Positions 1-37,072 of a DNA stretch of 37,072 nucleotides are shown one piece after another. The stretch spans positions 1 through 37,072 of the forward strand of contig CAIUKF010000007.1 of assembly GCA_903899655.1 (NCBI GenBank). The letters are read 5' to 3'. Position 1 is the first letter of the stretch. Every line of letters begins with the position of its first letter. The stretch comes from an uncultured bacterium. Lineage in GTDB: Bacteria > Patescibacteriota > Saccharimonadia > Saccharimonadales > Saccharimonadaceae. The notes beneath the pieces were generated by a model. That model was given only the letters and a program-made list of their open reading frames with translations. It was not told the DNA's origin and did not search any database. A program made the translations under genes and the position numbers.

Positions 1-59
1 AGCAATTGCATTGCAATTGCTCTCGCTTTTGGTAGGTTAGGGTTGATAGAATAGGCCAT
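1..59 (-). CDS. N-terminus of a probable transposase, cut by the window edge
   Basis: Reading leftward from the ATG at 59, the frame gives MAYSINPNLPKARAIAMQL and stays open to the window edge. A GGAG Shine-Dalgarno lies about 6 bases before the ATG. The opening 'MAY..NP.LPK.R..A' resembles the first residues of helix-turn-helix transposases of the IS481 type that I associate with CPR genomes, but that is memory of a family pattern. Only 19 residues are visible, so the call is tentative. It would place a mobile element directly beside the accessory region. Confidence 0.4.
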   Translation of the reverse strand, partial: MAYSINPNLPKARAIAMQL

Positions 60-240
60 AGCAGGTCTCCTTCTTTGTTTAGTTAGTACTTACAGTTTAG
101 GATACCTGCTTTTATGTTGCAAAGGTTGTGAGTTACTACGATAACATTTACACCTTAGCCTATTGATGATATAGTAATCAATATAGACGTTTAATGGTTT
201 ACGCGTATTGTTATTATAATTATGGAGCTTTGTAACGCTA

Positions 241-750
241 GTGCCTAATTTTTCTGAAAAATTTGATAAATTTATTTCCAATATTGGTGGTGGAATCACA
301 AAAGTTGTGTCTGTAACTGAAGGCGCAAGTGAAATTTTGGGTGGCGAAAAAAATATTGCTGAGCCAATTCCTGACAGTCAAGAACACAAGATACGAAATA
401 GATTTATATTTGTCATTTTGGCAGCTATTGCCTTAAATAAATTTAGTCGACCGATTGTTGAAGATGTTTATAGCGTCGTTTCACCTTTTATTAACCAAAG
501 AACCGAAGAGCTTTTGATTAACGATAAGGTAGTTGTCAGCACAGATAACGGCTCGGACTACTTATTGTTTGCTAATGGCAATGTGTATGATGTGCCAAAT
601 ATTATTCCAAAGTTGCAGTTTGATAAGGTTGAACGTTACGGATCGATTGTAACCTCGAAAACCTATAAGTGTGATATAAGTGGCATTCGAAGTGGATTTT
701 GGGCTCTATACCCGGGAGCTGAGAAGTGCGAACTAGTCGAACCAAAGTAA
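241..750 (+). CDS. hypothetical membrane-anchored protein (169 aa)
   Basis: No family recognised. Residues 1-50 are soluble and Gly/Glu-rich. A hydrophobic stretch at about residues 55-68 (IFVILAAIALNKF) is a possible membrane segment. The C-terminal half is mixed polar and includes two cysteines (CDISG and KCELV). The start is GTG at 241. A TATAAT box at about 214-219 and a GGAG about 12 bases before the start support expression from here, though the spacing is long. A perfect 16-bp terminator hairpin follows 15 bases after the stop. Upstream, 60-240 is the region between this gene and the divergent transposase start and shows nothing else. Confidence 0.6.
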   Translation: MPNFSEKFDKFISNIGGGITKVVSVTEGASEILGGEKNIAEPIPDSQEHKIRNRFIFVILAAIALNKFSRPIVEDVYSVVSPFINQRTEELLINDKVVVSTDNGSDYLLFANGNVYDVPNIIPKLQFDKVERYGSIVTSKTYKCDISGIRSGFWALYPGAEKCELVEPK

Positions 751-764
751 CAATAATTATAACC

Positions 765-800
765 AAATAAAATAGAGTCCAAATGGACTCTATTTTATTT
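765..800. terminator. bidirectional Rho-independent terminator
   Basis: A perfect 16-bp inverted repeat with loop AAAT (stem core GAGTCC/GGACTC). The arms are A/T-rich on the outside, so a U-tract forms on either strand. It ends the gene at 241-750 and directly abuts a tRNA-3'-end-like sequence on the minus strand. Confidence 0.85.
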
Positions 801-866
801 TGCTGGGATGGAGGGATTTGGTTACGTTCCGCGACCCTGCCTCAGTCGGTGACGTTCGTCCGCACT
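801..866 (-). repeat. tRNA-Gln 3'-end-like repeat element, copy A
   Basis: Bases 802-820 match the 3' end (T-loop side plus acceptor) of the intact tRNA-Gln at 12093-12167. The match continues as 'gttacgttccgcgaccctgc' and 'ctcagtcggtgacgttcgtc', which resemble copy B at 1535-1645 and copy D at 12353-12448 respectively. The segment is GC-rich against an AT-rich background. On the minus strand it reads into the terminator at 765-800, as a tRNA gene would. It has no proper anticodon or D arm, so it is not a functional tRNA. The rest of the gap up to 1049 shows nothing recognisable. Confidence 0.6.
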
Positions 867-1049
867 AAAGTAACATCACGTTATATGATTTTTGTCAAAG
901 GCGGATATATTTTATTGTAATATTAAATGACAAGATTTAGTAAACTGTGTCTTCCGCTCGCAAAGTAATTGTAATATAGTTTGATTACTTGGCCAAATCA
1001 CGATTCCGCCTAATGTATCAGTTAGCAGCACGAAATTGTTAACTGAAAC

Positions 1050-1199
1050 TTATACAGTGTTTCGTCGTCGAGTTATCATATCATAAATAAAGACGATGAG
1101 AGCAATCACAATAAGAATGTGAATTAGTCCTCCACCTATACTTAGTGAAAATCCCAGTAGCCATAGAACTAATAGTATTGCAGCAATTGTTAATAACAT
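1050..1199 (-). CDS. Lmo0937-like (DUF5670) small membrane protein
   Basis: This 49-residue protein begins MLLTIAAILLVLWLLGF, continues with a glycine-rich turn (SIGGGLIHILIVIALIVFIYD) and ends in a basic RRR tail. That gives two closely spaced hydrophobic helices, the pattern of the Lmo0937/DUF5670 family of small stress-associated membrane proteins. An AAGGAG Shine-Dalgarno sits 7 bases before the ATG. It follows the CsbD-like gene by 15 bases and is surely in the same operon. The family's molecular function is unknown. The short length makes it easy to miss. Confidence 0.8.
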   Translation of the reverse strand: MLLTIAAILLVLWLLGFSLSIGGGLIHILIVIALIVFIYDMITRRRNTV

Positions 1200-1214
1200 A
1201 ACTTTTTCTCCTTA

Positions 1215-1385
1215 TTATTTACCTTTTATTGTAGTATTCATTTTGTTGACAGCATGTTTTAGAGTGCTTTCGACTTTGCCTTTAGTTTCTTCAAACTTTC
1301 CTTTTGTCTCGAGCTCTTTATCGTTAGTGACTTTACCAACTACCTGTTTAATTTTGCCGCTTATTTTATCAGATGTACCGCTCAT
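1215..1385 (-). CDS. CsbD-family stress protein
   Basis: This 56-residue protein starts MSGTSDKISGKIKQVVGKV and contains ELETKGKFEETKGKVEST. The short Lys/Glu-rich helical repeat with 'G(K)xKQxxGKVTxDxxLxxxGK' is the CsbD signature. CsbD proteins are small, hydrophilic and induced by general stress in many bacteria; their biochemical role is unknown. A GGGGGA run lies upstream of the ATG at 1385. First gene of a two-gene unit with the Lmo0937-like protein, a combination often seen in stress regulons. Confidence 0.85.
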   Translation of the reverse strand: MSGTSDKISGKIKQVVGKVTNDKELETKGKFEETKGKVESTLKHAVNKMNTTIKGK

Positions 1386-1505
1386 AGATATTTCCCCCGA
1401 TTATTGCTTTATCTGTACTTATATTATGTGCTTTTTTGGTTAATATATATGTGCGATATATCACATTTATCTAGGATAATAATTATTAAGAAAAAAGAAA
1501 CAAAA

Positions 1506-1531
1506 ATAAGCACATTATATAAAGTGCTTAT
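1506..1531. terminator. hairpin, likely terminator
   Basis: ATAAGCAC and GTGCTTAT form a perfect 8-bp stem around a 10-base A/T loop. It lies just downstream, on the minus strand, of the tRNA-like end of element B, in the same arrangement as the tRNA-Gln terminator. The U-tract is short on both sides. Confidence 0.6.
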
Positions 1532-1534
1532 GAT

Positions 1535-1645
1535 TGGCTGGGATGGAGGGATTTGGTCACGTTCCGCGACCCCGCAAGTCAGTCAAATGAATATAATTCA
1601 TTTGTGACATTGCCTTGCGCAGTGCAGACTTGCACTGCTCACCCC
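1535..1645 (-). repeat. tRNA-Gln-derived hairpin element, copy B (fullest copy)
   Basis: On the minus strand this reads, in order: GGTGAG, then a perfect 8-bp hairpin with a four-base loop (1619-1638), then GCAAGG, a second hairpin of AAATGAAT/ATTCATTT, the motif GACTGAC, a third hairpin GGTCGCG-GAA-CGTGACC, and finally a 21-base sequence identical to the 3' end of tRNA-Gln including its CCA. The element could be a degenerate tRNA, a tRNA-like RNA, or the scar of integration into a tRNA gene. The + side beyond it (1640-1690) ends in 'ggtttcaaatccccatca', which itself looks like a decayed tRNA T-arm facing the other way. Confidence 0.55.
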
Positions 1646-1691
1646 CTTATGCTCCGCATTCGTGGTTTCAAATCCCCATCAATCACAAATC

Positions 1692-1733
1692 AAATAAATA
1701 ATGCTAGACTATAAAGTCTAACATTATTTATTT
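1692..1733. terminator. bidirectional terminator between two facing tRNA-like ends
   Basis: A long near-perfect inverted repeat, AAATAAATAATG-TAGACT to AGTCTA-CATTATTTATTT, with a very short ATAA loop. It has A/T-rich outer arms that can give U-tracts on both strands. It separates a tRNA-like T-arm remnant on the + side from another tRNA-3'-like sequence on the - side. Confidence 0.75.
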
Positions 1734-1754
1734 GGCTGGGACAAGGGTTCGACC
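1733..1754 (-). repeat. short tRNA 3'-end-like fragment
   Basis: The minus strand reads GGTCGAACCCTTGTCCCAGCCA: a T-loop-like GTCGAAC, then an acceptor-like GTCCCA followed by G and CCA. Nothing matching a 5' half lies upstream; instead the sequence runs into a protein-coding fragment (1751-1873). It is the third terminator-adjacent tRNA-like end in the first 2 kb. Confidence 0.5.
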
Positions 1755-1873
1755 ATCTAACTTTTGATATAGACGATACTGATGAAGATGAAATTAAAAC
1801 AGATGTTATAGAGATTCGAAAACTAATTGATGAATATGACAATACTGAAGTAAGAATACTTAAACTTAATTAA
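1751..1873 (+). pseudogene. C-terminal fragment of an unidentified protein
   Basis: The frame reads DHLTFDIDDTDEDEIKTDVI... and ends ...EVRILKLN-stop, 40 residues with protein-like composition. There is no credible start codon or Shine-Dalgarno, and the frame runs upstream into a tRNA-like fragment and a terminator. I read it as the tail of a gene truncated by a rearrangement. No family recognised. Confidence 0.4.
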
Positions 1874-1891
1874 TAATATATTAAAATAATT

Positions 1892-2041
1892 ATGCAGGGC
1901 GGCCAATTATCAAAAGACTTTTTCTATGATAGCTCTGTTGAAAAACAAGCCGAAATAGTAATAGTTAAATTTAGTGCATTTTATGCCCTAATTAAGTTTA
2001 GATTCGAAAGGGTAACAAAACCGTTAATCAAATACCAATAA
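1892..2041 (+). CDS. possible small protein or gene remnant (49 aa)
   Basis: An open frame from ATG at 1892 (MQGGQLSKDFFYDSS...) to TAA at 2039-2041. The composition is plausible for protein, rich in Phe and Lys, but there is no strong ribosome-binding site. It lies among fragments, so it may be part of a broken gene. No family recognised. Confidence 0.25.
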   Translation: MQGGQLSKDFFYDSSVEKQAEIVIVKFSAFYALIKFRFERVTKPLIKYQ

Positions 2042-2076
2042 GTATAGATAAGATAAATTAGGATATTTTAATCAGG

Positions 2077-2238
2077 GTGGGTTTGGGCTACCCGCGAAAT
2101 GCTTTAACAATCATTCTTGACTTTATCCCTAAAAAGTTTAATAATTGCTGTGATGAGGGTGCGTATTGTATCTTGAAACTGTACGAAAAATATCTAGAAA
2201 TACTTATTCCGTCGCTTATAAGAGGATATATAAATTAA
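2077..2238 (+). pseudogene. short ORF or C-terminal remnant before the radical SAM gene
   Basis: From GTG at 2077 the frame reads VGLGYPRNALTIILDFIPKK, then NCCDEGAYCILKLYEKYLEI, and stops at 2236-2238, ten bases before the radical SAM start (53 aa). The frame is open back to 2062. The sequence looks like real protein with amphipathic helices and three cysteines, but there is no good start site. It may be the tail of a gene that once preceded the radical SAM gene. No family recognised. Confidence 0.3.
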
Positions 2239-2247
2239 GGAGAAGAT

Positions 2248-3327
2248 ATGAATGAACAATGTACTTCAGGTGTAGGAGATGCATACGAGCCTAACTTCGA
2301 CATAGCGGAGCGCAAGGTTCGTGTCGCAATTTCACCGATCTGTAATCTTAAATGTGAATATTGTGATCATGGTGCAAAGCGATCAAAAGAGCAACTTGGC
2401 GCAATGGAAGACTTTAGAAGCACAGAAATAAGCGATGGTTCAATGGATATTGAAGGATATACGAGGGCTATGCGATCGCTATATAACGCTGGCTACTCTG
2501 GCATAGCTTTTACTGGGGGCGAACCGTTACTTAATCGAAATTGGCCAGAAATTGTTAAGAATGCTAAGGATATTGGATATAAACAGGTTCAATTAACTAC
2601 TAACGCCATGCTGCTTGAATATTATGTAGAAAAAAACGGACCATTGCCAAAAGAGCTAGACTTGCTGACTATTAGCCTTGATACGTTTGATAAGGGTGAG
2701 TTTGCAAGGATCACAAAAGGTAATATTGATAGAGTAATCGCTGGGATTAATGCAGTTCGCGATGCTAATCCAGATTTACATATCAAGGCAAATAAGGTAG
2801 TTATGCGAAATAACTTGCCTGATCTTGAGGAGTACATAAAGTTATGTGAGCAAGGCGGTGCCATAAAACGGCTAACGCTACTTAATTTGATATGCAAGGA
2901 CCCTTTTTCGGAAGATGAAAAAACTTTATTTAACGAACAGTTTGTCTCACCTCAAGAAATAATGGAGATTTTAAATAACTACAATTTTCATATCGATAAA
3001 AAGTATGAGTATATTACTACTACTAGTGCAGGTTTATTGATAAATCTAATGGATACTGATAAGACGTTAAGATCTGAGGAGTGTGAGAATTGCCCTATGT
3101 ATTGCCAGGAAGGTCTTTTTACGGCCAGATTAGCTACTGACGGAACTATTCGTACATGTTCTGATTTTAATAACAGACTTTCATATATTCAAAGTCCTAA
3201 ACTGAGGGGTGAAGAGCTAGACGCTGAAGTCTTCAGGCTACTCGAACCGCAAAGACGTACTACAGTGCAATCTACTTTAGGTAAGTTCTGTACAAAATAC
3301 GGACTAAATCCTAGAAGACTTAATTAG
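2248..3327 (+). CDS. MoaA-like radical SAM enzyme
   Basis: A 359-residue radical SAM protein. CNLKCEYC (CX3CX2C), near residue 32, binds the catalytic [4Fe-4S] cluster and SAM. TGGEPLL near residue 89 is the SAM-binding glycine motif. The C-terminal part has CENCPMYC followed by ARLATDGTIRTC, a second cysteine cluster placed as in GTP 3',8-cyclase MoaA, where 'RLTADGK...C' precedes the last ligand. MoaA acts on GTP, so a nucleotide substrate is plausible but unproven. No molybdopterin genes are in the window, and the C-terminus lacks MoaA's GG tail. AAGGAGA precedes the ATG. Its 3' end overlaps the convergent PurH-like gene by 24 bases. A broken second copy exists at 8245-8340. Confidence 0.85.
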   Translation: MNEQCTSGVGDAYEPNFDIAERKVRVAISPICNLKCEYCDHGAKRSKEQLGAMEDFRSTEISDGSMDIEGYTRAMRSLYNAGYSGIAFTGGEPLLNRNWPEIVKNAKDIGYKQVQLTTNAMLLEYYVEKNGPLPKELDLLTISLDTFDKGEFARITKGNIDRVIAGINAVRDANPDLHIKANKVVMRNNLPDLEEYIKLCEQGGAIKRLTLLNLICKDPFSEDEKTLFNEQFVSPQEIMEILNNYNFHIDKKYEYITTTSAGLLINLMDTDKTLRSEECENCPMYCQEGLFTARLATDGTIRTCSDFNNRLSYIQSPKLRGEELDAEVFRLLEPQRRTTVQSTLGKFCTKYGLNPRRLN

Positions 3328-3894
3328 GTAATTTGTTAGAATCTTGTCGTAATCAGAAGTGTAAGACAGCCCCTTAATCGCCATAATCTTTCTAAAAGAA
3401 ATATCTAACTGGCCAGATCTTAGCTTTTTCGAGATAAGTGTATAGTCTTTTGGATCGGTCACTATTAATACATCTCTGAAATTAATGCAAGCGGCACGTA
3501 TCATTGTTGGCCCTCCTAAATCAACGTTGTGTATATTAAAATCATCTTGAGTTTTTACGGTATCGACGATATTTGTTATATTGCAAACAACTATATCTAT
3601 ACAAGGTATATTCTCTCGTCTCACTTCTTTCAAGTGTATTTTGTTATCTCTATCAAAAACAATTCCACCTGCAAATTTAAAGCTTAGGGTTTGTAGACAA
3701 TCTTCCAATGCCTTTGGATTGCCAGTCATATCGGGTGCAAGTATAAAATCTATTCCAACACTTTCAAGCTTGGCGCCAGTCCCAGCTGTAGCGATAATCA
3801 AATAGCCTGTTTCGATTAAAGCCTTAGCTATAATATTTATGTCTGTCTTGTCGTAGACGCTTATTAGTGCATACTTTATTTTCTGTTTGGTCAT
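3304..3894 (-). CDS. stand-alone PurH N-terminal (IMP cyclohydrolase/MGS-like) domain, probably altered activity
   Basis: 196 residues matching only the first half of bifunctional PurH: KYALISVYDKT at the start, ATAGTGAKLESVGID, TGNPKALEDCLQTL, IDIVVCN and VDLGGPTMIRAACINF. The AICAR transformylase half is absent. Active-site motifs conserved in PurH are changed: KTLHP is QTLSF, NLYPF is NITNI, and the AAKNH lysine region is AACINF. The phosphate-binding GGPTMIRAA is kept. So the fold and perhaps nucleotide binding remain, while IMP synthesis is doubtful. A TATAAT box ends about 11 bases before the ATG, giving a very short leader. It converges on the radical SAM gene; the start of a second copy survives at 8550-8588. 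Confidence 0.8.
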   Translation of the reverse strand: MTKQKIKYALISVYDKTDINIIAKALIETGYLIIATAGTGAKLESVGIDFILAPDMTGNPKALEDCLQTLSFKFAGGIVFDRDNKIHLKEVRRENIPCIDIVVCNITNIVDTVKTQDDFNIHNVDLGGPTMIRAACINFRDVLIVTDPKDYTLISKKLRSGQLDISFRKIMAIKGLSYTSDYDKILTNYLIKSSRI

Positions 3895-3933
3895 ATGGTA
3901 AGTATATTATAATAATTAAATTTTGTAGATCTT

Positions 3934-6252
3934 CTACTCAAGGTTTCTTATACGCATAACCCCACAGACGAGCTTAGCATATTTATCGTGATTGATATAT
4001 TGATTTAATTTATACATGTCTAGTTCTTTGCTTAATGATATATTCTGTGAAGCTTTGTATTTGCGAATTTCTTCAATGGCAAGGATAACGTCTTGAAAGT
4101 CGGCTATATCTAAATCTGTCGAATTTACAACCTGCTCAGGCCACATACTTTTGTGTATACTGTTTTCTTTTGAAAATATATTTTGGTATATATCTTCAGT
4201 AATAAAAGGCATAATTGGTGCGTATAGTTTGAGGATTGTTTCAAAAACTATCTTTATAGTGGCAACTGCTGCACTTGCTGAGGCAACATCATCACTAAAT
4301 AATCGATATTTAACAAACTCTATGTAATTATCAGTAAATTTTGACCAGAATAAAGCATCAACGGCATCACGTGCTTGGCTAAATTTATATTTATCAAAGG
4401 CAGACGTTGCTTTTTTGATTGTATCATTTAATTCGTTTAGTATCCAAATGTCAGCGTACTCATATTTCGCTTCACCAGTTTTGTCGATATGCATTTGTAA
4501 GAATTTGGCAACGTTGTATAGTTTAACTGCTGTTCTGTGCCCAACTTCAACTTCATTAATACTGAATCGTAGGTTCTGACCAAGTCGTGCGCCAGTCGCC
4601 CAATAACGAACGGCGTCGGCGCCGTATTTATCAACTAGTTCTTCAGATGGGATATAGTTACCCAGTCTCTTAGACAGCTTACGACCGTCTTCTGCTAGCC
4701 CATGACCCGAAATCATAACATCATGAAACGGTAAATGTCTATTGTGATAATAACCTCGAACAATCGAATAGAAATCCCAGGTTCGGATAATCTCAAAGGC
4801 ATTCGGACGCAGAGTTGCTGGATATACCTTGCGACGCATTTCATCGTTTTTGACTAATTCTGCTATGATTCTTGGCGAGACCGATGACGTTGCCCAAGTG
4901 TCAAGTACATCCGCTTCTGGCAACAAATCTTCGGGCTTATAGCCACGTGGCGTATAAGTCGTCGGGTCAACTGGCAATTCATCGTCTGATGGCACAACGA
5001 CTTCACCTGTTTTTGCATCATACCAAATCGGAATCGGCACGCCGTAAAAACGTTGGCGCGAAATACACCAATCCCAATGCAAGCCATTAACCCAATTTTC
5101 GTAATCAATTTTTCTGTCTGATGGACGCCATTTTACTTGGTTACCCATATCTAGCCATGCCTGTTTTTCGTCAGTTATTTTGATAAACCATTGGGTGCTA
5201 GAAATATATTCGATCGGTGTATCACAGCGTTCATGAACATTAACAACTTGATCAATAGACTCGACTTTATTAAGTACTCCTACTGTCGCCAAATCTTCAA
5301 CTATTTTTTGACGAGTTTCAGCTATCGTTAAACCAGCATAAACACCAGCCTCATCATTCATCCGCCCATCAGGACCAAGAATATATTTTTTGTCCTGTGC
5401 TGCGATTGGATGCCTGGATTCCCAATCAATAAATTGCGTATCGCCACTACTGCAATAGTAAACCACACCCGTACCAAAGTTAGGGTCAATCTTTTCGTCG
5501 GTAGTAATAATAATTTTCGACTCTGTCAGTGGCATTGTAACCGTCTGACCAACAGCTTTCTGGTATCGCTTATCATCGGGGCTTACCGATATTCCAACGC
5601 ATGACGGATACATCTCGGGGCGAGTTGTTGCAAAAGTCAAAGCCTGACCTTCATCGGTTTTGATATTAATATAAACAAACTTGGTCTGACGTTCCATGTC
5701 TTCCAAATCAGCCTGCGCCAAGGTAGTTTGACATGACGTGCACCACATAACCGGTTTTTCAGCACGATAGGCATGCCCGTTTTTGAACAGTTCAATAAAA
5801 GCTTTTTGCGACACTTTTTGTGAATGTTTATCGATAGTGCTATAGGTGTAATTCCAGTCAACTGATATTCCCAAATCACGCCAAAGCTTGCGATAAGTTT
5901 CAGCACCTTTTTGAGTCTCTTCCAGACAAAGTTTTACGAAATCACCGCGTGTTGTCTTGGACTTATCAATACTATATTTCTTTTCAACAAAACGTTCGGT
6001 CGGCAAACCATTGTCATCAAATCCCATCGGATAATATACATTGAATCCGCGCATCCGTTTGTAACGAACAATAAATTCAGCCTGGGCATATGACATAATA
6101 TGCCCAGCATGCAGGTGGTCAGCCGAAACGTATGGCGGTGGAGTATCGACGACGTAAAGTGGCGCCTGGCTAGTCTCATCAAAAGCAAAGACCTGCTTTT
6201 CGTCCCAGTAGTTTTTCCACTTTGTTTCTATTTCGTGTGCGTCGTACTTCAT
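3934..6252 (-). CDS. valS: valyl-tRNA synthetase
   Basis: 772 residues, class I synthetase. The HIGH motif is HAGH (PPPYVSADHLHAGHIMSYAQ, near residue 47), followed by YPMGFDDNGLPTER, which is characteristic of ValRS of the actinobacterial/archaeal/Rickettsia-like type. The KMSKS motif is KLSKR (GRKLSKRLGN, near residue 530). A large editing-domain region and an anticodon-binding helical domain follow. It is shorter than E. coli-type ValRS and lacks that enzyme's C-terminal coiled coil, as expected for this subtype. AAGGAG lies before the ATG at 6252. Expression is controlled by the T-box leader immediately upstream. Whether this is the only valS in the genome cannot be told from the window. 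Confidence 0.95.
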   Translation of the reverse strand: MKYDAHEIETKWKNYWDEKQVFAFDETSQAPLYVVDTPPPYVSADHLHAGHIMSYAQAEFIVRYKRMRGFNVYYPMGFDDNGLPTERFVEKKYSIDKSKTTRGDFVKLCLEETQKGAETYRKLWRDLGISVDWNYTYSTIDKHSQKVSQKAFIELFKNGHAYRAEKPVMWCTSCQTTLAQADLEDMERQTKFVYINIKTDEGQALTFATTRPEMYPSCVGISVSPDDKRYQKAVGQTVTMPLTESKIIITTDEKIDPNFGTGVVYYCSSGDTQFIDWESRHPIAAQDKKYILGPDGRMNDEAGVYAGLTIAETRQKIVEDLATVGVLNKVESIDQVVNVHERCDTPIEYISSTQWFIKITDEKQAWLDMGNQVKWRPSDRKIDYENWVNGLHWDWCISRQRFYGVPIPIWYDAKTGEVVVPSDDELPVDPTTYTPRGYKPEDLLPEADVLDTWATSSVSPRIIAELVKNDEMRRKVYPATLRPNAFEIIRTWDFYSIVRGYYHNRHLPFHDVMISGHGLAEDGRKLSKRLGNYIPSEELVDKYGADAVRYWATGARLGQNLRFSINEVEVGHRTAVKLYNVAKFLQMHIDKTGEAKYEYADIWILNELNDTIKKATSAFDKYKFSQARDAVDALFWSKFTDNYIEFVKYRLFSDDVASASAAVATIKIVFETILKLYAPIMPFITEDIYQNIFSKENSIHKSMWPEQVVNSTDLDIADFQDVILAIEEIRKYKASQNISLSKELDMYKLNQYINHDKYAKLVCGVMRIRNLE

Positions 6253-6265
6253 TTTTACTCCTTAT

Positions 6266-6501
6266 TAATAAAAGTCCCTCGGCCGCAACACAAAAATGTG
6301 TCTTGGCCGAGGGACGATAATCTATCGTGGTACCACCCTGGCTTTCACTCAAATGTTACCATATGAATGCTCGGGAACTTAATAAGTTCAGGCTATATAT
6401 TTACGATCGCCTATTCGTCAGATTCTAATTCTTATATCCAAATCGGTTATAAGTTTCTTTCTGCCGCTCTCCGGTGACTTCCTTGGCGGACCAAGGCCGA
6501 G
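6266..6501 (-). promoter_or_regulatory. T-box riboswitch (tRNA-Val sensing), transcription-terminating, ultrashort Stem I
   Basis: The minus strand carries the antiterminator AGGGTGGTACCACG (6326-6339), whose UGGUACC bulge ends in U and so suits a tRNA with A73, as in tRNA-Val. AGGG pairs with CCCT, and ACGATA with TATCGT, across the bulge. The competing terminator is a strong hairpin at 6274-6315 (GTCCCTCGGCC / GGCCGAGGGAC) followed by TTTTA. Stem I (6469-6501) is tiny: CUCGG/CCGGAG below and CCUUGG/CCAAGG above. Its 3' internal loop is AAGUCA, giving specifier GUC (Val) at 6476-6478 followed by the usual purine. Uncharged tRNA-Val should therefore permit readthrough into valS. Stem boundaries between 6340 and 6468 are not resolved. 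Confidence 0.92.
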
Positions 6502-6518
6502 TCAATGCGTTTAACTAC

Positions 6519-6547
6519 ATACTACATCATAAAAATATAATTAGCAA
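6519..6547 (-). promoter_or_regulatory. promoter of the T-box/valS transcript
   Basis: On the minus strand, a -35 TTGCTA (6542-6547) and a -10 TAGTAT (6519-6524) are separated by exactly 17 bases. Transcription would begin about 10-15 bases before Stem I of the T-box. Confidence 0.65.
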
Positions 6548-6622
6548 TACAACCTAGTAATTTTTAAAACGTCACAATAGTTATTGATTTGTATTTGATT
6601 TGAGTCTAACTATTTAGTTTAT

Positions 6623-6674
6623 AAAATAGCCTGTCAAAAGACCAACTATTTTCGTGGCTGGTGATTGGGGGGGG
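6623..6674 (-). repeat. decayed terminator plus tRNA-3'-like end, with an eight-G run
   Basis: AAAATAG and CTATTTT (6623-6652) form a hairpin whose interior also pairs (GTC/GAC). It is followed at 6655 by TGGCTGGTGATT and eight G residues. This matches the layout of the other copies (terminator, then TGGCTGGGATGGAGGG on the + strand), with several changes. I read it as a further decayed copy. The remainder of 6553-6807 is AT-rich with nothing else recognised. Confidence 0.4.
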
Positions 6675-6807
6675 TTAGTTACAGACAATTTGCACAGCAA
6701 AATAAAATAGACTGATGCCCACATGCTTGCACTGCCTTAATAACGACATAGTAATTTATAACCATAATTATGCAAGATCTATGTAAGAATTATCTCCTTA
6801 AACGCGA

Positions 6808-6813
6808 TATAAT
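6808..6813 (+). promoter_or_regulatory. -10 box of a leaderless promoter
   Basis: A perfect TATAAT ends six bases before the ATG at 6820, so the transcript should start at or next to the start codon. No clear -35 is present at the right spacing. Confidence 0.65.
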
Positions 6814-6819
6814 AAGTTG

Positions 6820-8208
6820 ATGAAATATCTACTGTCCACCGCTTATATCTACCCCGTATGCCCAATAAGCTTTAACCATGCTAGAATTTACGTTATCGCA
6901 GACGTATACGCACGTTTCGAGCGCCTTCATGGAAATGAGGTATATTTTCCTATTGCGACTCACTACAGCGGCAACACAGCTCATAAAGTCGCCAAAAGTA
7001 TCACGGATCTACTAAACCAGGGCAAACTTATCGAAGGTAGTAACGATCTAATCGTGAGACTGTTCTGCGCTACATACAAACTCCCACTTGCCACCCTTGC
7101 GACGTTCACTGACCCGATCAGGATATTAAATTATTATAATGACGAAACTCTCAAAGAACTTCGTGCGCTAAATATTGATGCAGCCTATAACGACCACTAT
7201 ACAACAAGTGACGCGGACTTCGAGCCATTTGTTCAAGCGGCTATCAATAAATACGAAGAGCATAGAGTATTGAAAATTAATAAAAACGAAGAGCTTTCAC
7301 TAGATTACGAGAATCCACAATGGCGTAAATCTGCCACTGAATTAATTAATCGCACCACTTTCATAGAACCTAGCCAAAGAAATGTGCCCATCGCATCATT
7401 AAAGAACATACGCAGCGACTGGAACCTACTCAGAGACACCGGATATGGTGCAAGATATAATGGTAGAATCGTTGATCCAATGTTCGATAGCGAGTTATTT
7501 TCGATCTTCGATGTCTATATTAAATACCGAGATATATACACTAAAGACCATCAATATTCTTATGTGTTCTTCGAAAATCTACTTGATACTCTTTTGTCAG
7601 ATAATGTGCCACGAAACGAATTAGAGAAAGCGATTATTGACTGGCTTCCTTGTAGACATTTTATCGTTGAAGAACATTTACGAAACTGGGTCGCCAAGAA
7701 AATGCACGCCGAAAGCATTCTTTTGAACCAAAAATACCAAACGAAAAAATATACAATACTAGGCATGGGCCTTCTAGGCGGAAAACGAATGTCTGCATCG
7801 AGAGGTTCAGCAGTCCTTGCTAAAGACTTGCTCGAAAAGCATGGCGGTTTAACTGCACGACTCCTGATGCTACTACAGGGTGGACAGCTTTCAATGAACT
7901 TTAATTATGACCCAAGGATGGAATGGTCAATTATAAAAATGATACGAAGATTTAGAAAGCACAACACGCGATTAAGGACGTATGCGCAAAAGACAACCGA
8001 AATAGCGCCAGACCCAATCTCTTCGATAGAAAGAAAAATTATTGACGCGATTCGGTCTGGTAAACTTCAGAAAGCTCTACTTATTTTAGTTGATCAATGT
8101 CCCCGCACGCTAAACAATATTGGTGCAAATGAGGCGTATTGGTTGACAGATATTTATAATAGGTATATAGGTATGGTATTCGCACCAGAATTAATAATCG
8201 AGGAGTAA
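6820..8208 (+). CDS. class I aminoacyl-tRNA-synthetase-like protein, catalytic core only
   Basis: 462 residues. The N-terminus YPVCPISFNHARIYVIADVY, then ARFERLHGNEVYFPIATHYSG, is plainly the Leu/Ile/Val/Met-type Rossmann core, closest by eye to LeuRS. HIGH is replaced by SFNH (only the last His kept). The second signature is RMSAS in GGKRMSASRGSAVL near residue 325 (KMSKS in the family), followed by a short helical segment. No editing domain, zinc knuckle or recognisable anticodon-binding domain is seen, and the length is about half that of LeuRS. It may adenylate an amino acid for transfer to something other than tRNA, or have another adenylyl-transfer role; that is inference. ATG at 6820 follows a TATAAT box and is probably leaderless. 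Located beside nucleotide-enzyme genes. Confidence 0.75.
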   Translation: MKYLLSTAYIYPVCPISFNHARIYVIADVYARFERLHGNEVYFPIATHYSGNTAHKVAKSITDLLNQGKLIEGSNDLIVRLFCATYKLPLATLATFTDPIRILNYYNDETLKELRALNIDAAYNDHYTTSDADFEPFVQAAINKYEEHRVLKINKNEELSLDYENPQWRKSATELINRTTFIEPSQRNVPIASLKNIRSDWNLLRDTGYGARYNGRIVDPMFDSELFSIFDVYIKYRDIYTKDHQYSYVFFENLLDTLLSDNVPRNELEKAIIDWLPCRHFIVEEHLRNWVAKKMHAESILLNQKYQTKKYTILGMGLLGGKRMSASRGSAVLAKDLLEKHGGLTARLLMLLQGGQLSMNFNYDPRMEWSIIKMIRRFRKHNTRLRTYAQKTTEIAPDPISSIERKIIDAIRSGKLQKALLILVDQCPRTLNNIGANEAYWLTDIYNRYIGMVFAPELIIEE

Positions 8209-8244
8209 TAATAGAAACGAATCAATTTAAGTGTATTCTTTCGT

Positions 8245-8340
8245 AAGTATGGTGAGTTCCCTGATGAGCTAGACCTTCCGACGGTAAGCCTAGACACTTC
8301 CGATGATAAAGAATTCGTAGATATTACTAAAGGGCCATAA
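8245..8340 (+). pseudogene. remnant of a second MoaA-like radical SAM gene
   Basis: The frame reads KYGEFPDELDLPTVSLDT, then SDDKEFVDITKGP-stop. The intact gene has KNGPLPKELDLLTISLDT, then FDKGEFARITKG at about 2632-2721; I count 19 of 30 identical positions. Neither the iron-sulfur N-terminus nor the C-terminal cysteine cluster survives. The divergence shows that this was a paralog, not a recent copy. Confidence 0.8.
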
Positions 8341-8367
8341 CAAAAGTTTTAAGCGGTATTTAATCGG

Positions 8368-8588
8368 TTAAACAAACAAATTATAAAAACTAAATGTCTG
8401 CAAATATTCACGCGGTACATCAGGGTTTTTAGAAATGGAGTCTATATCAATATATGGAATATTATGCTCGTTTAAGTACTGGCCGTTCCAGTAGTTGAAA
8501 TGATCGTATATTCGCGATCTTTTATTGCATTTGTAAGCGGAAGAAGCACTTACTTGTAAAAAACGCTAATTAGTGCATACTTAGTCAT
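8368..8588 (-). pseudogene. remnant of a second PurH-like gene joined to another gene's tail
   Basis: The ATG at 8588 begins MTKYALISVFYK-stop, matching the start of the intact PurH-like protein (MTKQKIKYALISVYDKT). After about 12 codons it shifts frame. A different open frame then runs to the TAA at 8368-8370, reading RSRIYDHFNYWNGQYLNEHN and onward to YLQTFSFYNLFV. That second piece does not resemble PurH and is not identified. A deletion that fused the start of one gene to the end of another explains both parts. Confidence 0.7.
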
Positions 8589-8638
8589 ACGAGTAATCAT
8601 ACCATAGTTTTATATGAGTAAAAGGAGACAATACTAAG

Positions 8639-9238
8639 ATGCATAATGGTCGCGAAGGTGGCATTATTTTACTATCAGGGCTTTCTGGCGTTGGCAAAAG
8701 CACACTTATTCATGACGCGCTCGACGATAATCCGCGCCAACTTCATTACTTAAAAGACTTCACAACACGAGAACGTAGGCCTACGGATAATGATACCGAA
8801 TATGTCTTTGTTAGTGATAACGAATTTGACCGTCAAAAAACACTTGCCGCAGATTGGCAAGAAGGAAGTATCTATGAAAATCGTTATGGACACGATACTG
8901 CAAAATATAAACGTCTCATGCAGCTCGGTAATTATTTAATTGGTTGTTGCTACCCTTCTTTAGAAGATTCAGAATCACTTAACGTATACTACAATCTTAA
9001 TAAGATAACTGTAATACATGTTGACCTTCCAGATGAAATCAGGGCAGAGCGGCTTATCTCACAGCGAGGTGAAGAAGGAAAACGAAGACTTGAGAAAGAT
9101 GCATCTTGGATCATGTCTGAGGGCTACAAGAAGCGTATTGATATACGGTTTAATGCAAATGGGCCAAAGCTTAAAAACAGGCATGAATTTAATGCCATAA
9201 TACAACAAATAATTTCAGCTACTTCTGATAAATCTTGA
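8639..9238 (+). CDS. guanylate-kinase-like P-loop protein
   Basis: 199 residues. Walker A is GLSGVGKST near residue 15. FTTRERRPTDNDTEYVFVSDNEF resembles the GMP-binding region of guanylate kinase (TTRxxRxGExxGxxYxFV). Later parts diverge, and the region that should be a lid carries RGEEGKRRLEKD. It could phosphorylate a nucleoside monophosphate, GMP or a modified derivative; related kinases such as PhnN share the fold. AAAGGAGA lies about 8 bases before the ATG. Its 3' end overlaps the convergent hydrolase gene by 20 bases. I would not name it gmk, since the base-binding residues are not all evident and the genome may hold a standard gmk elsewhere. Confidence 0.75.
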   Translation: MHNGREGGIILLSGLSGVGKSTLIHDALDDNPRQLHYLKDFTTRERRPTDNDTEYVFVSDNEFDRQKTLAADWQEGSIYENRYGHDTAKYKRLMQLGNYLIGCCYPSLEDSESLNVYYNLNKITVIHVDLPDEIRAERLISQRGEEGKRRLEKDASWIMSEGYKKRIDIRFNANGPKLKNRHEFNAIIQQIISATSDKS

Positions 9239-9749
9239 GGTACACGCCGATCTTGTCGACAAGTACACTTAAGTCTGAATACTGATGGTCGCTACCTTTT
9301 ACGGGTATTGTAATCATAAAAGCATTACATAGAATAAGCTTAGATATTTGTTCGTAACTGCCCATCGGATCATTCTCCGCCTGGATGCAAAGTGTTTCTA
9401 TATGATTTTTATTTATAAGCGAATCAATATCTATGTTGTGCTCTTTTGCATACTCCACTGGGACGCCAATGAAAACATTCTTTAATAACCTATCCACATT
9501 CTGCTCTGCGAGCATAGTAATAATGGACCCAGCGGACTTTGCAATAATCTTTGTCATGTCGTGATTTGTTATGAAAAGCCGATGAAGTTTCTTTGCTTCT
9601 TTTTCTATATCTATTTCGCCACCATTCTTCCAGTGATCATATTCGAATAAAGTAGCTTCAACACCAGATGCAATAAGATTATTTAGTAGAGCATTAGCCC
9701 ACGCACGACTATTTAAACTCGCACCACTAAGAATAAGTGTATTTATCAT
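9219..9749 (-). CDS. small alpha/beta-hydrolase-like protein
   Basis: 176 residues. The first strand and loop read INTLILSGASLNS. A nucleophile elbow is visible as AKSAGS near residue 72 (family pattern GxSxG, here A-K-S-A-G). A candidate acid is in QAENDPMGS and the catalytic His in VKGSDHQYSD near residue 155. These give a plausible Ser-Asp-His triad, and the size fits the small serine hydrolases. The start codon overlaps the transketolase stop (ATGA, 9746-9749), so translation is probably coupled and the two are in one operon. Substrate unknown; an ester or acyl group made by the cluster is one possibility. Confidence 0.65.
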   Translation of the reverse strand: MINTLILSGASLNSRAWANALLNNLIASGVEATLFEYDHWKNGGEIDIEKEAKKLHRLFITNHDMTKIIAKSAGSIITMLAEQNVDRLLKNVFIGVPVEYAKEHNIDIDSLINKNHIETLCIQAENDPMGSYEQISKLILCNAFMITIPVKGSDHQYSDLSVLVDKIGVYLKIYQK

Positions 9750-11719
9750 AATTTTTTGCTCCGAGCTAGCTGCTTAAGTGCTTCTTTAACTAGACTCTCA
9801 GCATCAATGCCCATATGACGCTCAAGTTCATCTATCTTGCCTGTCGTACCGTATTCGAATCCAACACCCGAGACTTGGGAGGGCTTTGGTATTTTATCGG
9901 AGGACATGATTGCACGGGCAACGCTGGACTGTAAGATACGAGGATTACCATTATAAACAGTGAGTACTGGGACACCTTCATGTAGTTTGCCTACGAGGCT
10001 TTTTTCAAGTGTGTTTTGATTAATGACATTAATAACACTTGTCGAGATACCGTAATCAAGTTCAAGTATTTGTGCTGCTTCTATACTATTTTTTACTAGT
10101 GCACCGCTAGCGACAAAGGTGAAATCTGGGGTTTTATTAGGCGCATGGGTAACGTATGCATCGATATTATGATCATCGCTTGACTCTCGCTGAAGTGGTT
10201 TCATTGCACGTGCATGCAATCGAGCAAAGTATATACCTCTGTTCTCTGATAATGAATGTGATAATACATTATATAAGTCTTTAGCATCAGCAGGTTCGTA
10301 CATAGTAAGGCCTGGAATTTGCAAAAGGCCGCCAGGCTGTCCAACGGATTGATGAGTACCACCGTTACGTTCTTGGAATAATCCTGCATTTGCACCAATT
10401 ATCAACATACTGCTGTTACCCTGCGCTGCGGCATTCATTTGGTCCATTGCTCGATATACAAAAGAGTCCCAATAGTGAACAAAAATTCGAGCATCTGGAT
10501 TAGTGACTGATATACCATGCGCCATAGCAATGGTATGCTGCTCGCGAATGCCAGTGTTATAAAAGTGTGCATATTTATTCATTTTTAACTCATCCTGTTC
10601 AGTCATTTTCACGAAATCAGGACTGAGCATATAAAACGGTGCTGTATTTGTAATTGCAAGAATTCGCTTGCCGAGATCTATAAAGAATAATTTGCGTGCT
10701 TCATCAAGATTTAGCTCCTCATTGCCTTTATAAGTAAGTTGATAAGCCTCGGTTGAATAGCATGGCGCTACTTGAAGTGGAGCGTTTGGTCCTTTAATTA
10801 AAGTAAGGGCTTTAAGTGGGACGCTTTTCTCTGCGCCATTTGCTTCAAGCTTTGCGTTTAGTCCATTAATTGAAATGTCCAAAGCAGTCTTATCGGTCAC
10901 GCTAACTGTATGGTAGCCACTGTAGTGGTCTTCTGCGCCCGCAATGCCGTAGCCCTTAATGGTGTTTGCAATAATACAAATCGGTCTAGTACTTGCTTTA
11001 GCTATTTTGTACGCATCAAGGATTGATGGGATATCGTGCCCATCTTCAATAGTAAGCACATCCCACCCATAACCCTCCCAAATCTTAGCAAGGTTGGCTG
11101 ATCCGTCAGCCTGAGCGGTCGGTCGTGAAAGTTGCTTACCGTTTTTGTCAATCACACATATAAGATTATCGAGTGGTAGTGTCGTTGCGTGTCGAGCAGC
11201 TTCGCTCACGTTACCTTCTTGCTCTTCCCCATCGCCAAGATACACGATAACACTATTGTCTCTCCCTGATTCTTTTATTTCTACTGCCGCGCCAACACCG
11301 TAAGAAAGTAGCATTCCCAAAGAGCCACTTGGTGTAATATCCACCCCTGGCGCAAGATGCATGTCCTCATGGCCCTGTAGTCTTGATCTATATTGCCTAT
11401 ATGTTGATAGTTCTGATCTGTCTATGTATCCCATCAAAGAAAATATTGGATAACGAGCAGGTCCTTCGTGGCCTCGAATAAGAACCCTGTCGCGCGCTTC
11501 GCTTTTGGAATTGTTACTGTCGAAAGTGAATTCACCACCAAAATATAGCGAAACAAGCAGTTCTACTGATGAAGATGAGCCTCCAATATGTCCAGTCCCT
11601 GCATGACGGATTAGTTCAAAGGCATCTCGTCGAACATAATCAGAGATCTCTAATAAGTCATTAATGCGTGATGAATCGCTCTCTGGACTAACAATAATGT
11701 CGCGTTCTATTTTATTCAT
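9746..11719 (-). CDS. transketolase-family enzyme
   Basis: 657 residues with both transketolase halves in one chain. The thiamine-diphosphate motif is GDGEEQEGNVSEA... ending at DKNGKQLS. Histidines lie in RHAGTGHIGGSSSS, GHEGPARYPIF and GHEDMHLAPGVDITPSGSLG. The catalytic glutamate is in GIREQHTIAMAHG. The enzyme should move a two-carbon ketol unit between sugar phosphates or a related acceptor. It is co-transcribed with the hydrolase and sits beside nucleotide-type enzymes, so a pathway role other than the pentose phosphate cycle is possible. I chose the ATG at 11719; a GTG two codons earlier is an alternative. GAGG lies upstream. Bases 11720-11990 are AT-rich with a TATTATATA promoter-like stretch and an inverted repeat around 11790-11835. 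Confidence 0.88.
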   Translation of the reverse strand: MNKIERDIIVSPESDSSRINDLLEISDYVRRDAFELIRHAGTGHIGGSSSSVELLVSLYFGGEFTFDSNNSKSEARDRVLIRGHEGPARYPIFSLMGYIDRSELSTYRQYRSRLQGHEDMHLAPGVDITPSGSLGMLLSYGVGAAVEIKESGRDNSVIVYLGDGEEQEGNVSEAARHATTLPLDNLICVIDKNGKQLSRPTAQADGSANLAKIWEGYGWDVLTIEDGHDIPSILDAYKIAKASTRPICIIANTIKGYGIAGAEDHYSGYHTVSVTDKTALDISINGLNAKLEANGAEKSVPLKALTLIKGPNAPLQVAPCYSTEAYQLTYKGNEELNLDEARKLFFIDLGKRILAITNTAPFYMLSPDFVKMTEQDELKMNKYAHFYNTGIREQHTIAMAHGISVTNPDARIFVHYWDSFVYRAMDQMNAAAQGNSSMLIIGANAGLFQERNGGTHQSVGQPGGLLQIPGLTMYEPADAKDLYNVLSHSLSENRGIYFARLHARAMKPLQRESSDDHNIDAYVTHAPNKTPDFTFVASGALVKNSIEAAQILELDYGISTSVINVINQNTLEKSLVGKLHEGVPVLTVYNGNPRILQSSVARAIMSSDKIPKPSQVSGVGFEYGTTGKIDELERHMGIDAESLVKEALKQLARSKKL

Positions 11720-12051
11720 AAACACGGGACCTCAGCTCAAATCAATAATAAGTATATAATATCACAAAATATCATCTTGTCACTATCTAAGAAAAATTCG
11801 CTGACAATAAATACTAACGGATTTTTCTTGGCAGGTATAGTAGCCCGACTCAACGAAGCTTGATATTTATCTTAAGATTTCATTTTTGTTTAGCTTGTAG
11901 ATATCTACATTAGGAGATATATCGTTATTCAACGTACTAATTATTTTTTTACTTTTTTGCAAATAGGATATATGCGAAAACTATCACGGATGCAGTCCTC
12001 ACCCCCGATAGCTCCCCGTCATCGAGGATTTAAGTCCCCTAATCTCAATAA

Positions 12052-12092
12052 TAGAAAAAGTCGTAGACCATAAAGACCTACGGCTTTTTCTA
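12052..12092. terminator. terminator of tRNA-Gln
   Basis: TAGAAAAAG-CGTAG pairs with CTACG-CTTTTTCTA in a 15-bp stem with one wobble, immediately after the tRNA 3' end on the minus strand. It can act in both directions. On its + strand side (11995-12050) is 'gaggatttaagtcccctaatc', resembling a decayed tRNA T-arm and similar to 1639-1686. Confidence 0.85.
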
Positions 12093-12167
12093 TGGCTGGG
12101 ATGGAGGGATTTGAACCCCCGAATGCTGGTACCAGAAACCAGTGCCTTACCACTTGGCGACATCCCA
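12093..12167 (-). tRNA. tRNA-Gln (anticodon CUG)
   Basis: A complete cloverleaf. The acceptor TGGGATG/CATCCCA includes the U1-A72 pair typical of tRNA-Gln. D arm GCC/GGC with loop AAGTGGTAA; anticodon arm CTGGT-TTCTGGT-ACCAG giving CTG at positions 34-36; variable CATTC; T arm GGGGG-TTCAAAT-CCCTC; discriminator G; encoded CCA. It reads CAG codons. Partial copies of both ends occur elsewhere in the window. Confidence 0.97.
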
Positions 12168-12236
12168 TTACAGGTAATCATTATAATCTATAAAATCAAT
12201 TTATTCTATATTTCTGGTAGCCTAGACCAGAAACCA

Positions 12237-12346
12237 TCCAACAAATATTTATCTGGTGATAAATTTTGTTGGCCTGCCTCAGCGCCGTCGCGCTTCCGGC
12301 CTTGCGGATTGCAGACTTGCAATCCTCACCTTACCACTTGGCGACC
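12237..12346 (-). repeat. tRNA-Gln-derived hairpin element, copy C, with its terminator
   Basis: On the minus strand it starts with a 17-base exact copy of the tRNA-Gln 5' half (12329-12345: acceptor end and D arm). It then switches to TGA and a perfect 8-bp hairpin GGATTGCA-AGTC-TGCAATCC (12306-12325), then GCAAGGCCGGAAGC and GCTGAGGCAGG. It ends in a hairpin terminator (12237-12271, about 15 bp with one bulge, loop ACCA on this strand). The sequence after the D arm matches copies B and D, not a tRNA. Not a functional tRNA. Confidence 0.6.
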
Positions 12347-12352
12347 CACCAT

Positions 12353-12448
12353 AATTTTCATTCTGAAAATTTGTCGGGCCCGCCTCAGTCGGTGGCGTTC
12401 GTCATCCGGCTTCCGGCCTTGCAGATTGCCATTCTGGGCAATCTTCAC
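12353..12448 (-). repeat. GC-rich hairpin element, copy D, with its terminator
   Basis: On the minus strand: GGTGA, hairpin AGATTGCC/GGCAATCT (12424-12444), GCAAGGCCGGAAGCCGG, GACGAACGCCACCGACTGAGG and a closing terminator AATTTTCA-GAA-TGAAAATT (12353-12371). It aligns with copy C throughout, and its GACGAACG-CACCGACTGAGGC stretch aligns with copy A. It is much richer in GC than its surroundings. The sequence between 12449 and 12572 shows only the ATPase promoter. Confidence 0.55.
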
Positions 12449-12572
12449 CCATTACGATTATCATTATAGCTTATAAAATGTGCTATTGTCGTGTTTCTGG
12501 TAGCTAAATCTTTAGCTTCCCTATTTTATAACACCTTAGTCATGCTGTATAGTTAATATATCAATCAAGTAG

Positions 12573-12578
12573 TAAAAT
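12573..12578 (+). promoter_or_regulatory. -10 box of the P-type ATPase promoter
   Basis: TAAAAT ends eight bases before the ATG at 12587, so the message is probably leaderless. The gap sequence AAACACAG resembles the ATACACAG before the second ATPase at 26106. Confidence 0.5.
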
Positions 12579-12586
12579 AAACACAG

Positions 12587-15385
12587 ATGAATTCAAAAGA
12601 TACGACACAAATAAACACTCCATTGCATGATATGTACAAAGTTAGCGTCGATGAGGCGTTGAAGGCATATGACTCGACTAAAACTGGTCTTACTAATGAT
12701 GAAGCTGCCAGTAGATTGGCGCAGCATGGTCCAAATAGTCTTAGCAATCTACATAAAAATCCAATAATCTTTAAGTTTTTTGCGCAATTTAAAGATTTGA
12801 TGATTGTGCTGCTGATAGTTTGTGCGGGTATCGCCTATTATTTAGGTGATTTTAGCACTTTTAATATATTATTGGCGATTATTTTAATTAATGCGTTAAT
12901 AGGTTTTACTCAAGAGTACAAAGCCGATAAAGTCATGGATTCGTTAAAGTCATTGATGGTTCCAGAATCTAAAGTGTATCGTGATGGGCAGATGTCGACA
13001 ATCGAAGCCAGTCAATTAGTGCCTGGTGATATTATTTATGTCGAAGAGGGCGATTCCGTCCCTGCTGATGGTCGTATTTTGCAAGAAAACGAGGTTTCGA
13101 CTAATGACTTTTCGTTGACTGGTGAATCTAACCCATGCCGCAAATTTACTCACGTTATTAACGAAGATGTTGGTGTTGGCGATCGACGGAATTTGATTTT
13201 TATGGGTACGACTGTTGCAACTGGCAATGCAATCTGTCTAGTTGTTGCGACTGGAATGAATACCGAATTGGGACGGATCGCGTCGTTAAGTCAATCGACA
13301 AAATTCAGCGCATCGACTTTACAAAAAGAGATGAATAATTTGGCTGTGCGCATTACTATTGCAACATTGATATTGGTCGTACTGCTAGTCTTGGTATCAC
13401 TTGGTGTAAATCTAAGCATTAAAGAAGCATTTTTGTTTGCCATTAGTATTGCCAGTGCTATGATTCCGCAAGGCTTGCCGGCCGAGGTTAACGTTTCGTT
13501 GTCGCAAGCTGCTGGTATGTTGGCGCGTGAACGAGTGTTGGTTAAAAAGTTAAGCGCTGTCGAGACGTTAGGCGCGACATCGGTTATTTTAACTGACAAA
13601 ACCGGCACATTAACCAAAAATGAAATGACTGTCGAACGTATCGTGTTAATCGATAATAATTATCATATATCGGGCAGTGGTTATCAGCCAACTGGTGAAA
13701 TTTATGACAAAGATGGTCGTACTTTGGTTGGTGCCGAATTAGCCAGATTACAAGAATTTATTACGATTGGTTATTATGCCAGTGATGCAAAAATTTCAAA
13801 GCCCGATGCTAATCATTTAACATGGTATTGTATTGGCGACCCAACTGAGGGCGCACTAATAACGTTGGCTGAAAAATCAGGTTTGGATGTCAATAAACTT
13901 GAGGCCGACTCGCCTGAATTAAAAGAATTTCCATTTGACTCAGTTCGTAAGTGCATGAGCTCGGTTCGCAATTATAACGACAAATTAACAGTATTTGCCA
14001 AAGGTGCGCCTGAATCAATTGTGTCTAGATGCACTAAAATACAACTTTCCAGTGGCGAAATCCGCGTTATAACTGATGCCGATAGGCAGATGATAAATTC
14101 ACAAAATGATATTCTGGCTGGTAAAGCTATGCGTAATTTGGCGTATGGTTATAAGACCATTGATCAGTCGGTTGATTATACTCAACATAACCCAGATATT
14201 GTTGAAAATGATTTGATTTACGCTGGTATGGTATCGATGATTGACCCTGTACGTGAGGATGTTGCCGACGCAATGCAGGCCGCTCGAAAGGCAAACATTC
14301 GGGTTTCGATAGTAACTGGTGATTATGCACCAACAGCTCGAGCCATTGCTGTGCGGGCTAAACTGGCCGATAACCCTGATGATATTGAGATTGTAGAAGG
14401 TAAAGATTTACCGTCAATGCCAGACCAAAAGATACTTGATTTAGTGATGCGTGGCAGTATTATTTTCTCGCGTGTTTCGCCCGAAGATAAATTACGCATC
14501 GTTAGTTTAGTTAAATCACACAATCACGTCGTGGCTGTTACGGGTGATGGTATCAATGACGCTCCTGCCCTAAAAAACGCCGATATAGGTGTTGCTATGG
14601 GAAAAACCGGTACGGATGTAGCTAAACAATCAGCCGAGATAATATTACTGGACGACAGCTTCCATACCTTAATTGGTGCAATTTGGCGCGGTCGAACGGT
14701 TTATCAAAATATTAAAAAAGCTACTATGTCATGTTTAACTTCAAATTATGGCGAATTAATGACTGTTTTGATTGGTTTGGTGGCGTTAAGCATTGCCGGT
14801 ATTCCGCCTGCAATCACGCCGGTTTTGGTGTTGTCGATTGATTTAATTGCCGAGATGTTTCCGATTGCGGCACTGGGTTGGGATCGTCCCGACAAAGAAT
14901 TGATGGATGACCAACCGCGTAACTTGCGTGACCACATATTTAATATTCCCGCTTTTTGGGATTTGTTGTTTACTGGTACATTAATGGGCGGACTAGCCTA
15001 TGGTAACTTTTTGTTGTTTGCATCCAGAAATAGTATTGCTGCTAGCGATTTGCAAAATACTGATATGTATTTCAGTGCGGTAACGTTGACTTATGTCACG
15101 ATTGTATTTTGTCAGTTAGTTAACATTTTAGTTCGTAGGTCGCGTGATTTTACAATTTCGCGCTATATGTTTACAAACAAACAATTATGGATGGCTATGG
15201 CACTATCCGTTAGTTGTGTATTGGCGATTGTATACTTACCAATACTACATACTATATTTGGATCGGGCGTATTGTTAATGTCTGATTGGATGTATGTATT
15301 TATTGCCGCTGGAATTTTCTTTGTCGTTAAAGAATCGATGAAAATATTTAGTCTTGTTAAAAATCGCCATGTACAAGCAAAGTAA
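12587..15385 (+). CDS. P-type cation-transporting ATPase, type II (Ca2+-ATPase-like)
   Basis: 932 residues. N-terminal cation ATPase domain (TNDEAASRLAQHGPNSL). Actuator motif SLTGES. Phosphorylation site DKTGTLTKNEM near residue 337, with the preceding VETLGATSVILT. The ATP-binding motif is near KGAPES. The hinge VTGDGINDAPALKNADIGVAMG is near residue 650. About ten membrane helices, including the M4 segment with AMIPQGLPAEVN. The overall design matches SERCA/PMA-type pumps that export Ca2+ or other cations. The proline-containing M4 site (IPQGLP in place of VPEGLP) means the transported ion is not certain. Predicted leaderless start; the stop overlaps the folP start. Confidence 0.9.
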   Translation: MNSKDTTQINTPLHDMYKVSVDEALKAYDSTKTGLTNDEAASRLAQHGPNSLSNLHKNPIIFKFFAQFKDLMIVLLIVCAGIAYYLGDFSTFNILLAIILINALIGFTQEYKADKVMDSLKSLMVPESKVYRDGQMSTIEASQLVPGDIIYVEEGDSVPADGRILQENEVSTNDFSLTGESNPCRKFTHVINEDVGVGDRRNLIFMGTTVATGNAICLVVATGMNTELGRIASLSQSTKFSASTLQKEMNNLAVRITIATLILVVLLVLVSLGVNLSIKEAFLFAISIASAMIPQGLPAEVNVSLSQAAGMLARERVLVKKLSAVETLGATSVILTDKTGTLTKNEMTVERIVLIDNNYHISGSGYQPTGEIYDKDGRTLVGAELARLQEFITIGYYASDAKISKPDANHLTWYCIGDPTEGALITLAEKSGLDVNKLEADSPELKEFPFDSVRKCMSSVRNYNDKLTVFAKGAPESIVSRCTKIQLSSGEIRVITDADRQMINSQNDILAGKAMRNLAYGYKTIDQSVDYTQHNPDIVENDLIYAGMVSMIDPVREDVADAMQAARKANIRVSIVTGDYAPTARAIAVRAKLADNPDDIEIVEGKDLPSMPDQKILDLVMRGSIIFSRVSPEDKLRIVSLVKSHNHVVAVTGDGINDAPALKNADIGVAMGKTGTDVAKQSAEIILLDDSFHTLIGAIWRGRTVYQNIKKATMSCLTSNYGELMTVLIGLVALSIAGIPPAITPVLVLSIDLIAEMFPIAALGWDRPDKELMDDQPRNLRDHIFNIPAFWDLLFTGTLMGGLAYGNFLLFASRNSIAASDLQNTDMYFSAVTLTYVTIVFCQLVNILVRRSRDFTISRYMFTNKQLWMAMALSVSCVLAIVYLPILHTIFGSGVLLMSDWMYVFIAAGIFFVVKESMKIFSLVKNRHVQAK

Positions 15386-16127
15386 CGTAAAGTTAGTCGG
15401 AATATTAAACGTTACACCAGACAGTTTTAGTGACGGTGGGCAATATTTTGATTTGTCAGCCGCAATCTCGCAGGCTGATAAATTGTTTGTAGATGGTGCC
15501 AGTTTGGTTGATGTTGGCGCTGAATCAACTCGACCAAATGCCATTAAATTAACAGCTGACGAAGAATGGCAACGGTTGCAACTAGTTTTGGAGGTTTTGA
15601 TTCCTAAATACCCTGGCAAAATATCGCTGGATACTTATCATCCCGAAACGGTTCGACGGGCATTAGCGATTGGTCTAGTGATTGTTAATGATGTGACGGG
15701 TATGAATAATCCTGACATGGTTGATGTTGCGTTGGAGTTAAAGCCGACAGTTATTATTAGTCACCTGCCAAATATGGATATTCAATCGGCGCATCAAACT
15801 ATACCAATTAATGATGTTAATCAGGTTAAAAATGATTTGTTGAATAAAGCTCAGGAATTAATTAATCATGGTCTGCCAAAAAGTCAGATAATATTAGATC
15901 CAGGCATTGGTTTTGGAAAGATTCCCGAAGTTAATGTGCAACTGTTGAAATTTGCTGAAATGGTGCCGGATTATGATGTTATGATTGGCTATTCACGCAA
16001 GCGTTTTTTGGGTGAAAATAGGATGGAATTGGCGCCGAATTTAGACGCTGGTCGTATTGCCATTAATTCAGGTGCAAAATACCTACGCGTCCATGACGTT
16101 GCCGGACACACGCAAATAATTAAATGA
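15369..16127 (+). CDS. folP: dihydropteroate synthase
   Basis: 252 residues from the ATG at 15369. VGILNVTPDSFSDGG is the family's N-terminal signature, followed by DVGAESTRPNA (pterin-binding loop), SLDTYHPE, IVNDVTG, LDPGIGFGK and IGYSRKRFLG. It joins p-aminobenzoate to hydroxymethyldihydropterin pyrophosphate in folate synthesis. The usual last-helix 'RVHDV' is present as RVHDVAGH. It overlaps the ATPase end by 17 bases, so the two are probably co-transcribed; an upstream in-frame ATG at 15354 would lie inside the ATPase gene and is less likely. No other folate genes are in the window. Confidence 0.93.
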   Translation: MYKQSNVKLVGILNVTPDSFSDGGQYFDLSAAISQADKLFVDGASLVDVGAESTRPNAIKLTADEEWQRLQLVLEVLIPKYPGKISLDTYHPETVRRALAIGLVIVNDVTGMNNPDMVDVALELKPTVIISHLPNMDIQSAHQTIPINDVNQVKNDLLNKAQELINHGLPKSQIILDPGIGFGKIPEVNVQLLKFAEMVPDYDVMIGYSRKRFLGENRMELAPNLDAGRIAINSGAKYLRVHDVAGHTQIIK

Positions 16128-16161
16128 TTGTTTTTGCCAAATTCCAATAGCCAATCCTTGC

Positions 16162-16167
16162 TATAAT
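16162..16167 (+). promoter_or_regulatory. -10 box of the idi promoter
   Basis: A perfect TATAAT ends six bases before the idi ATG, giving a leaderless mRNA. A CCAATAG heptamer like those at 26040-26080 lies just upstream at about 16144. Confidence 0.6.
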
Positions 16168-16173
16168 AAGGTT

Positions 16174-16731
16174 ATGTCTAACCCAAACCAAGAACTAATT
16201 ATTTATGTTGATAAAAATGGTGTGCCAACTGGCGAAACAGCACCGAAACTAGATGCACATACGTCAGGTACTCGCCTACACTTGGCTTTTTCGTGCTATA
16301 TATTTAATGATTTAGGTCAAATATTAGTCACGCGTCGAGCGTTAGGAAAAAAAGTCTGGCCAGGTGTTTGGACGAATAGTGTTTGTGGCCATCCTGCCCC
16401 AGACGAACCGATGTTTGATGCGATTGCTCGTCGGGCTGAATATGAACTTGGTATGAAAATTAAGGATATTGTCGTAATGTTGCCGAAATATAGTTACATT
16501 ACTCCCCCATTTAATGGCATCGTCGAAAACGAATTTTGTCCAGTTCACTTGGCACGTATGACGACTGTGCCGTCGCCAAACCCTGATGAAGTTGATGATT
16601 ACAAATGGATGGATTGGACTGATTTTGTGGCTGCACTGCAATCTGATACGACTGATGTTTGGTCATTTTGGTGCAAAGACCAAGTACGTCAGTTTGACGA
16701 TAAAATCCTAGCGCCGTATATTAGTAAGTAA
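16174..16731 (+). CDS. idi: isopentenyl-diphosphate delta-isomerase, type I
   Basis: 185 residues with a Nudix fold. TRLHLAFSCYIFN, GVWTNSVCGHPAPDE (catalytic Cys near residue 72 with metal-binding His) and ARRAEYELGM (Nudix-like glutamates) are all in place. A second key stretch, NEFCPVHLA, supplies the catalytic Glu region. It interconverts IPP and DMAPP for prenyl lipids and undecaprenyl carrier. Type I enzymes need metal and no flavin. The AlkD-like gene starts one base after its stop. Confidence 0.93.
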   Translation: MSNPNQELIIYVDKNGVPTGETAPKLDAHTSGTRLHLAFSCYIFNDLGQILVTRRALGKKVWPGVWTNSVCGHPAPDEPMFDAIARRAEYELGMKIKDIVVMLPKYSYITPPFNGIVENEFCPVHLARMTTVPSPNPDEVDDYKWMDWTDFVAALQSDTTDVWSFWCKDQVRQFDDKILAPYISK

Positions 16732-16732
16732 T

Positions 16733-17458
16733 ATGACTGAATTGACAAAGATCCAGGATGAAATTACTGCAAATGCCAATCCTGAAAAGGCTGCAATTTT
16801 GCAACGGTTTTTTAAAACTGGCGCTGGTCAGTATGGTGATGGCGATAAGTTTTTGGGTTTAGTGGTGCCAATTTGTCGTCAAATTTCAAAAAAGTATTAC
16901 AAAGATTTGGCGCTAAATTCTATCGAACAATTGCTACATAGTCCATGGCATGAAGAGCGTCAAATTGCTCTATTTATGTTGGTTTTGCAATTTGATAATG
17001 CTGATGACGATAAACAAAAACAGATATTTAATTTGTTTTTAAACAACACTAAATATATTAACAACTGGGATTTAGTGGATTGTAATACACCCCGAGTTGT
17101 CGGTAGGTATATTTATGAACACCAGCAATTATTGTCGATACTGGATAAGTTGGCTGATTCAAAATTACTATGGGAAAGACGTATCGCGATTTTAAGTACC
17201 ATGTATTTTACAGTCATTGGTGGCGATCCTACACCTACACTGCGAATTGTCGATAAATTATTAACTGACGACCAAGATCTAATTCAAAAAGCCAATGGCT
17301 GGATGTTACGCGAAGTCGGTAAACGAATTGACGAAACAATTTTGATTGATTTTTTGAGACAAAATTATGATCACATGCCACGTACAACATTGCGTTATGC
17401 AATTGAAAAGTTTAAACCAGCCGTTCGGGCTAAATACTTGGCAGGCAATTTTAATTAG
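16733..17458 (+). CDS. AlkD-like DNA alkylation repair protein
   Basis: 241 residues, almost all helical. FKTGAGQYGDGDKFLGLVVP is the conserved opening of the DNA alkylation repair (AlkD) family, followed by HEAT-like repeats: WHEERQIALFMLVLQF, NNWDLVDCNTPRVVGRY, LWERRIAILSTMYF, QKANGWMLREVGKR and PRTTLRYAIEKF. AlkD removes alkylated bases such as 3- and 7-methylpurines by holding the helix on its concave surface. The WD and R residues used for the lesion (NNWDLVD, MLREVGK) are kept. It follows idi by one base, so it is probably in the same transcript. Confidence 0.9.
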   Translation: MTELTKIQDEITANANPEKAAILQRFFKTGAGQYGDGDKFLGLVVPICRQISKKYYKDLALNSIEQLLHSPWHEERQIALFMLVLQFDNADDDKQKQIFNLFLNNTKYINNWDLVDCNTPRVVGRYIYEHQQLLSILDKLADSKLLWERRIAILSTMYFTVIGGDPTPTLRIVDKLLTDDQDLIQKANGWMLREVGKRIDETILIDFLRQNYDHMPRTTLRYAIEKFKPAVRAKYLAGNFN

Positions 17459-17611
17459 CGATACTTTTTTGTCAATATAAGAAAAAGATTAGTAAGGCTG
17501 TTAAATTATTATTCTTTGATTTTTCCATAATTTTTCTTTTTTAATTGTTGCTTATTATTATATACCCGTGCATAATTAATATGTTAACAATTTCTAAAAA
17601 GGTGGGTATAG

Positions 17612-17782
17612 ATGCATTCTATTATTGGTTTTGTGTATATGGTAGCAGGTGTGGCGGTGGCAAACAGCCAAGGCTATTTTGCTAATTTAACGACACTCCC
17701 TAATATCTTGGCGGCTGTTTTAGCGGTTGTATTGTGGCCATTGTTAATAATGGGCATTAATCTACACAATTTGTCAGTTTAA
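17612..17782 (+). CDS. small membrane protein (56 aa)
   Basis: The ATG at 17612 with AAGGTGG upstream begins MHSIIGFVYMVAGVAVANSQ. Two hydrophobic helices follow a short NLTTLP turn (ILAAVLAVVLWPLLIMGINL). No family recognised. The length, Shine-Dalgarno and composition favour a real gene. It converges on the secreted-protein gene with only five bases between stops. Confidence 0.65.
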   Translation: MHSIIGFVYMVAGVAVANSQGYFANLTTLPNILAAVLAVVLWPLLIMGINLHNLSV

Positions 17783-17787
17783 TCTTT

Positions 17788-18588
17788 TTATATCGAAGTG
17801 TTTTTCAGGGCAGTTTGTAAAGCCGTTTTAGCTGCATTCATGTTGGCTTGAAATGTTACGTCGATGGCTTTAAAACTGGCATCGCGAACAGCTGTTAACT
17901 GTGGTAACTCAGTTTTTACTTTGTCATCACTTAAACGGTTACTTTGGAATGTCGTACGTGCTGTAGCTAGGCTATCTTGATATGCTTTGTGTACCGCAAC
18001 ACCACTGGTTGGGTCACTAATGCAGGCATCTGTGGCGGTTGCGATCGCAGTATCAACAGAGCTTTGAAAGTTATTTAGCTGAGTTAGAACGGTATTTTGA
18101 CGAGTTGTTAATAAGCCGTCGACAGCGCTTCTGAAAGTAGTGCGAGCAGTGTCAATATCGTTTCGGCGAGTTGCTAGGGCGGCGTTAATAGCGTCAGCAT
18201 AATCTGTAATTGCTTGTTTTTGAGTGTCGTTAGTGGCTTTTTCGGTCAGTTTTGCTAAACTATCGGTTAATTTAGTATCAGCAGCGGCACGGTTAGCTGA
18301 CACTTGTTGGTCAACTTTTTGCCAATCAGTTGTTTTTGTCGTACTTTGTTGTGTCCAGGCGGCAGTTAATTTATTAGATAATTCAGACAGGTTGGCTTTG
18401 ACTTTAGCTGATTCAGTCGCTAGATTAGTACAAAATGGGCTGGTTTTGGAGTTAGCCGTACTAGATTCTTGTTTGGTGGTAGTTACTTCAATAGCGTAGA
18501 TGTTTTTTGGTGACAATATAATAACTGCAAACAATAATATAATGCCAGTAGCTATGGTGAAGTTTGATCGACTAAAGATTTGACGCAT
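17788..18588 (-). CDS. secreted or membrane-anchored coiled-coil protein
   Basis: 266 residues from ATG 18588, chosen because GGAGGTG lies seven bases before it. The N-terminus is basic, then hydrophobic (NFTIATGIILLFAVIILSP), then IYAIE: a signal peptide or anchor. The mature part is Ala/Thr/Gln-rich helix with many heptad-like stretches (AKVKANLSELSNKL, DTKLTDSLAKLTEKA) and two cysteines (PFCTN, DACIS) that may form a disulfide outside the cell. The start lies inside the end of the upstream pilin-like gene (17-base overlap), so translation is coupled and a shared role at the surface is likely. Function unknown. Confidence 0.7.
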   Translation of the reverse strand: MRQIFSRSNFTIATGIILLFAVIILSPKNIYAIEVTTTKQESSTANSKTSPFCTNLATESAKVKANLSELSNKLTAAWTQQSTTKTTDWQKVDQQVSANRAAADTKLTDSLAKLTEKATNDTQKQAITDYADAINAALATRRNDIDTARTTFRSAVDGLLTTRQNTVLTQLNNFQSSVDTAIATATDACISDPTSGVAVHKAYQDSLATARTTFQSNRLSDDKVKTELPQLTAVRDASFKAIDVTFQANMNAAKTALQTALKNTSI

Positions 18589-18916
18589 CGTAAGCACCTC
18601 CAATATTTGTAATCGCACTATTTGCGCTGGTGGCGTTATTTAGAACACTGTCGTCAATCGATGTATCTATGTTTTTTTCGGACTCAAGAGCTTGTTGCAG
18701 TATTTGATTGATATTGTCTGTGGTTCCAGATGGAGCAGTTATTTGAGTCAAGACAGTTGGGGTATCTGGAATTGTATTAACAGTTGCAGTTATTTTGTTT
18801 TGTTGAGTGAAATAAAGTATCGTTAAACCTGCGATTACGACTACAATTAACAAGCCAAGAAAGACTTCGATTATTGCAAAGCCGGCGCTGCCCTTTTTTT
18901 GAAGTTTTATCTTCAT
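18572..18916 (-). CDS. type IV pilin-like (prepilin) protein
   Basis: 114 residues. A short basic leader KLQKKGSAG is followed by FAIIEVFLGLLIVVVIAGLTILYF, the N-terminal hydrophobic helix of type IV prepilins with Glu at about +5 (processing between G and F is expected). The rest is a small Thr/Ser/Asn-rich domain, far shorter than a major pilin, so a minor pilin or pseudopilin is more likely. Type IV pili are used by Saccharibacteria for motility and host contact. The secreted coiled-coil gene starts within its last codons. Confidence 0.75.
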   Translation of the reverse strand: MKIKLQKKGSAGFAIIEVFLGLLIVVVIAGLTILYFTQQNKITATVNTIPDTPTVLTQITAPSGTTDNINQILQQALESEKNIDTSIDDSVLNNATSANSAITNIGGAYDASNL

Positions 18917-19069
18917 GTTTACCCTTTTTGCCGTAGCGTTATTTTTGTTGTTTTATAAGCGTAATTATAATGGATTATTGATAATAAGTATATAGTTTTT
19001 TCGAAAATAATATAGCCCATACAATTTAAAGTATGAGCTATATGTTTAACAAGTTATTTTTGTAAATAT

Positions 19070-19600
19070 TTAATAATTTACGATGCGTACATCTGTTGCG
19101 GCGATCGTTTTGTCGGTTACTGTACCAGATACGATGACACTATCGCCAACGGCAACTTTTTTGGTAGTTGTGTTGTATTCTGTAGTATCGGTTGTATTAA
19201 CAGTGTATTGGCTGCCATTGCCACCAATTACGAAACTGTTGGAGCCGACAGATATTACAACTCCGTTGGTTATGTCAGTATTGACGGTGCTAATTGGGGC
19301 TCGTCTTTGACCTTGCATGCGACCCATCCGAGGACTTTGTTGGTCTTGAATGTAAGAATTAATCATCGTTGGTTGGTTGGCAAAACGTTCTCTGCCTAAA
19401 TTCATAACATGTCCAGCTAGACCTGCAACAGCAATAAGTAAAACAATAATAGTTGTCGATAGTAATATTACTAAAGTTTTCTTAGGGTTTTTATGATGAT
19501 GTCTCTGATCGGTTTGATCTGGTATTTCATCGTTTTTTGATTCAGCTACTTCAATATTTTGGTCTGATTCATCATTGATGTGTTTTTCATTTTTGGGCAT
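19070..19600 (-). CDS. membrane-anchored DUF5666-like protein
   Basis: 176 residues. An acidic/His-rich cytoplasmic tail (residues 1-40, DQRHHHKNPKK) precedes one membrane helix (TLVILLSTTIIVLLIAVAGLAG). A short Gln/Arg/Met linker follows, then a C-terminal beta domain: GVVISVGSNSFVIGGNGSQY, TVNTTDTTEYN, VAVGDSVIVSGTVTDKTIAA. This last is the pattern of DUF5666 (an OB-like beta fold on the outer face). Role unknown. AAGGAG precedes the ATG. Confidence 0.75.
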   Translation of the reverse strand: MPKNEKHINDESDQNIEVAESKNDEIPDQTDQRHHHKNPKKTLVILLSTTIIVLLIAVAGLAGHVMNLGRERFANQPTMINSYIQDQQSPRMGRMQGQRRAPISTVNTDITNGVVISVGSNSFVIGGNGSQYTVNTTDTTEYNTTTKKVAVGDSVIVSGTVTDKTIAATDVRIVNY

Positions 19601-19666
19601 ATATTATCTCCTTATATTACTAATAATAAGGTTTGATAATTAAAAATTGCTTAATATATTGTTTAA

Positions 19667-20434
19667 TTAAGAAATTGACGCAGCGATTTTTTTAGATTCG
19701 CGTAAGATTTTGTTTAATGGTGCATTGACATCGGTTACAAAGCCGACAATGATTTTTGATTGTAAGCTGGCAGGTAGTGAATCGGCGACCTTGCGGAACA
19801 TTTCGGCATGTCCGCCAATGATTACAAAATTAATATTGTTAGTTTTGGTGAACTTCGTGATAGCTTTGGCAACAGAATCTATGTGCCTTTTTAATAGCAC
19901 TTCGTTGTGGCGAAAATTAGTATCAGTTTGGTTTTTGAAATTCTCTCGTCCAGTTGATTTAACTCGTGGCGGCACATAACTACCGATAGCTTCGGATTGG
20001 TCAGTAATTTCACCTTGTTCGACTGTAAACATTCTGGCTTTTTCGCGATCAACTAAAATTACTAGATATTTAGAGTGTTTTTGCAAAGATTCAACTAATT
20101 TGGTTGTGTCCGGTGAATTATCAATCGTGATTTTAGCTGGCATGCCGAATTCTAGGCTGGCAACTTCCCATAGATGTTTGCCAGCACTGAAAAAGACTAA
20201 ACTTCTAAATGATGGAACGTGTGCTTCCAAGTATTTCTCGATGCGTTGAATATCAGATTTAAAGATTGTTCGGTCGACGGTATTCAGCTTTTTGTGGATT
20301 AATGAGTGAAATTGAGTCAATAACATTTCACTTGACGGTGCCTGCAAGGTGTCAGTGCCCAAATAAACGGTTAATATTTGAAAATCAGATTTTTCTAATT
20401 TACTTAGTTTTTCGATGACGTTTGATTGAATCAT
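19667..20434 (-). CDS. baeRF-family protein (bacterial relative of eRF1/Pelota)
   Basis: 255 residues. ILTVYLGTD opens the N-terminal domain. YLVILVDREKARMFTVEQGEI is the central eRF1-type domain strand pattern. NFVIIGGHAEMFRKVADSLP followed by KIIVGFVTDVNAP forms the C-terminal part. This three-part layout is that of the baeRF families, bacterial homologs of archaeo-eukaryotic release factors thought to act at ribosomes. There is no GGQ motif; the loop near GRENFKNQTDTNFRHNEVLLKRH may take its place. Strong AGGAGG before the ATG. Exact role is unknown. Confidence 0.75.
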   Translation of the reverse strand: MIQSNVIEKLSKLEKSDFQILTVYLGTDTLQAPSSEMLLTQFHSLIHKKLNTVDRTIFKSDIQRIEKYLEAHVPSFRSLVFFSAGKHLWEVASLEFGMPAKITIDNSPDTTKLVESLQKHSKYLVILVDREKARMFTVEQGEITDQSEAIGSYVPPRVKSTGRENFKNQTDTNFRHNEVLLKRHIDSVAKAITKFTKTNNINFVIIGGHAEMFRKVADSLPASLQSKIIVGFVTDVNAPLNKILRESKKIAASIS

Positions 20435-20609
20435 AGGCCCTCCTGGTTACATATCTATTATAGTCCTGTTGAGGTTTAGTAGATAGTATATGGTAAATAG
20501 TAGAATTTCGATAATGATCCCTACTATCTGCTATCTTTGTCCAGGTTATCGTCAAATATGGTGATTAGGCCTTCGCATCCAAGTACGCGTCTGGATTAGT
20601 GGTTTGATT

Positions 20610-21746
20610 TTAATAACTAGAATAACCTGCGGTGCCGTAATTAATCTGATTATATATTCGTTCGTAAATTTTGTTAGCTTCTTCGTTGGTAATCGTTCGT
20701 TCGAGATGGCGAAGTGTGATACGAACCAAGATGTTCTTTTGGTCCGGTTTGATGCCCAATCTCTGTTTGATTTTCTCAGGTAAATTATCGTACTTTTCTT
20801 CATTTAGTATCTCTACGTTCTCCAATGCTTCGACGTCACCTTCAAGGGCCTGCCTAATATCGGCGCTTACGTCTTCTTCGACGTAATTATTTGGTATACT
20901 ATAGGACATATCACGTTTAATGGCGGGCTGATTGGAAACTTCGTGATAGGTCTCGGTGTTCGTCATCTGTTTAGCAATTTCAGGGTTCTTTGATCGAAGG
21001 TAGCGGATATCTGGAATGTCCTTTATTGTCATAACTAGACGGTCTAGTCCCATACCTAGTGCCCAGCCAGAATATATTTTTGGATCAAGTCCTGAGTTCG
21101 ACAATATTTCATCTTTAATTAGGCCACATTCCAATATTTCAATATCTCGGTCGTCTTTTACGGCATTTACCTCTATTCCTTGGTTAGTATATGGGTGTGG
21201 CGAATCGATAATTCGTAATTTCCAATCTGGTGCAGCGGTTTTTGCAACGCCATTTACTACTGTTAGTAAATCATCTTTGGTGATGACTTTGCGTTTTGAA
21301 GTTTTGACAACTCGCCACATCTCAAGTTGATGAACTTCGCTAACATGTTTCTTATCTGATACATCACGCCTATAAGATAACCCTGGTAGCAATATTACGA
21401 CGTCTTGCCAGTCATTTCGTTTTGATAATTCACGTAATATTCCAGGCAAATGTGCGCTGGTGTGGGTTCTTAGTATATGGGACTCGTCAACATAGTGAGT
21501 GTATGTTGAAGATCGGCCGATGTTGTCGGCTGGAAATAACAGATTGTCGTAATTATCGGCGATACTTACGATTGGGTTTTTGCGATATACTCTAACGTCA
21601 CTTTGTGGGTGCGTTGAACGCATATATTTCTCGATGTTTTCATAAACTATTTTGATAGCGTGCGGAGATTTTGATTGAGTTAGGTCCGAGACACTCAAAT
21701 ATCTATCGAGCTCTAATTTACTGATTGGTTTGACGTACATTTTCAT
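20610..21746 (-). CDS. single-chain phenylalanyl-tRNA-synthetase-like protein (mitochondrial-type architecture)
   Basis: 378 residues from ATG 21746 (GAGG upstream). Class II motif 2 is GLSYRRDVSDKKHVSEVHQLE. The substrate pocket region reads GIEVNAVKDDRDIEILECGL. Motif 3 is SGWALGMGLDRLVMTIKDIPDIRYL. After this PheS-like core comes a C-terminal FDX-ACB anticodon-binding domain: IKRDMSYSIPNNYVEEDV ... ITLRHLERTITNEEANKIYERI. Normal bacterial PheRS is an (alpha-beta)2 tetramer with FDX-ACB on PheT; this fused, PheT-free design is that of mitochondrial FARS2. An in-frame extension back to a TTG at 21857 exists but runs through the leader ORF, so I reject it. No PheT is in the window. Confidence 0.85.
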   Translation of the reverse strand: MKMYVKPISKLELDRYLSVSDLTQSKSPHAIKIVYENIEKYMRSTHPQSDVRVYRKNPIVSIADNYDNLLFPADNIGRSSTYTHYVDESHILRTHTSAHLPGILRELSKRNDWQDVVILLPGLSYRRDVSDKKHVSEVHQLEMWRVVKTSKRKVITKDDLLTVVNGVAKTAAPDWKLRIIDSPHPYTNQGIEVNAVKDDRDIEILECGLIKDEILSNSGLDPKIYSGWALGMGLDRLVMTIKDIPDIRYLRSKNPEIAKQMTNTETYHEVSNQPAIKRDMSYSIPNNYVEEDVSADIRQALEGDVEALENVEILNEEKYDNLPEKIKQRLGIKPDQKNILVRITLRHLERTITNEEANKIYERIYNQINYGTAGYSSY

Positions 21747-21816
21747 AGGTTTTACCTCTTTATCTAGGTTTTGTAGTGTTTGGTTGGCTAGTAATGGTAT
21801 AAAATATAAGTTGCTG

Positions 21817-21912
21817 CTAGGCAGCAAAAATACCAAAGAAAAAAGAGTTAGCCGCAATATTGACTCGATGTATGAGAATTGGATGGTTAGAGTTAATGTT
21901 GGCGGCTTTCAT
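21817..21912 (-). CDS. Phe-rich leader peptide upstream of the PheRS-like gene
   Basis: 31 codons: MKAANINSNHPILIHRVNIA, then ANSFFFGIFAA-stop. Four of the last eight residues are Phe. A promoter ends seven bases before its ATG, so it should be translated from the very 5' end of the message. The stop lies in a small hairpin (TTGCTGC-CTA-GCAGCAA) about 70 bases before the synthetase ATG. This resembles the E. coli pheM leader logic, where Phe-tRNA shortage stalls the ribosome. The Phe codons come from a T-rich run that could also be a terminator U-tract, so the role is inferred. Confidence 0.5.
   Translation of the reverse strand: MKAANINSNHPILIHRVNIAANSFFFGIFAA
21839..21907 (-). terminator. 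hairpin and U-tract, attenuator or terminator
   Basis: On the minus strand AGCCGC-C-AACATT (from 21907) pairs with AATATTGCGGCT (ending 21850), with one bulge and one mismatch and a long loop. A TCTTTTTTC run follows. It lies wholly inside the leader ORF, so a translating ribosome would melt it. It may also end glycosyltransferase transcripts coming from 21943. Confidence 0.5.
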
Positions 21913-21919
21913 AAGATGT

Positions 21920-21948
21920 ATCATAGCATAAATACTATGATTTTACAA
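21920..21948 (-). promoter_or_regulatory. promoter of the leader peptide and PheRS-like gene
   Basis: A -35 TTGTAA (21943-21948) and a -10 TATGAT (21920-21925) with exactly 17 bases between them. The -35 is made of the last codon and stop of the glycosyltransferase gene. The ATG of the leader ORF is seven bases after the -10. Confidence 0.65.
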
Positions 21949-23022
21949 TTTTTTTACTAACTCTTCGCAAATTCCGTTTAATACCACGGCTGATTTAGAC
22001 CAAGCAAAATTGTTGGCTTGTCTGTGTCCCTTGGTGATAAGGTCTGATAATATCGCTGGGTCGTTTAATTTTAATACTTGATCGGCGAATTGTTTAGGGT
22101 TGTTGGCTTCAAAAAATAGTGCGCCATCAGCCGCAACTTCGTGAAAAATCTCCATATCGTTGCATACAACTGGCGTTCCTAGGGCTTGAGCTTCGACTAT
22201 CGGCAATCCAAAACCTTCTTCGGTTGATCCTGTTGCTAGACATAATGCGCCTTGTAATAATTTAATGTAATCTTGGTCGCTGGTACCGTTATGAAAAACA
22301 ACTTTTGTATCTGGTTTGATTAACTTTTCAAGCTCGGCTTTGCGGTCATCGGCAATACGGCTTAACAGGTGTAATTCACAGTCATGTGGTAAAAATTCTA
22401 GCCCTTTAATCAGGACTTCGACGTTTTTGTAGGGCATAAACGAACCCATATAGATGATATTTTTAGTTTTCACGACGCCTTCATTTGAAGCCGGCAAATC
22501 TAAACTTGAGGCATTATAAATGACGCCAATTTGGCGCTTGGTCAGTTTCATTTCTTGAATAAACTTTCTGGAAGTTTTGCTGACCGTCGTGACATAATCG
22601 GCGCGATTTAATATCAACCTTTGTGGCCATTTGGCAGCGTAAAACAGTCGCCAGACGATACGAATATATAGTGGTAACCCAGTAGGCGGTTTTGGTCGGT
22701 GGTAATAAATAATATCTTGTAGGGTCAAGATTAGTTTGTATTTTCGGCCGAATGAACCCATAACCTGTAATGGGCTAAATACAACATCGGCGCCTAGTTT
22801 ATTTACCTTGCGAGCAACAAAAAACTCTTTAATTGACATTGGGTTGTTGATAAGGACGTAAGGCAGCCCTTCGGGCAAAAATTTCAACTGTTTTTCGTCG
22901 TTAATTAACATCGTAATTGGGATATTACTGTCTTTGAATCCACTGACAACACCTACTGTATAGCGGCTGATGCCATCATGATAATCTGTTCGTGTCCACC
23001 GAGCATCGATAAATATATTCAT
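21943..23022 (-). CDS. GT4-family glycosyltransferase
   Basis: 359 residues with a GT-B fold. The N-terminal domain starts MNIFIDARWTR and has GISRYTVGVV. The C-terminal domain carries IIYMGSFMPYKNVEVLIKGLE and the GT4 donor-binding signature EEGFGLPIVEAQALGTPVV (E-x7-E). It should transfer a sugar from an activated nucleotide donor to a cell-surface acceptor such as a glycan or lipid; the sugar cannot be told. The -10 box TACAAT ends six bases before the ATG, so it is probably leaderless and divergent from pyrD within about 50 bases. Confidence 0.88.
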   Translation of the reverse strand: MNIFIDARWTRTDYHDGISRYTVGVVSGFKDSNIPITMLINDEKQLKFLPEGLPYVLINNPMSIKEFFVARKVNKLGADVVFSPLQVMGSFGRKYKLILTLQDIIYYHRPKPPTGLPLYIRIVWRLFYAAKWPQRLILNRADYVTTVSKTSRKFIQEMKLTKRQIGVIYNASSLDLPASNEGVVKTKNIIYMGSFMPYKNVEVLIKGLEFLPHDCELHLLSRIADDRKAELEKLIKPDTKVVFHNGTSDQDYIKLLQGALCLATGSTEEGFGLPIVEAQALGTPVVCNDMEIFHEVAADGALFFEANNPKQFADQVLKLNDPAILSDLITKGHRQANNFAWSKSAVVLNGICEELVKKL

Positions 23023-23059
23023 ATTTTTATTGTATCATGTCACCTTTTATATATTTTGC

Positions 23060-23065
23060 TATAAT
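23060..23065 (+). promoter_or_regulatory. -10 box of the pyrD promoter
   Basis: A perfect TATAAT ends seven bases before ATG 23073. It therefore fixes the pyrD start there and argues against the upstream in-frame ATG at 23037, which precedes the promoter. Confidence 0.65.
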
Positions 23066-23072
23066 GGTAAGT

Positions 23073-24212
23073 ATGATTCGACGTTCTTTTTGGGCATTTT
23101 GCCATTGGTCATACGGTGTTATTGCAAAACCACTGCTTTTTTTAGTTTCGCCTGATACTACCCACGGAATGATGATTCATATGACTTCGGTGTCAGGTCG
23201 TGTGCCACTGCTACGCGGTTTTGTTAAGTTCATTTTTATTAGGCGTCGTGATGAACGGATAGTTCAAAATTATCATGGGATTGAATTTAAATCGCCAGTT
23301 GGCTTGTCGGCTGGTTTTGATAAAAACGGCGAAATTATGCCGATGATTTCGCGCTTGGGCTTTGGATTTGGGACGGTTGGATCGGTTACGGCCAAACAAT
23401 GCGATGGCAACCCTAGACCATGGTTTTATCGTTTGCCTGAATCAAAGTCGTTGGTGATTAATGCTGGACTTGCTAATGATGGATCGACTGCAATCTTGAA
23501 GCGGATTCACAGTTATTCTCAGTCGGAAATTAATAACTTCCCCATTGCTTTATCAGTCGCTAAAACCAATAGCTGTGAAGTCGTTAGTATTAAAGAAGGC
23601 ATTGAGGATTATGTCACAACCGTCAGACGGGCTAAAAAAGAACCTCGTATAAAAATGATAGAACTTAATATTTCATGCCCTAATACTTATGGTGGTGAAC
23701 CATTTACGACACCTGAAAAATTAGAGAAATTATTAAAGGCTGTCGACGCCGTTGGCGCCAAACAGCCAGTATTTATAAAAATGCCAATTGATCACGAATG
23801 GCCAGCTTTTAAAAAATTACTGGACGTGGCGATTAAACATAAAATTGCCGGTGTGACGGTGTCAAATCTATACAAAGACCGCGCTTCGGCTGAATTAAAA
23901 GACAATCTGCCAGATAGCGTAAAAGGTAATTTAAGTGGTCAGCCAACTTGGCAACGTAGCAATGATTTAATTAAAAAAACTTACCTTGAATACGGCAAAA
24001 AACTAACTATTATCGGCGTTGGCGGTATTTTTACAGCACAGCAGGCCTATACAAAAATTCGTCTAGGTGCCAACTTGGTTGAAATTATTACCGGTGTCAT
24101 ATTTAACGGTCCACAACTGGCGGCCGAGATTAGTTATGATTTGTCAAAGTTATTGGAACGTGACGGATTTGTAAATATCAGCCAAGCAATTGGCATTGAC
24201 GCAAAACGCTAA
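23073..24212 (+). CDS. pyrD: dihydroorotate dehydrogenase, class 2-like
   Basis: 379 residues. An N-terminal amphipathic/hydrophobic extension (FWAFCHWSYGVIAKPLLFLV) like the membrane-binding part of quinone-linked class 2 enzymes is followed by the TIM barrel: SPVGLSAGFDKNGE, FGFGTVGSVTAKQ, GNPRPWFYRLPE, and IIGVGGIFTAQQAYTKIRLGANLVEIITG for FMN phosphate. It oxidises dihydroorotate to orotate in pyrimidine synthesis. The catalytic loop reads LNISCPNT: the base is Cys, as in class 1 enzymes, where class 2 usually has Ser. The N-terminus and overall length fit class 2. Confidence 0.92.
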   Translation: MIRRSFWAFCHWSYGVIAKPLLFLVSPDTTHGMMIHMTSVSGRVPLLRGFVKFIFIRRRDERIVQNYHGIEFKSPVGLSAGFDKNGEIMPMISRLGFGFGTVGSVTAKQCDGNPRPWFYRLPESKSLVINAGLANDGSTAILKRIHSYSQSEINNFPIALSVAKTNSCEVVSIKEGIEDYVTTVRRAKKEPRIKMIELNISCPNTYGGEPFTTPEKLEKLLKAVDAVGAKQPVFIKMPIDHEWPAFKKLLDVAIKHKIAGVTVSNLYKDRASAELKDNLPDSVKGNLSGQPTWQRSNDLIKKTYLEYGKKLTIIGVGGIFTAQQAYTKIRLGANLVEIITGVIFNGPQLAAEISYDLSKLLERDGFVNISQAIGIDAKR

Positions 24213-24259
24213 ATATTGGGTGTATAATATAGCTGTAATGTAATTGGAGATTATAGTTT

Positions 24260-24790
24260 ATGAAGCATAGCTATTGGATGATTACACTGGTCTTATTAAT
24301 TATGTCGATAATTGCAGTTGATGCGGTTGTATCGTTAAATTCCCCCAGGGCGTCTGCGCCATCGATTACTAAAACCAAAACAACTACTGCCCCATTGACG
24401 GTTTATTACATCGCAATCGATGACAATGGCAAATCAGGTAGTGTAGTTGGCTGTGGTGATAGTGCCGTTGCTGTCAAAACCGCTGATATCACGACCGATA
24501 ATGTCGTCAAAGCTACGTTTGATAATTTATTATCTAATCACAGTCAATATTATGGCGAGTCTGGTTTGTATAACGCCCTTTATAATTCAAACTTATCATT
24601 CGTCAGTAGTTCGGTTGCTGGCAACACAGTGACAGTTAAATTGTCTGGTAACCTTAGTCTAGCTGGTGAATGTGACAATCCACGAGTCCAAGCCGAACTG
24701 GAAATGGCCGCTATTTCAGCTGCTAAAGTTGGCAAAGCTAGTGTCTATATTAACGATAAACCACTTAGTGAAGTATTGTCTTTGAAATAA
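24260..24790 (+). CDS. secreted GerMN-domain protein
   Basis: 176 residues. A single N-terminal membrane segment or signal anchor (WMITLVLLIMSIIAVDAVV) is followed by a linker and a GerMN-like domain: LTVYYIAIDDNGKSGSVVGCGDSAV, YGESGLYNALYNSNLSF, TVKLSGNLSLAGECDNPRVQAEL, VYINDKPL. GerMN domains occur outside the cytoplasm in sporulation and lipoprotein contexts and are thought to bind other envelope proteins or glycans. Two cysteines (VGCGD and GECDN) may pair. GGAG sits 13 bases before the ATG. Confidence 0.85.
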   Translation: MKHSYWMITLVLLIMSIIAVDAVVSLNSPRASAPSITKTKTTTAPLTVYYIAIDDNGKSGSVVGCGDSAVAVKTADITTDNVVKATFDNLLSNHSQYYGESGLYNALYNSNLSFVSSSVAGNTVTVKLSGNLSLAGECDNPRVQAELEMAAISAAKVGKASVYINDKPLSEVLSLK

Positions 24791-24802
24791 TATATTTACC
24801 TA

Positions 24803-25096
24803 TTGACGCCCAATGCACCCCACGATGTATACTAAATACAGTCATGTGAGTACTGGTCAAAACCTTTCCACCCACAGGCTTTATAGCCAACATAAACGTT
24901 GTCACACTGTGCTTATACGTAGTCACTGATTAACGATATACAACTAAAAGTAACTCTCAGTAAACAGATTAATAGACTGAACGGTTTTATTGTTCCTATC
25001 TGAATTACTATCACCCTTCGGGGTAAACAACCCGTTCGCTGGTCAAATCAATTTTACCGGTATTTTTTGTATATAAACTTTATGGAGGATAAAAAA
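24803..25096 (+). promoter_or_regulatory. promoter and long untranslated leader of unknown function
   Basis: TTGACG at 24803-24808 with a TGTATACT stretch 17-19 bases further is a good promoter. From about 24840 to the ATG at 25097 lie some 255 bases with no ORF. There are local pairings (GGCTTTATAGCC near 24873, GAACGG...CCGTTC-type repeats, and CCCTTCGGGG near 25015). In a genome where many starts are leaderless this long leader is unusual and may be a structured regulatory RNA. I do not recognise a known class. Confidence 0.4.
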
Positions 25097-25348
25097 ATGA
25101 AAAAAGTTCAAATCAACGAACAAGTTACTGTTACCGCTATGGGCTTCCGTAAAAATCTTGCTGCTTATCCTCGCCGAATCGAATTCCGTGGTTCAACCTA
25201 TGACTTTATCGATGCTGGCCTACGTTGTCTGATTAGTCACGGCGAGCGTATTGCCGAGGTCCTGACACTGTCAGACGGCACATCAGATTATCACTTGCGC
25301 AGCGACAACAGCGGCCACAACTGGACACTGCTGAGCATCGCATCCTAA
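25097..25348 (+). CDS. small protein of unknown function (83 aa)
   Basis: MKKVQINEQVTVTAMGFRKN, then AAYPRRIEFRGSTYDFIDAG, continuing to HNWTLLSIAS. The ATG at 25097 is chosen because GGAGG lies eight bases before it; an ATG at 25067 without a Shine-Dalgarno is less likely. The pattern of short beta strands (RRIEFRGSTYDFIDAGLRCLI, RIAEVLTLSDG) suggests a compact beta-rich domain. No family recognised. A strong terminator follows, so it is a single-gene transcript. Confidence 0.8.
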   Translation: MKKVQINEQVTVTAMGFRKNLAAYPRRIEFRGSTYDFIDAGLRCLISHGERIAEVLTLSDGTSDYHLRSDNSGHNWTLLSIAS

Positions 25349-25363
25349 TGCCCGCTGGCAATT

Positions 25364-25397
25364 AAAAACATCCGTCTAATTGGCGGATGTTTTTTTA
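25364..25397 (+). terminator. Rho-independent terminator
   Basis: AAAAACATCCG and CGGATGTTTTTTT form an 11-bp stem followed by a T run. It ends the 83-residue gene and may also serve the convergent GreA-like gene. Confidence 0.9.
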
Positions 25398-25407
25398 TTT
25401 GGGTGGT

Positions 25408-25884
25408 TTACGATATACGAATCAATTGATATTGATTATATTTTTTGCCGTTACCCCACATGATAATGTCTTGGACGGTGCGACCGATTAGGTTGCGGCC
25501 CAAGGGGCTGGCGGTCGAAATTCGGCCGTCGCTGGGGTTAGCTTCGATACTGTCGACAATTGTATACCTGAACAAATGTCCATGCTTATCGATTAGGTCG
25601 ACGACTGAACCAATTGCGACTTGTAGCCGATTTTGTTTGGCTGGCATCAGTTTGGCGCTGGCTAAAGTCATTTTTTTGTCGGCTAGTTCAGATTCTATGC
25701 CTTCGAGAATTGATAGCTTTTCATTACGGTCTAATCGTTCTTCATGACCAGTTGTCTTGTCTAGTTCGCGTAGCACTTGGATAGCTTTTTTGCGGTCATG
25801 TTCGAGTTGGCTAATCGATTTTCGTAATTCTTTTAAACCTTTTTTGCTGAGTAAAATTATCTTGTCGGTGATGGTGGTGTTCAT
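25408..25884 (-). CDS. GreA/GreB-family transcription factor
   Basis: 158 residues. The N-terminal half is a coiled coil (KKGLKELRKSISQLEHDRKKAI and onward) with acidic residues at the tip (GHEERLDRNEK), as needed to reach the RNA polymerase active site. The C-terminal half has the FKBP-like Gre domain: VAIGSVVDLID, YTIVDSIEANPSDGRISTASPLGRNLIGRTVQD. Gre factors rescue backtracked polymerase by stimulating RNA cleavage. A second, canonical greA may exist elsewhere, so no symbol is given. AGGAGGAGG before the ATG. Confidence 0.85.
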   Translation of the reverse strand: MNTTITDKIILLSKKGLKELRKSISQLEHDRKKAIQVLRELDKTTGHEERLDRNEKLSILEGIESELADKKMTLASAKLMPAKQNRLQVAIGSVVDLIDKHGHLFRYTIVDSIEANPSDGRISTASPLGRNLIGRTVQDIIMWGNGKKYNQYQLIRIS

Positions 25885-25954
25885 AATGAATCCTCCTCCT
25901 TTTTATTTGTTGGTACGAATCTATTATTGCGCATTGGGCTGAAATAATGCTTAA

Positions 25955-26085
25955 GGCAGTCGAAAGTGGAATTTAGCTATTGGAATATGGAAGATAGCAG
26001 GAAGTGGAATATAGCTATTGGAATATGGAATATGGCGAATCACAATAACGCCAATAGCCAATAGCCAATAGCCAATAGCCAAATT
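25955..26085. repeat. CTATTGG/CCAATAG repeat cluster before the CtpE-like gene
   Basis: 'agctattggaatatgg' occurs twice (about 25975 and 26010), followed by four or more tandem GCCAATA heptamers at 26050-26080. CTATTGG and CCAATAG are reverse complements, so the left and right halves can pair into a long hairpin directly upstream of the TATAAT at 26092. A single CCAATAG also precedes the idi promoter. Confidence 0.7.
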
Positions 26086-26091
26086 TAACTA

Positions 26092-26097
26092 TATAAT
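26092..26097 (+). promoter_or_regulatory. -10 box of the CtpE-like ATPase promoter
   Basis: TATAAT ends eight bases before ATG 26106, so the message should be leaderless or nearly so. The heptamer repeat array lies immediately upstream, where a -35 would be. Confidence 0.55.
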
Positions 26098-26105
26098 ATA
26101 CACAG

Positions 26106-28430
26106 ATGAAAGACTTTTTCGTAATAGTCCGCCGTAACTTTTTGTCACCTATTGTTGTTGCGATTTTAATTTTAGCAGTCATTTTATTGTTTTTGCAGCA
26201 ATATCGTGACGCTTGGTTTATATCGTTTGTTATCGTGTTTAATACCCTACTGGCCATTGTTCAAGAAGTGCGGGCACAGCGGGCTTTAAAAAAGTTAGAA
26301 TTGATGAGTGCACCACTGGCGCATCGAATCTTGGTTGATGGCAGGATTGAAGATGTTATGTTTGATCAATTGCAGGTTGGTGACATGATTCAGTTGCGTT
26401 TAGGTGACGAAGTCCCGGCTGATGGAAAAATTACTGTCAGCGCTGGCCTAGAAGCTGATGAAAGTATCTTGACCGGTGAATCTGCCCCAGTTGAAAAACC
26501 TATTAAGTCAACGATTTACGCGGCCAGCGCAGTTGTGGCTGGTAACGCCACGATGTGTGTAACGGCAGTTGGCATTGATACCAAAATCGGCGCCATGTCG
26601 ACGACTTTAAAACGTTACACACCACAACTAACGCCAATTCAGCAAGCAATCGCAAGGGCGATTACATGGTTGACATACGGCGCTTTGATATTGGCAATTT
26701 TGATATTTGTCGTCTATTATTTTTCAGGTCAAAATGCCGTTCAAATATTCAAAACAATTACCTCGGCGGCCGTGACGGTAGTGCCAGAGGGACTGTTGTT
26801 AGGAAGTTCCCTGTTGCTGGCCTTTGGTTCGTTAAAGTTGGCTCGAGCACAGGTATTACCGCAAAAATTGGCTGCGATTGAGGCTATGGCGCTGCTGGAC
26901 GTACTTTGCGTTGATAAAACTGGCACATTAACCAGCGATGAAATTGCTTTTGAGAAATTCGAGTTATTTGATAAATCAGTCAAAAATATTAGTGAATTAA
27001 TTGGCATTGCAGCGCTCGAAACCAGTAGTCTGAGTGCCACCAACAATGCCATCATCAGTGGCTTTCCGGCGCCACAGCAGTATCAAGTACTGCAAACCCT
27101 GGCCTTCTCGTCTGCGCGCAAGATGAGCGGTGTTAAAGCGATATTTGGTCGTAAAACCTACAGTATTATGATCGGTGCGCCAGAATTTGTCGGTAAATTG
27201 GCGCCACTGAACGATGAACAGCAGTCACAAATTGAGTCGTTAGTATCGGTTGGAAAACGAGTTTTATTGGTGGCGTTATTTGATGATACTAGTAAATCGC
27301 TAAAAGATTTACTAGATAATTCAGGTAAAGCAGTCGGAATAATTGTATTATCAAATGAGTTGCGTGAAGGTGTCAGAAAAACAGTCGCATACTTGCAAAA
27401 AAACGGCGTTAGTTTACGTGTCATTAGTGGTGATAACCCTGATACGGTCCAATATATTGCCGGTCGGGCTGGAATCAAAAATTATCAAAATGTCATTACT
27501 GGCGCCAAGTTGAAACACGTTGCTGATGAAGATTGGGATGAAATGGTAGCTAATACGACGATTTTTGCCCGAGTTTTGCCTGAGCAAAAAGAACGTTTGG
27601 TTGAAACTTTTAAACGTCTAGGTAAATATACTGGTATGGTTGGTGACGGTGTTAATGATGCTTTGGCGCTGAAAAAGTCAGATTTGGGTGTAGCAATGTA
27701 TGCTGGTGCGGCTGCAACCAGGCGCGTGGCTGATATTGTCCTGTTAAACAACTCTTTCAATTCATTACCAATGGGTATGAAGTTGGGCAACCGTATTATG
27801 CAAGCTATCGAGATGATTGCCTGTCTTTTCTTTCATAAAATTATTTTTGGCGTTGTATTGTTGTTGTCGACATTAGCACTGGGAATAGTATACCCATTTT
27901 TGCCACGACACATTACATTTATGAATATGTTCTTGGTCACCTTGCCAACCGTGATTTGGACGATTTTCACGCCATCACCACGTCATCGTTTGTCGCCAAA
28001 ATATTTTTGGAATGATACTTTACATGCCGTCGCGCCGATAGCAGTGCTGTCTGGCATTGCGGTAACTACGTCATATATAATGCTGCGCGCTATTCACCCG
28101 AATGATATTACAGGGGTATCGACGACAACGGTGATTGTGGCGACATTCTTTGGTATATATTTAGTCTTTTTGGTGCCGTTGATGTTTGATGTTAAGAACA
28201 CCAGAAAAGCTCGATTGTCACGATTGTTTTATATTTTAACAGTAGCGATTATTGTATTTCCAAGTTTCAGGATTAGCTTTATTCGTGACTTCTTTGACTT
28301 TACGATGCCAGCATGGGAGAGTGCTTGGCCACTGCTAGTGATGATTACTTGTATTGCGGCTTTGCAATGGCAAATTGCGGTTAACGCTGGTAAGCGACTG
28401 AAAGCCCGCGAGCAAGTCATCAAGGAGTAA
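26106..28430 (+). CDS. P-type ATPase, CtpE-like
   Basis: 774 residues. Actuator TGES is in SILTGESAPVEK. M4 has TVVPEGLLLGSS. The phosphorylation site is CVDKTGTLTSDE near residue 274. The hinge is MVGDGVNDALALKKSDLGVAM near residue 510. About ten membrane helices. The VPEGLLLGSSLLLAFG segment and short cytoplasmic domains are like mycobacterial CtpE, a Ca2+-linked pump, so calcium is the best guess. It has no heavy-metal domain. It starts directly in the first membrane helix, without the longer N-terminal domain seen in the pump at 12587. Followed after seven bases by the Cdd1-like gene. Confidence 0.87.
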   Translation: MKDFFVIVRRNFLSPIVVAILILAVILLFLQQYRDAWFISFVIVFNTLLAIVQEVRAQRALKKLELMSAPLAHRILVDGRIEDVMFDQLQVGDMIQLRLGDEVPADGKITVSAGLEADESILTGESAPVEKPIKSTIYAASAVVAGNATMCVTAVGIDTKIGAMSTTLKRYTPQLTPIQQAIARAITWLTYGALILAILIFVVYYFSGQNAVQIFKTITSAAVTVVPEGLLLGSSLLLAFGSLKLARAQVLPQKLAAIEAMALLDVLCVDKTGTLTSDEIAFEKFELFDKSVKNISELIGIAALETSSLSATNNAIISGFPAPQQYQVLQTLAFSSARKMSGVKAIFGRKTYSIMIGAPEFVGKLAPLNDEQQSQIESLVSVGKRVLLVALFDDTSKSLKDLLDNSGKAVGIIVLSNELREGVRKTVAYLQKNGVSLRVISGDNPDTVQYIAGRAGIKNYQNVITGAKLKHVADEDWDEMVANTTIFARVLPEQKERLVETFKRLGKYTGMVGDGVNDALALKKSDLGVAMYAGAAATRRVADIVLLNNSFNSLPMGMKLGNRIMQAIEMIACLFFHKIIFGVVLLLSTLALGIVYPFLPRHITFMNMFLVTLPTVIWTIFTPSPRHRLSPKYFWNDTLHAVAPIAVLSGIAVTTSYIMLRAIHPNDITGVSTTTVIVATFFGIYLVFLVPLMFDVKNTRKARLSRLFYILTVAIIVFPSFRISFIRDFFDFTMPAWESAWPLLVMITCIAALQWQIAVNAGKRLKAREQVIKE

Positions 28431-28437
28431 CTATTGA

Positions 28438-28689
28438 ATGACAAAAAGTGTATTTGAAATTATTCCTGGTGTTGGTCCATCACTAGCTAGGGACTTAATT
28501 ATACTTGGCTATACAGATATAGACGATTTGAAAACTCAAAATCCCGAACGAATGTACGAACGACTAATGTTGATGCAAAATTCGCATATCGATCGTTGCG
28601 TGCTGTATGTTTTTCGTTGCGCCGTGTATTATGCTAGTGGCGGACGCGATGACGATAAGTTAAAGTGGTGGAACTGGAAGGATAAATAG
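28438..28689 (+). CDS. Cdd1-like helix-hairpin-helix protein
   Basis: 83 residues. IIPGVGPSLARDLIILGYTDIDDL is a helix-hairpin-helix DNA-binding motif. QNPERMYERL, then HIDRCVLYVFRCAVYYASGG and the ending KLKWWNWKD are hallmarks of the Cdd1 ('pathogenicity locus') family. The name is historical and the function is unknown; binding of nucleic acid is likely. It follows the ATPase stop by seven bases and is probably co-transcribed. Confidence 0.85.
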   Translation: MTKSVFEIIPGVGPSLARDLIILGYTDIDDLKTQNPERMYERLMLMQNSHIDRCVLYVFRCAVYYASGGRDDDKLKWWNWKDK

Positions 28690-28734
28690 CTACTATTATG
28701 GGTCGCTATTTAATTCTCTAACGCCCGTGGATAT

Positions 28735-28949
28735 TTGACAAACCAGTCAAAGTGTTCTAGTATAATATTAATGTTCAAGGCAGGGCTTTGGTCAAGTTTT
28801 CAGTTGTTAAAACTACTGAAATTTTAACAAATTGAGTTATTTATGTGTAATTTAATTGATTTAAATAATTAGAATATTATAATTAATCATCCGAGGCATT
28901 TGAGGTCGTATCTTATGGGTACAGACATCGTGTATTAGGATTACAAATT
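28735..28949 (+). promoter_or_regulatory. promoter and AT-rich leader
   Basis: TTGACA (28735-28740) with TAGTAT (28758-28763) at 17-base spacing, overlapping TATAAT, is one of the best promoters in the window. About 180 bases of leader follow with inverted repeats such as CAGTTGTTAAAA / TTTTAACAAATTG, before the ATG at 28950. No known RNA class recognised. Confidence 0.55.
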
Positions 28950-29366
28950 ATGAATAGTGTAATCGTAAGCGTAATCTATTTCGTTCTACTTGTTATAATC
29001 GCACCTTGTATTATACTCATACAGATTGCGCGATATATAGTAGACACTACAACCACAGATGAAACTTTTAGAAAAAAAGCATTCAATCAAGAACAAACGG
29101 CGTCAATGTCATTATATATTAGTCGCGGCATGTTTATGACGCGAAGACCGTTTAATTTAGAAAATTTTAACAAAGCTTTCAAAAAATGGCTAAAAAGGAA
29201 ACGGATGGTGCCAAAAACAATACGGATTTGTATTTTGGTATCTGAGGTATCATTACTAACGATAATCTCGCCACTGTCTATTATTGTTCTTGGTATAGCT
29301 ATTCTAACTGGCAACCTAAGGTTCGCTGTGGAAAAAGTTAACGAAGAACCAATAATACTCTTCTGA
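28950..29366 (+). CDS. small membrane protein of unknown function (138 aa)
   Basis: Two hydrophobic segments, at residues 3-28 (VIVSVIYFVLLVIIAPCIIL) and near the end (ISPLSIIVLGIAILTGNL), flank a strongly basic middle (KAFKKWLKRKRMVPKT). That predicts both ends in or across the membrane with a positively charged cytoplasmic loop. No family recognised. AGGA lies about ten bases before the ATG. Tandem terminators follow, so it is transcribed alone. Confidence 0.65.
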   Translation: MNSVIVSVIYFVLLVIIAPCIILIQIARYIVDTTTTDETFRKKAFNQEQTASMSLYISRGMFMTRRPFNLENFNKAFKKWLKRKRMVPKTIRICILVSEVSLLTIISPLSIIVLGIAILTGNLRFAVEKVNEEPIILF

Positions 29367-29431
29367 TACTAATAAAATAGTATCAGAAAATAAAGCTACG
29401 CACACGTATATTCATTTGTGCGTAGCTTTGA
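29362..29431 (+). terminator. two tandem terminator hairpins
   Basis: CTGATACTA...TAGTATCAG with an A/T loop comes first, overlapping the preceding stop region. The second is AAAGCTACGCACA...TGTGCGTAGCTTT (about 29392-29430). Both are strong and symmetrical. Confidence 0.75.
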
Positions 29432-29521
29432 TACTAGAGGTTGATATTTATAAGTATGCCCACTTTTTTATAAAAATGAATTGCTTACACATTTTTAATA
29501 ACTCAATTGGTTACAAATTAA

Positions 29522-29552
29522 ATAGCGGCTCAATGCGAGCCGCTTTTTTTGA
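29522..29552. terminator. terminator after the ABC exporter genes
   Basis: AGCGGCTC-AATGC-GAGCCGCT with a run of T on the + strand and ATTTAATTT on the minus strand. It lies 11 bases beyond the stop of the minus-strand ATPase gene. Confidence 0.8.
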
Positions 29553-29562
29553 TATTGGTAAA

Positions 29563-30231
29563 CTAGGCGATTATTTTGCCGTCTTTGAGTTTAAATGTTC
29601 GATCGGTTTTGCCGGCGATGTCCATGTCGTGGGTTACGGCTAAAATGGTCGTTTTTTCACTGCGGGATAGGTGGTGTAACAGATCAAATATCTTTTTACC
29701 GGTTTCGCTGTCCAAGTTGCCAGTTGGCTCGTCAGCCAGCACAATGGCTGGGTGATTAGCTAGGGCCCGAGCAATCGAGACTCGTTGTTGTTGGCCACCA
29801 CTTAAACGAGGTGGCTTACGCAACTGTTCGTCGGGTTCAAGGCCAACATCGGTCAACAACTGTTCGGCCCTTGCCTTGCGCTTTTTGGCGGGCATACCGC
29901 CAAATTCTAGGGCTAACATGACGTTTTCAAGCGCGGTTAGGTTTGGAATCAGATTGTAATGTTGAAATACAAAACCAATCTTTTTGGCACGGTAAGCCGT
30001 TTGTTTGCCGGCCGAAAGTTTGGCGATATCGACTCCGTCAACTTCGATACTACCGCTGGTTGGAATGTCCAAGGCGCCTAACATGCTTAACAGTGTACTT
30101 TTGCCACTGCCTGATTTACCGATAATGCTGGCAAACTCGCCTGTTTGCACGGTCAGATTGACTTTATTAAGGGCGGTTACGTCACCACTGGCGCTGGAAA
30201 ATGATTTGGAAAGATTTTTGACTACTAACAT
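29563..30231 (-). CDS. ABC transporter ATP-binding protein, MacB/LolD type
   Basis: 222 residues. Walker A GKSGSGKST near residue 39; Q-loop FQHYNLIPNLTALENV; signature LSGGQQQRVSIARAL; Walker B IVLADEPTGNLD; switch His in AVTHDMD. The 'Y.LIP.LTA.ENV' and 'DEPTGNLDS' forms are typical of the MacB/LolD/FtsE group. It powers the permease encoded just upstream (eight bases apart). Such pairs act as mechanical or peptide/antibiotic exporters, not classic importers. Confidence 0.95.
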   Translation of the reverse strand: MLVVKNLSKSFSSASGDVTALNKVNLTVQTGEFASIIGKSGSGKSTLLSMLGALDIPTSGSIEVDGVDIAKLSAGKQTAYRAKKIGFVFQHYNLIPNLTALENVMLALEFGGMPAKKRKARAEQLLTDVGLEPDEQLRKPPRLSGGQQQRVSIARALANHPAIVLADEPTGNLDSETGKKIFDLLHHLSRSEKTTILAVTHDMDIAGKTDRTFKLKDGKIIA

Positions 30232-30239
30232 ATATTCTC

Positions 30240-31595
30240 CTATTCTGTCCTTAAGACTTCAGCTGGACTGATCTTAGAAATAAACCAAGCTGGTACGGCC
30301 GCACCGATGACAGCAATTAACAGCGTAATTCCAATAGCCGAGGCAAAGATAGTTGGTGTTAAAGTGCTGGTGACTGAGGTTAAGTTTTTACTGATTTGAT
30401 TAAATCCGCCACGCATCATTTCACCTGGTCCACCAGCTGGTCGGCCAGAGGTTGAAGTGGTTGACGATGTACTACTGCTGACCAGTGATGTTGTCATTGG
30501 ACCACTGACGGCGACGCCAAGGGCTAGGCCGATGATTGATCCGATAACGGTCAAAGTTAAAGCTTCGGTGACGAATTGACCGACAACTTTTCGGTTAGTG
30601 CCGCCGATGGCTTTGATGACGCCAATTTCGCGGCGACGTTCGCGGACGACCATAATCATGGCCAACAGCACGATGACGGCTCCGGCGATAGTGGCGCCGA
30701 TAACACCACCTAGGGCTAGGCTGGCGATACTTTCTAGGGATGATACGCTGGCAGCGGCTTGTTCGGCTTGGCTGACGATGTCAGCTTTATCGCTAAGGGC
30801 TGTTTTTAAGGCTGCAACGGTTGAACTGACATTATCACTGCTGTCAACTTTGGCAACAATGCTGTTGACTGAACCGGACTGATCAGTCAAAGTTTGAACG
30901 GTGGCTAAGGGCATGATGATACCGCTGTCTTGGAATTTATTACCGGTGCTAAATATTCCTTTGACGGTAATAGTTTTGGTATAAGCAGTAAAGGTGCTGC
31001 CAACAACTAGGCTGTTTTTGGTGGCCAAATCACTACCAACTAAGGCAACTAATTCACTACTGGTTCCATCAATCGTTTCGCCGCTGGTCAGTGTTAAGTC
31101 GCTGCCATTAGTCGAGACTGAATTAGGGTTAGTTGTGCCTGTGACTGTTGTACGAGGTGTAGGTGCGCGTCGAGTTATGGTTGTGTCTGAAGGACTGCTG
31201 TTTGCACTACTTGGGGTGCTTGAACCTTCGAATCGCATTTGGCGAGCGCCGAAATTACCTAATTCAAGTGATGCAGTCAAGCTGGTATCGGTCGAACTAA
31301 GTTGGTCATTTAAGCTGGCTGACGTACCGGTAATGTGTGCCGTACTGGTAATTGTTGCCAGTTGAGTACTGGTTAAGGCATCGCCACCGCCAGCGAAGCC
31401 ATTAACGCCAGCTGGCGTAATAGTAATACTGGTGCCAGCAGTTGATTTGACTTCGTCAATTTTGGAATTAACGCTACCACGGGCGACTAGCATGCTGAGT
31501 ATTAGGCCAATACTGATGGCTAACATCAATACAATGGCACCTGATCTAAGCGGACTACGAAGGGCGTTTTTGATACCCCGCGAAATTACATTCAT
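30240..31595 (-). CDS. MacB-like ABC permease (FtsX domain)
   Basis: 451 residues. One N-terminal helix (SGAIVLMLAISIGLILSMLVA) is followed by a large extracellular MacB-PCD domain, Ser/Thr-rich with low-complexity stretches (TPSSANSSPSDTTI). Three C-terminal helices form the FtsX core, with VVRERRREIGVIKAIGGTN as the coupling motif. The extracellular linker SSTSSTTSTSGRPAGGPG lies between the second and third helices. It partners the ATPase downstream; the adjacent two-component system suggests induction by an envelope signal. Confidence 0.92.
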   Translation of the reverse strand: MNVISRGIKNALRSPLRSGAIVLMLAISIGLILSMLVARGSVNSKIDEVKSTAGTSITITPAGVNGFAGGGDALTSTQLATITSTAHITGTSASLNDQLSSTDTSLTASLELGNFGARQMRFEGSSTPSSANSSPSDTTITRRAPTPRTTVTGTTNPNSVSTNGSDLTLTSGETIDGTSSELVALVGSDLATKNSLVVGSTFTAYTKTITVKGIFSTGNKFQDSGIIMPLATVQTLTDQSGSVNSIVAKVDSSDNVSSTVAALKTALSDKADIVSQAEQAAASVSSLESIASLALGGVIGATIAGAVIVLLAMIMVVRERRREIGVIKAIGGTNRKVVGQFVTEALTLTVIGSIIGLALGVAVSGPMTTSLVSSSTSSTTSTSGRPAGGPGEMMRGGFNQISKNLTSVTSTLTPTIFASAIGITLLIAVIGAAVPAWFISKISPAEVLRTE

Positions 31596-31639
31596 GTTTT
31601 CTCCTTATGTTTAGTTGATGATTAATCTAACTTTACTAA

Positions 31640-32662
31640 CTAGTTCTTAGTTTTTGCTTGAGATTTGGTGTTTAATACCAAAATGAATGTGAATATAGTT
31701 TCGTGGTCAGGTGTACTGGTGGCGATTAGCTCGCCTTTGTGCAATTCGACAATTTGTTTAGCTAGCGCCAAACCTAGACCGTAACCCTTTTGAGGCCCGC
31801 TGGTGCGTGATGAATCAGCGCGATAAAAACGATCAAAAATATGAGGTAATTTGTCACCTGATATGCCAGGTCCGGTGTTGATAATTTCAAACGTTGCGGT
31901 GGTGTCATCTTTTAATAAATTAATGACTATTAACGAATCTTTTGGGCTGTATTGCAATGCATTGTCAACTAATATTTTAATCAATTCGGCGACAGCAGTT
32001 TCGTTACCGCGGATAATTGGTTTTTGAGTAGAATTTATTGTAATGCGGCTGTCTGGTAATTTAAAGCCGTCAATAACTGATTTTGATGCTTTATATAAAT
32101 TAACTGGCCCAAGTTTAAGGTTGTTGTTGTCAAATTGCGACATATTCAGTAGCATTTGAGCTAGTTTTGATAGTTTATCGACTTCTTCAAGGTTACTGAT
32201 TAGCACCTCACGTAAATCGGCAGTTGAAGCTTTTTTGTCCATTAAGGCTACTTCCAGTTCGGTCTTCATGACAGCTAGTGGTGTGCGTAATTCATGGCTG
32301 GCGTCGCTGGTAAAACGGGATTGAGCTTCGTGAGCTTTTTCGATTGGTTGCAGATTACGACGAGCTAATAAATAACTGACATAGCCGCCGATAATTAATA
32401 TAAAAAGATTTACAAATACTAGTTCAGTCGATATTCTTTCTGTTGCTTCGTTGACTTCACTGTTGCGTAGTAAAGCTGCTTGTATTGGTGGTGGTGCGAA
32501 GTCAAAATTGTGCGATTGTTGTAAACTCGTCTGAAATCTTTCCAGACGAGTTTGAACTTCGCTGGCTGTAATTTGATAAATGACGATACTAAAAACAATA
32601 CTTAGTGTCATTAGTACCAGCAAATACCAGCCAGTCAGGCGTAGCGTCGCCGATTTAAACAT
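31640..32662 (-). CDS. sensor histidine kinase
   Basis: 340 residues. Two membrane helices (residues 8-30 and about 82-98) enclose a short extracellular sensor of about 50 residues. Then the H box FTSDASHELRTPLAVMKTE, the N box LVDNALQYS, a D/F/G box region (NTGPGISGDKLPHIFDRFYRAD) and the G box GYGLGLALAKQIV. It should phosphorylate the regulator encoded 14 bases upstream. The short sensor loop and the MacB-like neighbour fit detection of a membrane-acting compound. Confidence 0.95.
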   Translation of the reverse strand: MFKSATLRLTGWYLLVLMTLSIVFSIVIYQITASEVQTRLERFQTSLQQSHNFDFAPPPIQAALLRNSEVNEATERISTELVFVNLFILIIGGYVSYLLARRNLQPIEKAHEAQSRFTSDASHELRTPLAVMKTELEVALMDKKASTADLREVLISNLEEVDKLSKLAQMLLNMSQFDNNNLKLGPVNLYKASKSVIDGFKLPDSRITINSTQKPIIRGNETAVAELIKILVDNALQYSPKDSLIVINLLKDDTTATFEIINTGPGISGDKLPHIFDRFYRADSSRTSGPQKGYGLGLALAKQIVELHKGELIATSTPDHETIFTFILVLNTKSQAKTKN

Positions 32663-32676
32663 AGCTGGTCATTGCC

Positions 32677-33351
32677 CTATTTAGCTTCAATTCTGTATCC
32701 AAAACCTCGGGCGGTATGTAGTAATTTGGTCTTGAAAGGATCATCGATTTTTTGGCGAAGATATTTCATATATACTTCAACAGTATTTGGCAGAACGTCA
32801 GCGTTGTAGTCCCAAACGTGGCTGATTATGACTGATTTGGTGTGTGGCCGACCTTGGTTGCGCATTAAATATTCTAGTAAAGCAAACTCTTTGTTGGTCA
32901 AATCAATAACTTTACCAGCGCGTGTTACAACGCAAGTTACTGTATTTAATGACAAATCACCAACTGTCAAAATTGTTTGTTGAACTTCAACCGGTCGGCG
33001 CAACAGTGCGCGAACGCGAGCAAGCATTTCCTCTAAGGCAAATGGTTTTACAAGGTAATCATCAGCACCTGAATCTAGTCCAGTAGTGCGGTCTTTGATA
33101 GTACCCTTAGCGCTTAAAAGTAATACGGGTGTGTGAATTTTCTCTTTGCGCATTGCCTTTACAATGTCGACGCCGTTATATTCGCCTGGAATCATCCAGT
33201 CGATAATTGCTAAATCATATGGTTCGGTTGTCGCCATGGCATATCCATCGTCCCCATCGTAGGATACGTCTACAGCGTAGTTATCTGTTTGTAATGCCTT
33301 TTTTAAGGCGGTTGCTATCTTGTGTTCGTCTTCGATTATAAGTATTCGCAT
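32677..33351 (-). CDS. OmpR/PhoB-family response regulator
   Basis: 224 residues from ATG 33351 (MRILIIEDE). The receiver has acidic residues 7-9, phosphoacceptor Asp51 (LAIIDWMIPG), Thr/Ser in LLLSAKG and Lys in DYLVKPF. The C-terminal winged helix reads LTNKEFALLEYLMRNQGRP ... VSHVWDYN-like ... VEVYMKYLRQKID. TATAAT at 33358-33363 lies six bases before this ATG, so an earlier in-frame start at 33369 would precede the promoter and is rejected. Probably regulates its own operon and the exporter. Confidence 0.95.
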   Translation of the reverse strand: MRILIIEDEHKIATALKKALQTDNYAVDVSYDGDDGYAMATTEPYDLAIIDWMIPGEYNGVDIVKAMRKEKIHTPVLLLSAKGTIKDRTTGLDSGADDYLVKPFALEEMLARVRALLRRPVEVQQTILTVGDLSLNTVTCVVTRAGKVIDLTNKEFALLEYLMRNQGRPHTKSVIISHVWDYNADVLPNTVEVYMKYLRQKIDDPFKTKLLHTARGFGYRIEAK

Positions 33352-33441
33352 GTCCTTATTATACACCATGTGTGGCTGAGAGAATGCTTAAACATATGCG
33401 AATTCAAAGATTTTTTTATTTAGTGTATAATACAGATATAT

Positions 33442-34518
33442 ATGAAAACACGAATAGAGATAGACACAAAGACGTTCGTAAGATTTTGGTTAGTAGTTAT
33501 CGGATTTGCATTGGTGGCGCTGGCAATTTACAGTGCGCGCACAGCATTAATTATTATTGGGTCAGCTTTGTTTTTGGCGATTGCTCTTAGTAAACCTGTT
33601 AATCTGTTAACAAAAATTTTACCTGGTAAAAGTCGTGTTTTAAGTACTGCTTTGGCGTATGTCGTGGTTATTGGCCTGCTAGGCGTGATTGTCTTTTTGG
33701 TGATTCCGCCAATTATCAGTCAGATGACAAAGTTTGCCGAAACTGTTCCGGATTTGGTAAATTCCGCTACCCGACAATATGCTGGGGCTAGTGACTTTAT
33801 TAGCAAGTATAATTTGCAGCCTCAGGTTGATAAGTTAGTTACCTCATTCAAAGATGGAATGACTGGTGTTGGATCTAGTTTAGTCTCTGGTGTCGGGTCA
33901 TTGCTAGCAACAATAACGGCGTCTATTTTAGTGCTAGTATTAGCATTTTTGATGCTGGTTGAAGGCCCAACGTGGCTGAGTAAATTATGGGCAGCGTATG
34001 ATGACCGCGAACAAATGGCTGCTCACCGCAAATTACTTGGACGAATGTATAATGTTGTAACTGGCTATGTCGTTGGACAATTATCAGTCTCGGCAATTGC
34101 TGGTACAGTGGCTGGTATTGCAGTCTTTACGTTAAGTATGATATTCAGTAGTATTCCAGTGGATTTGGCGATTCCGTCAGCCATGATTGTTTTTGTATCG
34201 TCTTTAGTGCCACTTTTTGGAGCCATGATTGGTGCAACACTTGTCAGCTTGATTTTGGCATTAAATAGCGTCAGTGTTGCCGTTATCTTTTTGGTCTTTT
34301 TCATCCTTTACCAACAGGTTGAAGCAAATTACATCTCGCCTACTATCCAGTCAAAACGGATTGATTTGTCAGCCTTAATTATTTTGATAGCTGTAACTGT
34401 TGGCGTTTATCTGTTTGGCATAGCTGGTGGTATTATTTCAATTCCAATTGCCGGCTGTATCAAGGTTATTGCCGAAGATTATGTCACGCGAATTCACAAA
34501 AACCATGTAGAAGCCTAA
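33442..34518 (+). CDS. AI-2E/PerM-family membrane protein
   Basis: 358 residues with about eight membrane helices: two at the N-terminus (residues 12-50), one near 65-85, then a long soluble stretch (FAETVPDLVNSATRQYAGA and onward) and the C-terminal bundle with FFILYQQVEANYISPTIQSKRIDLSAL, the family signature. Members have been linked to autoinducer-2 export or to Na+/H+ antiport, so the substrate is open. TATAAT lies ten bases before the ATG, a very short leader. Divergent from the response regulator. Confidence 0.9.
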   Translation: MKTRIEIDTKTFVRFWLVVIGFALVALAIYSARTALIIIGSALFLAIALSKPVNLLTKILPGKSRVLSTALAYVVVIGLLGVIVFLVIPPIISQMTKFAETVPDLVNSATRQYAGASDFISKYNLQPQVDKLVTSFKDGMTGVGSSLVSGVGSLLATITASILVLVLAFLMLVEGPTWLSKLWAAYDDREQMAAHRKLLGRMYNVVTGYVVGQLSVSAIAGTVAGIAVFTLSMIFSSIPVDLAIPSAMIVFVSSLVPLFGAMIGATLVSLILALNSVSVAVIFLVFFILYQQVEANYISPTIQSKRIDLSALIILIAVTVGVYLFGIAGGIISIPIAGCIKVIAEDYVTRIHKNHVEA

Positions 34519-34540
34519 AGACTGGTTCAAGGTTAAATAC

Positions 34541-34568
34541 ATAACGCTAGTAAAAATACTGGCGTTAT
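34541..34568. terminator. bidirectional terminator
   Basis: ATAACGC-AGTA and TACT-GCGTTAT pair around AAAA, between the convergent PerM-like and cysS genes. T-rich sequence flanks the right arm. Confidence 0.7.
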
Positions 34569-34569
34569 A

Positions 34570-36006
34570 TTATTGTTGGTATTCCCAAATAGTTTCTGAG
34601 TTTGTATCGCGAATGGCGATATTTGATTTTAGCAATTTATCTCGCATCTCGTCGGACTTTTTCCAGTCTTTTTTGTCACGAGCATTGTTACGTTCAATAA
34701 TCTCTTTTTTTATTTTATCAGATATATCTGGCGTGCTGTCAATCAATTGTAGTCCAAGTGTTGAATCAATGGTTTCTAGTAGTTGAATAAATGACTGTCG
34801 GTCTATTCTTGATAAACTTGATCTGGCGATGCGAGCGAATGCTTCATCAATCACCTTTAAAGCTTGCGGTGTGCCTAAGTCGTCATTAAGGGCTTCAATG
34901 ATGGCTTGTGATGTAGCCAAAAGTGATATTGTTTTATCGTCTTTGGCTTTTTCAGTTTCGCTTTGTAAGGTATCGTGTATTTGGTGCCTTAAGGCAGCAA
35001 TATTGCGCCAATTGTGCAGTCTATTTTTAGCAGATTGTAGATTGTCAAATGTAAAATTGCCTTCTTTGCGATAATTACTTTGCAAAACAAACAAACGAAA
35101 ATCTAGTGGCGAAAAACCTTTTTCTTGCAGGTCTTTTAATGTATAGCCATTGCCAAGTGATTTGCTAATTTTTGTATTATTAACTTTCAGGTGGTTATTG
35201 TGTAGCCAATAATTACTAAAGATAACACCGTTTGCAGCTTCGGATTGAGCAATTTCATTAGTATGATGTACTGGAATGTGATCGATGCCGCCAGTGTGAA
35301 TATCAAGCGTGTCACCCAAAATTGACATGGCAATTGCCGAACATTCGATATGCCAGCCAGGAAAGCCTTTTTTGTCTTCAAAATCCCATTCCATGTCGCG
35401 CTTTTCGCCAGCTGGAGTAAATTTCCATAATGCAAAGTCGCTGGCATTGCGTTTTTGTTGGTTAAATTCTACACGGGCTCCAGCTTTTTGAGCGTCCAGG
35501 TCCAAGTGGGCAAAATCAGCGTAAGTTGGAAATTTTGAGGTGTCAAAATAGATACCGTCGTCAATTTGATAGGTGTAACCTTTGTCGATTAGTTTTTGGA
35601 CTAATTTAATTTGATCTGGTATATAATCGGTAGCTTTGGCGATGAATTGTGGTTTGATTAATCCAAGTTGCTTCATACCCTTCAAAAAGTCTTCGGTATA
35701 AAATTCGGCCACTTCCCAAGCAGTTTTGCCTTCGCGGCGGGCGCCTTTTTCAAGTTTATCTTCACCATCATCGGCGTCACTGACTAAATGTCCAACGTCT
35801 GTAATATTCATAACCCTATTAACGTCATAATTATTAGCCATTAAAACTCGAACTAAGGTGTCCCAATAAATATAGGCTACCCAGTTGCCGATGTGAGGGT
35901 AATCATAAACGGTCGGGCCACAGGTGTAGATTGATACTTTTCCAGGTACAATAGATTCAAATTTCTCAACTTCGCCGGTTAGTGTATTATGAAATTGTAG
36001 TGTCAT
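34570..36006 (-). CDS. cysS: cysteinyl-tRNA synthetase
   Basis: 478 residues. The N-terminal zinc/HIGH region is YTCGPTVYDYPHIGNW (HIGN). WHIECSAIAMSILGDTLDIHTGGIDHIPVHHTNEIAQSEA carries the zinc-binding Cys/His residues that select cysteine. KMSKS is KISKSLGN near residue 284. A helical DALR-type domain follows, ending in NARDKKDWKKSDEMRDKL. Length and order are normal. It overlaps the nrnA-like gene upstream by 20 bases and is the last gene of the recR-nrnA-cysS run. Confidence 0.97.
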   Translation of the reverse strand: MTLQFHNTLTGEVEKFESIVPGKVSIYTCGPTVYDYPHIGNWVAYIYWDTLVRVLMANNYDVNRVMNITDVGHLVSDADDGEDKLEKGARREGKTAWEVAEFYTEDFLKGMKQLGLIKPQFIAKATDYIPDQIKLVQKLIDKGYTYQIDDGIYFDTSKFPTYADFAHLDLDAQKAGARVEFNQQKRNASDFALWKFTPAGEKRDMEWDFEDKKGFPGWHIECSAIAMSILGDTLDIHTGGIDHIPVHHTNEIAQSEAANGVIFSNYWLHNNHLKVNNTKISKSLGNGYTLKDLQEKGFSPLDFRLFVLQSNYRKEGNFTFDNLQSAKNRLHNWRNIAALRHQIHDTLQSETEKAKDDKTISLLATSQAIIEALNDDLGTPQALKVIDEAFARIARSSLSRIDRQSFIQLLETIDSTLGLQLIDSTPDISDKIKKEIIERNNARDKKDWKKSDEMRDKLLKSNIAIRDTNSETIWEYQQ

Positions 36007-36985
36007 GTGGTATACCCTTTAGCACCTTGTCGGTAGCTGTTAATAGTTCTGGAATAATTGTATCAATAGATTCATAGACGCGAAAGCCAGCGGCATATTC
36101 GTGACCACCACCACCAAAGAATCCGGCTACATCGGCCGATATTGGCAAGTTACTGCGTAGTTTGCCGGTTAATTTGCCGTCAGGATAAGTTTTGATAGCG
36201 ACGCCTAATTCAACGCCTTCAACTAAGCGCATTTCATCCAACACTAATACGCTGGGATTGTATTGGTCACTGTATTCTTGGATTTCTTCAAATGGAATGC
36301 GGATTAATGCTAATTTGCCGTCTAAGTAATATTCAATGCGTTGCAATAAAATGCCTTTATATTTCAAGATGTCGGCTGATTTTTTCATGAATTCACGACG
36401 ACGTTGCTCGATTTCGTAGTTGCTGGCGCCTAGTTCAACTAATTTTCCAGATGTGAAATAGGTTCGTGGACTAACCTTTTGGACGGTTAATCCTAGGCTA
36501 TCACTCATAATTGCCACCATCATATTTTCAGCAGCTTGTTTGTTGATGGTCCAGCCAGCGTCGGTTACAAGGCTGTAAATAACTTCGCTAGATGCAATGG
36601 CTTCTTCGACCAAGGCGGTATGTTTAAAACTAAGATTTGATGCTGTTAAGTGGTGGTCGATAACTAAAACTTCGTGCGTATCCAGATAATGACGAACGCC
36701 AGGTGTATCAAGCACACGGGTCAGCAAAACGTCGGCCATAGTGTCAACAATAATTGCCAAATCGGCTGAGGTGTCAAAATCGCCAACGACTCTATCCCAA
36801 CCAGATATATAACGCATGTATTTTGGGATTTCGACTGGACAGTATAAAATAACTTCTTTGCCAAGGTCGCTTAAAATTTCTTCTAGTGCTAGTGCACTGC
36901 CTAACGAATCACCGTCAGGGTTTTCAGCTTGAATGACAATTATTTTATTGGCTGCGTTAATTAGTTCTTTGGCTTTGTCGTACAT
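35987..36985 (-). CDS. DHH/DHHA1 phosphoesterase, NrnA-like
   Basis: 332 residues. Metal-binding motifs: NPDGDSLGSALAL (N-terminal D-x-D), IVDTMAD, and IDHHLTASN (DHH). The C-terminal DHHA1 domain ends with FFGGGGHEYAAGFRV, the substrate-binding GGGH motif. Such proteins degrade short RNA oligonucleotides and/or pAp, and some cleave cyclic dinucleotide products. The ATG directly follows the recR stop (TAAATG), so the genes are co-transcribed. Confidence 0.92.
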   Translation of the reverse strand: MYDKAKELINAANKIIVIQAENPDGDSLGSALALEEILSDLGKEVILYCPVEIPKYMRYISGWDRVVGDFDTSADLAIIVDTMADVLLTRVLDTPGVRHYLDTHEVLVIDHHLTASNLSFKHTALVEEAIASSEVIYSLVTDAGWTINKQAAENMMVAIMSDSLGLTVQKVSPRTYFTSGKLVELGASNYEIEQRRREFMKKSADILKYKGILLQRIEYYLDGKLALIRIPFEEIQEYSDQYNPSVLVLDEMRLVEGVELGVAIKTYPDGKLTGKLRSNLPISADVAGFFGGGGHEYAAGFRVYESIDTIIPELLTATDKVLKGIPHDTTIS

Positions 36986-37072
36986 TTAAAATGCCCTTCT
37001 GCCCTCTAGAGCGTGTGTTAATGTAATTTGACCAGCGTACTCCAAATCAACGCCAACAGGGATACCGCGTGC
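36986..37072 (-). CDS. recR: recombination protein RecR, C-terminal end (partial)
   Basis: The last 28 residues read ARGIPVGVDLEYAGQITLTH, then ALEGRRAF-stop, matching the highly conserved RecR C-terminus (ARGLPVGxDLEYADxxTLxxAxxGR). The rest lies beyond the window edge. RecR works with RecF/RecO in loading RecA at gaps. Confidence 0.9.
   Translation of the reverse strand, partial: ARGIPVGVDLEYAGQITLTHALEGRRAF

Follow-up and report, generated by a model that had tools for sequence, protein, structure and literature searches.

The closest described systems are biosynthetic clusters for inhibitors of aminoacyl-tRNA synthetases (aaRS). Albomycin targets the class II seryl-tRNA synthetase (SerRS), and its abm cluster (AbmF, AbmK, AbmJ, AbmG) combines an aaRS-type condensing enzyme with a radical SAM enzyme and with a second SerRS that is resistant; this divergent aaRS provides both resistance and substrate supply, and a nucleoside-kinase homologue is encoded as well (PMC9032320). 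Agrocin 84 is an aaRS inhibitor of nucleotide type, and its cluster carries an immune class Ia synthetase, the LeuRS AgnB2 (PMC5059758, PMC9032320). Accessory archaeal-type valyl-tRNA synthetases (ValRS; NCBIfam alt_ValS, NF000540) occur on plasmids, where their neighbors are genes for radical SAM enzymes, hydrolases or aminotransferases. ForH (PDB 6nko), from the nucleoside antibiotic pathway of formycin A, is a stand-alone homologue of the PurH N-domain. MshC, the cysteine ligase of mycothiol synthesis, is a class I synthetase turned small-molecule amino acid ligase, derived from CysRS. Among the papers searched, none dealt with ValRS self-resistance or with T-box-controlled resistant aaRS in biosynthetic clusters. 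CPR bacteria are regarded as reduced partners of other cells that have little secondary metabolism.

The window analyzed here is the whole 37,072-nt stretch of DNA, from a CPR-type bacterium with a 0.9-Mb genome; a genome of the same genus (G036) was used for comparison. All genes of the original prediction, i.e. those for a MoaA-like radical SAM enzyme, a PurH-like domain, a synthetase-like core (aaRS-like), a guanylate-kinase-like (Gmk-like) protein, a small hydrolase, a transketolase and a ValRS, were found where predicted (Table 1). The radical SAM and PurH-like genes overlap by 24 bp and the Gmk-like and hydrolase genes by 20 bp, each with convergent 3' ends; the hydrolase and transketolase genes overlap by 4 bp on the same strand. 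Overlooked previously were the decayed radical SAM copy, the repeats of the tRNA-Gln 3' end, and the housekeeping ValRS and transketolase genes elsewhere in the genome.

Table 1. Features of the island and its borders (positions in the window).
Feature	Position	Strand	Evidence
Second repeat of tRNA-Gln 3' end, outer border or tandem insertion	800..820	-	1 mismatch
Direct repeat of tRNA-Gln(CTG) 3' end, likely att site, left island border	1535..1555	-	20/20 nt identical to tRNA 3' end; 21-bp match to 12093-12113
Radical SAM enzyme, MoaA-like core	2248..3327	+	PF04055, 72.4 bits (cut-off 29.5)
Stand-alone PurH N-domain (IMPCH-like)	3304..3894	-	TIGR00355 residues 1-189 of 511
Second valyl-tRNA synthetase (ValRS2), archaeal-type PRK13208	3934..6252	-	905 bits (cut-off 738); motifs HAGH, KLSKR
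Terminator hairpin of T-box leader, GUCCCUCGGCC...GGCCGAGGGAC-UUUU	6274..6315	-	
T-box leader, specifier GUC (Val), T-box motif AGGGUGGUACCACG	6307..6514	-	RF00230, 48.9 bits against a gathering score of 93; E 5.5e-10 on 321 nt
aaRS-like protein: LeuRS-like catalytic core lacking the CP1 editing domain	6817..8208	+	leuS_arch, 102 bits (cut-off 648); homologues in G441, G127, G158
Decayed radical SAM gene copy, two TAA stops	8227..8367	+	47-56% identity to intact copy; directly behind aaRS-like gene
Divergent guanylate-kinase-like nucleotide kinase	8639..9238	+	PF00625, 40.5 bits
Small alpha/beta hydrolase	9219..9749	-	PF20408 at E 3e-4, below cut-off
Full-length transketolase, rare subfamily	9746..11725 (ATG start gives 11719)	-	PF00456, PF02779, PF02780 above cut-off
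tRNA-Gln(CTG), integration target	12093..12167	-	

Exact repeats of the tRNA-Gln(CTG) 3' end at 1535 and 12093 flank the cluster, which is therefore an island at this tRNA gene, probably acquired horizontally; the tRNA-Gln(CTG) of G036 is without such repeats. Of the ORFs within 1535-12093 that are 80 aa or longer, none resembles an integrase gene; an integrase may have been lost or may act in trans. An origin from a phage, plasmid or viral contig was considered and rejected: the aaRS-like protein has no relatives in phages, plasmids or viral contigs, the radical SAM protein has none among viral contigs, and what the radical SAM, PurH-like and transketolase proteins match in phages and plasmids is either distant or ordinary.

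The prediction that these families form an undescribed clustered pathway is supported by other genomes of the phylum, in which four different gene pairs of the window are neighbors in four genomes. The aaRS-like and radical SAM genes adjoin in G441 (4-bp overlap), the aaRS-like and stand-alone PurH-like genes lie 33 bp apart in G158, and the transketolase gene has a member of the hydrolase family directly downstream in G211; in G127, aaRS-like, methyltransferase and transketolase genes (the latter 42% identical over 654 aa) are found on one strand. That a decayed radical SAM copy follows the aaRS-like gene in the window suggests that the order in G441 is ancestral. The parts are rare: the aaRS-like gene is present in four of 380 genomes of the phylum and, among 275 genomes of its family, in the window's genome only; the transketolase subfamily exceeds 500 bits in 3 of 351 genomes (the window's own, G127 and G211), G036 has neither gene, and the complete set was found in no genome other than the window's. 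A chance pile-up of unrelated genes in a tRNA-anchored island, for which the mixed gene orientation, the convergence of two of the three overlaps and the decay at 8227-8367 could be cited, is hardly credible against this recurrence, the joint chance of which is far below 1e-6 (from a rough estimate of about 2 in 900 per immediate neighbor); the gene linkage is more than chance.

Nor are the genes each the sole housekeeping copy, because housekeeping versions of ValRS, LeuRS and transketolase are encoded separately (ValRS1, bacterial-type, at G000:C9:10782-13331; a split transketolase at G000:C4:5821-7685; G000 being the window's genome). For the PurH-like, Gmk-like and radical SAM genes, no other copy is present in this genome. 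G036 contains neither this radical SAM gene nor the Gmk-like gene, no further Gmk was found in either genome, and the G036 PurH is of canonical length and 28% identical to the PurH-like protein.

By its equivalog score and intact active-site motifs, the valS of the window is a second, foreign, archaeal-type ValRS: ValRS1 is 70-74% identical to the ValRS of G036, and ValRS2 27-32%. Ahead of it lies a T-box leader with short stem I, in which the motif AGGGUGGUACCACG, a terminator with a U-run and a GUC specifier are present, and which is matched by a tRNA-Val(GAC) with discriminator A. Self-protection, one of two options offered for valS before, is now the better one for this second, horizontally acquired, T-box-controlled ValRS. 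The plasmid-borne alt_ValS proteins are likewise extra archaeal-type ValRS; ValRS2 is just 33-35% identical to them and scores 679 bits against a cut-off of 900.

ValRS2 might instead be resistance cargo against a ValRS inhibitor from the host bacterium or its neighbors, with the other genes making or degrading something unrelated. Its own T-box leader could make ValRS2 self-contained, and one accessory alt_ValS, on a Burkholderia glumae plasmid, has no evident pathway beside it. However, a gap of 39 bp separates ValRS2 from the PurH-like gene that comes after it on its strand, the aaRS-like gene is divergent from ValRS2, and accessory ValRS genes lie among biosynthesis-like genes on two plasmids; we regard this explanation as improbable.

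The aaRS-like protein (463 aa) is, by alignment, an archaeal-type LeuRS core. Its structure model (pLDDT 55) was too weak for a fold search, and the sequence was aligned with the archaeal LeuRS of P. horikoshii (1wkb), which it matches in two blocks of the catalytic core (profile 3-155 to 34-180, and 133-411 to 440-738). In contrast to 1wkb, the CP1 editing domain (about 180-440) is absent and the C-terminal tRNA-binding part is shortened, so that the protein is no full LeuRS; HIGH and KMSKS read SFNH and RMSAS. Across the family, the second His of HIGH is kept, the first is replaced by S or N, and KMSKS reads RMS(A/S)S. Because both motifs are altered, adenylation by this core can only be inferred. 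A scan of genome contigs with this protein gave an archaeal tRNA-synthetase as sole match. Like MshC, the protein would be derived from a class I synthetase, albeit from LeuRS rather than CysRS.

The radical SAM protein belongs to its superfamily (CxxxCxxC at C32-C36-C39) and carries a four-Cys auxiliary cluster motif (C279-x2-C282-x3-C286-x17-C304); all motif cysteines are conserved in its G441 homologue, which is 35% identical. MoaA has a three-Cys auxiliary cluster, with an open iron for GTP, and a C-terminal GG. The window protein ends in PRRLN and scores 106.9 bits against the MoaA equivalog TIGR02666 (cut-off 284), and the earlier proposal of a MoaA-type enzyme acting on GTP is not borne out. 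Matches to PADLOC pVip (E 4e-20) and NCBIfam viperin (E 3e-19), the nearby nucleotide kinase and the island location could point to an antiviral island that makes chain-terminating nucleotides. This is very unlikely: MoaA models outscore viperin (107 vs 70 bits), the C-terminal four-Cys domain is, to our knowledge, absent from viperins, PADLOC convincingly recognizes no other part, and the aaRS-like, transketolase and PurH-like proteins would have no role.

The PurH-like protein is homologous over the whole domain (158 bits to 4ehi over residues 23-211). The catalytic residues of IMP cyclohydrolase are K66, Y104, D125 and K137 (human ATIC numbering); their equivalents are Q, T, D and I in the window and K, F, D and Q in the G158 homologue (38% identical, behind the aaRS-like gene), while the aligned bifunctional PurH proteins (E. 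coli row left out) and PurH2 of phage P-SSM2 retain the Tyr and the last Lys. With catalytic residues lost, the IMP-cyclohydrolase-type activity suggested before is not supported. A PurH tree left the window and G158 copies unplaced. ForH gives 87 bits, weaker than bifunctional PurH; this homology makes a remodelled purine nucleotide as product plausible at most. The Gmk-like protein keeps the P-loop and TTR motif and reaches 48.4 bits against the guanylate kinase equivalog TIGR03263 (cut-off 160). The ThDP-binding, pyrimidine and C-terminal domains of transketolase are all predicted.

These nucleotide-like enzymes would also suit a real conserved pathway that serves RNA modification or salvage and yields a cofactor or a modified nucleotide instead of a ValRS inhibitor, ValRS2 being an island passenger or a spare for valine stress; no toxin-export gene was seen, and no ValRS lies beside the shared genes at the other four loci. 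Such a pathway appears rather unlikely, since a foreign ValRS with a tRNA-Val T-box in the cluster and an intact housekeeping ValRS is the usual sign of target-based self-resistance (precedents in PMC9032320), and a core cofactor fits poorly with the patchy distribution.

The best explanation, to which we give about an even chance, is that the cluster makes a small molecule of amino acid/nucleotide type directed at ValRS and that the T-box-induced ValRS2 serves as self-protection, as with albomycin and agrocin 84. It is favored because of the pair linkage, the rarity, the ValRS duplication, the Val T-box with its matching tRNA-Val, the island borders and the ForH and albomycin precedents, and a Streptomyces plasmid on which accessory archaeal-type ValRS genes adjoin genes for radical SAM enzymes and hydrolases supports it as well. 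A second, divergent copy of the presumed target aaRS lies inside the cluster and the housekeeping copy elsewhere, as in self-resistance clusters. Against it stand the lack of a recognized exporter among the island genes and of an integrase, the lack of a second genome with all parts, the second ValRS in the window only among the compared loci, the altered HIGH and KMSKS of the LeuRS-like core, the G158 homologue without the N-terminal 138 residues, and the ValRS2 score under the alt_ValS cut-off. Near the G127 and G158 clusters, the LeuRS-like gene is the sole aaRS gene seen; a CysRS gene adjoins the G441 cluster, and no second CysRS turned up in the portion of G441 that was searched (contig starts totalling 293 kb, and a further 20 kb).

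For such an inhibitor, the editing-less LeuRS core would activate an aliphatic amino acid as adenylate and couple it to a small nucleotide- or sugar-like acceptor, built or modified by the radical SAM, PurH-like, Gmk-like and transketolase enzymes. The product would mimic valyl-adenylate or otherwise inhibit the housekeeping ValRS, leaving tRNA-Val uncharged; the uncharged tRNA-Val(GAC) would pair with the T-box (specifier GUC; UGGU with ACCA), and antitermination would allow synthesis of resistant ValRS2, perhaps together with the PurH-like protein. ValRS2 may also feed the pathway, as is reported for AbmK in albomycin synthesis. The likeness to albomycin lies in one cluster that groups an aaRS-type enzyme and a second divergent aaRS with a radical SAM enzyme and a homologue of nucleoside kinases. 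In contrast to albomycin, the core in the window is of class I and derived from LeuRS, the second synthetase is a ValRS, no siderophore genes were seen, regulation is by a T-box, and transketolase and PurH-like genes are new in such a setting; in contrast to agrocin 84, the target would be ValRS and the island lies in a CPR genome.

We propose, tentatively, that a CPR bacterium makes an amino acid-nucleotide inhibitor of ValRS via LeuRS-core ligases that lack editing and form a new family, and that a T-box, by responding to uncharged tRNA-Val, lets the cell detect self-poisoning and turn on a resistant ValRS. If true, this would point to a natural ValRS inhibitor, none having been found in the literature search, and the LeuRS core would join the synthetases turned small-molecule ligases; a CPR bacterium would then own a chemical weapon or signal, encoded by a gene set that is rare and mobile and includes a duplicated, tRNA-sensing drug target.

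The host genome, of which the window is contig 7, comprises 18 contigs (925 kb in total) and is presumably of the CPR type, as judged by its size and by how small related genomes are. The coordinates and family names originally predicted for the cluster genes were confirmed; features are listed in the table.

Features of the window, the host genome and comparison loci
Feature	Location	Strand
Radical SAM enzyme	first gene within 2248-11725	+
Stand-alone PurH N-domain	second in cluster, after radical SAM	-
Valyl-tRNA synthetase with leader (ValRS2)	third in cluster, 3934-6252	-
T-box leader	6307-6514	-
LeuRS-like core (aaRSl)	fourth in cluster, 6817-8208	+
Decayed radical SAM copy	8227-8367	
Gmk-like kinase	fifth in cluster	+
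Small alpha/beta hydrolase	sixth in cluster	-
Transketolase, full-length	last in cluster, ending the series at 11725	-
tRNA-Gln(CTG)	12093-12167	
tRNA 3'-end copy loci, own genome	window 800 (one mismatch), 1535 (exact), 12093; L103 13684-18047, L116, L123, L127, L130, L133	
P-type cation ATPases	12587-15385; 26106-28430	
PheRS-alpha-like protein	20610-21857	-
Bacterial-type ValRS, own genome	C9:10782-13331	
CysRS, G441	L023 7787-9196	
Shortened aaRSl, G158	L035 9506-10486	
Accessory ValRS gene neighbourhood, Streptomyces plasmid	L151 4946-12452	
Accessory ValRS gene neighbourhood, Variovorax plasmid	L150 6003-14177	

Stretches covering 887 kb of the own genome beyond the window encode a bacterial-type ValRS (PRK05729, 886 bits), a bacterial LeuRS, an IleRS and a split transketolase; the separate ValRS, LeuRS and transketolase speak against each cluster gene being a sole housekeeping copy. 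The bacterial-type ValRS shares 70-74% identity with the ValRS of the same-genus genome G036 and the window ValRS 27-32%, which by sequence identity marks the latter (ValRS2) as a second, foreign copy. No counterparts of the radical SAM, aaRSl, Gmk-like and hydrolase genes were found in G036, no canonical Gmk in either genome, and no second PF01808 match in the own genome. The window also encodes a PheRS-alpha-like protein (415 aa; PF01409 and PF03147) with only weak matches (27%) elsewhere in the own genome and G036, which could be a PheRS paralogue, and two P-type cation ATPases on the one contig, for neither of which a G036 counterpart was found.

The ValRS2 leader matched RF00230 with 48.9 bits (E 5.5e-10), which is under the gathering score, and folds 4.8 sd below shuffles. 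Its specifier position is GUC (context GGAA-GUC-A), its T-box sequence is AGGGUGGUACCACG, and its antiterminator is overlapped by a strong terminator; the own genome encodes a tRNA-Val(GAC) with an ACCA end, compatible with the leader UGGU. The PurH-like gene begins 39 bp after valS, and the two may be co-transcribed.

Clear homologues of aaRSl were limited to four genomes in the overlapping sets searched, which comprised 380 genomes from the phylum, 275 from the window's family, 319 from one class, and smaller sets. In G441, a radical SAM homologue (35% identity) lies 3' of aaRSl, the genes overlapping by 4 bp, followed by genes for a methyltransferase, a radical SAM/SPASM protein, a glycosyltransferase, a small protein without Pfam match, and CysRS; this CysRS, immediately 3' of the cluster, may be a duplicate comparable to ValRS2. 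A decayed radical SAM copy with two stops behind the window aaRSl indicates that the G441 gene order is probably ancestral here as well. In G127, one strand carries aaRSl together with methyltransferase and transketolase genes, the transketolase being 42% identical to the window enzyme over 654 aa. G158 carries a stand-alone PurH-like gene (38% identity) 33 bp past aaRSl, then an HD-domain gene, with methyltransferase, ThiF-like, kinase, aminotransferase, GHMP-kinase and Ham1-like genes nearby; its aaRSl is missing the N-terminal 138 residues, which include the HIGH part, a loss that may reflect decay or another role for the C-terminal portion, and the PurH-like gene behind is intact. The transketolase subfamily is present in three of 351 genomes (> 500 bits), the third being G211, where a PF20408 hydrolase gene follows immediately, arranged as in the window (hydrolase pair, BLAST E 7e-4). 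Thus, four different pairs of window genes adjoin elsewhere too.

The alignment of aaRSl to P. horikoshii LeuRS falls into two blocks and leaves out the CP1 editing domain, with S(I/F)(D/N)H at the HVGH position (NASH in G127) and RMS(A/S)S at the KMSKS position; aaRSl is a core descended from class Ia that would activate an amino acid. A reading of the radical SAM enzyme as MoaA acting on GTP is not supported: the protein scores 107 bits, below the MoaA cut-off of 284, and its C-terminal motif has four conserved cysteines, which makes an open cluster for GTP binding unlikely. The altered active site predicted for the stand-alone PurH-like protein was borne out, with the K66, Y104 and K137 equivalents replaced (Y104 and K137 in the G158 copy); canonical PurH sequences retain Y104 and K137. 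Formycin synthesis uses a stand-alone PurH-like protein, ForH (PDB 6nko), in a producer with two sets of Pur enzymes (PMC8724604).

The cluster is bracketed by tRNA-Gln(CTG) and copies of its 3' end: the last 20 nt of the tRNA are repeated in the same orientation, exactly at 1535 and with one mismatch at 800. Such copies lie 0.2-11 kb downstream of seven of the 40 tRNA genes in the own genome and of one of 39 in G036, where the one concerned is not tRNA-Gln. The tRNA-Gln(TTG) repeat interval (4.3 kb) contains a transposase-like and a pilin-like ORF, and many tRNAs are adjoined by recurring short repetitive elements. No integrase-like gene turned up among the island ORFs of at least 80 aa.

A second aaRS copy within a biosynthetic cluster is a known mark of self-resistance (albomycin, mupirocin, borrelidin, agrocin 84), and in albomycin synthesis SerRS2/AbmK also provides seryl-adenylate for the aaRS-type enzyme AbmF (PMC9032320). 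By analogy with albomycin- and agrocin-type clusters, the island would produce a ValRS-directed molecule in which an activated amino acid is joined to a nucleotide- or sugar-like moiety; poisoning would raise uncharged tRNA-Val and, via the Val T-box, switch on ValRS2, a role as trigger that the T-box suits. Linkage, rarity, the duplicate ValRS, the identity of the T-box, the island borders and the loss of catalytic residues are observed; the product, its target and the resistance are inferred. The suggestion that valS serves self-protection is strengthened by the foreign second copy with its Val T-box, and resistance through ValRS2 would follow from the same analogy.

As far as our tools show, no known cluster family matches the gene set. 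The window ValRS was rejected as alt_ValS on score (679 bits against a cut-off of 900). The alt_ValS accessory gene of a Streptomyces plasmid lies beside radical SAM and hydrolase genes, with arginine deiminase and methyltransferase genes; that of a Variovorax plasmid is set among aminotransferase genes, with an amidohydrolase gene. Both accessory ValRSs are archaeal-type, and their surroundings look like small biosynthetic clusters, which may specify further ValRS-directed products.
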